A stretch of DNA of 64,000 bases from Amphibalanus amphitrite (Eukaryota > Arthropoda > Thecostraca > Balanomorpha > Balanidae), in contig NW_024881865.1 of NCBI RefSeq assembly GCF_019059575.1, positions 62,001 through 126,000 on the forward strand, in the 5' to 3' direction. The translations under genes and the position numbers were made by a program. This document shows, piece after piece, positions 1 to 64,000 of the stretch. Position 1 is the stretch's first letter. Each line of letters opens with the position of its first letter. Under the pieces are notes generated by a model that did not search any database, had not been told where the DNA came from, and saw only the letters and a list, made by a program, of their open reading frames with translations.

Positions 1-430
1 TACCACCCAGCGCGACCGAGCCAATGAGTGGACGGTATGAATATGGGATGATGTGCTTGACGACGCTCGCTGTTCCTGTTTAAAGAGGCTCAGCCGTTCA
101 AAGGACAGAGCAGGGTGTTCGTTGTGGAGATGGGTGATGATATGAGGCGCCTCTGACTTCTGAGACAGGTAATGACTATCAGGAGTGACCTTCAGCAATG
201 CAATAAACAGCCGGTGCCTTGCGCTTTTTTCGGATGAATTTGTGTTGTTCTTACCATCGATTAATAATTTATTGATACATTTGATGAGATCGTGATGAAT
301 ATTTGTAAAGTGCTTTGCAGGTAAGCCAATTGGCATATAAATGCCTATACAATGCATCACTGTGCTAAAATAGATCTTACGTAGTCCTCTCGCTCCTCTT
401 ACTCTTGGTCTCTTCTCTCGTTTCGTGTTC
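1..430. other. Intergenic, nothing recognised
   Basis: I see no coding exon, RNA gene or repeat that can be supported in this stretch. It leads into the polypyrimidine tract that follows. Confidence 0.4.
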
Positions 431-705
431 CTCCTCTCCCGGTACTTCCTCTCCTGTTCCCTCTTCTCCTATCCTCTCCTTTCCTCTCCCTTTCCTCTCC
501 TCTCCTCCCCTCTCCTCTCTTGTTCCCCCTTTTCCTCTCCTATCCTATCCTCTCCTCTCCTCTCCTCTCCTCTCCTCTCCTCTTCTCTCCTCTCCTCTCC
601 TCTCCTCTCCTCTCCTCTCCTCTTCTCCTCTCCTCTCCCTCTCTCTTTCCCTCCCTCTCTCATCCTCTCCTCTCCTCTCCACTCCTCTTCTCTCCTCTTA
701 TCCCC
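431..705. repeat. Polypyrimidine (CCTCT)n-type microsatellite
   Basis: The plus strand is almost only C and T, with long runs of the pentamer CCTCT and interruptions such as CCTTTT and CCCTCTCT. Long open frames on both strands here (Ser/Leu/Pro-rich or Arg/Glu/Gly-rich) come from the repeat and are not genes. Such a mirror polypurine/polypyrimidine tract can form triplex DNA in principle; nothing here shows that it does. Confidence 0.9.
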
Positions 706-3700
706 TTCAACCTGACGGTCGGTACTACATACCAGCTCTAGCAGCGCGGATGGTGACTCACCCCACATGTCGGACGTATCGCCATACGTAAGTACGGTGT
801 AACGGCAGTGCCGCTCCTTCTCCGAGAGACGGGATCAGCTCAGCTCTGCCGGCAGTTCCGGACCGGCGGGTGGTCGGGACAGATTCCACTGCGCTCAGAC
901 GGCCGGCTGAAGTGCCTCTCCTCTCCTCTTTTTCCTCATGGTGAGGAAGAGGTGTGATGTGTGTGGCACGGACAGCATGTCCGATCGCTGACTAACTATC
1001 GACGCTGCTCGTATAGGTACCGCAAAACACGATATTTAGGGATCGCATCTGCAGAAGGGGGTCTGAGCAGGCAACGATCGCCTACCTATAACTTGTTTAT
1101 TGCCGCAACGCTTTTAGCCGTCTAGGAGTGAAATGTTTGAGTGGTGTTGCTAATATCCCTTGTCTCGCCTGATGAGGTGTGAAGTGTGAACAGAGGACCA
1201 CTATGTCTGGCGAGGGTTTAGCGTGTCTGGTCTGGGATTAAATCCATATGAATATTCATCATCATTGTTTCTCTTCTATTTCAAACATTTTCTACCAATT
1301 CTTAAGAAAACAAAAATAAGATATTCCTACGAAAGGTAGCACTCCGTGTTACTCTTGCTTTGTCTCAGCGTAGCTGCTATTCGTACAGCTTAGTATGTAT
1401 GCATGATGTTACGCATAAAGAATGTGACTGTCAGATAATCACTTAAAGCACAGCTTAGAAGAGCGATACATGATTTTAAATCAGGTCTGACCTTGACGAT
1501 TTGATGCGCACTTCGTGATATTGATATGCAAAGACACATTGCATGCCTAATTGTAGCTCATGCGATGCGCTAACGTATCCGGATACGATAAGAGACCGCT
1601 TAGGGTTCATTGTAATGCCCTGGAGCACAACTTCTTGTTAACGCTTTGTGCATAGAGATCATAAGATATTGTCATGCTTTTATGGTGTTCATGCGAGTAC
1701 TTATACCTACCTATTGACTCCACTGGTTTGACTCCTTATTGACTCCATCTTTCGATATGCTTAGTCCTTCGAGGCTTTGAGGCCACTTGACCTATATTTA
1801 CGCGACCCTTCATGATCTCTTTCTAGTCCCCTCATTCTCTCTCCCTCTCTCCCTGAGCTTGCCAACCCAAGCGGTAAGTCGTCCAAGGTGGTTTAAATAC
1901 TGACCACACTATTGTTCGCTACAATGTGTAAGCCATAGGGCGCCTGTGTGCATTAATGCACACTTTGTTGCTTTGTCTGGGAGGGGCGGCTCGCATTTAT
2001 ATGTCGATTGTTGCGTCACGTGCGGTGACCTCTCGAACAATGCACAGTAGCCACCTCTCGTCGAGCCATCGGTGCTGAATAAGCCGCGATTGCTCAATTG
2101 GCATGTGCTAATTAAAACCGTCAGGCTGGCGCGGATCGCTCGCTAAAAGCGTGCCCCTGTGCCGCTCCTTGACAGACAGTAAGCCGGCTATCCTGTCTGT
2201 GATCTGTCGTTTAGTGTCATCGAAAACAACGGCTCCTTCTTCGGTGCAGCAGAAGCATTACATGGTCATTGGTTGTTACTGCGGTCACGAGTCGCTCGTA
2301 CATACCAGCGTTACACTTGCCCTACACTCCCGGTCTTACTCGTAACACCTGCCAGCGACCATAATTACTTTCTTCGACTTTTTAGGTGTATTCTACAGAC
2401 GTGAAGATGGAATCAAGTCAACTGGTAGCTTCAGTCTTGTTCCATGGACGAGAACCCACAGTTACCACCATGGGCTCCTGCGACTATATTATACATACGG
2501 TCACAAGCATTCGTACATGCCATGCTACTGCATGCTACATAACGTTGATGTATGAAACTCTAGTCCGTATAAATCGTATGTATCGACACTGCAGTGGTGG
2601 CCGACCTCACGTGCTAATTTATTGTTTTGTTACGTATCATGGGGCATCGGTGGACCGAATCAATCTGCGTCCGCCATATAATCGAATTAAAACGATATTG
2701 AACACCTGAAAAGTGGATAAGTAGGGCGTCAGTGCCAGAGCTGCGATAGGCATACTGAAATGAGATAGATGCCTAGCCTGCGTATAGGAAAAAGCAGTTA
2801 AGGGTCTAAATCGCCGCTGATGAAGGGGTGCGAATTTGATAGTGTGATAAGTGATTGGTAAAGAGTTTAAAGTTCAACTTCAATTGGTTTGCCTACTTGG
2901 TTCGGCTCCAGCTGTAAAGGTCAATCCACCATAACTCAAAATTATTAACAAAGCTTTTAGCAAGCATTTGCAATTAATATTCGTGCTTTAAGATGGTCGA
3001 AGTTAAGGAATATGTACCGACAGGCATTGTGTCGGAAATGCAGCCTCCCCGATTTTCCCCCTGGTAGTGGGCCCACCTCGAGGTGGGCTCCAAACTGCGG
3101 TACCGTTATTCCCCAGTACTTTGCCCTGATGAGACTGTACTTAGCATCGTCACCCCTCTCCCCAGCCGCAATTACACCTCTAACTAGCACATCGTCCCAG
3201 TTTAGGGTCGACCTGTCCCCAGCAGAGCGGCTAAGCACTAAGCAGGATTCTTTTCTGTTCTCCCCTCCTGCCAATTTGGTGACCCAGCCGGACTGACGAC
3301 CCCTGCCTCACACCAGTCCAGCGAGCCCAGGGCTGTCTGTTATCACCCTAGCCCAATTATCCGTGCCCTGGTCCGCGGGTTCACTGCGACTTGGCCCCTT
3401 CGCCCCCCCCCCCCTCCCGAAGCCCCCTCCCGACTCCGCCCCTCACCCCGCCCCAGTTGTCGCCTGCGTCCGGCGATAAGCGGACTCCATTCATCGCAGC
3501 TGGCTGAATAAGCGGCCCGGTGTCGGTGGCAGGAAGGTATGCCGCCAATGTTGCACAACCCGGGTCCCGCCGGACCGTTTATTATAACTCTGCACCAGAT
3601 ACTCACGCCGGCGGCAGCGGGAGGGGGAGGGACGGGGGGCGAATGGGCCCACGACATGGCATGGAGACTGAGCCGTGAAACACACAGTGACCCGTGTCAC

Positions 3701-4795
3701 TGTCAGGTGCCACTTGCGGTCACGAAGCTATTCGTAGCAAGTAGAGCAGGAGGAGAGTCACTCGAGTGCGTTTATCTCGGCCGGTAAGGGTCCATGACTG
3801 CGCAGATGCCCGTTCGATTGTTGTTTTCTTCTCGTGCCGGCTTGGTGTCGTCTGAATCGCGTACCAAGTCGGAAGTGTATCGTGGAATTTGTTTGCTTTT
3901 GATCGAGCATAGCTTAGCTATGTCGAGATCCGGTTTAAGCACTGTCGACTCATGAAGTCAAGGAGGGGTCATTGTGTACAAATCAGCGATCAATTGACTA
4001 GAATGCATTTACACCGCACAATAGTTCGGCAGGGGTGAGTCTCTGACGTCACAGTGATGGCCGCCGCCCAGTGCTGATGGCCACTGCCTGGGATCTCATC
4101 TGACGGGGGCGGGTGGCCGGCGCATACCGGGGGGAGGGGGGCAAGGGGGGTCTGATGACCAATTGATGACGTCATGCGTCCGGCAGGCGATGACCGACGC
4201 TGAAGATGAGTTGACCGGCGCTCCCATCGCTGACCTAACGAATCCTCCGTGGGGGGCTCACTGCCGCGTCGATTAAAAACGCTGTAGCGATACGAGATAA
4301 CAAATGTCAAAAATTATTGTTATTGTCAATTTAGCACCGATTACACGTCAGATTCACTTTGTGTGGCTGCAGAATATCGATACAGCCATCAGGAAAACAA
4401 TAGACCACATTCTCAGGCGCATTCTTTGCGGGCATAATCCGCGCCGCGTCAGGGCGGGTTCGAGGGTCGATTGGGTGACTATGTAATCGTATGGACATCC
4501 AGGGGTCAAAGGAAGGTCCCCCGGCGGGTCGGCTGTCTAATGATCCGGCTTTGAACCCGACAGACGTCGCAGATGCTGTCAGGACAGTGGCGTCGTTAGG
4601 AAAGCCGCAGGGACACTCCCTTGACTGCTGTCAAGAAAGCAATTCATAGTTCGGGGGTTAGATTACTTGTCAACGATCGGCAAAGCTTCCGGATCTTTGT
4701 TAGTCAGTTAAAGCAAAATTGTCCGGCGGTCCTAGTTCTGTTGAACGTATAAAATCGCTCTTATTGGCATTTAATCAAGGGACATGTCATTAACG
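706..4795. other. Gene-poor stretch, no supported gene
   Basis: Mixed-composition sequence with only short, unconserved-looking open frames. A GC-rich patch at about 3360-3680 carries frames on both strands but no recognisable domain. I see no tRNA or rRNA. Confidence 0.4.
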
Positions 4796-4806
4796 CTTCT
4801 TACGCG
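4796..4806. repeat. 11-bp direct repeat, left flank of foldback element
   Basis: CTTCTTACGCG occurs here and again at 5846-5856, exactly outside the inverted arms, so it is read as the target-site duplication. Confidence 0.65.
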
Positions 4807-5845
4807 CGGTGCGAGCGACTTTAGCGAGTGTCATTTGAGCGAACGTCATTTGAGCGAACCATTTTCAGCGACTGGCAGCTTAGCGAATATCAAATTGAGC
4901 GATTATCAAATATAGCGATTACCAATTTAAGCAAAAGCTATGTTTCAGCGACATCTTTTTCGTCGACTACAGTTTGAGCGACTGTCATTTCAGCGAAACA
5001 CTTCATCGTCCCGTAACGGTGTATTTTTTTATTTTTTTTATTTTGCGAACGTACGTACAACGAATGTTTCCGGAACTTTCATGGTTATCCGGAACTGGAT
5101 GGCGGAATGTCACGTTCAAAGTTCAGACATTAAGCTCCAAATTTAATGCCACATTTCTAAAAAATTCCAGCGGTTCGATTTCACCCCCCCCCCCCCGCCC
5201 CTGCTGTTTGCCAAAAATGATGACCAAACGTATGTTCAGAGATTCATATTGCTTGTGCTGTTTTTCGCGAAATTCCCCCGCTTGAATTTGGATCAGTTCC
5301 CCATGTTGTACAATTTGTTCTTGCCCCAAGCAACGTACGAATTTCCAGATATTTGGGTGAGGTCCCTGAAACATAGACTAGATCCCCCTGTGCCGTCCCT
5401 CGAGTTTATTATTGGTCCTTGGCATTCCTTCCATCGTCCTATCACGTTCCACATTTCCAGATCAAGGTTGCAGAATGAGGCCAGATATTTTTGTGGTTTC
5501 CATTCTTAAAAGCAAATTTTTAATTTGCCGCGCGCAGCTTGAAGCATGACACATACCAAGCGGGTATTCCAAGGGGCAAGAATTTCCGAAAAGTAGCAAA
5601 TGATTGACTTCCGTCGCGTTCGGTTTCGCTGTAACTCTTCGCTCAATTGGTCCCCCATTGACCTCCACATATTCGCTCAATCTGGTTTCGCTGATTCTGG
5701 TCCTCGCTTAAGTTGATAATCGCTGTGATTGAATTCGCCGACTTGACAATCGCTGAAAGAGTCAATCGCTTAAATTGATAATCGCTGAAAAGGCTTCGCT
5801 CAAATGTCGTTCGCTGAAATGACGCTCGCTCAGGTGTCGCAGAAC
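4807..5845. mobile_element. Foldback-type non-autonomous DNA transposon (about 1.04 kb)
   Basis: Two inverted arms of about 200 bp, roughly 4807-5000 and 5635-5845, face each other. Each is built from short units carrying AGCGA (TTTCAGCGA, TTGAGCGA, TTAAGCGA) every 12-20 bp; on the right arm they read as TCGCTGAAA and TCGCTCAA. The 11-bp repeats at 4796-4806 and 5846-5856 flank it. No transposase frame lies inside, so it would need enzyme in trans. Long inverted arms made of subrepeats are typical of Foldback elements, and a flanking repeat of about 9-11 bp would suit a Mutator-related source; the superfamily is inference. Confidence 0.7.
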
Positions 5846-5856
5846 CTTCTTACGCG
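5846..5856. repeat. 11-bp direct repeat, right flank of foldback element
   Basis: Second copy of CTTCTTACGCG, paired with 4796-4806. Confidence 0.65.
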
Positions 5857-6624
5857 GTGAAGATTACGATGACATCGATGTCAGCAAAGATGAATTGCGT
5901 GCACCTGTTGTTGGCTGTTATCTTTTTTAATAAAATGCTGCAGAGTTAGCCATTTTATTAAGTAAAAATGGATAAAAAGTGTGTAGCTGTGGTACCGAAT
6001 AGTCAAAAGGTGACTCACTCTGTCGAGCACAATAGTGAAAGTATTGAACAAACAGGACAAACCTGAGCTATACCCCATATTTCGTTGAACAAAAAGTGTT
6101 CTAGCCGTGCCCCCAGTCGTGCAGGCCTGTCCGCATTCGCGTGATAGCCTGTGAGAAAGGCCGGGCAATTGTACAAAACCGCAGAGCGACGGACGTGGCT
6201 GAGCTGGTTTATACGCTCGTGCTGACTGAATCATGGTGTTCATAGCATTGAGATACGAACTGGGTGTGCTGAGGCTAGTTCTAGACATTGTCTTATGTCA
6301 CAGTCTGCGGAATGAAATGTCTGCGTTAGTCGCTGTCATCATCATGCGTGTGACCGTTGCAACGAATAATAGCCAGTGTGATCAAACGACCAAAATACCG
6401 TTTTTTACCTGCATGATCTTTATTATTAACAGTTCAAAAAGCTACATCCACTCACCATAGCTGTGGATGACTCACAAAATATACCTATCTGATGAAGGCG
6501 CTGAATATGTATATGACCTGCTATTGCGACGAAAAGGCTTAAAGATGTCAACAGACGGGTGAGTTGCACTGCAGAAGCCAGTTTTACCAACAGAAAGATA
6601 GCCGGTTGCCGGAATTTTTTGCCT

Positions 6625-6712
6625 AAAGACCGCTTCACATACGGAGCGTTAACGCGATGGGCACGTAAGCGAGTAGGGCTTTGCCGTTTACTCCGTATGT
6701 GAAGCGGTCTTT
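6625..6712. mobile_element. Hairpin MITE (about 88 bp)
   Basis: AAAGACCGCTTCACATACGG at 6625-6644 returns inverted at the right end, where the strand reads CCGTATGTGAAGCGGTCTTT; the match is perfect for about 22 bp. The sequence just outside starts with TA on the left and ends with TA on the right, which would fit a Tc1/mariner-type target, though this rests on only 2 bp. No coding potential. Confidence 0.6.
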
Positions 6713-9700
6713 ATTCTTTAGTCAAAAAAAAAAAAAATCCGGCAGGCGGCTATTTTTCTGTTTGTAAAACTGGCCTCGGAACAAAAAATGTAGTTCTCTA
6801 AAGCTAGACTATTCACGTTTTTCAACATAGTTGTCTCGAAGTTCGGCCTTCCCGATAATACCTTGATTTGTAGATAAAAAGATTCCTCTTTTGTCTTCAT
6901 TCCGCTCATTCCTTGTTCATTCTGATCTGTGCCATTCCTTGTCAGGTAAACTATCCGTGTTTCCGATTATTCATACCATTGCCTAGTGCATGCCTACATA
7001 ATCTGGTTCACAGAGACCAACAGTCGCTTTGCATAAAGCGCGCGTTCACTTTCCGATTCTGTTGTGTCGCCCTGACGACTTCCTTGTTTTCGGCCTCCAA
7101 TGTCTTCACGGTCTATTTCGGTGTACACACAACAGACGATTAGCGAGAAACGCTCTCGCTTTCGGTGCCTGCTGGACTTCCGTTGAAGATGTTTGTGGGA
7201 ACTGCATAAGTGATGTGAACTTCTTACATTGTCTGGTTATGTCTCGTGGTTGACAGCAAGAAGACAATCCGAGTAGGAAGTGGTTAAGTTTATGGAATGG
7301 TACCCTATCTGCTCGTACACAGGGCGATTCTCTTAATGCGATCATGCGGCCTTTCATCGTGGTTTGAAATAAACTGTGAAACTCTCCCCATTTGTTAAGT
7401 GAGCCTTTCACGCTACCTCTGCGAGAACGCAGCCTTGTTTTTGCAAGTGTCAGCTAATATTTTGAAGACTCTTCTGATCTGTATGATTATGCCGAGTGTT
7501 TATTTGCATGTGACGCTCAACATCCTCTTCACTGTTTTTGTTCCCTTATTTGCCATGCCGTTTTTCCAAATCTAAAAAGCTGTTTATGCAATGCGCAGGC
7601 TCGGGCTTGTGCATATTCCACATTTTTCGCTCCTACTCCGCGTATGAATTATGCGCTTCTGATGCAAATCTGTCGCAGGGTCACCTTCGACTAACGAGCA
7701 TATGAGAAGATGAAAGTAAAACTTAAACTAGAACAAAAAGAACATAAATGACTGTTCCTAGTGCCTACATTTTGCACCGCTTTTTTTAATGAAGTATTCA
7801 ATGTTCAATGTCATTCCTGCACCCACTGGATCAATTTGACCTGCTGCATAAGTGAACAGCGTAAGATTAGTCATACGTTGGAGAAATTCCTGTGCTCTGC
7901 TCTTCATCACCGGACCCTCTGGCGCAATATCGTACCGGTATAAACGCCACCTCACCAGGGCTCCGCGCAAATTGATTACCCATTAACTTTTGCAGAAGGT
8001 GTGTGGGCGTATGCGCTCAGATGCGTGCCGGTACATGGGGTGTGTGCGTGCGTTGCGCGGAGTCTCGAAGGTCAGTCAGCTCGGCTCGCCCTGGGATAAT
8101 GGCTCGGAGCCGTGGTCTTGACCGCCGATGTGTGTGACCACGTGTCCGCCGGCGGTGGGTGCAGGGTCGTACCGCCATAGCTCCGCAGCCGCCGCCGCCC
8201 AGGCCACGGTTTCACTTCTTGCCGGCGCCCGCGGCCGCGCCAGTGAGTCTCCGGCGCCGCAGCAGCGAGGACCGACCGACGGCGCCCTCTCTGACAGCAC
8301 CCCTCTGCACCGGGTACCGGTCCCACCGCCCCTGCAGCCGGAACAGCCCGGTCCAGGTCCGATCTGCACTGCCGACACAGCGAACGGCAAACAGGTGAGA
8401 ACCAAGCAGCTCACTCTGCTGTTGAGGGTATGTTTGTGTTGATATTTGGGGCTTATCCCGGTACGGAACAGAGGATGTTGAAAAATGCAATTTTTGAATC
8501 GAAGCGAAATGTTTAAAAACTTTGGGCTGCTAGTCTCCAATTTTCAAATGATAGAACATTTTTTTCCTACGCATTTGGTTTTATTTACGGCAGTGGTTAT
8601 GCATATTTATGGGCCTCCGAGGTTTCTAACATGTTGTTTTGTCTCATTTTTAAGCATTTATTTTTGCCTTCCATGCGTTTGTGATCTTTTAGTATTTAGT
8701 GTTGATATCGGAGATGAATCCTTGCATCACAGTCGGATAATTCTAAGTGACGTAACATATTATATCACCGTCTCTGGTGAAAGACGAGAATAGTGTCTGG
8801 AACCGATTATCGTCTGATTAATCACTTGGTTCCTTGCGTAAGACCGTGAAGCTGCCTCTGCGTTTTATACTCTACCGTGCTGTATATTTGAGCGGCTCTT
8901 TGACTCTGTCATCTGACGCCGGAACTTTGCCTAAGAGTGTGCGATCACACTTTGGCGACTCTCTCTGAGGTGACTAATGACGGGTAACGGGTCACCGGGG
9001 CTCGAGCGGAAGTGGATCCCACCCGAGTTCCTCCTCACCGAGAGCGAAAACGGTTCACTTTCTCTCTTGTTTACCTTTAGCCCGAAGCAGTGGCCGACCG
9101 CACAGTAACTGTGGGAGCCGGAACGCATCCCAGCACCTTGGTGTGGTTCAGCGATGGGAACAACGGACACCGATAGTATTGTTTAAAGGTTAGGTTAGGC
9201 CCACGGGACTCTTCCCGTTTCCGCATCCATTTGATGGTCTGAGGGCTGATAATGGTCGTCAAAGAATATGAGTCGTTTGAAGGAAACTGCATACCATACC
9301 GTGAGCAAATAGGTATATGCTTTCTTGCATAGTTAAAATTTGTTTAATGCTTACGCACAACGTTTTGCACTTCTTAAAACAATAGTTCTAACGATACAAG
9401 TTTTCGAAGTCATTTGGATCGGCTCAGTTTTTTTTTCTTTTGTAGGCACATGAATTTCTCATTGTACCTACTAATTAATAGGTATGCCAATGCGATAGGC
9501 ATGGTTGTAAAGAGGTGTGGTTAATACAGATTTTATATAGTAAACCGGGGAAACATAGCGTAAAACAATTATATCTGCATCAGTGTAATGTAAAATCAAG
9601 TTCTATTTTCCCAACATTCAAGATCTATTCTAAAGTTTCGTTATAAAATGTGTGACATCAGCTTGTTTTGACAATTTTTGAAGAGGACTCTGATGTTTTT

Positions 9701-11849
9701 CTTTTGGACGTTATTTTTCCAGTGCTCCGAGGAAAATACTATTCACAATCACAAGTGATCGAAATGTTATGTAATTGATATATTTTTACCATTTATCATT
9801 TGCTTGGTTAAAACTACCTGTCAAATCACAAGTGTTTTTAAAGTAACCACTATATGTATGCGAAATTTCCCCGCTGCTCCACGATGCGAAGGTGACAAGT
9901 AACGGGTGCATGCATGATGATTCCATTTGCAGTTCACCGCAGAAAAGGTGCGAGGACTACTGGGAAACCAGTCAAGTGTTGGACGTGTCGGATAGGCAGA
10001 TATGCAGAACGTTGCTGAAATTGAGCTGCAAAACAGGCTGGAAAGGGATAGATTTTCTACTCGAAATTCAGCGCTGGACGTTTCAAGTGTTCTGTTGATC
10101 GGTAAGCATTTATTCGACTGTTCGTTTCTGCGACAAATAGGAGAATAGCCCCGGCAATTCTGAAGTGGTGGTTTTTCAAGAGTTATGCTGAAAATGAACA
10201 AAAATATAATAGCGTATCGTAAAAGACATCCTTTTCTGTTTACTTTGCTGTCTATCATCACAAAATCGCGAACAATATCGCTTAGCCAACATCCGACAAG
10301 CGTCCACTGTTGCAACAAAGCTCCGCCAATCGTTCCGTCATCTGGCTGCCATCCGCGCGCGGGCTGCTCTCGTCACGCCTTTTCACTTCGACCGACCGAC
10401 CGTGTGACGCCCCATCGAGAGCACCTCTGCTCGATCAGCTGCTCCACAGTCTGTCCGCCACCACCTGACGCGGAGGGGCTCGAAAAGCGGCGCGACCGCG
10501 GCGAAAGCGACGGGCGGCTGTCTATCGGTCCCTCTCGCTCTCTGGACTGGACGGTGTGTCCTGAGAGTTGCCCTGCCTCCAGTCAGGTCACATCTCGAAA
10601 CGTTCTCGTGTCCCAAGTCGTCGCCTAATCACCCGTCAGCTGTGTGTGGCGAGAGCTAATCTGTCCGACGCATGACCCGGCCTGCGGAGAGCGCGCGGAT
10701 GTCGTGCACTGTGTATGACATGTGTCGCCATCGGGCCACCAACGGAGGCAGAGTGGTCCCATCACCCGCTGCGACACGGAACGGGAACGGGGCACGGAAC
10801 GGGCACGTGAGATTGCAGCCGCCGGTGATAGTTTTCGATGGCTGCGTCGCAGTCTCCGCTTACGCAACCCGGGCGATTTCGGACAGCTGATAGACGCGTG
10901 TGGAGAGCAGTCCAGCAGAAACGTCTTGCGGTCGGGATTCGAGAGAGAGATTGGTGAAGAGGTTCGCAGCGTTTCCCGACTCTTGTTCGCTTTACAGATA
11001 CCTAGGGGATTGGTTGCTGGGGGGGGGGGGGGTTGAATAAGGGGACCAAAGTGCTGAGTGATCGGGCGTTGCAGGAAGAGATCGAACCTAGCCTAAACGT
11101 TCAGATAAAGGGTGTGGAAGGAAATCAATATCTGCGTGGGAGATGACGGGGAATCTCGACGCAGTTCCACGCACCATATGCAGTGACTGGGTGTTACCAG
11201 GAAGTGAAGAAGCTCCTCGTACCTTCCCCCGCCAGCTGCAGGATCCGTGAGTGTGGGTCCGCGTCATTATCCCCCGGGCGTGCCTCTCCGGCCCTCTCAG
11301 CAGCAGACGCTCACCGTGATACCGCCCTCTCCTCCTCCACCCCGGCGAAATCGAAAGTGGAGGCGGCCGAAGACGCACGCAGCGCCCAGACGGCGGCGAT
11401 CGGCCGTAATACGGACCGTAATACGGGCCGTAATATGAGCCAGGATCGTGACTCTCACCGCTATTGTCGAGAGGCGCAAGGCAGGCCCAGAGTGTCGTAT
11501 GGAATGACCCAGGTCTCGGTTATCGTGGGTCATCTGACCGGTCGGTGAAGTCAGCTAAAGTCTCTTTCACAGAGCTTCACGGAAGACAGTGTTACGCAAA
11601 GGATTTCGGAAATGGTCGTTCATTACATAGATAACATCGAATTACTCTCGTTGAGTTTAAATGGTAGTGCTTTGCCTTGCCTCGTCGATAGTTCTGGCGT
11701 GTGGTAGCTGGGCTTTAATTTTAAACCCTGCAATTATTTTGGAGGGATTTATTCCTGTTGATGTGTGGGCCGCACGCGGCATTAGAACGGTGCCCGCCTC
11801 CCTGCAGTGTTGTTTTCCTTCCGGTAGCGGTTCTCTGTTTGTGTTTCAG
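6713..11849. other. Gene-poor stretch upstream of the secreted-protein gene
   Basis: No gene can be supported. GC-rich islands at about 8100-8400, 10310-10660 and 11200-11470 could be unannotated 5' exons or promoter CpG-rich regions. The first ends in a good donor (AAACAG|GTGAGA near 8394) with an open frame before it, but no domain is visible. The 5' UTR of the 11.85-kb gene must start somewhere upstream, because its first coding exon follows a splice acceptor. Confidence 0.35.
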
Positions 11850-11850
11850 G

Positions 11851-14800
11851 ATGAGGAGAATGCTGGTGCTGCCAGCGCTGATGGTGGCGCTGGCTGTCTG
11901 CGTCTCCGGGGAGAAATTAGGTGAGTTTGGTGGCCGTCAGGCTGTCAGACAAACTCCGGCCCAGGTGGTAACAGGTGCAGTCTAAACGGACGCCTTTCAC
12001 TGACGGAAAGAATCTGATGACCGTGGTAATGCTGGCTTACGATCTTCTCAATGTTTGCTTTCCCCTTTGTTAGTCCTGAAATGTGTGGTTTTTCTTCAAT
12101 GCTATGCATATTTCATCGATATTGTTCTTTGTTGAAGTTCTGAATTTCCATTATTCAACAATTCATGCTTATCATGTGAATGCAAAAAATTATCACGCTA
12201 TTTTATATAAGACAAAGGATATATCTGTAAGATCAGCATAGTTTGCAGACAAAGGGTACCTCAGCAATGCAGGAGATCCACTGACATTGACAATGAGATT
12301 TGTCCATGCGTCACCGGTTAATGCGGTAACCTGTCGCCGGAGCGCGATGTCGCCCCGCCCGCTGCAGTCACGGACCGGTCAGTTCCCGTTCCCCGTGACA
12401 CACCCGGCGGCTCCCCGCTCACGTGGTGCTGTTACATCACCCGAGAGCCGGCGGTGTTCGGTTTCCATTCAGCCGTCCGTCCCACCGCGGAAATTGGCCA
12501 CAGTGCGGCGGCTGGCCGAGACAGGACGTGCCGGGACGTACCAGCTTGTCCCTCTTCTCACGAAAGGATGTGCATGAATACGTTATCAACCTAGCCGTCT
12601 TCTCACGAGCATACGTGCATGTCCTGTCAACCAGCCTGCTTGAACACAGCGCGCTTTTGAAGATCAAGCGGGCACCGCAGATCGATATCTTGTCTTCATA
12701 CTGGCATCTATCATGCTGTGTCTCTGCGCGATCTATCGTAGAAGTCTCCCCTCAGGAGCATTGGACGTATTGCGCTGGCCGAAGCGGCGTGCCTCGTCAG
12801 ATTTGCCGCATACCATCCACACAGCTGCAGCGGCGGCCCTTCCCCGAGTTCGCCGTCTGTCAGGGGCGCCGCGAGAGGTCAAGCATGCCACCGGATGGTG
12901 TTGATGCATTGTTGGCCCGCAGTGCCTGTCTCGCTAACACCCTAATCGTCGCCCGTGCCGACAACAGGCCATCATCATCCTTCCCCGACGGATTTTCTGA
13001 GTAATCTCTCATCGATGCGATAGTCGGGATACCTGCCGAGGAAGCGTGACACGACATCTGTAAAACACTTTATAGAGCGGATCGCGCTCGGTTGTTTGGC
13101 GCAGGCGACACTGATGGAGCCTCATGCCCTGTTGATCCCTGGGACAGGCGCGGGTCGTGCGGCTGGTATATCCGCTAGGCACGACGGGACCTCGGGTGCT
13201 CCAAGAATGACTGTGGCCTGTAGGAATGTCCCGGAGCTGGGCGAACAATGACCGGTCGCAACTGGCGGAGACAGACGAGCTGGGTTCGATGGACTTGAGG
13301 AAATAACCCCTGGCTTGGGCGGGGCACCTCTGGGTGAAGTAAAACGGTAAAGTGTCTGAATGATGTCGCGGGCATTTTCATTACATTCTGATGACATCAG
13401 AGCTTTAGGATGGTGGCGATGATTAACCTGTTTTCAGTGGGAGTGTTTAAGTGTTGTCTCAGGTGCACCCCTTTCTGTGTTGAAACAAAGACTACATTTA
13501 TGTCCTTTTAAAATCAGACATCGTCCTAGTGACTAGTGCGTATTCATGTCAAAGAGAGCTCTTTGCTGGGACCAGGCCACGCTAATAGCGATTTAAACTG
13601 TTGACAAAAGGCAATGATATGTAAATACTTCATTCAAAATGCGTCATTCAATGCAAAGGAAGTCGGGAATTCAAAGCGAAGATTCGTATCTGAGAGAGGG
13701 CCAAACAAAAACACTGTCACGAAGCGATGTGATGCATACTTTTTGTTTTTCTGCAAACTCTGCCTGGTAAGTTCAACGGACGGATCTACTGAAAATGGAA
13801 ATATCAGCGACGGTCGAGTGCTCCCGTCATTTTCATTCCCGAGGAATCTCGTGCTATCCCCGTCTATCCGCGTTTTGCAAGTGATTGCCGCTATGCCTGC
13901 TGAGTGTGCCTGGAATAAAGTGAGATGTTTTTCCACAATGGTGCCTCCCGCCCGGGCAAACACTTGGATTATGTGGTGTGCACTATGCCAGCCCCGTAAA
14001 CAGAGCGAGTCTGTGGGCCAGGACTCGGGCGCACGGAATGTGTTTGTGTGCGCGCTGCCGAGCTTCGCAGTTCTGTTTGCGTGTCGGCAGAGCCTCAGAG
14101 CGGCACTGGCGGCGCGCGGACACCAGTGACCTCTGCGAGAGGTCGCAGGGTGGTCACGGATCACCGAGACCATGGTCCGGCCAGCGAGCATGTCAGTTAT
14201 TTTACCGTCGCCCTGACATCCTCCGCCTTTGATTGGTATTTACGAGAGTCCCGGCAGGAAAGGTCACTGCCGCTCGCGGCTATTCTCTCATGCAACCTCT
14301 GTTTATGAGATGCTGTTTCCGATTTTTAGACGGTCAGGATCTCGCACATCCGCCTGGGTAAAGTGTGAAGGGCCACGGTCGTACCCAACCCATTGTGGGC
14401 GTTTCGGCGTCCAAACGCACCCGGCTGGATTGCCCCGAGCTGGCGGAAGTGCAGGAACCGATGGCCGTAAAAATCAGTCAGCGTAAAGGAGCGTGGCTAT
14501 ATGTGCGGAACGTCACGCTTGCACATTGCACCATCGGATTATATCAGTGGATTGGTATTGCGCAATCGGATGACAACTGATCGTTTGGCACGAGTAATGT
14601 TTGCCTTGCAAGAGACTGGTAGTTTGTTATCTGACAAAGCATTTTGCTAGGTATTTTAAAGCACTGAATGAATGTCTGCTTTATTGGACCGGAAATTAAC
14701 ATTTAGCATAAGGAAGGCATTCCTACAGTATCGTCGGATGCATAAGTTAATTGTGATTGATATGACCATCAAAGTATACCCACACTAATTTGCCCCACGG

Positions 14801-17800
14801 AACCTCAGACAGAAACCAACATGCGATACTGCACCTATTGCAGTGACGTCACGATCCCTATATCGAAATGGGTTCTAATTGAAACCAACTGAGCCTGGTC
14901 ATGGATGATATAACACTGGATTGGTGTCTCGTGGAAATTAACATTGGGATCCGCGACATTGGGATCAGGCCTGCCATCTAGCGAGAAAATTATCGTAAGT
15001 TAGGAGCAAGCCGAGTGAACGCCATCTCTCAGCATTATGACACACGTGGGTGTGGTGTGTTAGTTGGCTTGAATTGCATATTCCCACGAGTTGGGGGTAA
15101 TCTTACTGGACCTGAGACGACAAAAAATGTATTAAATGCTTGAAAGCCAAAAACGTCAAGCAGCTTTTAGGTAATAACGAAAATAAAATGCGTAAGACGG
15201 TGTGTATTGAAACGCCCAGTCCCATCGGCTTGTACGACCTTTTATATGGTCATTTACTCACAATGGTACAGCAGTTTGACAATATGTCATGCATATTTGG
15301 TAGGCTTATTCCTTCTTCTCCGAATTTCGCCCGATTTTCTTCATCTTAGTTAATGTTACAGCACGTGCCACGTGCCAACTTAGGGGTGTCGAAATTGTTC
15401 CACATAAAGTAACTCCGCAATGACTGGGCCCATGACAGTAAAACTTCGTCAATAGTTAGTCATCCAGTGGCCAATGCATTTCCATGTGTCACTATGGGGG
15501 TGCTACTGCACGTGCGCACGTGCGGGGTGCCGCTTCCATATCTCAAGAACGGCTGGGCGGATAACACTCAAACTTGGTACACAAATGTCACATCGATGCT
15601 CGCACTGCATTGATCAGTGCTTACATTGGTGCAGAGTCATTAGGAAAAGGATGAAACGAGATGCGTGGTGTTTATGCCTTTCTGTTCCAGCAACTGATTG
15701 ATCTGCAACAGGTGATCCCTGTTTGTGAAGGCTTCGTCTCCCTTTTCCATTCCTTGTTTAAAATGACAAAACAATGTACGAAGAAGATCACACATTAAAA
15801 TTGTTTAACCCGCGCCCCGCTGGGCTATTCAGCCATACGCGCCCTGCTGGGGGGGGGGGGGGGCAGATTCTGCCCCCCCTGTCTAACTTCCGAACCGATG
15901 GTCGTAGAAAGACGGGGAAAACGGCAATCGAAAGCTCTCAACAAGGCGGATCTTAAGAGCTCAATTTTTTTTGCTTAAGTAGGTCAGAGGTCAGGTCAAG
16001 GTCAGGTCAAGGGTACAAAATGCAAGTTTGTACAGTATCGGCCTTGCACCGTAGTTGCCGAAGAATGGACTGAGACTGATTGCCCAAAACGTGTTCTTAG
16101 ACTACCAAGACAATATTCGTTGCACACAATGTCATTCAAAGGTCAAGGTCAAGGTCAGGTCAGGTCAGGTCAGGTCACCAAAAACAAAATATAGAAAAGG
16201 GCATGTGCGACACATGTTTTATGGGTCATTTTACTCATGGAATTCAATAGGCACACTCAATAAGTGATATGGACCACCTCTGGATGAATTTCAGGTCGAG
16301 GTCAGGTCAAGGTCAGGTCAAGTGAGGTCAAATTTTGAAGTTGGTTGTTAAGGCCTAAAAAGGTGTCTATCCGATGCAGTTTTTCACGGCGAATCGAATG
16401 GTGCTATTTTTGTTTCCGTACGAGGTCTAGAACTTCCAAAAAAATCATTTTTCAAAATTTTTGTGTGTCGTGACGTCATAAAATTTTGAATAACTCCCAC
16501 ATTTTTGAACCGATTCTTCTAAAAATTGGTATGTGGGTGCACATAGACCACTTCTTTGACATATATTCCGGTTTTTTCGATAAACTCAAAATTTTGGATT
16601 TTATAAATATTTTCCCAAAAAAGTCAGTTTTTTGGAAAAATTTTGGCCAAAATCCAAAATTTTCAAAAAACCGAGATAGCCATTTGATAGACAAAGTAGA
16701 ATCACGTATAACCTTTTTTGTTACGTCTTGATTCCTTTAAAAATGAAGATGTTAGCGGCGTTTGAAATTTTGCCGTTTTTGAGGCGAAAATGGCGAACAT
16801 GCCGTCACTAAAACGTCAATTTCTCAAAAAATTTCCGACGGATTTCGCTCAAATTTTCAGGGAACGTGTCAAATTGATGTATGATAAGGTACTGAAAGTT
16901 TGACGTCGCTGGCGTAACGCGTTTAGAAGTTATTGGCGAAAAACGGGAGGGGGGGGCAGATTCTGCCCCCCCCCCAGCGGGGCGCGGGTTAAGGCGGCTA
17001 TCTTGGGCCACGGCTGCGGAGTTGTAGTCAGAGCCAGCGGTTCTGTTCCGTCTTGGAGTCGGTTGATTTTTAAAAGCTATAGTCGCCAGTCGGAGTATGA
17101 GTCGAACGTCACCGAAAAGTCATCGACTCCACAGACTTACCAGGGCTGCAGAGTCGGAGTCAGAGTCGGAGTCTGTGTGAATCGACACTCGACAGTTCTG
17201 CCCGGATGAGTCGGAGTCGATATTTGAATACCGGAATCGGAGTTGGAGCCAAATTGTCACTGAAATTTCATCGACTACGCAGCGCTGGTTGGGTCCTTTT
17301 CATAGAGCGTCTTGAATGACATTGAGCGGTAATGACGTTAGCAATTCCGTTTAACTTTTTCATTAGACTTATAGATAGTAGGTACCTACTTACGTTCGTT
17401 TTGTTCTTTGATCGGACAATTTGTTCGATTTAGGCCAAGTAAAGACTCATGTGAAAAATAGCGAAAACGACACGTGCTGGCGAAGTCTCCAATAACTCCC
17501 TGTTTCACGATTTAATGAGGAAATAACATGGAACTGCTTATCTTATTACTGACCCTGCACATAAATCTATTAATGTCTTCACTTTTACTGACATATGAAG
17601 ACATAACCTTTTGAAAAAATTGCACAACAAGCCTGCTACTACACCACACTCCCGTGTGTCACAATGCTAATCAGCGGCGTTCACTCGGCTTGCTCCTAAC
17701 TTACGACAATTCTCCCGCTAGATGGCAGGCCTGAGCTCAATGTCGCCAAAAACTGCGAAGACACCAATCCATTATTATCTCATCCATGGCCTGGTTTTGA

Positions 17801-20800
17801 TGGCAACATATTTGTTTTATGCAAAATTTTGTTTTACCCTGCATTTTGTATGTCATTTATTTAGAGCTCATATTGCAGGTTTTTGAGCATTCACACGCAC
17901 AGCAGCACTGTTTGGAACATGTCAGTTAAACATGTATGCATTTTACATTTAAGTTTATAGCTATTGATATTTAAAGGCCGTCTACAACCGCTCGATATCG
18001 AGTAGCAATGCGGTGGGGTTGGATTGCGGAAATGCATTGTGCGTGGGAGGCTCGGTATCACGGAAATCTGTTGCGGCGGCGAGTATATTATCGGACCGGT
18101 TTGTAGATTGCTGCAAAGCAAACAACCATTACAGGGCAAGGAATGTCTTAGAATAATGCTTCGCCTTAAGACTGGTTTCGATCACACTATGCTTCTTTCG
18201 GAGGACTGCACAGGTGTAGCATACGCCAGATCATTGCGAAACGGGCTACAAATTTCAACATCTGTGCAAAATGCATAAACTTTGTGGCCGCCACTCTGCA
18301 TATAACTAGCGCGTCCACTGAGGTACCGCGGTCACTCACGAAGCCATCGCCGCATCCTGGGGACTGCAGCAGATCACAAAAGGCTAGCACCGAATCGTGG
18401 CGACTGCAATGGTACACATAACAGTAGCACCCAGCAAGGGGACTGCAATTACGCACAAGACAGTAACCGCATCTTTTATTAGACTGCAACGGCGCACACA
18501 ATGGTAATACGAACCGGCTGGGACCGGTTACAACCACGGGGTGCGTGTACGCTCCCTGGCAGATGCGTGTGTGCAGTTGAGGCAGTAAATGACAAGGCTG
18601 GCCCTAAAAGGGATAACTGCGTCTCAGGTGGCCCCGGATGTGTGGGCTTTGTTCACATTAGGCCTTATAAGGAGCGGTGCGTTTTCTCGCTGCTCTCACA
18701 AAGGACTGACATGCTTATTATCTCTGGCGATAAAGAGAGGTCGCGACGTCGGGTCACTTCTGCTCCCTACGCCAGATTGGGGTCATGAAAATGGCTCACC
18801 CAACTTCCACTAATTGCCGACGCCGTAATTTGAACTGGAGTGCTGCATATGGAACTTTCTCCCGTTGTCGGAGGCATAATTCACTGGCGGTGCCCTCTCC
18901 CGCGCCACACTGGCAGGCATGGGAACAGCTCCCAGCCGCTCGGTGAATCAGGATTTCCTCGGCGGCAATGCGAAAATGAGTACGCTCAGGTTCAAGGGCA
19001 GCTGAACCCGTCTGGAATCGATTACCTGCACTGCGTGATAATTAAGCGCGGCCGAGTGGGATTCCGACCGCTTTTGTGCCGGTCCGGCGGGCCCTCAGTT
19101 GATGTAAGCTCTGGGAGGGGCGGCAGTGATGTAGCACTTCTCCAGAAATGTCAGTTTCGAGCAACCTCTGCTGAATTCGGAGCCACCCGAGCTTCTCAGC
19201 TCATGCCGCGTTATCTGTATCTCAATCCTAGTCCCATAATGGAATCATGATTATCTTGTCATTAAACCTCAGCCGGTAAGCCTGCCACTCTATATTAAAT
19301 CCAGCCGCTGACTTTGCATGATTACTCGCAGACCGGCTAAGTCTACAGGCCTGCAGGATTATTCCCAGTTCCAGCGGTTAGCACACACCACATAACGCTG
19401 TTAGGTCAGCCAATTTGCTCGGCCAATATGCAACTCAATCAAAACCCGCCCGTTTTATGAACGTTCCGTCTCAAACTGATAGGTCATTCCAATGCGGAAA
19501 ACAATTATACAGGCCACCTTGACCTACTCGAACCTCAATTGGAAAATCATTTTGGACATTCCTCTGTTTTATGATCTTGAGTCTATCTTATATCGTATGC
19601 GTACCGTGATCGCTTCGTTGCGTTCCCATCCTTCATACGAACCTACCTTGTCCGCCGATAGATAGTTTAACATGCACATTACATACACATTACACGCAGC
19701 AAATGGCTTTGTCACATACATACCATCGAACATAGTCTGACAGTCGGTTAAACGGCACTAAGAGACTCTTACGCGTATCATGCAAATTGCAAAATGTTTT
19801 TTTTTTCTGCCGCCAGAAGCTCCGGAGTCGAAACCAGTGAGGAAGCTAAATACTTTTGTCGTACAACCGAAACACCAAGATGCAGTGAGCGGTGAGTTGT
19901 TTGCAAAAAAAAGTCCCAATGCCGCGCTTCTCCAATGCAATGTCCAATCGACTATGAATGAATGGTGATTTTTATGCATGTAATCTGAGCAAAGTATTAC
20001 CAGGCAATTGTTTGAAACACGCTGGATGGCTCAGTTCACAGCCTGTCTCGTCTTGATGTTCCGGGTTGAGAAGTGGTTCCTTGAGTGGTTCTTTCACCAT
20101 GCGGCGGTATCTTTTCGCCGTCTGACCCGTCCTGCCTCCACAGCGACTCCGGTACTGGAGAGGAAGCAGCTCACCGTCTCCTCAGAGCCGCCGCAGCTGC
20201 TCGGCTCGGCTGCCGACGAGCCGGCGCAGTCCGGCGTCAAGCTCTCCACAAAGACCATCTACGGCTTCCTCAACTTCGTCACCACGGTCGGCAACACCGT
20301 CATGGTGTTCACGCCCGGCGCCGGGACGCCAGGTACGTGACGTGAGGTCCAGAGGGGTCGGAGTATTTCGCCAATGTTTCTGCGTTATACACCTCTGCTT
20401 GTTCGTTCTCATTGTTCTCTTCATCAGACATAGGCCCACACTGCCCGCTCAAATGTTTATGGTTTTTCTGGTTGGCATTTCACTTGTCAACCACGGTTTT
20501 GCGTGGAACGCTCGATAAAAAGCTATTTAAGAAGTATGGGATTTTCATGTCGACTTTGATTATCCCGTCTGCTCCTCAGCCGGAGCGCAGTCGGCCGAGC
20601 CCTCGCCGGCGTCAGTGGCGCCCTCTCCATCACGTACCGTACCGGCGATCGCCTCCACCGCCTCTGAGCCGCTACCCGAGCGCCGTCTACGCTTCACCAC
20701 TACAGAGCCATCACCATCCTCTGAACCCGACACCACCGAGCCGCCAGTGATCGGCAGACGCAAGGGAAAGAACCTGCTCTGGGCCAAACTGCGGGAGCGC

Positions 20801-23002
20801 ACACCGAAGGACCGTCGTCCGTTCGTGCTGCCTCAGCGGCGCGGTCTGCAGATTGCTCGCTCGGCAGCGGCACTGCTCCCCACACCTCCCCTGGAGCGTC
20901 AGTTCCTGTCCGCCGCCCCGGCCAGCGTGGTGCCGGAGCCGACACCGACCCCGGAGCTCGATACTCCTACCGTCTCTGAGCGTACAGTTGCTGCTCTGAG
21001 GACCGTCCAGGCCGGGGAGGAGTTCTCTGACCCCGAGCCCACGGAGCTACCGACCGAGGAGGGTGTCACCCACGTCTCCTCCGTGATCCAGGGCACGGTG
21101 ACCGAGTTTCCGCAGCTGCCGGCGCCGGCTGCGGAGCCGGAGGTGCTCCCCATCGAGCAGCTGTTCGCCTCCTCGGAGCCAGAGGAGCCCGCCGGTGAGC
21201 CGGACAGCCGGCCGCCGGTACAGTCGCTCCAGGAGCGGCTCAAGGCGCGTCTGCAGGCGGCGCTGGCGTCCCGTCCGTCCCGCGCGTCGGCAGCCGGTCA
21301 GCGGAGGCCCTTCACGCTGGTACCCGAACAGAGGGCGCGTGCAGCCCGGCCCGGCCGGCCCGAACTGCTACTGTCGGCGCGCAGGTCACCGAGCCGCAGC
21401 AAGAGCGAGGTAGGTGACGAGAGACATAGGAAACGCCGGTTAATGAATGGATCAAAATTTTAGCGGTATTTTTATCGGGCTGTCTATACTTTTAAACGAC
21501 TGAAATACGAGCAACGGACAGCTTCTAATTAATTGATTGCAGATGAAATGTTCAATGTTTATGGCAGTGCGGCTATTGCTGCGGATACTATGAAATACAT
21601 AGATGTACTCGTAAAATAACTTAAGATCACGAATCACGAAACTAAGATCACGAATCAAGAAACTACATCGTTATCGCAGGGAGATTTGCTTGGGTTAGCG
21701 TGCGCTCGTTCGGCATGGATCATGCATGAAAAACCCAACCGACGTGTTTTCATAACCACATGACCATTAACTTGCCTTCCCTGTGTCCTCCAGCGTCGTC
21801 TATCTGCCGCCGACCGTCTGAAGCAGCGCCTGCTGAAACAGCGTCAGGAGTCCCTCGCAGAGGAGGAGGAGCTGACGCAGGAGGAAAGTCCTGAACTCCT
21901 TCAGGAGCCGGATCAGGAGCTAGGAGACCCACAGCCGGAGGTGGTCGCCGTCAACACCTACCGTCCGACAGACGCCACCGATTTCCACTACGAGCTGAGC
22001 ACGATGCGGGCGCTGCATCATAACACGCTGGGCAGGTTCACCACCAGTCGTTGGGTGACGAGCACAGAGACTCGTACCGTTCGAGTCAGTCCGACGGCCA
22101 CCCAGAGGGCGCCACCGGTCTCCTCAACTGCACTCCCTGCCGGAGCGACCCTGGGTCTGTTCGGGGCGGCAGGTCTGACCCCCAGCAGTGGCAGCGGGCT
22201 GGACAAGGTGGTAATGCTGCCGGCCGTTCAGCTGGACCCGAGCTCACCCAGCCTGCCGCTGAAGACCATGACGGAGACCTACCGCACGACGCAGCTGCTG
22301 CTCAAGTCGTCAGTGATCCCACTGGTGATCGGTGACAGCACGCGCGCCTTCACTCTGACCCAGTCCTACCAGGTGACGAGGCTGGTGACGGCGCTGAAGA
22401 CCATGCCGCCCATGGAGGTGTTCCAGACGGCGCCGCCGGGCCTGCTGCACCGCGAGAGGCCGCTGCTGGCGCAGGGTTCGGAGAATCAAGTGGACGAGCT
22501 GGGTGTGCCTGTGGTGCGAGTCCCGCCGCCCGATGACCTGGCAGCTATCGGGCTGTTCGATGTCGACCGGCATGAGAGCGAGATGAATCCGGAGGAGTTC
22601 AAGCTGCAGCAGCAGGCTGCGGCTCCTCCGGCACCCACCCCGGCCCTCCCACCGCAATTGGGTATGCTGGGCGCCCTGGGACAGCTGGGACAGCTAGGAG
22701 CTCTCGCACAGCTGTCCCAGCTGACGCCGCAGCAGCTGGCCTACCTGCAGCTGCTGGGTCCGATCTTCCCAGGTCTCCAGGCTCCACACGGCGCGCTACC
22801 GGCCACCCCTCAGACGATCGTCACCTCGTCACCAGTGACCTACAGCACCATCACCACCAGAATCCACTCACAGGCGGTGGTGGTGACCTTCCGTGCCACG
22901 CCCTCCACGGCCTACATCACGTCCACGACCGTGTTCCCCACCGTGCTGACCTCCTACGTCACCAGCACGATGAAGGTGCACCCGACGTCGCCGCTCGGCT
23001 AG
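11851..23002 (+). CDS. Secreted Thr/Ser/Pro-rich arthropod extracellular protein, 790 aa, 5 coding exons
   Basis: Coding exons are 11851-11920, 19817-19891, 20144-20332, 20580-21409 and 21794-23002. All junctions are GT-AG and in phase, giving 2373 nt with stop. The chosen ATG starts a clear signal peptide (MRRMLVLPALMVALAVCVSG, residues 1-20), so the product is secreted. Residues about 80-105 hold an STKTIYGFLNFVTTVGNTVM block; 112-388 is acidic and Ser/Pro/Glu-rich with a basic RRKGKN patch; 389-420 is charged and probably helical; about 677-715 is a Leu/Gly/Gln-rich hydrophobic run; the C-terminus (about 737-780) is rich in Thr-X-Tyr and STT motifs. Arthropods carry large secreted proteins with such repeated Thr/Tyr motifs; the Pfam DUF4758 group is a possible home, but this is from memory and unverified. 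Function unknown. The first intron is 7.9 kb and transposon-rich. Confidence 0.75.
14890..15085 (+). repeat. Left arm of a 190-bp inverted repeat pair
   Basis: Matches the reverse complement of about 17615-17805 with substitutions and small gaps. Shared blocks include CAGGCCTGCCATCTAGCG and TTAGGAGCAAGCCGAGTGAA. It lies in intron 1 of the secreted-protein gene. Confidence 0.65.
15809..16988. mobile_element. TTAA-flanked non-autonomous DNA transposon (piggyBac- or Kolobok-like), 1.18 kb
   Basis: The ends are the perfect inverted repeat CCCGCGCCCCGCTGGG, flanked on both sides by TTAA (15805-15808 and 16989-16992). TTAA targets are used by piggyBac and Kolobok elements, and CCC termini fit piggyBac. 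Just inside each end is a G-run/CAGATTCTG/C-run palindrome. There is no transposase. The interior has three clusters of AGGTCA hexamers (about 15983-16018, 16138-16178 and 16293-16332) and AT-rich sequence. It sits between the two arms of the inverted repeat pair, inside intron 1 of the secreted-protein gene. Confidence 0.75.
17030..17260. repeat. Degenerate GAGTCG-rich repeat
   Basis: Repeated GAGTCGGAGTCAGAGTCGGA-type blocks with spaced ATCGACT motifs. It looks like a diverged simple repeat or a small interspersed repeat. The short open frame across it is repeat-derived. Confidence 0.5.
17615..17805 (-). repeat. Right arm of the 190-bp inverted repeat pair
   Basis: Reverse-complement partner of 14890-15085. 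Either the terminal repeats of an old 2.9-kb element or two dispersed copies in opposite orientation; no clear target-site duplication is visible. Confidence 0.6.
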
Positions 23003-24529
23003 ATGGTCGGAAAGATGGTCTGTCCGACGCACAGGCGGACCAATCATTGAACTCCTGGTGGCCCTTGTGCCTGCCGCGTCTCCTGTGGGGGGGATGCAAA
23101 TGAACCGTGACAAATGCATATGACAGCGTCACTCGGTGACATAATGACTGACAAGTGCAAGTGACGTGGGACATACACTGGACAGTAGGTTATGCCTCAG
23201 TGAGTCAGTCATTCTGCCGATATGGATAGAACTGTGGGATAAGGTAGCGGTTATCGCTGCGGTCCTAGCGACTTGCCGATGGTCGCATTGACAGCGTCGG
23301 GTCAGCCGACAATGATCCGAGTGACTGGATGAACAGATGACACACTGCGCTGTATATGTGATATTGCCGCATGACTGAAGGTCAGAATGCATATTTTGTG
23401 TTTTAAATGTAGTTCTATGCTGCCAACAAATAGTGCCTTGTTTTAAGTCCCCATTTTTTCAGAATGATGTAATGCATATGCGTAGGATTGATCGTCAGAA
23501 ACGTGTCAAAAGTCGATATACCTGGATAATATTTTACGTCTGTGACCCATTGGTGGTTGCATTATATCCTTGTGTTACGTTCCCGGTAGTATCTGGCTCG
23601 AGAGTACCTACCGTTTGCCTTATGACGGTGTGACAGACCCGCGCGGGGTACCGATCCCTGCCGCAACACCCTGCATCGAGAGGGGTGAATTGAAACCAAT
23701 GAAGTGTAGTAGCTAGTGTGGTATGTCGATGAAAATACAAACTCCACAATACTTTGCTTTTTACTTCATGAGGTGACTTCAGTGCTTAGTTCGAGAGCAG
23801 CGCCCCTTGCCACGATGTGCAGAGGCGATATGCGTGGTCTTTGGCGCTGCGGCACGCCATAGTGAAGACAGCGTCCGCCTTGGCCTGATGTTGCGTGGTA
23901 ACGTTTCATCCGGTGTCATAATGGCGTGGCAAAGCACGAACTCCCGCATGAACTGGGAAGACAGGTTAGCTGGAGGGTGGTACAGACCACGGGTCAGGCG
24001 CTAGTCAGTCTAGAAAACTTAAATGAGGTGACGATTATTCCGGTCGGATAATGAAGTCGGTAGTCGGTCTCGATACCTTATGCGAACTCCGGGAGGGGGT
24101 GTGGGTCAGTACCAGAGTATATAGGGCATAGGCCCGTACCACCGTACCTCGTCGGAGAGTGAGGTCCTATCGTATACCGGTGGGCGTGATACGAGATGTA
24201 GGTTCTTGAGACATGACGGGGAGAGCTCAGATTCCTGGTTTGGAGAGTGGAGTTGGGCATCTGGCGTCGGTCAGCTGGGTTAATGGCAAGACATAACATT
24301 GGGACAGGAAGACGATTGTTGTCTGTTACTTTTCTAGGGGCGACACCTGCAGGGACAGTGATGAGGTACTGCATGGTGTCCGCAAACTGGGAACGCATGC
24401 TGCCTAACTATCATAAACCAATCTCCAGGCTCAGTACAGGTCTAGGAATGCCAATCCGACCTCCGCCGAGACTGACCGAGGATAACAAGGCGTAATCCAC
24501 GCAAAACACCTAACCGGAGAGCTGGGGTC
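23003..24529. other. Intergenic, including the 3' UTR of the secreted-protein gene
   Basis: The 3' UTR must start at 23003. I see no convincing AATAAA close by. The rest has only short unsupported frames. Confidence 0.4.
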
Positions 24530-25353
24530 AACGGCACCACCTCTTGGGCACCACTCACGCGACGTGGGAGCCCCCTGGTGGGAGTCTGTTTAACTTATAG
24601 TAAGCTAGGATATTCGTAAGGAGTCTAGCTTTCACTTCTAGATGTGTATCAACAAATATATTTTTCTTCTCAATACTCCAAAATAAATTTTGGATAGTTT
24701 TCCAAAAAGCCAAAAATAGCTAAATACTCACATGAAATATTATTCAAAAGAAATTTGCCTTCGGTCTTAGTAAAAAATATTTTCGACTTGGTATAAGATG
24801 TCATTTTACCACTAGTCTAGTGGTAAAAGCTAGTAGAACATATGGTAGGTACAACGTAACATACCAAAGAACCCTTGATGGTCGAATTTTACCTTCTTTG
24901 AATACCGGCACCACCGGCACGACACTTTCCTTCGAGTTCGTAAAGGAGTCGGGTGGGTTGTAAAATGTGCCTGCAATTTGTTGCATGGTGCACGGTGCAG
25001 GTCGTTAGCCCTTCACTAGTTGCATTGTTGCCTACAAGTGCCCCAACTTACCTCAAACCTCCAGGAAGTCCACTGAAAGTTATACACAGGTCAGGTCCAT
25101 CCCAATCCACTATCCAGCCCATCCTGATCCTTTTCATTTTGTTTCTGTTGCAGTTGTGTATTGTGAATGGGATGGCATTTTAATTTCATTTGTGCTGTAA
25201 ATATTCAAGTAATCTGTATTGGTTCTAGATTCTGGTTTTACATGGCAATTATTTTCGATGTATCTGGTTCTGTGTGATTTGTTTCACATTTGTAACCATT
25301 GCCTATTTTGTTTCATCTAGGTATCTGTTTATTTTTTCACAACATTTAAAAAT
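24530..25353 (+). repeat. Segmental duplication copy A, left part
   Basis: Aligns without a gap to 35153-35976 (constant offset 10623); I see no substitution by eye. The LTR retrotransposon starts exactly at its right edge, and copy A resumes at 30275. Confidence 0.9.
25349..25353. repeat. 5-bp target-site duplication, left
   Basis: AAAAT here and at 30270-30274 flank the LTR retrotransposon. The uninterrupted copy B has a single AAAAT at 35972-35976, followed by AAAAGG. Confidence 0.8.
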
Positions 25354-25474
25354 TAGCTGGATAAGCATTTCAAACATTCGAGTTTATTGTTCATTGAATG
25401 AGGCAACTCTCTGCAATAAACGAACAGACCATTATGTTGAGTGCACAGTAGGTACATACGGTCATGCTCAGGTA
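25354..25474 (-). repeat. LTR (3' LTR with respect to pol)
   Basis: 121-bp direct repeat, identical by eye to 30149-30269. Termini are TA...TA rather than the usual TG...CA. On the minus strand an AATAAA lies within it. It contains ATGAGGCAACTC at 25398-25409 (plus strand). Confidence 0.85.
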
Positions 25475-25645
25475 TGCCCCCACGGAAACGAGTGGATGCG
25501 AAACGCAGGCACGAGATCTTGTTGCGGAAGCTAAAAATGAAAATGAACGTGGTAACTTCCCCAGTAAGCAACATGATGGTCAAAAGAGACATGGCATAAT
25601 CTGCATTACAGGAAGGTCTGGAACGCATGTGAAAGAAACACTGGA

Positions 25646-25739
25646 TGACTCGTAAAGCACACGCAGTTACGACGAACACACGAGTGCGCACATGACTCGT
25701 AAAACACACGCAGTGACGACGAACACACGAGTGCGCACA
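25646..25739. repeat. 47-bp tandem duplication within the retrotransposon
   Basis: Two 47-bp units (25646-25692 and 25693-25739) starting TGACTCGTAAA and ending GAGTGCGCACA, differing at about two positions. They lie in the non-coding stretch between the integrase stop and the 3' LTR. Confidence 0.85.
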
Positions 25740-25817
25740 CCGGGCGCTTGTCGGGTACATGTTGTGCATCACTGGGCGCTAGTAGTCGGTAAGCAGCACA
25801 TAGGTGGCGCAGAGATA

Positions 25818-27416
25818 CTACAGATCGAGAACATCACGTGCGAACCGTCGGCGACCCCGAGAGGACGGTGGCAGCTCCCGGTCTGAGCGAGGGGTGGTTA
25901 GGGAACGCGAGCACGGGTGACAGTGATTCGGGAGACACACCGGTATAGCAGTAGGCTGTCGGTCAGGGGAGTGCGTCCCTGATTCAAGGGCCACAGCTGG
26001 AGGGGTCGCCGAGGGCGATGAGGCGGCGTTTGCAGGATCTGGCTCTGGACTGGGGCCCTGCGCGGGGGGCGGAAGTGACTCAGCCTCGTCGGTCTGGGAC
26101 GGTGGTGTGCCAGTCAGCGAAGACTGAGCAGTGCCAGGTCGCAGCTGTGGGTGGTGCAGACCGTGATCGGCGGGGTGGGGCCTGGGCGCGGGAAGAGGGA
26201 CAGTAGGTGTCGTGTGCGCGAGGGGTACAAACGAGCGCAAGAACTTCCGATTGCGTAGGGTCATCCGTCGTGATCCGTCGAGCATGATCTGGTATTGCCG
26301 AAACGGCAATGCGGCCACCACCACTCCACGGCGGTCCCAGTTTCGAGGGTGGTTGCCCGACTGATTTTGAACCAGCACATGCTGGCCAGCTTTTAGTGGA
26401 GGCAGGTCCTTAGTGTGTGCTTGCAGACGCTCATGGTCACGAGAGGTGCGCTTGGCTAGTGCTTTCTCCCTCCAGCATGCGACATCTTGCCACGTCTGGC
26501 TGAGATCCTTGTGGTTACGTAGGGGGGGCTGCAGCGGTAGCCCTGGGAGGAAGTCCCGCAACTGTCTCCCGAGGACTAGCTCAGCTGGGGACAAGCCGGT
26601 GTCTCTGTCAGGGGTGTTGCGGTGCTGCAAGAGTGCGCGAGTGAGTTTCACAGAGTCGAGGGACCCATCAGCAGTGACGTTGTCCCGTATGAGGCGTTTG
26701 GCCGTTTTCACAGCGACCTCAGCACGGCAGTTCGCGTGAGGAAAAGCGACCGATGTGAGGCGGTGGTGGATCCCGTGCTGAACGAGGAAATCATTTACCT
26801 CTTGGGCCATGAACTGAGGCCCACCATCACTTGTGAGTGTTTCGGGGACCCCCAGACCGCGGCAGAGTTCCATGAGGACGCCTTTTAGGCTGATGCCGCG
26901 CCAGATCTGAAACCAATTGCTGAATCGGTCAACAACGACCCCGTATGTGTTCCCCATGTACGTGAAGTAATCGGCAGCCACGTGTTGGAATGGATATTCC
27001 GGCGTGGCTGGTGGGATAGGCGGCATGTCGGCCTGTGATGGCGCATGTCTGTTGCAAGCCGCGCAGCGTTGCCGGACCGCTTCAATGTCCTGGGACATGT
27101 GGGGCCAAAACACGGAGCGTTCCGCGCGTAGCCTCATGCCAGTCACTCCCTGGTGCGCGGCATGGAGGGTGTCTAGGACACGGGACCTGAGAGCCTCGGG
27201 ATGACAGGTCGGCCGTGGAAGAGAAGGACGGGCCCCGACGTGCTGAGGTCGTGCCGGATGCGCCAAAGAGCGCGGAGTGGATGAGGGAAACCATCCGGAC
27301 ACGCAGGGAATGACGTGTTCGCCATTTGAACTGCCTGGCGGATGATGGGGTCTTGTTCCGACGCCCGAGACAGGGTGGGCCAGTCGATCGGTTGCAGTGC
27401 TGGCGACACCGAGCAC
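25818..27416 (-). pseudogene. Integrase part of the Ty3-type pol frame
   Basis: Integrase inserts the cDNA into the host genome. The open frame starts at 27416, but homology to pol begins near 27205, where the upstream frame is lost. Visible are the zinc-binding His-His-Cys-Cys region (HAAHQG ... CAACNRH) and the DDE core: Asp in VAADYF (about residue 149), Asp in LTSDGGPQF (about 197) and Glu in CRAEVAV (about 233). A Pro-rich, poorly conserved tail ends the frame. It overlaps the protease/RT frame by 244 bp in another phase. Since no programmed-shift signal is obvious, I take it as a frameshift mutation or a sequencing error. Confidence 0.85.
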
Positions 27417-29440
27417 AGAATGTCGGAGTCGTCTTCATCACCTGGATCCTGCGGGCGTGCCATTAGAGAGAATAGGTGATGGAAAGAGTAGCCCTCATCG
27501 ACCACAAACAGCTCGTCGATCTGTGACTCGACAAAGCTGTCATCGGACCCCTCGCGCTGTTCCCTCACACCATACCTCGAGAGAGCGTCGGGGCCTCCAT
27601 GGAGGCGACCCGGGACGTGGACCAGAGAGAAGGACCAGCCGAAGCTTTTCTCTTTTAGGCGTCTCAGCCTAGGATTGTCTATGCCGTCCAGGGAACGGTC
27701 GCCGAAAATACCCAGGAGAGGTTTGTGGTCGGTTCCCACCACCAGTTGGTCACAGCCGAGTGTAAAGTATTTAGTTTTTTCGAGGGCATTGGTGACGCTC
27801 AATGCCTCGCCCTCTGTTGGGGAATAGCGACTCTCGGCGCTAGAGGTGAACCGAGACCCGACGCCACACACACGCCACCCAGCGGGGCAGCAGGTCGGCT
27901 TGAGTTCGGTGCAGGTACAGTGTTTTTGAAGGAGGACGTACCCGAGTCCTGTTTTACACCAGTCCGTGAGGATGCACGTGGGCTTGGCGCGGTCAAACGA
28001 CTGGATTCCCTTCTCCACCTCCCGAGCGATGACCTCCCTGGTGTTTCGGAACAGCTGGTCCAGAGTCTCGTCCCAGTACCAAGGACAGTCCTTCTTAAGG
28101 AGGGCGCGGAAGGGGAGGAGTTTAGGCTGGGTGGCATAGAAAGCCGACACTTGATTGACCAGAGCCATGAATGATCGAAGGTCGGTCACCGAGGTCGGCG
28201 TCGGAAACGACCGAATAGCCTCCGTGTGGGACGGCAACGGTCGGACGCCGTCAGGGCCCAGACGAAAGCCGGCCCAGTCCACGGTCTTTTCACAGAACAC
28301 GAACTTGTCGCGGTTCTGGAGGATGCCGTTTCGGCCACAGAGCGTCAGATACTCCGCCGCATGTTGGAACATGCATCGAATCGTGGGCTGGTACAGGATG
28401 GAGTCATCGATGACCCTGTCACAAGACTTCACATTCAGTGTGACCCGATCGAATCGGTGAGTGTAGGCATCTCCGGAGACCTTGTACCCTTGAGGGACGG
28501 TTTTGTAGCGGTACCTGCCCCATGGTGTCAGAAAGGTCGTGAGGTGGCGGTCCGATTCGCGAATGGCGACGGAGTGGTAGCCGTTGAAGGCATCTGTAGT
28601 GGTTTTCCACTGATCCGCGGGCACGGCCATGGCTTTTTGGAAAGGGGGCATTGTGGGATGCGTCTGACGGATGCTGGCCTCGTTGAGGGCCTGGAAGTTG
28701 ATGGTTCGGCGGGGCTCGCCGTTGTGCTTGCGGGTCACTACCATTCGTGAGCACCACGTGACTGGCTCGTTGACGTCTACTTTTTCCAGTACCCCCATGG
28801 CGACGTCCCTGTCAAGGTCCCGACGCACCCTGTCTTCCCAGTGTAGGGGAACGACAGCTGGTGTGTACACGGCGTGAGGGGTCGCGCCAGGCTTCACGGC
28901 GAACTCGAGGGGTGGGCCGTGCATGAGGGGGAGGGGCTGGTGGCAGCAAGTGTTAAACGTGGATGACGCGTAATGGTCGAGCAGCAGCTGCTTCAGGGCA
29001 GGGATGTCAGCATCGGTGGGGTTATCTGGCAGAGGTGGCGGCTCGGGTGTCGGAGCGCGGCGAGGGCATCCGCATGGTGCCAGGTCAGGTGCAGACGGAG
29101 CCGAAGCAGCCGGCTCGGTGTCGAGCGCGGAGACAGCTCCTGGTTTACCCGAAGGTGGGTAGGGGAACTCGGAGGAAATGGAGCCCAGCGCCTGGAGTGC
29201 ACGGGCAGAGAGGTACAGTCCAGTCAGTTCCTCCGCCACATACACAGCCTCCAGCGTAGACGCCGACCGGCCCCCGTTACTCACTTGGATGGTGGCAGGG
29301 AGGGTTCCCCAGATCGTAAGTCGGGCCCGGTTGGCGGTCGAGAGCGTGATACGTGACGGCAGCAAGGACGACCGCCGCACACCTAGGGCGCTGAGGGTAT
29401 CCGGGCCGCAGCAGGTCACTGTGGCACCCGTGTCAGCCAT
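27173..29440 (-). pseudogene. Protease, reverse transcriptase and RNase H of the Ty3-type pol
   Basis: A 755-residue open frame. The retropepsin motif DTGATVTC is right at the N-terminus (residues 3-10), so the protease lacks any upstream sequence. Reverse transcriptase has NFQALNEA, TDAFNGYHSV (about 283) and the catalytic box as VIDDS (about 343) instead of the usual YxDD. RNase H has ILTDWCKTGLG (about 491) and GTDHKPLLG (about 570). The frame ends just after the linker to integrase, where the reading phase changes. On the minus strand the 5' edge abuts an inverted block carrying gag. This is a damaged copy unless the phase change proves to be a sequencing error. Confidence 0.88.
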
Positions 29441-29458
29441 CTATCCAGCTATCCAGCT

Positions 29459-29470
29459 ATGAGGCAACTC
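29459..29470 (+). other. Second copy of the primer-binding-site-like sequence
   Basis: ATGAGGCAACTC preceded by TATCCAGCTATCCAGCT, which resembles the LTR tail. It starts the inverted leader-gag block. The same 12 bp, inverted, lie next to the right LTR at 30138-30149. Confidence 0.7.
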
Positions 29471-29519
29471 CACTGAAGTTTTGCTATCTGATCGAGCCGA
29501 CAAGCCTGCAACTACAGCT

Positions 29520-30148
29520 ATGACCACTCCTGCTCAACCTACGCCCTCTGCAATCCAGTTGCAGTGCCCCTGGCCCAACTGTGGGTTCCAGACTCCGGCG
29601 CTTGACGGGTCAGTGGGCATTCAGCTGCTGCAGATGCATCAGACAGCGTCGCACCCACCAACCGCTGCTGCCGCCCCTGAGAAGGCCAAGTTACCAACAC
29701 TGGAGGTCTCGCCAGATGGTGTTGTAACAGACACGGCGCTGGGGGTCTTCAGGCAGCAGCTCACGACCTACAAGCGAAGGGCCGGCATATCTGGCGATGA
29801 CCCAGACACTGTCTTGCAAGCGCTGCCTTCGCCTGCGTACAGCCTGTTGTACGCCCGATTTGGTGCTGGACTCACATCCTTGAGCGAGCACCAACTCCTG
29901 ACTCATATCGCAGACCTCATGGTGCGACCTGAGAACCGGCTATCCCACATCCTCAAGCTCCAGCGGATGAAGCAAGATCCCGGTCAGCCCGTGGCGCAAT
30001 TCGCGGCGAGGCTGCGTGAGGTGGCGCGACAGTGTCACTTGGTCGTACAGTGCCGTTGTGACCGGGCAGTAAACTTCGAGGAGGAAATGGTGCTATTCCA
30101 GTTCTTGTCGGGCCTGTGCGACACCGAGGTGCAATCAGAGTTGCCTCA
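29520..30148 (+). pseudogene. Gag-like capsid frame, truncated and in inverted orientation
   Basis: The frame starts MTTPAQPTPSAIQL. Next comes a C2H2-like cluster (CPWPNCGFQTP ... QMHQTASH), then a helical capsid-like region with features of Ty3-type gag: TYKRRAGI, ARLREVARQCH and FLSGLCDTEVQS. It then runs into the LTR without a stop of its own, so the C-terminal nucleocapsid is missing. It is on the opposite strand to pol. The open frame begins 13 codons earlier at a TTG, but the ATG at 29520 is the more natural start. Gag would form the particle shell. Confidence 0.75.
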
Positions 30149-30149
30149 T
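30138..30149 (-). other. Candidate self-priming primer-binding site
   Basis: Read on the minus strand, ATGAGGCAACTC follows directly after the LTR end. The same 12 nt in complement lie within the LTR (plus 30193-30204 reads ATGAGGCAACTC). No tRNA-type TGG start is seen. Tf1/sushi-group elements prime from the 5' end of their own RNA in this way; its use here is inference. Confidence 0.55.
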
Positions 30150-30269
30150 AGCTGGATAAGCATTTCAAACATTCGAGTTTATTGTTCATTGAATGAGGCA
30201 ACTCTCTGCAATAAACGAACAGACCATTATGTTGAGTGCACAGTAGGTACATACGGTCATGCTCAGGTA
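30149..30269 (-). repeat. LTR (5' LTR with respect to pol)
   Basis: 121 bp, no difference seen from 25354-25474. It is followed by the AAAAT target duplication at 30270-30274. Confidence 0.85.
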
Positions 30270-30274
30270 AAAAT

Positions 30275-30494
30275 AAAAGGAACCTAGGAACCATCATTTA
30301 AAACTCAAATGTATGATTTCTATAAGCTAATCATTGTCTGCCCTCTGCAGGGAAAGGATTGACACTGAATTCAGCTTACAAAGGTCAAGAAAACCAAAAT
30401 CATGGAGAAAATCAACTGTAAGTATTGACAAGTTTGGCCATTTTCAGATGGCTATCTCCCTATGTTTTCAAACATTTCATGGCTAGTTAAGTTA
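30275..30494 (+). repeat. Segmental duplication copy A, right part
   Basis: Aligns to 35977-36196 at constant offset 5702. One substitution is visible (A at 30424, T at 36126, in the intron just after the exon). It ends at a short AAGTTA junction and runs directly into fragment C. Confidence 0.88.
30351..30417 (+). pseudogene. Duplicate of the first coding exon of the IDH gene
   Basis: 67 bp identical to 36053-36119, including the acceptor (CTCTGCAG), 51 nt of 5' UTR, the ATG (30402) with five full codons, and the donor GTAAGT. It lies in the same orientation, 5.7 kb upstream of the exon that joins the gene. It could serve as an alternative first coding exon. If both copies were spliced into one message, the UTR part of the second would shift the frame. 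It may also be an assembly artefact. Confidence 0.75.
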
Positions 30495-30647
30495 CCCAAC
30501 TTACCTCAAACCTCCAGGAAGTCCACTGAAAGTTATACACAGGTCAGGTCCATCCCAATCCACTATCCAGCCCATCCTGATCCTTTTCATTTTGTTTCTG
30601 TTGCAGTTGTGTATTGTGAATGGGATGGCATTTTAATTTCATTTGTG
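30495..30647 (+). repeat. Fragment C, third copy of a 153-bp piece of the duplication
   Basis: Matches 25042-25194 (offset 5453) and 35665-35817 with no difference seen. It includes a good acceptor (TTTCTGTTGCAG) followed by a possible UTR exon. Confidence 0.88.
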
Positions 30648-32215
<1,568 letters not shown>

Positions 32216-34342
32216 TTAAGGTCACAACAACCTAGGATTAAGGGTGGCTACAGACTTTAGACTTAATGCAGACTTAACATGAAGGTATTATATATGCAAC
32301 TAAATGACACACATGGTATTTGTTCTAACCTTCTCAACAGAAAGTGAACATGTCAGGACAGCACCCCTCGATGACCATTATACTCAAGGGGTGTAGGCAC
32401 TGATTCCCCAGGGGTGAAGTGATAGGAGCACAAACATGAGTCACTAGTTGGCTCTGTGTCTTTCCTCCTGCAGGAAAAAATATATGTGTGATGCCCAATG
32501 TGAGGTAACTGCATATTATAAAGCTGGAAATATTGTACAAAGTTATGACAACACAAGCAAACTATGCATGTTACTGCTCTTGTTATTGCTATATTGATAT
32601 GAGACCTCACAAGACACAAAAATATGCATGGTAAAATGGGAGCAACAATACATTTCAAATGTAGCTTGTCATTAAAATGATCATGAATTTCACTACATCA
32701 AAAGTGAATGAAATTAAGTGATAATCAAAGACTGGAAAAGAAGATCAGCATAACTACATAATATGTCTTGTTTCCAAAGCTCAAGTATGATCCTCAATGT
32801 TGCAAAAGTTGGTTGACTTTAACAATAACTTTGAATAAAAAAACAACATATGGTAAACAGTCACACTTCAAGGAAATCGCAAGATCCATCCAACCTTTGA
32901 CATGCCCTGTTTGGAATGCTGTTAACATGCTATGATCTTCACAGAATAGGTAAAATCAACTCAAAATATTATTCTTTTATTACAAATCATATCTTCCCAT
33001 GAACTTCATTATTGTGACTGCAGAGCTCATTCAGTCAATCAGAGACTGTGCAGAGACTTCATCATTCAAACAATCTGAGAATCAATGTGCAGAGACTAAC
33101 ACTTTAAAATCTAGTGACATTTCACAAACATCTTTTATGCTACAAGCTTATGCTTACCAAACACTTTTTCATGACTCAAATATGGTGGTGTTTATTTTAA
33201 GTGAAAACATTCATCCAGCACTAAGCAGATTATTTCTAAGCTCCACAAAGTCCCAATTTCTGTTATATTTCGCTTGGAGTCACTTCATAGTTTGAACTCA
33301 AAGTGCCTTGTGGATTTACCTCAGTTATGTAGGTAAATCCACAAGGATTGATGGGCTTTACCTCAGTTATGTAGCTGCTCCCTCAATTTAAGTTTCTCGT
33401 TATATTTCACTGAGGCGTTGCAAGATGGGCTGTAGCCAAATTCACTTCCCTGTTCGGCTGATGCTCACAATACCTGGACATTTTTAATTCCAATTTTTGT
33501 AGCTGTTAACAATTGATGAAGGCCCAAGTACCTAGACAACAATGACGTTACAGAGGAAACCCCTGGCTGTGTTTCACGGGCGCGCTGGCGCTGCCAGCGC
33601 AATCTGTGAGCTAGCGTCAACCTCTGGTAGTGTTGGAGGTATAGGCTTGTTGATGTCTCTATGGAAATCAAAAGTGGCTGGCAAGTGTCGCGAAACACCA
33701 CCCTTATTTTTGCACAATAATGGTGTGATAACTGTTGTTGCAAGAAAATATAAGGTGAAGTGAAGACGTGAAGTAAAATCAGGTCAGACATTAATATATA
33801 CCCAAAAATAGCAGTGTATGGAGTACCTATATTCACATTACCAATAATATGATGCACAACAGGCCATAGAAAAACAGGTGAATATGGAATTGTAACCCAA
33901 TTTCAATATCAACATGGCACTTGGCATTAACAGTAAAACACAAAGTTTTTTGATGTTAAATCAACAGAGAAAACTCCTGAACATAAACAAAATGATCAGA
34001 ATGTATAATAAGGATAAAAGTATAAATAAAAATCGACGAATCAGCCTATCATCGCCCTTACAAATTCACCACTCCCCATTCCACGCACAGATTGTTTACC
34101 CCTTGGCTTACCCCGTGTTCGCAGTCTCCCGGACGACGAAGATTCTAAACGCCGTCCGACCAATCACGTTCAAGATCAGCGGGGCTTGGCCGCGGTTCTC
34201 GAACGTCATTGGCCAGATTACGCAGAATCTTAGTCGTCAGCAAAACTTTGAACACGGGGTTATATTTTTCGCTATGGTAACAAAAGCGCCAGAATTGACT
34301 ACCAGAATTGGATCCGAAGGTCAAATGGGTCACGTGACTGTG
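32216..34342. other. AT-rich stretch, no supported gene
   Basis: Only short frames. The one clear structure is the palindrome at 33306-33346. Confidence 0.4.
33306..33346. repeat. Perfect 16-bp inverted repeat with 9-nt loop
   Basis: Arms CCTTGTGGATTTACCT and AGGTAAATCCACAAGG around CAGTTATGT. The loop motif TTACCTCAGTTATGTAG repeats about 45 bp further on. It could be a small MITE remnant or a hairpin RNA; there is no further support. Confidence 0.75.
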
Positions 34343-34354
34343 CAGTTCAGATGG
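34343..34354. repeat. 12-bp direct repeat, left flank of second foldback element
   Basis: CAGTTCAGATGG, repeated at 35131-35142. Confidence 0.65.
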
Positions 34355-35130
34355 GGGGGACCATCAAAGCGTCCAAAACCGCAGCATCCAAAGTACGCAA
34401 CATCCAAAACCGCAGCGTCCAAAGTACGCAACGTCCAAAATACGTCCAAAATCGGGTATATAGGGAGCATTCACAACGTCCAAAACCGAAACATCCAAAA
34501 CCGCAACATCCAAAGTACGCAACATCCAAAGTACTCAACATCCAAAGTACGCAACATCCAAAGTACGCAACATCCAAAACCGTTTGGTTAGGTTAGGTTA
34601 GGCTAGGTTAGGTTAGGTTAGGTTTCCTTATCCCCGGTAGGCATAAATCAGTAGGTTAGGTTAGGTTAGGTTAGGTTAGGTTAGGTTAGGTTAGGTTAGG
34701 TTAGGTTAGGTTAGGTTAGGTTGGGTTTCCTTATCCCCGGTAGGCGAAAATCAGTAGGTTAGGTTAGGTTAGGTTAGGTTGGGTTAGGGATAGGCAAAAA
34801 TCAGTAGGTTAGGTTAGTTTCGGTTAGGTTAGGTTAGGTTAGGTTAGGTTAGGTTGGTTTTGGATGTTGCGTGCCTTGGATATGTCGTGGTCTTGGATGT
34901 TGTGGTTTTGGAGGTTACGTACTTTGGATGTTGCGTCTTTGGATGTTGCGTTTTTTGGATGATACGTTTTTGGAAGTTGCGGTTTTGGATGTTTCGGTTT
35001 TGGACTTTGTGAATGCCCCCTATAAACCCGATTTTGGACGTATTTTGGACGTTGCGTACTTTGGACGCTGCGGTTTTGGATGTTGCGTACTTTGGGTGCT
35101 GCGGTCTTGGACGCTTTGATACGGACCCTT
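34355..35130. mobile_element. Foldback-type element with TTAGG repeats in its loop (776 bp)
   Basis: Inverted arms of about 230 bp consist of short units: ACATCCAAAACCGCA and ACATCCAAAGTACGCA on the left, TGCGGTTTTGGATGT and TGCGTACTTTGGATG on the right. Between them lie four (GGTTA)n blocks separated by TCCTTATCCCCGGTAGGC-type spacers. CAGTTCAGATGG flanks both ends (34343-34354 and 35131-35142). There is no coding frame; frames over the arms are repeat-derived. The design matches the element at 4807-5845, but the unit sequence differs. Confidence 0.7.
34584..34858. repeat. Interstitial (TTAGG)n blocks
   Basis: Four runs of GGTTAGGTTAGG, the arthropod telomere repeat unit, separated by near-identical spacers ending in AATCAGTA. 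They form the loop of the foldback element. Unique sequence lies on both sides, so this is not a chromosome end. Confidence 0.85.
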
Positions 35131-35142
35131 CAGTTCAGATGG
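35131..35142. repeat. 12-bp direct repeat, right flank of second foldback element
   Basis: Second CAGTTCAGATGG. Copy B of the segmental duplication starts 11 bp further on. Confidence 0.65.
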
Positions 35143-35152
35143 ACAACACCTG

Positions 35153-36196
35153 AACGGCACCACCTCTTGGGCACCACTCACGCGACGTGGGAGCCCCCTG
35201 GTGGGAGTCTGTTTAACTTATAGTAAGCTAGGATATTCGTAAGGAGTCTAGCTTTCACTTCTAGATGTGTATCAACAAATATATTTTTCTTCTCAATACT
35301 CCAAAATAAATTTTGGATAGTTTTCCAAAAAGCCAAAAATAGCTAAATACTCACATGAAATATTATTCAAAAGAAATTTGCCTTCGGTCTTAGTAAAAAA
35401 TATTTTCGACTTGGTATAAGATGTCATTTTACCACTAGTCTAGTGGTAAAAGCTAGTAGAACATATGGTAGGTACAACGTAACATACCAAAGAACCCTTG
35501 ATGGTCGAATTTTACCTTCTTTGAATACCGGCACCACCGGCACGACACTTTCCTTCGAGTTCGTAAAGGAGTCGGGTGGGTTGTAAAATGTGCCTGCAAT
35601 TTGTTGCATGGTGCACGGTGCAGGTCGTTAGCCCTTCACTAGTTGCATTGTTGCCTACAAGTGCCCCAACTTACCTCAAACCTCCAGGAAGTCCACTGAA
35701 AGTTATACACAGGTCAGGTCCATCCCAATCCACTATCCAGCCCATCCTGATCCTTTTCATTTTGTTTCTGTTGCAGTTGTGTATTGTGAATGGGATGGCA
35801 TTTTAATTTCATTTGTGCTGTAAATATTCAAGTAATCTGTATTGGTTCTAGATTCTGGTTTTACATGGCAATTATTTTCGATGTATCTGGTTCTGTGTGA
35901 TTTGTTTCACATTTGTAACCATTGCCTATTTTGTTTCATCTAGGTATCTGTTTATTTTTTCACAACATTTAAAAATAAAAGGAACCTAGGAACCATCATT
36001 TAAAACTCAAATGTATGATTTCTATAAGCTAATCATTGTCTGCCCTCTGCAGGGAAAGGATTGACACTGAATTCAGCTTACAAAGGTCAAGAAAACCAAA
36101 ATCATGGAGAAAATCAACTGTAAGTTTTGACAAGTTTGGCCATTTTCAGATGGCTATCTCCCTATGTTTTCAAACATTTCATGGCTAGTTAAGTTA
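35153..36196 (+). repeat. Segmental duplication copy B (uninterrupted)
   Basis: 1044 bp matching copy A (24530-25353 plus 30275-30494) almost perfectly. It holds the empty site of the retrotransposon (TTTAAAAATAAAAGG at 35968-35982), the possible UTR exon after TTTCTGTTGCAG, and the first coding exon of IDH (36053-36119). Confidence 0.9.
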
Positions 36197-39100
36197 AAGA
36201 TCAAGATAAGCTACAAAATGAAAACATTGCTAAAATGAAATGTGAATTCAGAATGGCATGCAATGCAAGGGCAGCATTCTGGCATTCAGAGACCTTTATG
36301 AGAAGTTGTTTTATTTGTTAAGTTACTTTTTTTGGCTCTATTTTTTTATCTCACTTACATGTCCTAAATAAAGCATTAAAAGTATGCTCTGGACTAGGTT
36401 TTTGGAATGAAAGTCTTCTCTTGACTAGGATGTTTGGCTTTTACTGCTCAAACATATTGTATAAAATCATTCTACTTATTTCAGGTGGACCAGTTGTGGA
36501 AATGCAGGGAGATGAGATGACCAGGTAAGCCATGAGTTTTTGGGTCTATCATAACCCTTTGAAATATTGCTATGCTTAAGAACACAGAAACAAAAAGAAA
36601 GACAGAAAGAAAGAGAATGTGAAAGTGAGGTCAGAGCTTTTGAGTTGATGAGATGGTGAGAGCAAGACTGAAAAAGAGATGTTGACAGGACCAAGTGCAA
36701 TAGGATTTATGGAAAAGGGTGTCTGGGAGATAGGAGGAAATGGAAAGGGAGGGGAGAGAGAAGGGATGACATTAGCAGATTGATTGGAATAGAGAAGATG
36801 AAAGTTCAGAAAGATGGTGAGAAAGAGGCATGGAGGGGAGAGAGGCTGAGGAGATGAAATGAGAGTAAAGTGTGAGGAATTTGATTATCAGAGCAAATAG
36901 AGTAATGGCCTTCAGCAAGTAGGTACCCAGCAGTCATTGTTTGCTCATCATGAGGAGCCTTGTAACTTAAGTCCAATTGGTCAAATTGAGGCCAATGAAT
37001 GTGTGTCTGTGGTGATTGTGTGTGTATGTGGGGGGGGGGGGGGGCTGATGGCTCAGAAGAGACCAGAACTTGAGTTATTTCACAGCAAGGTCAGATGTTT
37101 GATCTAGAGGCTTTGCAGTAGCCAGATCTGTTTTATTCAGGAGTGTATTCAGGTGTGTTGTTTGAAGCATCAATTCATATAGGTCTAGGATAAAGTGCAT
37201 TGTTGTGTGTAGTTAAAAGCCATCAAATCTCTTGTAAGTAGCGTATTTCCTCATAATTACTCAGCTAAAGCATCCACCCATCCATTTATCCCCCAGAGTG
37301 ATCTGGGACCTCATCAAGGAAAAGTTAATCCTGCCGCACGTGGAGCCAGAGATCCACTTCTTTGACCTGAGCATCCAGAGCCGCGACGCCACCGACGACC
37401 AGGTGACGGTCGACTGCGCTAACGCCATCAAAAAGTACGGCGTCGGCATCAAGTGCGCCACCATCACTCCGGACGAGGCGCGCGTCAAAGGTCAGTCCGG
37501 ATGGGGTCAAAGGTGAGTGGGCAGGGTCAGAGGTCAGTGGGCAGGGTCGACTCGGAGTCGACTCGTTGGGCGGCGGGCGAGATCGGAGGTCGGTCTGGGC
37601 GGTGCGCGATCAGAGGTCAGGAAGACTGCTGCTGGGCAGAGAGCAAGAACAATGTTTATTGGATGTGACAAAGTCCAGAGTTGCATTTGAACCGCTTACT
37701 GCCCAGTTAATGTCGACTTGCTTTTTTCGTAGTTAATACAGACATATGAGCCAGTGGTTCCACAGATGTCATTACGGATGTCTGTCGAGATAAACATTGC
37801 CTTTTTGAAAATCCGAGAACGTTTCTGGAGTTTTACTGATGCCAAACTCTGCGAATGGTTTGGTATCTCCCTTTCTTTGTCCTTCCGGCCACACTTGGAA
37901 AACTTGTTTTCAAACGGTCCCAGTTCTCATTTGGTATTGGGAATAGATGCACAACATCGCACGCTCAGCCCAGAACGATACGCCACACCCCTCTCCTCAC
38001 CTCCCGGCAGAGTTTGACCTGAAGAAGATGTGGAAGTCGCCCAACGGCACGATCCGTAACATCCTTGGCGGCACCGTGTTCCGCGAGGCGATCCTGTGCG
38101 CCAACATCCCTCGGCTGGTGACCGGCTGGACCAAGCCCATCATCATCGGCCGCCACGCGCACGCCGACCAGTACAAGGCCACCGACCTGGTGATACCGGG
38201 CGCCGGGGAGCTTCAGCTCGTCTTCAAACCGGCCGACGGAGGGCCCGCGCAGACGCACACCGTGCATAACTTCCAGGTGAGCTTACAAACTTCAGATTTC
38301 ATGCCAATAGTGGGCGGCGGAAAGGATGAAAGAAGTGGACAGTCAACGGGAGGCCATTAGAGGCCATAAACATTATAATATTATCGCATTGCGAAGTTAT
38401 ACTGATTTGGCCATTAGTCAATTTTACATGTTTGATCATCATGCCGCTGAAGATGTTCTGACACCATTGCGTAATGTCTTTCCACTAGGGAGCCGGTGTG
38501 GCGATGGGCATGTACAACACGGACGAGTCGATCGAGGCTTTCGCGCACTCGTCCTTCAAGTACGCTCTGGAGAAAAAGTACCCACTCTACCTCTCAACCA
38601 AGAACACCATCTTGAAGAAGTACGACGGCAGATTCAAGGACATCTTCCAGGAGATCTACGACAAGTGAGTTTGTTTGTCGTAGTCTGACGTATCGGGGAG
38701 TAGTGTGGATACGAAAAGATCTCGTAAAACGAAGGCATGGGTAAGAATTATCGGGACACAGCAGTAAGAGCGCTCGACGTACCTTCTGGAGTACTACTCA
38801 CTGCGTAGTAATCTCACGCTACACCGTATCAGTTAGCGACTTCGCACTGCTTACATTCGTGACATTTATGACATGTGTCATTCAAGCTACTCTCCTGGGT
38901 TCAGGGATCATAGTTTGTGTCCCGGCTGCCATTTCGCATAGTTACGTTGACCCCGTTGTGAAATAATAAACCCCGCGCCGTGTGCGTCGTACGTGGATGG
39001 GCTGCGGTTGGTTGGCGACAGATTCGTCGTCTGGTCTAGTTATAGGGATGCCGGGCTAGGCGACAGCCTAATTAACCGGTAAATTTGCGCCTGGCGCGGT

Positions 39101-42100
39101 CTCCATATGTATACGCGTAATTTGTGCGCTATTTTTGCGTAGCCTGTTATAGCCTACAGCCTACGCTACGCTTATCTCGGTGTTCTCCACTGACTTTGTC
39201 AACATTTACCATAGCGTCACATAGGACAGAGTGACGCGTTTTATCAGTCTCTATAGTTGACCCATTTTGCAAACATTCCTGATCATCCTGCGAACATCGT
39301 AAATCACCGGTTGCACAGTTACTGCCTGGTTCCCTGCTAGCGGATGGCCAGTATGACACGGGTCATGACTCATGAGGGCGGTACGCTATCTCGCCCCACC
39401 CTCCACTTGACCGTTATCCCGCCCGGAGAGTGGCTGGCTGGCCTGTCTGTGTGCATGTGTTATGCGCCATCTCGTGGTCTGGTGCCGTCGGGGCTGGCTT
39501 TGTTTGTTTTTACACGTGGATACCTGGCACGCAGCCACTGAGGCCGTCTGTACCACGGACGGGGCCGGGTCGATATCGCGTAGCTGTGTAACACCAGTAC
39601 CCTTGTGTAACACCCTACCCCTGTGCTTCCTCCACGGACAGTGTGCCCGCTGGCCCCAACGCGTGGGAGGGGAAGGGCGATGAACCGCGCTGTGCAGTTG
39701 TGGGGCTGCATCGGACCACCACCTGTGGCCGCCCCGCCTCCCTTCTGTCTCTCCCTCCCCCTCCTGGCCATTGTTACTACCGACCGAAGCCATTATAGTG
39801 GATATGAAGCTTCGCAAATAATATGTCACTGTACAGTGTACACGCTGTTCCAATCTAACTAAATATAATGATGATCAAGTGACAACGGGACCAGTTGATC
39901 TCCCCTCTCCTATCACTGACATCTCCCTCCTCCCCCTTCAGGCAGTACCGTCCCCAGTATGAGGCCGCCGGTATCTGGTACGAGCACCGTCTCATCGACG
40001 ACATGGTCGCCTACGCCATGAAGTCCGAGGGCGGCTTCGTCTGGGCGTGCAAAAACTACGACGGAGACGTGCAGAGCGACTCTGTCGCGCAGGGATATGG
40101 TGAGTTCAGGGTTGTTTTAAGTCGACGTGCTGTTTTCGGGGTGGTTGGGGCAGGGGTAGTTTTTTAGGCATGGGTGGTGGTTTTCGTTCTCAATACTTCT
40201 CTTTGAACTACTGTATACATTGGTGTGAATCAGGCAGGATCTCTTGCCGTACGTTTTTACACCCGCTGAGCTTTCGACTTTAGACCGTACGCTGCAGCGT
40301 TAGATAAACGATGTTAAACAATGACGGTGCATTTTTTTGTGTGGTGAATACGCGCATCAAGACTGCCGAGCGGGATCTTCGCTGGTATGCTAACGAACGT
40401 TTGCTCTTCTATTTACTGAACGGAGCTCATAATGACCTTGTCCCTGCAATATCAATAAGCCAGTTGACCTATTAACAACTAATGGATTGAGTTCAACGTG
40501 GCTATTCACTTCAGCAATGGATCGCGCCCCGCCTGCACATTCTCAGACACTGGCATACAGGCCCCACGATAGAGGATACAGGGTGGAAATTTCCACTACC
40601 GACGCTTCCTCCAGTACTGTTCGGAAAATTTCCACTCGGCCACGTAGTCGCGACTCTCGGATTTAAACTGTAGCTCGATGAAGCCAGTGTACGATCTCGG
40701 CCGGTTACCGGGTTGTGTAAAAACTCGTCGGCTGGCTTGTCTAGCGTGCCTAGTAACAGGGTGTCCAGAATTATATGCGGGATGGCGAGCAAAGCGGCGA
40801 CGAGTTTTTCTTCTGGCTTTCTGTCATCTACCTTGGCACATGTACTTACATCTGCAGGTACACTATGCTAATGAGGCCAGTTGAGGAGCTCTCTGACCCC
40901 CTGTCACAGGTTCCCTGGATATAATGTCCTGACCTGACTCCATGTCACAGGCTCCTTGGGCATGATGACCTCGGTGATCTAACCTGACCCTTGCCACAGG
41001 CTCCCTGGGCATGATGACCTCGGTGCTGATCTGTCCGGACGGCCGGACGGTGGAGTCTGAGGCGGCCCACGGCACCGTCACCCGGCACTACCGGCAGCAC
41101 CAGAAGGGCAACGAGACGTCCACCAACCCCATCGGTGAGTGAAACCCCATCGGTGAGCCTACCCCGTCACCCGGCACTACCGGCAGCACCAGAAGGGCAA
41201 CGAGACGTCCACCAACCCCATCGGTGAGTGAAACCCTGTCACCCGGCACTACCGGCAGCACCGGAAGGGCAACGAGACGTCCACCAACCCCATCGGTGAG
41301 TGAAACCCCATCGGTGAGCCGACCCCGTCACCCGGCACTACCGGCAGCACCAGAAGGGCAACGAGACGTCCACCAACCCCATCGGTGAGTGAAACCCATC
41401 GGTGAGCCGACCCCGTCACCCGGCACTACCGGCAGCACCAGAAGGGCAACGAGACGTCCACCAACCCCATCGGTGAGTGAAACCCGGTGACCCGGCACTA
41501 CCGGCAGCACCAGAAGGGCAACGAAACGTCCACCAACCCCATCGGTGAGTGAAACCCATCGGTGAGCCTACCCCGTCACCCGGCACTACTGGCAGCACCA
41601 GAAGGGCAACGAGACGTCCACCAACCCCATCGGTGAGTGAAACCCATCGGTGAGCCTACCCCGTCACCCGGCACTACCGGCAGCACCAGAAGGGCAACGA
41701 GACGTCCACCAACCCCATCGGTGAGTGAAACCCATCGGTGAGCCTACCCCGTCACCCGGCACTACCGGCAGCACCAGAAGGGCAACGAGACGTCCACCAA
41801 CCCAATCGGTGAGTGAAACCCCGTCACCCGGCACTACCGGCAGCACCAGAAGGGCAACGAGACGTCCACCAACCCCATCGGTGAGTGAAACCCATCGGTG
41901 AGCCTACCCCGTCACCCGGCACTACCGGCAGCACCAGAAGGGCAACGAGACGTCCACCAACCCCATCGGTGAGTGAAACCCTGTGACCCGGCACTACCGG
42001 CAGCACCAGAAGGGCAACGAGACGTCCACAAACCCCATCGGTGAGTGAAACCCTGTGACCCGGCACTACCGGCAGCACCAGAAGGCCAACGAGACGTCCA

Positions 42101-43554
42101 CCAACCCCATCGGTGAGTAATTAACACCGATAGTGCCGTCACCCGGCACTACCGGCAGCACCAGAAGGGCAACGAGACGTCCACCAACCCCATCGGTGAG
42201 TGAAACCCTGTGAACCGGCACTACCGGCAGCACCAGAAGGGCAACGAGACGTCCACAAACCCCATCGGTGAGTGAAACCCATCGGTGAGCCTACCCCGTC
42301 ACCCGGCACTACCGGCAGCACCAGAAGGGCAACGAGACGTCCACCAACCCCATCGGTGAGTGAATCCCCATCGGTGAGCCTACCCCGTGACCCGGCACTA
42401 CCGGCAGCACCAGAAGGGCAACGAGACGTCCACCAACCCCATCGGTGAGTAATTAACACCGATAGTGCCGTCACCCGGCACTACCGGCAGCACCAGAAGG
42501 GCAACGAGACGTCCACCAACCCCATCGGTGAGTAATTAACACCGATAGTGCCGTCACCCGGCACTACCGGCAGCACCAGAAGGGCAACGAGACGTCCACC
42601 AACCCCATCGGTGAGTTACCTCTGTCGGTGTCTACCAACCCCATCGACGAGGGCTGCCCGACAACGCCCGCTGTGGTCCATGGGAGGTATCATTCCCTTC
42701 CTAGGGGTTGCTTACGAGTTACGGTTCATGGTTTCCACATTTTTGAATGAGTCGTGGTGTACCGGCTTTTTCATGTAGCATTTGCGATTTGTTTTGCGAA
42801 AACCTACGACGTCTTGAGTAATGTGATGGAATGTGAAACTACGCCATCCGTGATTGCGAAGATACCCGTCGCCTTGTGCGTTCTTTTTTTTTCTCTCTCG
42901 CATGTTCACGTCGCGGTTCCGTTGTCCCGATACACCACGACCGTTACCCAAGTGTCTAGAGATCTCCCATTGATATCCCACGGCCACGATCGACGTGACG
43001 ATACGCCCTGGTCCTCCCCCACCTGTGACGCTCCCCGCCGCGTCCTGCAGCGTCCATTTTCGCGTGGACCCGCGGCCTGCTGCACCGTGCCAAGCTGGAC
43101 GACAACCCGCGGCTGGGCGACTTCTGCCGCGCCCTGGAGGCCGTCTGCATTGAGACCATCGAGGCCGGCCACATGACCAAAGATCTGGCCATCTGCATTA
43201 AGGGCATGGCCAAGTGAGTGAACAATCAAAATATGGAGAAGCTAGTGAGTTGATCAGCTCGAAGTTTTAATGTTTTAAGTCAAGTGTTTGCTTGACGATT
43301 ATTGAGCCGGAATAGAATAAATCGTCTAGTCTTGTTCGTCATCATCATCTCGTTGAATGAGGCGGTTTTAGTGTTGTTTTGGAGCGGCCTCCTTGCTCGT
43401 TTGAAGCTCTGTGGGTACATGTGATGCGATAAGATAGTTATCGTGTGACACGTCGTTTTCGTTCTCCGCCAGCGTCACCCGCGGCGACTACCTCAACACG
43501 TTCGAGTTCCTCGACAAGCTGGCCAGCAACCTGGTGGCCAAGCTGTCCAAGTGA
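36104..43554 (+). CDS. Idh: NADP-dependent isocitrate dehydrogenase, cytosolic type, 409 aa, 9 coding exons
   Basis: Coding exons: 36104-36119, 36485-36524, 37297-37490, 38011-38276, 38489-38664, 39942-40099, 41000-41134, 43051-43213 and 43473-43554. They total 1230 nt, all GT-AG and in phase. The enzyme oxidises isocitrate to 2-oxoglutarate and CO2 and yields NADPH. It is collinear with animal IDH1 from the N-terminus ([11 protein letters not shown]) on. Substrate-site motifs are intact: [14 protein letters not shown], the key Arg in [10 protein letters not shown] (residue 131, equivalent to human Arg132), [17 protein letters not shown] with metal-binding Asp, and [12 protein letters not shown] for NADP. 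The short N-terminus (MEKINCG) shows no mitochondrial leader, and the last residues (AKLSK) differ from the peroxisomal signal of vertebrate IDH1, so a cytosolic site is inferred. The first coding exon is also duplicated upstream. Splice-site copies lie around exons 3 and 7. Confidence 0.96.
37484..37530 (+). repeat. Tandem copies of the IDH exon-3 donor
   Basis: The exon end GTCAAAG|GTCAGT is followed by GTCAAAG|GTGAGT and GTCAGAG|GTCAGT at short spacing, with a shared GGGCAGG tail on the last two. Using the second donor would add 22 nt and shift the frame. Confidence 0.7.
40895..40999 (+). repeat. Tandem copies of the IDH exon-7 acceptor and exon start
   Basis: Three CAC-AG acceptor blocks in a row precede exon 7: TGTCACAG|GTTCCCTGG (about 40910), TGTCACAG|GCTCCTTGGGC (40951) and the real TGCCACAG|GCTCCCTGGGC (41000). 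The middle copy carries 30 bp of exon-like sequence and then reads into TAA in the gene's frame. Confidence 0.85.
41135..42616 (+). repeat. Minisatellite made from the IDH exon-7 end and its splice donor, 18 extra copies
   Basis: Right after exon 7 the last part of the exon (from about CACCCGGCACTACCGGCAGC to CCCCATCG) with the donor GTGAGT is repeated in tandem 18 more times, with spacings of about 65-95 bp. The copies differ by few substitutions and by the linker (GAAACCCATCGGTGAGCC or AATTAACACCGATAGTGCC). Every copy I checked keeps an intact GTGAGT. Reading through any copy in the IDH frame meets a stop at once (ATC GGT GAG TGA), so only the first donor gives normal protein. The minus-strand open frames here are repeat-derived. 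Confidence 0.95.
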
Positions 43555-44074
43555 CGGTGCCGACTCTAGGGGCCCGCCGCTCCAGTGGACTCTTCGGCGA
43601 CCCATAGACCATGACCTGACCCCGGGTCAACTCAGGTGGCGGGAACAAAATACGTGGCCGCTGTTTTCTCAGGCCGCCGTTTGCCATACAGGAACTTGTT
43701 CATCCTCCTAAGACGTAATTATGAGGTTGTGTTTTGATGAAATGCACTGGTTGGTCTTGCTGTTATATTCCACCCATGACGGTTAACAAATATTTTATAT
43801 CAACTCATCTTTCAATAGAATGGTGCACACTTGTTTTAGATTGATCTACTTTGTCACGATGTGTCATGTGTTTGTAAGATTTGCGACACGTTTTATCCGT
43901 TCATTATCCCACTGTATTGAGGCGATGTGTGAGGAAGTTACGCACTATGCAAGAGGCACGACCGCCCGTGTGCCATCGCTCAACGATGAGTGGTGTTGGA
44001 AGCTTGTTACGGAAGACAACTGACCGCCGACATTCCCTACGCTCGCAGCCGCGCTCAAATCATAATCGGGATTA

Positions 44075-44080
44075 AATAAA
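44075..44080 (+). terminator. Polyadenylation signal of the IDH gene
   Basis: AATAAA about 520 nt after the IDH stop codon. It is the first canonical signal I find downstream and implies a 3' UTR to roughly 44100. Confidence 0.6.
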
Positions 44081-44364
44081 ATACTCCTGGTCTCAACGGT
44101 ATTGCTATCAGTGAGTGGGCTACGGCATGATGCAGACAGTGCACCGACAATATACACACACAACAGACAACCTTAGTGACATACGCGATTCATCCCGTTC
44201 AAATACACAGCCTTGTCCTCCGCTCGGGGTGGACACACATCTCTCGGCGCGGCCGGCCGACGCCGTGACAGTCACCCTGATTTGGTACCGGCACAACTCT
44301 CCACCCCCCCCCCCCCTCTTCTCTGATTGTGGCGAGTGTTGCTATGTTCTGCTGGCCTCCGTCC

Positions 44365-44368
44365 TTAT
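44365..44368. repeat. 4-bp TTAT flanking repeat (left)
   Basis: Pairs with TTAT at 47407-47410, just outside the terminal inverted repeats. Confidence 0.55.
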
Positions 44369-47300
44369 CAGTCGGTGACACACCAGGGAAATAAGCTAAA
44401 ATTAGAGCGCTCTATTTATTGCTCCCGCTACTTCACCGTCTCCCATAGGGTCCTGTGTTGAGCTGGTGTCGAGGCTCTAAAAATGACGCCGATTTTTGCA
44501 CCCTTCTCACGAAAACCGCTCGGACCGCCTGGAAACCAATTGTTCCGCTCTAAAAATTTCATGATCGACGGGAAAATGAATGAGGAAAAGATTGGTCCTG
44601 AAATAATTCTGAACTCCCTGTAGAACATATCGAAATATGGCTGCAAACTAGGAGCATGTCAAAATCGACAAAACAATACAAATAAACTTACCGGGATTTT
44701 TTATTTTCCATGCATCTGTGTATGAAATCAGTCGGTTTTTCGGAAAGATCATCTTCTGTTTAATAAATAATTCCACAATTGCAATCGAGAAAAAAAAACA
44801 TTTCCGCTGTGACAGCAGTTTTGGCATTGTGCCAGTAGTGTGGCGTGCGCGGTGCTGCGTGGTCGTCGGGACGGGGTTGTGAGTATTTTCGGTGTTTTAA
44901 ATGGTTGATGGCCATTTGAACCAGCTTCATATTATTTCCTACAAATTTTTGCATCAAATTATTGCTTTGAAAGATCATTGAAACCCCTTATCTCTTCATG
45001 AAACACGATCATATTCATCGTCGACGAAAATGGCGCGGGACTCCATGTGCATTCCGATCAAAATAAATCGTAAATTAAATAATATTCGATGATAAGTATC
45101 ATATTCTAGTGACACATTTTCATAAAATAAGGCATACACTTTGCAAGGAAGTCAACATTGGATAATTGGATTCTTATTTTGCTCACATATCCTTGTAGTA
45201 GTCAAATGGCTCAATTGTTAGATAGATGCAAGTATATGTTTTGGCTTGATGTTTGCTGTGAAACCACCCAGCCACTTGCTGGTTGAGTGGTTTTCTGATA
45301 ATTACCTGATAATCATTTCTCCTTTTCCTTAACAGAAACTAAAATTCCTTTCAAAGTAATCCATTTTAAGGAAAGGCGGCTTGCTCATTGGCATTTCATG
45401 TTCTTGTTTTGTTATTGCTGGCAGTATTTTGATACAATAATGCAATATGAATTTTTTGCAATAATAAAACCTAAGACAAACTTTGTTAATGCGTCAATCA
45501 AACACCCAACAGAAAGATTGTGAGTCCTTGTGACGTGAAGTAGAATATTCTATGAATGTGTTATATAGAATATGCCAAATATTAAATTAATTATTATTTG
45601 ATACTGATAGCTGAGCAGTTGAATTATGCCACAATATAATTTCATTTTCTGGTTTTGAAATAGCCGGCAGTATTTTACTTTAACAAATGTAATATACATG
45701 GAATACATGTTGTTATGTTACCTATGCTAAAAGTTTAATAGCAGCCAACAGAAGGAGCTGTTTCAGTAGATAATGTTTGTACCTTATGCATTACCTTTCT
45801 TTTCTGCAGGACCATGCTTCCGCTGGGTGGTCGACATTTGCCTCCTGAAGAAGTTGAGCAACATGAAGACCACCAGATGAGGTGTCTGCAGTTCATGTGG
45901 AACTCTGCAGACTACAAGTGTCATGCCAACCACAACCAAAGTGCTGTGATCATGGAGGCATGAACCTCATGACAACACTTCAGATTTACAGTTGAACCAA
46001 AGTGTGATTCAAACCACCTGTGGCATCTCACTCAATGTGTGAACAGTGTGATTATTGTGCAGTGTTCAGCTGCAACTAAGACATTTATTAGTGACTTGTT
46101 TTGCAATTAGCCACCAAAAGCATTTTTGGGCTGGCTGCTGTAATTTGTTGTGCACTGCGCAATAGTGGTAGTGTTTTGTCACTTGTCAAGTTGTCAGTTG
46201 TGCATGTTGCATGTTTCTCTTCCCTCGGCCCTCATTATCAGTTAAGTGATGAATTGGCATCACTCAGTCTCCCCAGATCTCCATTGACTGTCTGTCAACC
46301 ACCTAACTTGAGATGGTATTTGCTAATAGTGTCAGAAAAGAAGTGATTGTAGACATTTTTAGGAATATGAGCTCCGTTTCATGCGTGTTCCAGTGGCCAT
46401 TTTGTCACATGTCCCATAGTGTAATAAATGGAAACTGTTGTTCCCTTTTGAAGGTACTCGTGGATGCAGAAAGCGTTGGGCCTAATCATTAAACGCACCC
46501 TCCTATCAGCGACGCACGAAATCGACAAATATCATCCTTTTTAGAACAGGAGGAAACGAAAACTTGTGAACATAGCTGTACCTACAACAGTGCATAAGGA
46601 ATTGAAATTCTGGGAGTTTTTGAAATTCGGAGAAACTCAAGTTGTCGACAGGTATGCCCCCTTGCACGTCAAAGACCGCCTAAAAAAACAAACGTCTACA
46701 AATGAAGGCAGTATTCGTATGTTAGTTGTAATTGCAGCAGCCTAGCAACATGTATTGCGGTCCGATGGCGAATTACACTCGTGCTCAAAAACTATGCCGG
46801 TAACTGCCAATGCACTTAGGTCATACGTGAGGAGAGGAAGGGTTATGTCATATGTCAACATCATAGAAATGGCTTCATCTGAGCTGTGCCTATTGTACAT
46901 AATTCAACCAATCTATGCATTTCGTTTCTTGCAATCTACTCATGCTTTCACTCCAGCTTCAGAGTAATCATCCCATATTGTACGTCTTAAGATATTGATT
47001 TCTATGGCGGTTTGCAATTACTAGCCACGTCTCACTTCAGTTTGGTGGCCCCGCATCGGCCCACTCGGCCGCTCTAAAATTGACTTACGGAGGAGGATGG
47101 TGGCTTTTATTTTAGCTTCTCCGCCGACTGCGGGGAGCGCCGTCGCCGAGGTAGGAGCAATAATTAGCTTATGTTTGGGACTAATTTCCACGCTTAATTA
47201 ACATTTTAATGTTATTTTAATTAATTCATGTTAATCTTTGACGCATTCTCTTTCTATGGATACCATCCACCGGTCTGAGAATTACTGCCTTGCTGCGTAA

Positions 47301-47406
47301 GGGCCGATAAAAGATCACGCTTTTAGGGGTATCTCTTCAACATGGGGCAGGAGCAATAAATAGAGCGCTTTAATTTTAGCTTATTTCCCTGGTATGTCAC
47401 CAACTG
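44369..47406. mobile_element. DNA transposon with 57-bp TIRs, CAGT...ACTG termini, 3.0 kb, no recognised transposase
   Basis: The left end CAGTCGGTGACACACCAGGG... (44369-44425) is the inverted repeat of 47350-47406 (reverse complement starts CAGTTGGTGACATACC), with about four mismatches over 57 bp. TTAT flanks both sides. The AT-rich interior has no long frame. A candidate short exon follows an acceptor at about 45810 (49-codon frame from 45815, ending TGA at 45963), but no domain is seen. CAG-type ends with a 4-bp target duplication occur in several superfamilies (for example Academ, Sola), so I leave it unassigned. Confidence 0.75.
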
Positions 47407-47410
47407 TTAT

Positions 47411-48398
47411 CGGACATTCAGACACACCCACTGGGCCTCTCCACAGCGACACGAGGGGCGTTCTGACGGACGGTGAACTCACCGCGGTCCGTAGGGGCAC
47501 TTCAGGTTCACATCGACGCACTTTTATACAATACTCTCTGGTTCTATGTACAGTGTTTTGGTTAGTGGCAGGCGGCGGGGAGGGCTCTCGCTCCCCGTCC
47601 TGTGCCTGGGTGCCGCTGGTCCCACCTAGGACTGACGTAGAAGCCGGGATGACGGTCCCACCGGTCTCGGGTCTCTCTGGTCCCTCAGAGAGCTCCGCCA
47701 AGCGGCGTTCAATCGTCATCGCTCAGCCGAGCCGCCTGGAAGTCGAGCTTCTGTTGGACACCGCGCAGCGACCCGAGCGCTCGCGGCCGGGGCATGTGGC
47801 GCCGGCGGGACACTGGACTGCTGTCTCCTCCGCCGCCGGTGGCGCCGCCTGCCGGCCTCCGGAGGCGCCGACCGCTGGGAGGCGCTGCAGGCACCGGTAC
47901 AGGGTCCTCCGCCTCGTCCCTGCGGGAAGGAGAGCAGACGTACTTTTCACACTGACAAACGCCAAGCAGTAATTCCTAAATAGTGTACCTAAATGAGAGT
48001 AATCATTTGATTGATGCTATCAAAGAGGCATGACGCCGAACAGAATATAAAAGCTAATGCCAGAAGTTCGAATAAATGGTGAACGCCAAACTCATCCAAT
48101 TATGCCTGCTAATCATATTCATAATGACCGCCAACACAGGGTAAGCCATCAAATCCTAAACCGCACTAATTGAACAAGCCACAAAACCTCAGCTTTTCGC
48201 CTCCGCAACCCCTCAGACGCCTGCAGGACCCCAAAGATCTGCAACAAGCTTTAAGTCGGATCACACTGCACACAGCCTGTTGTTATCAGTGTCAATAGTT
48301 ACCTACGTTAGCGCAACCGACATGCCCCTTAGCACCTCACCATTTCTATCACATACACACCGCACAGGTGGCTCAGCTGACGTCCCAAGCCCCGTCAC
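47411..48398. other. Intergenic between the TIR element and PKMYT1, including the PKMYT1 3' UTR
   Basis: A GC-rich block at about 47400-47970 is open on both strands (192 codons on plus, 112 and 80 on minus) but shows no domain or splice support. The PKMYT1 3' UTR must begin below 48399 on the minus strand. Confidence 0.35.
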
Positions 48399-51300
48399 TC
48401 ACTGGTCATCGTTGAAGAGCAGCACCCTTCTCAGGCTCATCTGATGACGCGCGGCGGAGGCAGCTGAGCCGGGGACCCGCTCGGGCGTGGAGCTGAGCAG
48501 ACCGAGTTCAGATTGTAGACTGTCGCCCGTCATATTCAGCGGGTCCTCTGAGGGGTGGAAAATCGCAGCTGGTGTCAGGCAAATAAACGTCATACACTAT
48601 TGACGTTAGCTGGTATACGGTCATCATCATCGGTACTGAGACTGACGTTAGTTTATATGGTTATATTATATCACAGTATACCGAAGGTAGCTGATATCAC
48701 GTCACAGTTCGGTACCTATGCCAACCAGTAATCACAGTCACAACTCACAACACCTGGTACTGGACTCAGTCACAGACTCCCACGGTCAGCCCCGGCCAAC
48801 TCATGTAACTCGCACAGCTACACAAACTGATGCATGTGACGCTACTACCCTACCACGTCATTAGAGTACGTTACTGACGTTACTCATACAGCCGGCCCAC
48901 ATCATCAGTAGACAATGAATGGACGAACATCAAAGGGTGGCGATGGTTTATAGTGGCCTAACTACACCGATAGCACCAATCTAGCGTCATAGGGGACACC
49001 AAACCAAACCGCGTGGGAAGCCAACACGGCAGAATGAGCTGTATACGAGCATGACATCAATAAAACACAACGCAAATGGTCTGGCGAGGGGAACGCATTA
49101 TCTACATGCATGCGTCAATGATTGAGATAGTTATATAAATGTGAATGGACAAAAATGGTTACAGCCCTACATTACCAACAAAAACCACCGATGCCTGATG
49201 TTACATGGGATAATTGCTGCACTCCATCGGCATCGTGCCACGTCACCGCACTCACCATCATCGCTGTAGGCGGGTTCGAGCCAGGCAGCCGGCGTTCCGT
49301 TGGACTGGGGCGTGGGTCCGTCGGTCGTGCCTGCCACCGGTGCCGGCTGTAGGGGCGAGTCACCGGGTGCCGAGTGAGTGACACAGCGGACGGGCCAGCA
49401 GAGCAGCCACAGAGCGAACACCAGACTGGCCACCAGACTGGCGCCCAGCCGCGACAGCACTGCGCGGAGTGTGCTGATCTGGGGACGGGGATATAGACAG
49501 CGGGTCAGCTGGCAACGAAGGACTACATACAACGGAACCACCCAACAAGGATGTGAGAAAGAACGCAGACAGGCAAAGCCAGAGCGGGAAGCATCGGAAA
49601 TGGCTCAAAGGTCAAAAGTGCAAAGTGTCATTAGCTTGCCTGCACCGATACAGAGATATTTTGACTTTAAATGTGATAAGTCAATGTTCATTGTTTAGGA
49701 CGTATTAAGACAAAGCATGGAGAATATGGCAACACTAGCATTTATCAGTCTCGGCTCCCGACTCATCATCCCCAACCCAACATCTACCACGTCCCTCTCT
49801 CCCTCCCTCCCTCCCCTGTCCCCTCTGCGAGACTCACCGCGGTGCAGCAGAGGATGGTCAGCTGCCTCTTGCGGCGCGCCGCGCGCACCGCCGGCAGCCG
49901 CAGCAGCTCAGCGGCCGTGGCTCGCCGCGCCGGGTCCGGGTGCAGCATCCTCTCCAGGACGTGTCGCAGTGCCGGGGAGAGGGTGCGCCGCAGCGGCGCC
50001 GGCACCTGGCCAGAGCGGAGCTGGTGCCAGCCGGCCGCGCCGGCCGGCAGCTCCAGGTCGCAGGCCAGCTCCAGCAGCGTCAGGCCGAGCGAGAAGACGT
50101 CGGCGGCGGCGGAGAACCGGCCCGTCATCAGCTCGGGCGCCATGTACTTGGGGTCGCCCTCCATGGCGTCCGAGTCGTCCAGGTCACGCTGCGGGAGAAG
50201 AGCGGTGAGACGACGAGCTACCTGTCATTGTGGCTACAAAAACAGCGAGACAAGTGTGGAAACGGCAAACGCTGCCACCACTTAAAACACTTCACAAATA
50301 CAGCCGTTAGCGGTGGAAATAACTCACCGAGCCGGAGAGGTCCATGACGAGCCCGAAGTCACCCAGCTTGCAGTAGCCCTCGCGCATCACGAAGATGTTC
50401 TCCGGCTTGATGTCGAGGTGAACCAGCTGATTGTCGTGCAGGTGTTTGATAGCCTGAGAGCGAGATCAGCGATCAAACAAGGTCATGAAATATGTGTTCA
50501 AGGAATCATATGACCTTGTATGAACAAGTGCGGGCTAGAACAATTAAGAGAGTTCGCCTGCTTACAAAACAAAAATATTAAGTCAAAAGCATCCGAAATG
50601 CTAACTCCAAACCACATTAAATCGTTCGAAAAATGGAAACAAAGAGAAGCTAAACGAAAAGGACTAAAAAATTACGAGTACTTAAAAATACACACAAACT
50701 ATTTCCAGGCAAAGGCATTAGCTCACAGATCAACAGTCTGTCTAACCTCTCCCCTTCACCGTCAAAATAGGTACTCACCAGCAGCAGGTCGACCATGTAG
50801 GCCCACACGGTGGACTCGGGTATGCTGTGCTCCGTGTCGGCCACATCAGCCAGCGAGGTGGCGCACAGCTCTGTCTGCAGGTACAGGTGGTCGCGCTCCT
50901 CCCAGGCGCCGTGGAACGCCACGCAGTGACGGTGTGGCGGCAGGCGCTCGTGTTTTCGCACCTCCTCCAGACGCCGCCGGCTGCAGTACGGAAGGGAGGG
51001 GTGAGCGGCGCATGTCATACAAACTGGTCGACTGGAACAAAGTGACGGAGAATAGCAGTAATTTCTCATTTTGAGCAGATTGTTATTCATCTGAAAAGGA
51101 ATTACGTCATATCGATCATCTAAAAACCGCCGTATCTCAGCACCACGCTAGCTTCTCCGCCCCATCCCCTGAACCTTACCGGTCGGCGTCGCTCCTGAAG
51201 CGCTGTCGGGACTTTTTGATGGCGTACATGCGCCCATCGATCCTACTGCGGGCGCTGAACACCTCGCCGAAGCAGCCGGAGCCGATCAGCCGCTTCTCGT

Positions 51301-52311
51301 CGAAGCACTGGTCCAGGTAGGTGAGCTGGTCGGCCGTGTTGTACAGACTGTTGGTGAGGACCGCTGTCGGACGGAGGAAGTTGTGTTAATAGGTCGATCC
51401 GTCGGTGTTTAACAGGACGATGACCGAAGGGTTCAAGGAGGTACAGAAAATGGTAGGCTTGAGTTTGAAAGAAGTGAGGAACATAGGCAAAACATGCACT
51501 TGTAGAACTCCACAAAAATCATTGTTCTCATTGACTCGTTCTATGCACACAAGTGAGGACGAGCAACAACGGACATAGCTCTATGGTACAAAGCTGCAAA
51601 TGTATATGACTTGTCACAGTAAAGCAAATGCTTATTTTTTATGTTAATCCAAGTCTTTCGACTTTACCTGAACACCGATAGGTATTCCTTCTCAGTCACC
51701 TACACGAGTCGGAGTGGTCACGAAATGAGACAGCCACCGCGCCGGCCTCGGGCAGGCAGGAGCGGACGCGGCGGCGGCTCAGAGTGCTGCGGACCCGTGC
51801 CGGGTGGGGCGGCGGCGGCGGGCGGTACTTGCGCTCCGTCTGCGCCCGGGCCTGGTAGACAAGAGGGACAAATAGGGTCATGGCTCGTGGTTTGGTCAGA
51901 TCGGAGAGAGTGCATGTGTAGCATGAAATGAAAAAGGAAATGAGCTACAAATATCATCTACCACCAAATCCTGTATGATGATACAGCAATCCAATCCACA
52001 AGTTTATGAGAACTTGACGTTAAGAATAATTGACACTCAAGGACCTCATGAACAACTATGAGATAGGTGCTTAGAAGTGACAAAATATACTCAGCCCAAA
52101 AATTCTTTTCTTAAACAAATAAAAGTAAGAAAGTGGAAGGTAGCTATAATTCATTAGTATGTTTACAAATGAATTGATGCTTATGATACTGCTGCATTAC
52201 CAGGCAGTCAGTCAGATTTATTACCTTTTTAGTGCTGAATAATCCTTCAACTGCATTTTCAAACACTGGCACAGGTCGAGCGCTTATAACACTGGTTCGG
52301 CTCTCATTCAT
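48399..52311 (-). CDS. PKMYT1: Membrane-associated Myt1 kinase (PKMYT1), 489 aa, 8 coding exons
   Basis: Coding exons, 5' to 3': 52311-52225, 51851-51704, 51363-51180, 50980-50779, 50453-50328, 50188-49838, 49478-49256 and 48547-48399. They total 1470 nt and are phase-consistent. Myt1 phosphorylates CDK1 on Thr14/Tyr15 at ER/Golgi membranes and blocks entry into mitosis. Visible: the short VSFRD motif before the kinase, shared with fly Myt1; Gly loop GSGCFGEV; catalytic Lys128 (YAIKKS); the Wee/Myt-type HLDIKPEN with Asp221; DFG at 239-241; [32 protein letters not shown] hydrophobic segment at about 377-396 is the expected membrane anchor. The C-terminus [12 protein letters not shown] resembles the fly protein's tail. 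The third donor in the gene's second coding exon (T|GTAGGT) is weaker but gives the right phase. Confidence 0.95.
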
Positions 52312-53276
52312 TGTGACCTGAAACAAGAAGTCACTATTAATTTGTTCATTATGGCAAGTTATCCAAGGGGTTGGGGGTTGTCTTTCCAGTTCTGTGCCTC
52401 ACTGGTAGAACACAGAATTCCTGACATTGAAAGTGCTAGGTTTGGGTTGCTCCAGCCACGCAGCACATGAGCCTACTGAGGCATCATCTGCTTGGTTATT
52501 GGGATCAGCTGCAGTGCACTGAACTCTGTCATACTTATTATAAAATGAAATATGAAAATATAATAAAATGAAATTTGGCCATCTGCTGCAAATAAATATT
52601 GAGCAAAACAAAACAGCTTATTACTATAAAACTACATGTATGCTTAATGAAAATACTTCCTCTGTCTTCTTTTGCAGCAGGCTCAGATTTTGTTTTATAA
52701 TAACGGCCTCTTAGTGAAGTTTCCAGCCTGATGACTTGTAGGCTCTTCCCAGTTCCCACCACTGCACAGATCTATGAATCGCAACTATTTTAATTGGTGT
52801 TTTTATCGATTATCAAAAGAGCCAATCAAGATAATAATGCGATCAACTTTGTGCAAAATCATGCAATGTAGATTATGGGAGCCAGAGCTGACTATCTAAG
52901 TGGTCAAATTGAGGTCATTGAGAGTTAAGCCAGTGCCGAGCTGTCAATAAGCCCGAAACTATCTGCTCATATAAAAAAGGCACACTTCCTGCTATAAATC
53001 ATCATGCTTGCTTATGTGTAAAGGTAAGGATTCAAGCTATCATTTTGCAAAAGCATGTTAGAACTTAGAATCATTTAACTTCAATTTTTTTTTAATTTTG
53101 ACTGCTGTCGTCAAGGCCCTATAGCCGTCGTGATGCTGCTTTACCTTGTCACTGAATAAGCAAAAGCACAAATAAAATGCACTTCTCTATCAGACGAAAG
53201 TGAGCCGATCAATTTTATCTGATTTATTTTTAAGTTAGACACAAAAATAAATTACAAATAAGAAATATTTACGTAC

Positions 53277-53345
53277 CTTATTTGGTAGGACCGCTGCACA
53301 TCGTCTAGCGTCGTTCTATTTTGTCACGCTTTCACGATTCTGTTT
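53277..53345 (-). other. Probable 5' UTR exon of PKMYT1
   Basis: On the minus strand a good donor (AATAAG|GTACGT) ends at 53277, and the first coding exon of PKMYT1 starts with an acceptor (TTTCAG at 52318-52323), so an upstream non-coding exon is required. The upper limit is a guess. The satellite fragment and transposon start only about 20-70 bp beyond, so the promoter would lie at or inside repeat sequence. Confidence 0.45.
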
Positions 53346-53365
53346 CGCGGGCAAAACAAGCCCTA

Positions 53366-53417
53366 CGATTTTCTTCAAAATTTGCACAGACACTCTCCTG
53401 GGCCCCCTCTTCAATCT
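53366..53417 (+). repeat. Fragment of the 278-bp satellite monomer
   Basis: About 52 bp matching the monomer segment that reads CCTACGATTTTCTTCAAAAT through CCCCCTCTTCAATCT. It stops exactly at the left end of the 3.3-kb TIR element; the monomer resumes at 56762. Confidence 0.85.
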
Positions 53418-56400
53418 CAGTCCCACGCACAAGGGGGAAAAGCTCAAAAAATTGAGCGCTCAAAAAATTGAGCGGGCCCCATTATGAAGGAATAGGCGAA
53501 ACGATGGTATTTTACAATGCCGTTAGCGTCACACTACGGCAAATATCGTATCCAAATAAGGTATCAATGGCAAGAGAGAGCAACAAGGTTTCTTCTCGAA
53601 CACTCGCCGTGATAATTCATATCGGTGTTTTTGGAAAGAAAATGCCCTAAAGACGCTCAACTTTTTGAGCGCCACTTGTCGTTCGGGACCGCGATACTCA
53701 ATAAATTGAGCGCCACGACAGACGACAGTCAGCTGGCGCTCAAAAAATTGAGTGCCGGCTAGCATCTACACTCAATTTTTTGAGCGTTCTCCGTGACAGG
53801 TGAAGCCGGTACTGGCTGCCATTTTTGATGTTATGTTCGTTGAAATACGTTAAACTGAGTTGAAACAGAAATGCAGTAAGTTGAATGCTACGTGGTACCT
53901 AAACTTTTCACAAACCCATGGCATCATGTCACATTTTCCGCTAGTAGTTTTATCGGTCGCCTTTCGGATTCGGCACACCTCAAAATCAAATACAGGGCTT
54001 GAATAATCCGTATGAATACTGTATTGCTATTCTCTGACTGTACTGGAAGAAGGGAATACGTGAATACAGAAAGATATCCACCCACGCTTGAATATTGGAG
54101 CAGGAAATATAGCAGGAAAAACTGTATTGCCACGGTTACAACTTACAAGGCTATCGGCCGCAAACAAACAAAAATACTATACAATGTGGGTTAGATTCAC
54201 AAACATCATCAAGTGTGGAACACAGAGACGAGCAAAACAACATCACATTATCGCATGCCAGCCCGACCACATTGGAACCGGGTGACCTGCGACCGGAACC
54301 TGCGTCTTGCCAGCATACATCACAAAAGCAGGAGGCAGTGTTGTACTGCTTTGATCCAAAATATGCCATATAACAAATGATATAAACGACCTAAGCTCGG
54401 ACTAAGCTAATCATTATCAAATCCTTAACATGTAAAGGACGAATGGAAACATCGAGTCTCAGACCAGCAGTAGCAACCATCACAGTAGCAACATCACAAA
54501 GAACACGCGGCATTTTCAGACAGCCGTTTTGTTATCGGGCTACAGGCGGCGACGGCGTGGTTGCAGACCAGCTGCGAGGTAGCGGCGTGCGGGCAAAAGG
54601 CGCGGGCACACCTCCATGTGGCCGTGCGGACAGTGCGCGGTCGGCGTCGCATAGTGGGCGGCATCGGGCTGTCCCGGGGCCGTCGAAGCCGCACAGGTTG
54701 TCGGCGCATGTGGGCGCGCGCGGTCACCACGGCCAGCTGCTCACCGCCAGCACAGATGCGCAGCGTCGCCGCTCCGCCGGCCAGAACACGCAGACAACCC
54801 TTCTTGCAGTCGCACAACACGTCGCCAAACTCATTCACCTGCTCCACCATGTTGTTGATGTCACTTAGTCGTTCAAGTTGTGGCTCGTGCCGTCGAGCAT
54901 GACCTGCCCGATCGGACACGGGTCAGCGGCTTCTGCTCCAGCGAAGTCTTCATCTTGGTGACGTCTTGCTGATCTCCACAAAGGCTGAGCAGATGACCTT
55001 ACCCACAAGGACGGCCGACGTCCTCGCCAGCGACCGCTTGGTTGTGCAGAACTGCCAGAAAAAGAAAAGCTGTTTGGTGATCTCAAACGATTTTTTTCTT
55101 TATGCAGTGGAACAAAATGGAAAATATGTCATACAACAGGAACTAAAAAAGATGCAGCCTAGGTCGTCTAAGAAATGGGTGCAACATTGATAAAATTCTT
55201 CATTGAATGAGTTCTGCAAATACTTTTGATAAAATGTGTGGTGATTATAAGGAGACCACTTTACTATAAAATTGCTCAGGATTCCCTATCTGGACCTGTC
55301 AAAAAATCCTGACTGCACACCAACAATGAGCATTAAATCCGAAACCTCTACCAGGTACCTAGGGATAATTAAATTCTGATTCAGGAAAATATTTCACATC
55401 ATACAAATAAAAAACCTTTACTATATTGAAACTGAAAATGTGATGCCAATCCAGTGACCTAAGGGTCTCAAAGTATAATAATGAATAAATCTATTATAAA
55501 TTTGGTGGTGACTGCCGACTGGCGTTTGGCGGCCTAGACCTTCAGGCTTAAAAGTGGCCTTCCTTTTCCGTTGACTTCGATCCTCCAGATGGAAATGATA
55601 TAAAGGATCATTTTTATCTTATTTCATATGAGCCAGTCAGCAAAGTGGCTATCCTGTTTCAGCATTCACACACACAATAGTTGACTGTCAGTCTGTCATG
55701 CTGTCAGTGTTGTGAAGCAACGAAGGAGTTGAGTTTTGTTGATTATAAATTGTGATGTTATGTAAAGGACTGGAAAATGAATGTGAAAACTATGGAAACA
55801 TATTGGCAGAGTATTGTCACTTACTATCAGGACATATGGATAGAGAATACACTCAAATTAATAAGAAATGCCAAATATCAAGGTACTCAATCACTGATAG
55901 CAGTGGACTATCATATGTTTTAATGTCAATTATATGAAAGTTAAGACTGAAACTACCTTTTACCTCATCATACCTAATGAAAAATTGTGTGAAGAAAACA
56001 TTCACAGCCTCTTTGAAGCACTTAGACCACTAAAAAACAAAAATTTTCACGTAAATATGTTGTGTCTCCTTCCTTCTAAACATCATATCGGAGGCGCCAC
56101 TTTCGTCGACAGTTACTTATCTGCACGCAAATCGAGGAAAACGTGAATTGATTGACGTTTACGTGTTTCCAAATTTAAAATCACAGCATATTCAAACTTT
56201 TCAGTGTACCTTTTAACATCTAAGTATAACTAAAACGATAAAAACTTACCTTCAACACAAGGACGACGACAACCACGAGGCCGGAGACGTCGCGACGAAA
56301 TAAACAAACGGCGCCGCCAAATGAAAAATATTCTCCGATATGGGTAATGTGAAATTGAGTCGCAATCATTTTGGGTAGTATGAAAAATGCTCTTTCCAAC

Positions 56401-56761
56401 AGAACCCTAGTAAAAAACCTGAATGGACAAAAAATAACTTTTATTTCGACATAAATATTGGCCTGTTTTTAGGTCATCCTGGTATGCCGTAAGATTTCGA
56501 CCTATAAATTGGTGTTCCCCCAATCATTGAAGCTTGAGCAGTGAAAAATATGAAAGCCTAATCTGTTTTGCATCATTAGTGATTCTCCTAGGGTGTTGCC
56601 ATTTCTCCCTAGGTGTTGCGAGTTGCTTTTGCAAAACGTGTTCCTGAAACGGCTCAATTTTTTGAGCCCTCAGCATTACGCCTATGGGAGCCTCTGACGT
56701 CACACGCTCAATATTTTGAGCGCTCAATAATTTGAGCTTTTCCCCCTTGTGCGTGGGACTG
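53418..56761. mobile_element. DNA transposon with 57-bp TIRs and palindromic iterons, 3.3 kb, inserted in a satellite monomer
   Basis: The ends CAGTCCCACGCACAAGGGGG (53418) and the same inverted (to 56761) match over 57 bp. ATCT is duplicated at 53414-53417 and 56762-56765. The monomer sequence reads straight through if element plus one ATCT is removed. Nine copies of the palindrome GCTCAAWWWWTTGAGC or close variants sit near the ends (53442, 53458, 53655, 53697, 53738, 53771; 56652, 56706, 56722). The interior (about 54490-55070, minus) has gene-like fragments with splice-like borders, but no transposase that I recognise. CAGT...ACTG ends, 57-bp TIRs and a 4-bp duplication are shared with the 44.4-kb element. 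Confidence 0.85.
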
Positions 56762-57846
56762 ATCTGGCTGAAGAAACCTACCGGGGAATCCAAAGGAAGG
56801 GGCCCAAAGAGGCCCCCAAAGAGGCCCTTTCTAAGTATTGCCCCTAATTTCGCGACCAACCCCGGCAATATGCACATCATTGGAAAGAGGGTAATTTCCC
56901 AAACAAAAAACCCAAGTAACATTTTTCGATGGGGCCCACCTGTGGCCCACGGGACCCAATTGAAATTTGGGGCCCAATGGGGCGGCCCCTACGATTTTCT
57001 TCAAAATTTGCACAGACACTCTCCTGGGCCCCCTCTTCAATCTGGCTGAAGAAACCTACCGGGGAATCCAAAGGAAGGGGCCCAAAGAGGCCCCCAAAGA
57101 GGCCCTTTCTAAGTATTGCCCCTAATTTCGCGACCAACCCCGGCAATATGCACATCATTGGAAAGAGGGTAATTTCCCAAACAAAAAACATACGTAACAT
57201 TTTTCGATGGGGCCCACCTGGGGCCCACGGGACCCAATTGAAATTTGGGGCCCAATGGGGCGGCCCCTACGATTTTCTTCAAAATTTGCACAGACACTCT
57301 CCTGGGCCCCCTCTTCAATCTGGCTGAAGAAACCTACCGGGGAATCCAAAGGAAGGGGCCCAAAGAGGGCCCCAAAGAGGCCCTTTCTAAGTATTGCCCC
57401 TAATTTCGCAACCAACCCCGGCAATATTCACATCATTGGAAAGAGCGTAATTTCCCAAACAAAAAACCCAAGTAACATTTTTCGATGGGGCCCACCTGGG
57501 GCCCACGGGACCCAATTGAAATTTGGGGCCCAATGGGGCGGCCCCTACGATTTTCTTCAAAATTTGCACAGACACTTTCCTGGGCCCCCTCTTCAATCTG
57601 GCTGAAGAAACCTACCGGGGAATCCAAAGAAAGGGGCCCAAAGAGGGCCCCAAAGAGGCCCTTTCTAAGTATTGCCCCTAATTTCGCGACCAACCCCGGC
57701 AATATGCACATCATTGGAAAGAGCGTAATTTCCCAAACAAAAAACCCAAGTAACATTTTTCGATGGGGCCCACCTGGGGCCCACGTAACCCAATTGAAAT
57801 TTGGGGCCCAATGGGGCGGCCCCTACGATTTTCTTCAAAATTTGCA
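56762..57846 (+). repeat. 278-bp satellite array, forward monomers (about 4)
   Basis: Monomer starts (ATCTGGCTGAAGAAACCTAC) recur at 56762, 57040, 57318 and 57596, exactly 278 bp apart. The sequence is rich in GGGCCC-type blocks. The 107-132-codon open frames on both strands repeat with the monomer and are not genes. Confidence 0.96.
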
Positions 57847-60133
57847 TCGAAAAATGTTACTTGGGTTTTTTGTTTGGGAAATTACGCTCTTTCCAATGAT
57901 GTGCATATTGCCGGGGTTGGTCGCGAAATTAGGGGCAATACTTAGAAAGGGCCTCTTTGGGGCCCTCTTTGGGCCCCTTCCTTTGGATTCCCCGGTAGGT
58001 TTCTTCAGCCAGATTGAAGAGGGGGCCCAGGAGAGTGTCTGTGCAAATTTTGAAGAAAATCGTAGGGGCCGCCCCATTGGGCACCAAATTTCAATTGGGT
58101 CCTGTGGGCCCCAGGTGGGCCCCATCGAAAAATGTTACTTGGATTTTTTGTTTGGGAAATTACGTTCTTTCCAATGATGTGCATATTGCCGGGGTTGGTC
58201 GCGATATTAGGGGCAATACTTAGAAAGGGCCTCTTTGGGGCCCTCTTTGGGCCCCTTCCTTTGGATTCCCCGGTAGGTTTCTTCAGCCAGATTGAAGAGG
58301 GGGCCCAGGAGAGTGTCTGTGCAAATTTTGAAGAAAATCGTAGGGGCCGCCCCATTGGGCCCCAAATTTCAATTGGGTCCCGTGGGCCCCAGGTGGGCCC
58401 CATCGAAAAATGTTACTTGGGTTTTTTGTTTGGGAAATTACGCTCTTTCCAATGATGTGCATATTGCCGGGGTTGGTCGCGAGATTAGGGGCAATACTTA
58501 GAAAGGGCCTCTTTGGGGCCCTCTTTGGGCCACTTCCTTTGGATTCCCCGGTAGGTTTCTTCAGCCAGATTGAAGAGGGGGCCCAGGAGAGTGTCTGTGC
58601 AAATTTTGAAGAAAATCGTAGGGGCCGCCCCATTGGGCCCCAAATTTCAATTTGTCCCGTGGGCCCCAGGTGGGCCCCATCGAAAAATGTTACTTGGGTT
58701 TTTTGTTTGGGAAATTACGCTCTTTCCAATGATGTGCATATTGCCGGGGTTGGTCGCGAAATTAGGGGCAATACTTAGAAAGGGCCTCTTTGGGCCCCTC
58801 TTTGGGCCCCTTCCTTATGATTCCCCGGTAGGTTTCTTCAGCCAGATTGAAGAGGGGGCCCAGGAGAGTGTCTGTGCAAATTTTGAAGAAAATCTTAGGG
58901 GCCGCCCCATTGGGCCCCAAATTTCAATTGGGTCCCGTGGGCCCCAGGTGGGCCCCATCGAAAAATGTTACTTGGGTTTTTTGTTTGGGAAATTACGCTC
59001 TTTCCAATGATGTGCATATTGCCGGGGTTGGTCGCGATATTAGGGGCAATACTTAGAAAGGGCCTCTTTGGGGCCCTCTTTGGGCCCCTTCCTTTGGATT
59101 CCCCGGTAGGTTTCTTCAGCCAGATTGAAGAGGGGGCCCAGGAGAGTGTCTGTGCAAATTTTGAAGAAAATCGTAGGGGCCGCCCCATTGGGCCCCAAAT
59201 TTCAATTGGGTCCCGTGGGCCCCAGGTGGGCCCCATCGAAAAATGTTACTTGGGTTTTTTGTTTGGGAAATTACGCTCTTTCCAATGATGTGCATATTGC
59301 CGGGGTTGGTCGCGATATTAGGGGCAATACTTAGAAAGGGCCTCTTTGGGGCCCTCTTTGGGCCCCTTCCTTTGGATTCCCCGGTAGGTTTCTTCAGCCA
59401 GATTGAAGAGGGGGCCTAGGAGAGTGTCTGTGCAAATTTTGAAGAAAATCGTAGGGGCCGCCCCATTGGGCCCCAAATTTCAATTGGGTCCCGTGGGCCC
59501 CAGGTGGGCCCCATCGAAAAATGTTACTTGGGTTTTTTGTTTGGGAAATTACGCTCTTTCTAATGATGTGCATATTGCCGGGGTTGGTCGCAAAATTAGG
59601 GGCAATACTTAGAAAGGGCCTCTTTGGGGCCCTCTTTGGGCCCCTTCCTTTGGATTCCCCGGTAGGTTTCTTCAGCCAGATTGAAGAGGGGGCCCAGGAG
59701 AGTGTCTGTGCAAATTTTGAAGAAAATCGTAGGGGCCGCCCCATTGGGCCCCAAATTTCAATTGGGTCCCGTGGGCCCCAGGTGGGCCCCATCGAAAAAT
59801 GTTACTTGGGTTTTTTGTTTGGGAAATTACGCTCTTTCTAATGTTGTGCATATTGCCGGGGTTGGTCGCAAAATTAGGGGCAATACTTAGAAAGGGCCTC
59901 TTTGGGGCCCTCTTTGGGCCCCTTCCTTTGGATTCCCCGGTAGGTTTCTTCAGCCAGATTGAAGAGGGGGCCCAGGAGAGTGTCTGTGCAAATTTTGAAG
60001 AAAATCGTAGGGGCCGCCCCATTGGGCCCCAAATTTCAATTGGGTCCCGTGGGCCCCAGGTGGGCCCCATCGAAAAATGTTACTTGGGTTTTTTGTTTGG
60101 GAAATTACGCTCTTTCCAATGATGTGCATATTG
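57847..60133 (-). repeat. 278-bp satellite array, inverted monomers (about 8)
   Basis: The same monomer runs in the opposite orientation from a breakpoint at about 57846 (AAAATTTGC|ATCGAAAAATG). Equivalent points recur at 58014, 58292, 58570, 58847, 59125, 59403, 59681 and 59959, so spacing is 277-278 bp. Confidence 0.96.
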
Positions 60134-61142
60134 CTGGATTTTGTCGATGTTATAGGCCTGAAATTGTTGAAAACGTTTATTTATGCCCCGAAGGCATACT
60201 CCCGGGCCCATATATTTGAAGCTGTTTTGTTCGGTTCAGGGGGGCGCTAGCCCCCTAAATTTGGTACCGTTGTACGTAAAATTTTGTCCTCTTTCGAATG
60301 ACGTGCATTTTTAGCTGTTTTGACGGCTAGAAGTAGGGTTTTCAAAGTTCGTCGATTGTGCCCTGAGGGCATACTGTTTTTTGGGATTTGTGGCCCCCCT
60401 GATGGATTCCCCGCATTTTGGCACTAGGATTTTCGATAGAGGACACCATTCTGCACCTCTCCACCAAAATTCAGCGAAATCGTAGGGGCCGTCGATCCCT
60501 GCTGAATCCCTGCTGAACCCCTGCTGAATCCCTGCTAACTTCCGTTACATGAAAATTCCGTACGCTGAAGCTTACTCTTTTTGTTCCTTTGTTTTTCTTT
60601 CGTCTATGTCCCTCTGATGATATAAAACCTTCTTCACTTATAATTGGCCTTGGTGCCTGGTTAGTTGTCATCTGCCATGAGATTTGAGAAAGTGAGTTTT
60701 GGCTAGGTATCTACACATAAAATCAGGCAAGCAAAACAAATACCTTTTTGTTGATTCTTCAACAAATACAAATCAATTCACGTTTATTGTTTAACAGACA
60801 AAGGTACAGAGCCATGGCAGCATTTCGACGCTTTAGGCTTATATGTATTTCAAAATACAGACTGCATTACCTAGAATTACTAGAATTATGTAGCAGCCGT
60901 GCCATAGAGCGTACGGTCTGTTGATGACCTAATAGTTTACCTCAGATCGTCTCATGATGTGATGAGAGCTTGGATACTTTTCACACCCGACTGGTAGAAC
61001 ATTCAAACACAGGTCGAAGCTTTATCGGATGTGCCTAATTGGACTGAAATCACATCACCGCTGTCCGTTTCTAGTTCCTACGCAGCGCCGGTCGGCCGGT
61101 TGCTGGTCCTCTGTGACCTTCCGGGCTGCAGCCAGCGCTCAG
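60134..61142. other. Diverged satellite-like sequence and 3' flank of the STK33-like gene
   Basis: To about 60530 the sequence keeps fragments of the satellite (AAATCGTAGGGGCCG at 60477) and has its own repeated block (GCCC-GA-GGCATACT at about 60184 and 60360). A short run of four CCCTGCTGAA units lies at 60497-60536. The rest is unremarkable; the STK33-like 3' UTR would start below 61143. Confidence 0.45.
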
Positions 61143-63960
61143 CTAATGTGGACCTGAAGCTCCTCTGCCAGGTCGAAGTGGGACTCCTGCGGCCGATCTG
61201 CGCCGAATCACACCAGAGGGGACCGGAGAGGCGGCCGGTGTCGGTCTCCGTCCACCCGTTCCGACCGCTGACACTGCCGGACGGGGCCCGGCGCGGGTCC
61301 GACAGGGACCGGAGAGACGGTGCGCCGACTGGTGGGGCCGTGCTGGGAGGGCCGGACGCCGACCGGGGCCGCTCGCTGGACGGACGGCAGGCTCCGAGTC
61401 CGATGTGCTGACCTGACGTGCTCTCGGGCCTCCGGCACTGCCTCCAGCGCGGCTGTTCAGAGCTTTGCCACCAGATATGCTCTGTCCGCCTCCACCACTT
61501 CCACTATGTCCACCTCCGCTGCTCCCACTCTGTCCACCTCGACTGCTACCACTTCGTCCGCAACCACTGTTGTTCTGTTCACCTGTCCCGCTGCTGCCGG
61601 TCCTCACACCGTCCTTGCCAGACACTTTATGTGCGTCGGTTTGCTTTTCCAAATCGGCCTGTGGAAATACCAAATAACAATGTTTCTACGTGCATTTGGA
61701 ACTCGCCAGACGCCAGCACATACAATTCTTTTGAAAATTGAAAGGCATATGCTTATGACCAGTCCACTTGCTATGACCTACCACGTAGACGTCATGGCTA
61801 TGTTCAGTTACGTTGATAAAACATTTATTGGACGCTAACGGTGCATGGTCCGTCATTAAATAATGTTTGGATTAATTAGTTCAGCGTCTGGCGTCTGCCG
61901 TGTGCTCTATAGGGCATCTCTCTCGTTCTTGTTTACCAAGCACAGAGATAAGTGTAGACGTTACATGTTGTAACACGCACGTCCTGCTCAAAGTCATGTC
62001 ATGGGCAATGACTTCATTAATTTTATTTATTCCATTAGAGGAACCATTACTTTTCTCCATAACTAAAGCATGAAGGGTTTAATGTAAATTTTAAGTAAAC
62101 ATGAATCAAACGTTAAATGGATGATCTACGTCGCGTGCTCGGAAACCGACTTTACTATTGCTAACAATAAACGTTTTCTACGTTTTTCTCACAAATATCA
62201 ATCGCTTTCCCCGACGAACACGTCTGTGGGACGCAATTACCGTCTGTCGTTGGCTGTCGGGCTGTGTTTGTTCGGACGGCGGTACTTCACAGGTCGGGGT
62301 GTCAGGGTCGGTCGCCTCGATCCGCCACTCCTTCATCAGAGTAAGGATGTCCTGAGACGCACTGGCCTGCATACATTTATCCTGCAAAATGTACGTCAAT
62401 GCGTAAACTAATGCGCTACATCAAAAGTATACAACTAAACAATAGTAAAGACAAGATTATGCGTTTGCTAAAACAATTCACAATTCACAGAAAAAAATAA
62501 AATCGTACAGCGTCTACTAAACGGCGACATTTAAAAGGCACCTCAGAGTGCTCATCCCAGAGGTGCGCCAAAAAAGGCCGCGAGCCGGGATGTAGCCTAG
62601 GGTATGTGATACAAACTGACCGTGACCCAGGGGTGCGCCACCACCTCTGCGGCCGTGATGCGGTAGGCCGGGTCGAGGTGCAGCATCCTGGAGAGCAGGT
62701 CCCTGGCACCATCCGTCACCGTGGCCAGAGCCGGGTCATCCTGTAGAAAACAGCGAGAGAACAGGCGTTCACTAAATATACAACGAGCACATAAAACGCC
62801 CACAGATAAGGCGAACAGAACCCACATACAGCCAGGACTCGTTAGTCGCACAGACCTGCGACAGATGATAAAGGTCACATACACGACTACCCAGCACCCA
62901 TTATCTTGATACGGCATTGGATGCACCGAGACAGAGCCACTGCCTGCATGATACGTACAAGCACCCCTTACCTGTGCGGTGCAGGTGCCCTTTAGGGTCA
63001 AGGTCTTTACCTTCAGGCTCCAGCACAATAAACCTGCAGTCCCGACTCCGAGCACCCCTCACCTGCAGGTGCGGGTGCCGGTGGATGCTGTAGAGCACGT
63101 CCCTCTCGCTGCCGCCCATGTAGGGGCTGCTGCCGGCGATCAGGGTGTAGAGGATGACGCCCATCGACCACACGTCGCACTGCTGGCTGTAGGCGCGCTC
63201 ACTGAGAATCTCAGGAGCTGCAGAAGGCGGAGGTCGGGGAAAACGTCAATTAATTCAGAGCCAGCAGTGGCCGAACTGCGGACCGATGGGGATCTCCGGA
63301 GCTGTGGACGGCGGAGGTCGGGGAAAAGTCGGGATGGCGGCATTCTGGGAGCGAGATCAATGACAATTCAGGCCGTAAATATAAAGATGAATAAGGCATG
63401 AATATCAATTTGAAAACACAGAGGCGGATCCAGCTCAGAGTTTTTTCTTTGGGGGGGGGGGGGGCAAACCATAACAATTTGTCGATTCTTTCCATGCCTC
63501 GTCCATAGGCGTAATGTTAAAATTACGCCGTTTGGGGGGGGGGGCAAATGCCCATTTTGCCCCCCCCCCTGGATCCGCCACTGTGAAAACATTTGCAAAC
63601 CCATTTGCAATATAACTGCTTCCGACTACTAAGATTTTAACTATACCTACGTTAAACGTATATGCTTATATAGCAGCGTTGCATTTATTTTCATCGACCT
63701 TTTTCTTACTTTAATGCAAGCACTTTAAAAACCGTTTTGGTAAATAGAATTTAGACGTTTTATGACGTTACCCATGCAGTAGGGGGTGCCGCAGAAGAGC
63801 TCCATCATGTGGTCGTGGTCCCGTTTGTCCTTAACCTCTGCCAGACCAAAGTCGGAGAGTTTGGCACACGGCTGGCTCGGAGAGGAACTGGGGTGGGTAG
63901 AGTCGGGCCCCGGAGACGCCAGAAGCACGTTCTCCAACTTCAGATCCCGATGAACGATTC
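61143..63960 (-). CDS. STK33: STK33-like CAMK-group serine/threonine kinase, 3' part
   Basis: Exons, 5' to 3': 63960-63772, 63217-63063, 62740-62621, 62381-62241 and 61658-61143, all in phase. The N-lobe lies beyond the window edge. Visible: GIVHRDLKLENVLL (catalytic Asp), LSDFGLAEVKDK (DFG), FCGTPYCMAPE, CDVWSMGVILYTLIAGSSPY, LLSRMLHLDPAYRITAAEVVAHPW, then LTLMKEWRIEAT. The HRDLKLEN/DFGLAE pattern and the MKEW tail after the kinase domain fit STK33, a kinase linked in vertebrates to sperm tail formation. Between HRD and DFG is a Ser/Pro-rich insert. The last exon (172 codons with stop) is Gly/Ser-rich low complexity, and its extent is less certain. Copies of both edges of the 63063-63217 exon lie in the adjoining introns. 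Confidence 0.85.
62966..62992 (-). repeat. Copy of the donor edge of the STK33-like exon 63063-63217
   Basis: Minus strand GCACAG|GTAAGGGGTGCT resembles the true end CTGCAG|GTGAGGGGTGCT at 63063, about 85 bp downstream in the intron; the exon-side GGCACC-GCACC block is shared too. Confidence 0.55.
63289..63327 (-). repeat. Copy of the acceptor edge of the STK33-like exon 63063-63217
   Basis: Minus strand CCCCGACCTCCGCCGTCCACAG followed by CTCCGGAGATC copies the true acceptor region at about 63204-63243 (CGACCTCCGCCTTCTGCAG, then CTCCTGAGATTC), with few mismatches over about 39 bp. Confidence 0.75.
63419..63583. mobile_element. hAT-type MITE, 165 bp
   Basis: Terminal inverted repeats CAGAGGCGGATCCAG and CTGGATCCGCCACTG, with a perfect 8-bp target duplication TGAAAACA at 63411-63418 and 63584-63591. 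8-bp duplications and CAG-GG ends are typical of hAT elements. G-runs and C-runs lie inside. It sits in an intron of the STK33-like gene. Confidence 0.88.
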
Positions 63961-64000
63961 CTGAAGACAGGAAGTGGTATTGATCAGACCGCAAAGCTGC

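Follow-up and report, generated by a model that had tools for sequence, protein, structure and literature searches.

Exon-edge copies in an IDH gene of Amphibalanus amphitrite: a minisatellite of the amphioxus mirage type with 19 identical splice donors

How is an exon spliced when it is followed by a long row of copies of its own donor, and does such a row serve the gene that carries it? This question is raised by an IDH gene of Amphibalanus amphitrite (IDH1, of the cytosolic NADP type) in a window of 64,000 nt, i.e., the whole stretch of DNA that was analyzed (contig NW_024881865.1, positions 62,001 to 126,000, numbered here from its first letter), with a GC content of 40-61% by 2-kb step. 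The COX1 gene of the assembly reads with the invertebrate mitochondrial code, and its protein is presumably of the arthropod type; in amphioxus mitochondria AGA codes for Gly, and TTAGG is the arthropod telomere repeat. The IDH1 gene is intact, its nine coding exons giving a splice-consistent translation of 409 amino acids, and among solved structures a cytoplasmic NADP-IDH is the top match of the protein (E 1.2e-217, residues 3-408). The coding exons and the array discussed here are the following:

36104..43554, + strand: IDH1, coding part only, with the stop codon at 43552-43554
36104-36119, 36485-36524, 37297-37490, + strand: exons 1-3
38011-38276, 38489-38664, 39942-40099, + strand: exons 4-6
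41000-41134, 43051-43213, 43473-43554 (stop included), + strand: exons 7-9
41000..41134, + strand: exon 7, 135 nt; the array derives from its last 58 nt (41077-41134)
41135..42616, + strand: tandem array, 18 copies of a unit made of the 58-nt exon end, GTGAGT and a tail
about 42633..42652, + strand: decayed 20th copy (taccaaccccatcgacgagg)

The unit of the array crosses the exon-intron boundary, and all copies lie on the intron side, leaving the coding exon 7 undamaged. A preliminary description of this DNA had reported 18 extra copies of the exon 7 end at these coordinates, each consisting of exon end plus donor, and had the place, the count, and the composition right. In the last intact copy the exon part ends at 42610 and is followed by the donor at 42611-42616, whereas the decayed copy directly past the array, recognized by eye and unscored, has lost its donor GT. 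The exon 7 donor edge reaches a local alignment score of 58 (z 29), a value that none of 100 dinucleotide shuffles attained. Ten of the 18 copies match the exon exactly, and over 1044 exon-derived nt there are 13 mismatches, representing 8 distinct changes, which corresponds to a mean divergence of 1.2%. Units are 72, 83 or 88/89 nt long according to three types of tail, GTGAGTGAAACCCN in the 72-nt unit, GTGAGTAATTAACACCGATAGTGCC in the 83-nt unit, and a tail plus an extra CATCGGTGAGC in the 88/89-nt unit, and these types follow no simple order. Units carry private variants, and across the array distance and spacing show no positional gradient (correlation -0.13). The exon 7 part of the units does not include the exon's own acceptor. 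By eye, exon GGCACC and intron GAAACC have ACC in common at the unit junction, so that the array may have started with a short-range tandem duplication of the exon 7 edge, and it may then have grown by unequal exchange or slippage.

The assembly has a size of 807.5 Mb, and a second contig, haplotype-like, exists for the loci that were compared. This size, the GC content of the window, the divergence between haplotypes, and TTAGG repeats would agree with a barnacle. For comparison, excerpts of published accounts give 770 Mb and 52.3% GC for the Pollicipes genome (PMC8917513) and, for that of Balanus improvisus, about 740 Mb and a very high diversity (PMC8270832). The IDH1 array is present on contigs C368 and C504 and is 100% identical between them, so no instability of the array is seen in this comparison. 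The C504 block that holds the array has 4 mismatches in 9259 nt, and further to the left (447-14899) C504 and the window are 91-95% identical. Since C504 belongs to the same assembly, the array there is no independent proof of copy number, and repeat arrays are error-prone in assemblies; an expansion by the assembly of a true locus with one or few copies is nevertheless very improbable in view of the private variants in the units, the unordered succession of three tail types, and the sibling arrays with diverged units that are seen elsewhere in the genome. The aligned blocks of two contigs carrying IDH2 are 72-92% identical. The divergence of the array copies from exon 7 is far below that between the IDH2 contigs, which suggests that the IDH1 array was recently expanded or homogenized.

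Further edge copies that the preliminary description had not mentioned exist within IDH1:

40899-40935 and 40940-40976, + strand: copies of the exon 7 acceptor edge, upstream of the real edge (40989-41025), CAG/G being kept in both
37504-37523 and 37524-37543, + strand: copies of the exon 3 donor edge, downstream of the real edge (37482-37501), with 75-90% identity to the reference copy

The exon 7 acceptor edge has a local alignment score of 30 (z 13; 0 of 100 dinucleotide shuffles as high). With a cut-off of 24 for this edge test, 2 of the 16 IDH1 edges are positive and the remaining 14 score 15 or less. Exon 3 (a family of 3 with a TRF period of 20) was found otherwise, as its donor edge scores only 13 because the copies are spaced too closely.

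Returning to the array, the splice donors and the stop codon that bear on its consequences are:

41135..41140, + strand: authentic donor GTGAGT (TCG/GTGAGT), donor 1
41223, 41295, 41384, 41472, 41544, 41632, 41720, 41808, 41880, + strand: exon-end bases of GTGAGT copies 2-10
41968, 42040, 42112, 42195, 42267, 42355, 42444, 42527, 42610, + strand: exon-end bases of GTGAGT copies 11-19
41153..41158, + strand: first of nine extra GTGAGC donors, which occur in the 88/89-nt units
41313, 41401, 41561, 41649, 41737, 41897, 42284, 42373, + strand: bases preceding the other eight GTGAGC donors
41141..41143, + strand: in-frame TGA, read if a GTGAGT donor other than the first is used

About 19 near-equal intact donors had been noticed before, and indeed the donor 9-mer from -3 to +6, TCGGTGAGT, is the same in 19 of 19 GTGAGT donors; together with the nine GTGAGC donors, which had escaped notice as had the decayed copy, 28 GTGAG donors lie within 1.5 kb. 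It is also correct that any GTGAGT donor but the first adds a stop, the reading frame then running ATC GGT GAG TGA. From the end of this TGA to the downstream junction the distance is 80 nt if donor 2 is used and up to 1467 nt for donor 19. However, the stop is a direct outcome of GTGAGTGA in the present intron phase and need not have been selected.

No local feature singles out donor 1, as the 9-mers do not differ and all donors have a low predicted accessibility. A hairpin (ATCGGTG...CACCGAT, by eye) within the 83-nt tail, which might have covered the donor, is found in three units only (after 42112, 42444, and 42527) and was discarded; predicted accessibility at these units is inside the range of the other array donors. 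According to excerpts of PMC9225289, exon definition sets in where flanking introns exceed 200-250 nt, and under exon definition the sites nearest to each other across the exon are favored, as indicated by human data and by minigenes with identical donors. Because exon 7 measures 135 nt and is flanked by introns of 900 nt upstream (40100-40999) and 1916 nt downstream, exon definition would apply and the innermost donor should win. With a preference for exon proximity, the first donor and the last acceptor are expected to be chosen, as an intact protein requires, and we infer that donor 1 is used at exon 7. The preference is a statistical one, the upstream donor having been picked in 60% of equal-strength human donor events with all classes pooled (PMC9225289, in excerpt). 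If intron definition applied, the intron-proximity behavior described by Reed and Maniatis, as retold in the same source, would favor the last donor. The duplicated donors treated there likewise are of equal strength and stand in tandem behind one acceptor, although they are pairs in human genes or minigenes, whereas IDH1 is a natural locus with 19 donors that are identical.

Minisatellites at exon/intron boundaries, termed mirages, are described from amphioxus in the Adh gene, the globin genes BflGb6 and BflGb9, and TnC, and similar repeats are reported there for PGBD5 (excerpts of PMC3087553 and PMC3902484). Like the IDH1 array, they consist of a tandem unit placed over an exon-intron boundary, with copies on the intron side and an intact exon. 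The IDH1 array is of the same kind, and what is new is its occurrence in an arthropod genome, whereas the mirages were found in a cephalochordate; in one open-licence library, no report of exon-edge arrays in arthropods was found. The BflGb6 mirage varies in length by haplotype, with 6 versus 3 units, compared with 19 donor units in IDH1. Mirages are said to leave regular splicing undisturbed in amphioxus (same excerpts). For the amphioxus globins, a model was proposed in which the copies are raw material and may provide alternative exon ends (PMC3087553, in excerpt), and the intact donors in 18 of 18 IDH1 copies would agree with such a role, present or future. However, reading to the GTGAGT donor of any copy leads to an immediate stop, and the units lack exon 7's own acceptor, which makes new exons or introns from this array a most improbable outcome.

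Unlike in the mirage studies, several gene families were sampled here within one genome, and IDH1 is no isolated case. Edge copies, of acceptors as well as of donors, recur in IDH1, IDH2, IDH3-type, ALDH (aldehyde dehydrogenase), and CCT (chaperonin) genes, where the names IDH3-type, ALDH, and CCT stand for Pfam matches together with our own reading, and exon ends in these three groups are ends of profile matches that may differ from splice sites. IDH2 has no intron where IDH1 has its array. On contig C111, 3 of 14 IDH2 edges have copies, at the acceptors of exons 2, 4, and 7, and on contig C1266 it is 2 of 13, at the acceptors of exons 2 and 7 but not of exon 4; the exon 4 acceptor edge counts 3 copies on C111 versus 1 on C1266. 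At exon 8, the two contigs each have a weaker copy (scores 17 and 16). In IDH3-type loci, 6 of 18 edge tests are positive, counting two haplotypes of one gene. One of the six, the 3' edge of locus L058 (score 25), lies in a GC-rich stretch and is possibly spurious. In one gene of this type, acceptor copies number 7 versus 8 and donor copies likewise 7 versus 8 by haplotype, the real edge being counted and up to 3 mismatches allowed, and a second IDH3-type gene has 5 at the acceptor, again with the real edge counted. Among the ALDH genes, 2 of 16 edges have copies; in one (L066) an acceptor with a long exon part is repeated twice, and in the other (L061) a donor is repeated with only a few exon nt. 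For CCT genes, a first test gave 0 of 60 edges, but their apparent freedom from edge copies did not hold in wider tests, which gave 5 of 127 edges with 86 of 101 matches entered, and, as the count adopted here, 5 of 131 once the full 101 were included, of which 67 fell inside 30 fetched loci, at a cut-off of 20. These five positives, with scores of 33-59 and all at acceptor edges, represent three distinct exons, two of them positive on both haplotypes and one with only 4-8 exon nt. Donor-edge copies are thus restricted to IDH1, IDH3-type, and ALDH among the genes sampled.

Whether exon edges are special places for such duplications is another matter, as local copies are frequent outside edges too, although some of the positions counted fall inside the edge arrays themselves. 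With scores of at least 24, local copies are found at 70 of 628 positions of the window and at 5 of 109 mid-exon positions. The introns of IDH1 have them at 25 of 92 positions, the array being counted, and those of IDH2 at 10 of 185 and 10 of 112. Other loci range from 23 of 2187 positions (CCT) through 19 of 249 (ALDH) to 60 of 309 (IDH3-type), and ten stretches of C504 have them at 46 of 440, with 34 in one stretch. Given how common they are off edges, these counts do not establish exon edges as duplication hotspots. IDH genes look enriched for edge copies, in a small sample for which IDH1 was picked by the finding itself and the others as its relatives. Seeding of arrays by TGACC-rich introns was considered and dropped, as TGACC is just 1.23 times as frequent as expected.

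The preliminary description had left two options, a strong preference for the first donor or a tuning of IDH output by nonsense-mediated decay (NMD). The former fits best with exon definition and the amphioxus precedent. In the latter, the copies would act as decoys: a fixed share of transcripts would be drawn into isoforms that carry the TGA at 41141 and undergo decay, and this share would depend on copy number. In favor of such decoys are the 28 donors, 19 of them identical, and a stop that precedes the junction by 80 nt or more for each GTGAGT donor from 2 to 19; also, the four IDH-type genes that were covered, two of them in part, have edge copies, which are few in CCT genes. In poison exons and alternative donors coupled to NMD, a premature stop likewise follows if downstream donors are used. 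The IDH1 donors differ from such systems in that they show no conservation beyond neutral expectation: the donor 9-mer has 0 changes in 18 copies where 2.13 are expected from the neighboring sequence (P = 0.12), in a weak test of low power with few changes. The donor array of the IDH3-type gene lacks an immediate stop, although one comes some codons on (by eye), some older copies in related arrays have lost the splice site (by eye), one IDH2 array is missing from the other haplotype, and amphioxus arrays reportedly splice normally (PMC3087553, in excerpt). Selected tuning by NMD is therefore unsupported, as the donors are kept no better than their surroundings, the stop follows from the phase, and related arrays vary or lose their sites; we consider it unlikely. 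A broader version, in which the arrays are heritable rheostats, decoy copy number setting the share of IDH pre-mRNA that decays, and in which IDH genes were decorated repeatedly and independently, seems decidedly unlikely.

The array in IDH1 is thus quite likely a mirage-type exon-edge minisatellite that is tolerated, probably without a dedicated function, and that leaks at most some NMD-targeted transcript. The homogeneous anatomy of its units, the edge copies in other genes, and the copy-number differences between haplotypes speak for a tolerated minisatellite, whereas the identity of the IDH1 array on both contigs and the frequency of local copies off edges count against it. If splicing pairs the sites that are closest across the exon, the exon-proximal donor would be used and the 135-nt exon defined; the array would leave with the intron, and hence its copies could persist.

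The finding extends exon-edge minisatellites from amphioxus to a strongly heterozygous arthropod genome, with several of them in a small sample of genes. With 19 donors that have identical 9-mers and a near-identical upstream exon context, and that face a single acceptor, IDH1 is a natural test of exon proximity. Arrays that vary between haplotypes would permit allele-specific tests of copy number versus splicing.

Two direct repeats of 824 nt each, which are 100% identical, are located at positions 24530-25353 and 35153-35976 of the window, and the start codon of IDH1, the gene for a cytosolic-type NADP-IDH, lies 128 nt past the end of the right one. This pair is LTR-like, and we read the frames between the two repeats as gag/pol-like. 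The stretch 35970-36196, which includes exon 1 of IDH1 and its donor, has a 99.6% copy at 30268-30494, located 5.7 kb upstream. The window also contains a (GA)n tract, 284 units long and nearly free of errors (31168-31734), an interstitial TTAGG-type repeat (34582-34859) adjoining 15-16-nt repeats, and a 278-nt tandem repeat (56762-60134) present as two adjoining arrays that join near 57845. The consensus units of these two arrays seem to be reverse complements of each other.

For the paralogue IDH2, two haplotype-like contigs of the same assembly differ behind the exon 4 donor. Shortly after this donor, C1266 carries a 20-nt minisatellite of 18 copies (7788-8154 of the IDH2 stretch, L015), whereas by eye only about two similar 20-nt units are present on C111.

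Among the loci compared for local duplicates of exon edges near the real edge, exon GC is similar between IDH genes (IDH1, IDH2, and IDH3-type) and chaperonin (CCT) genes, the IDH3-type and CCT loci being named from Pfam matches and our reading of them. Such edge copies appear to be commoner in the IDH loci than in the CCT loci.
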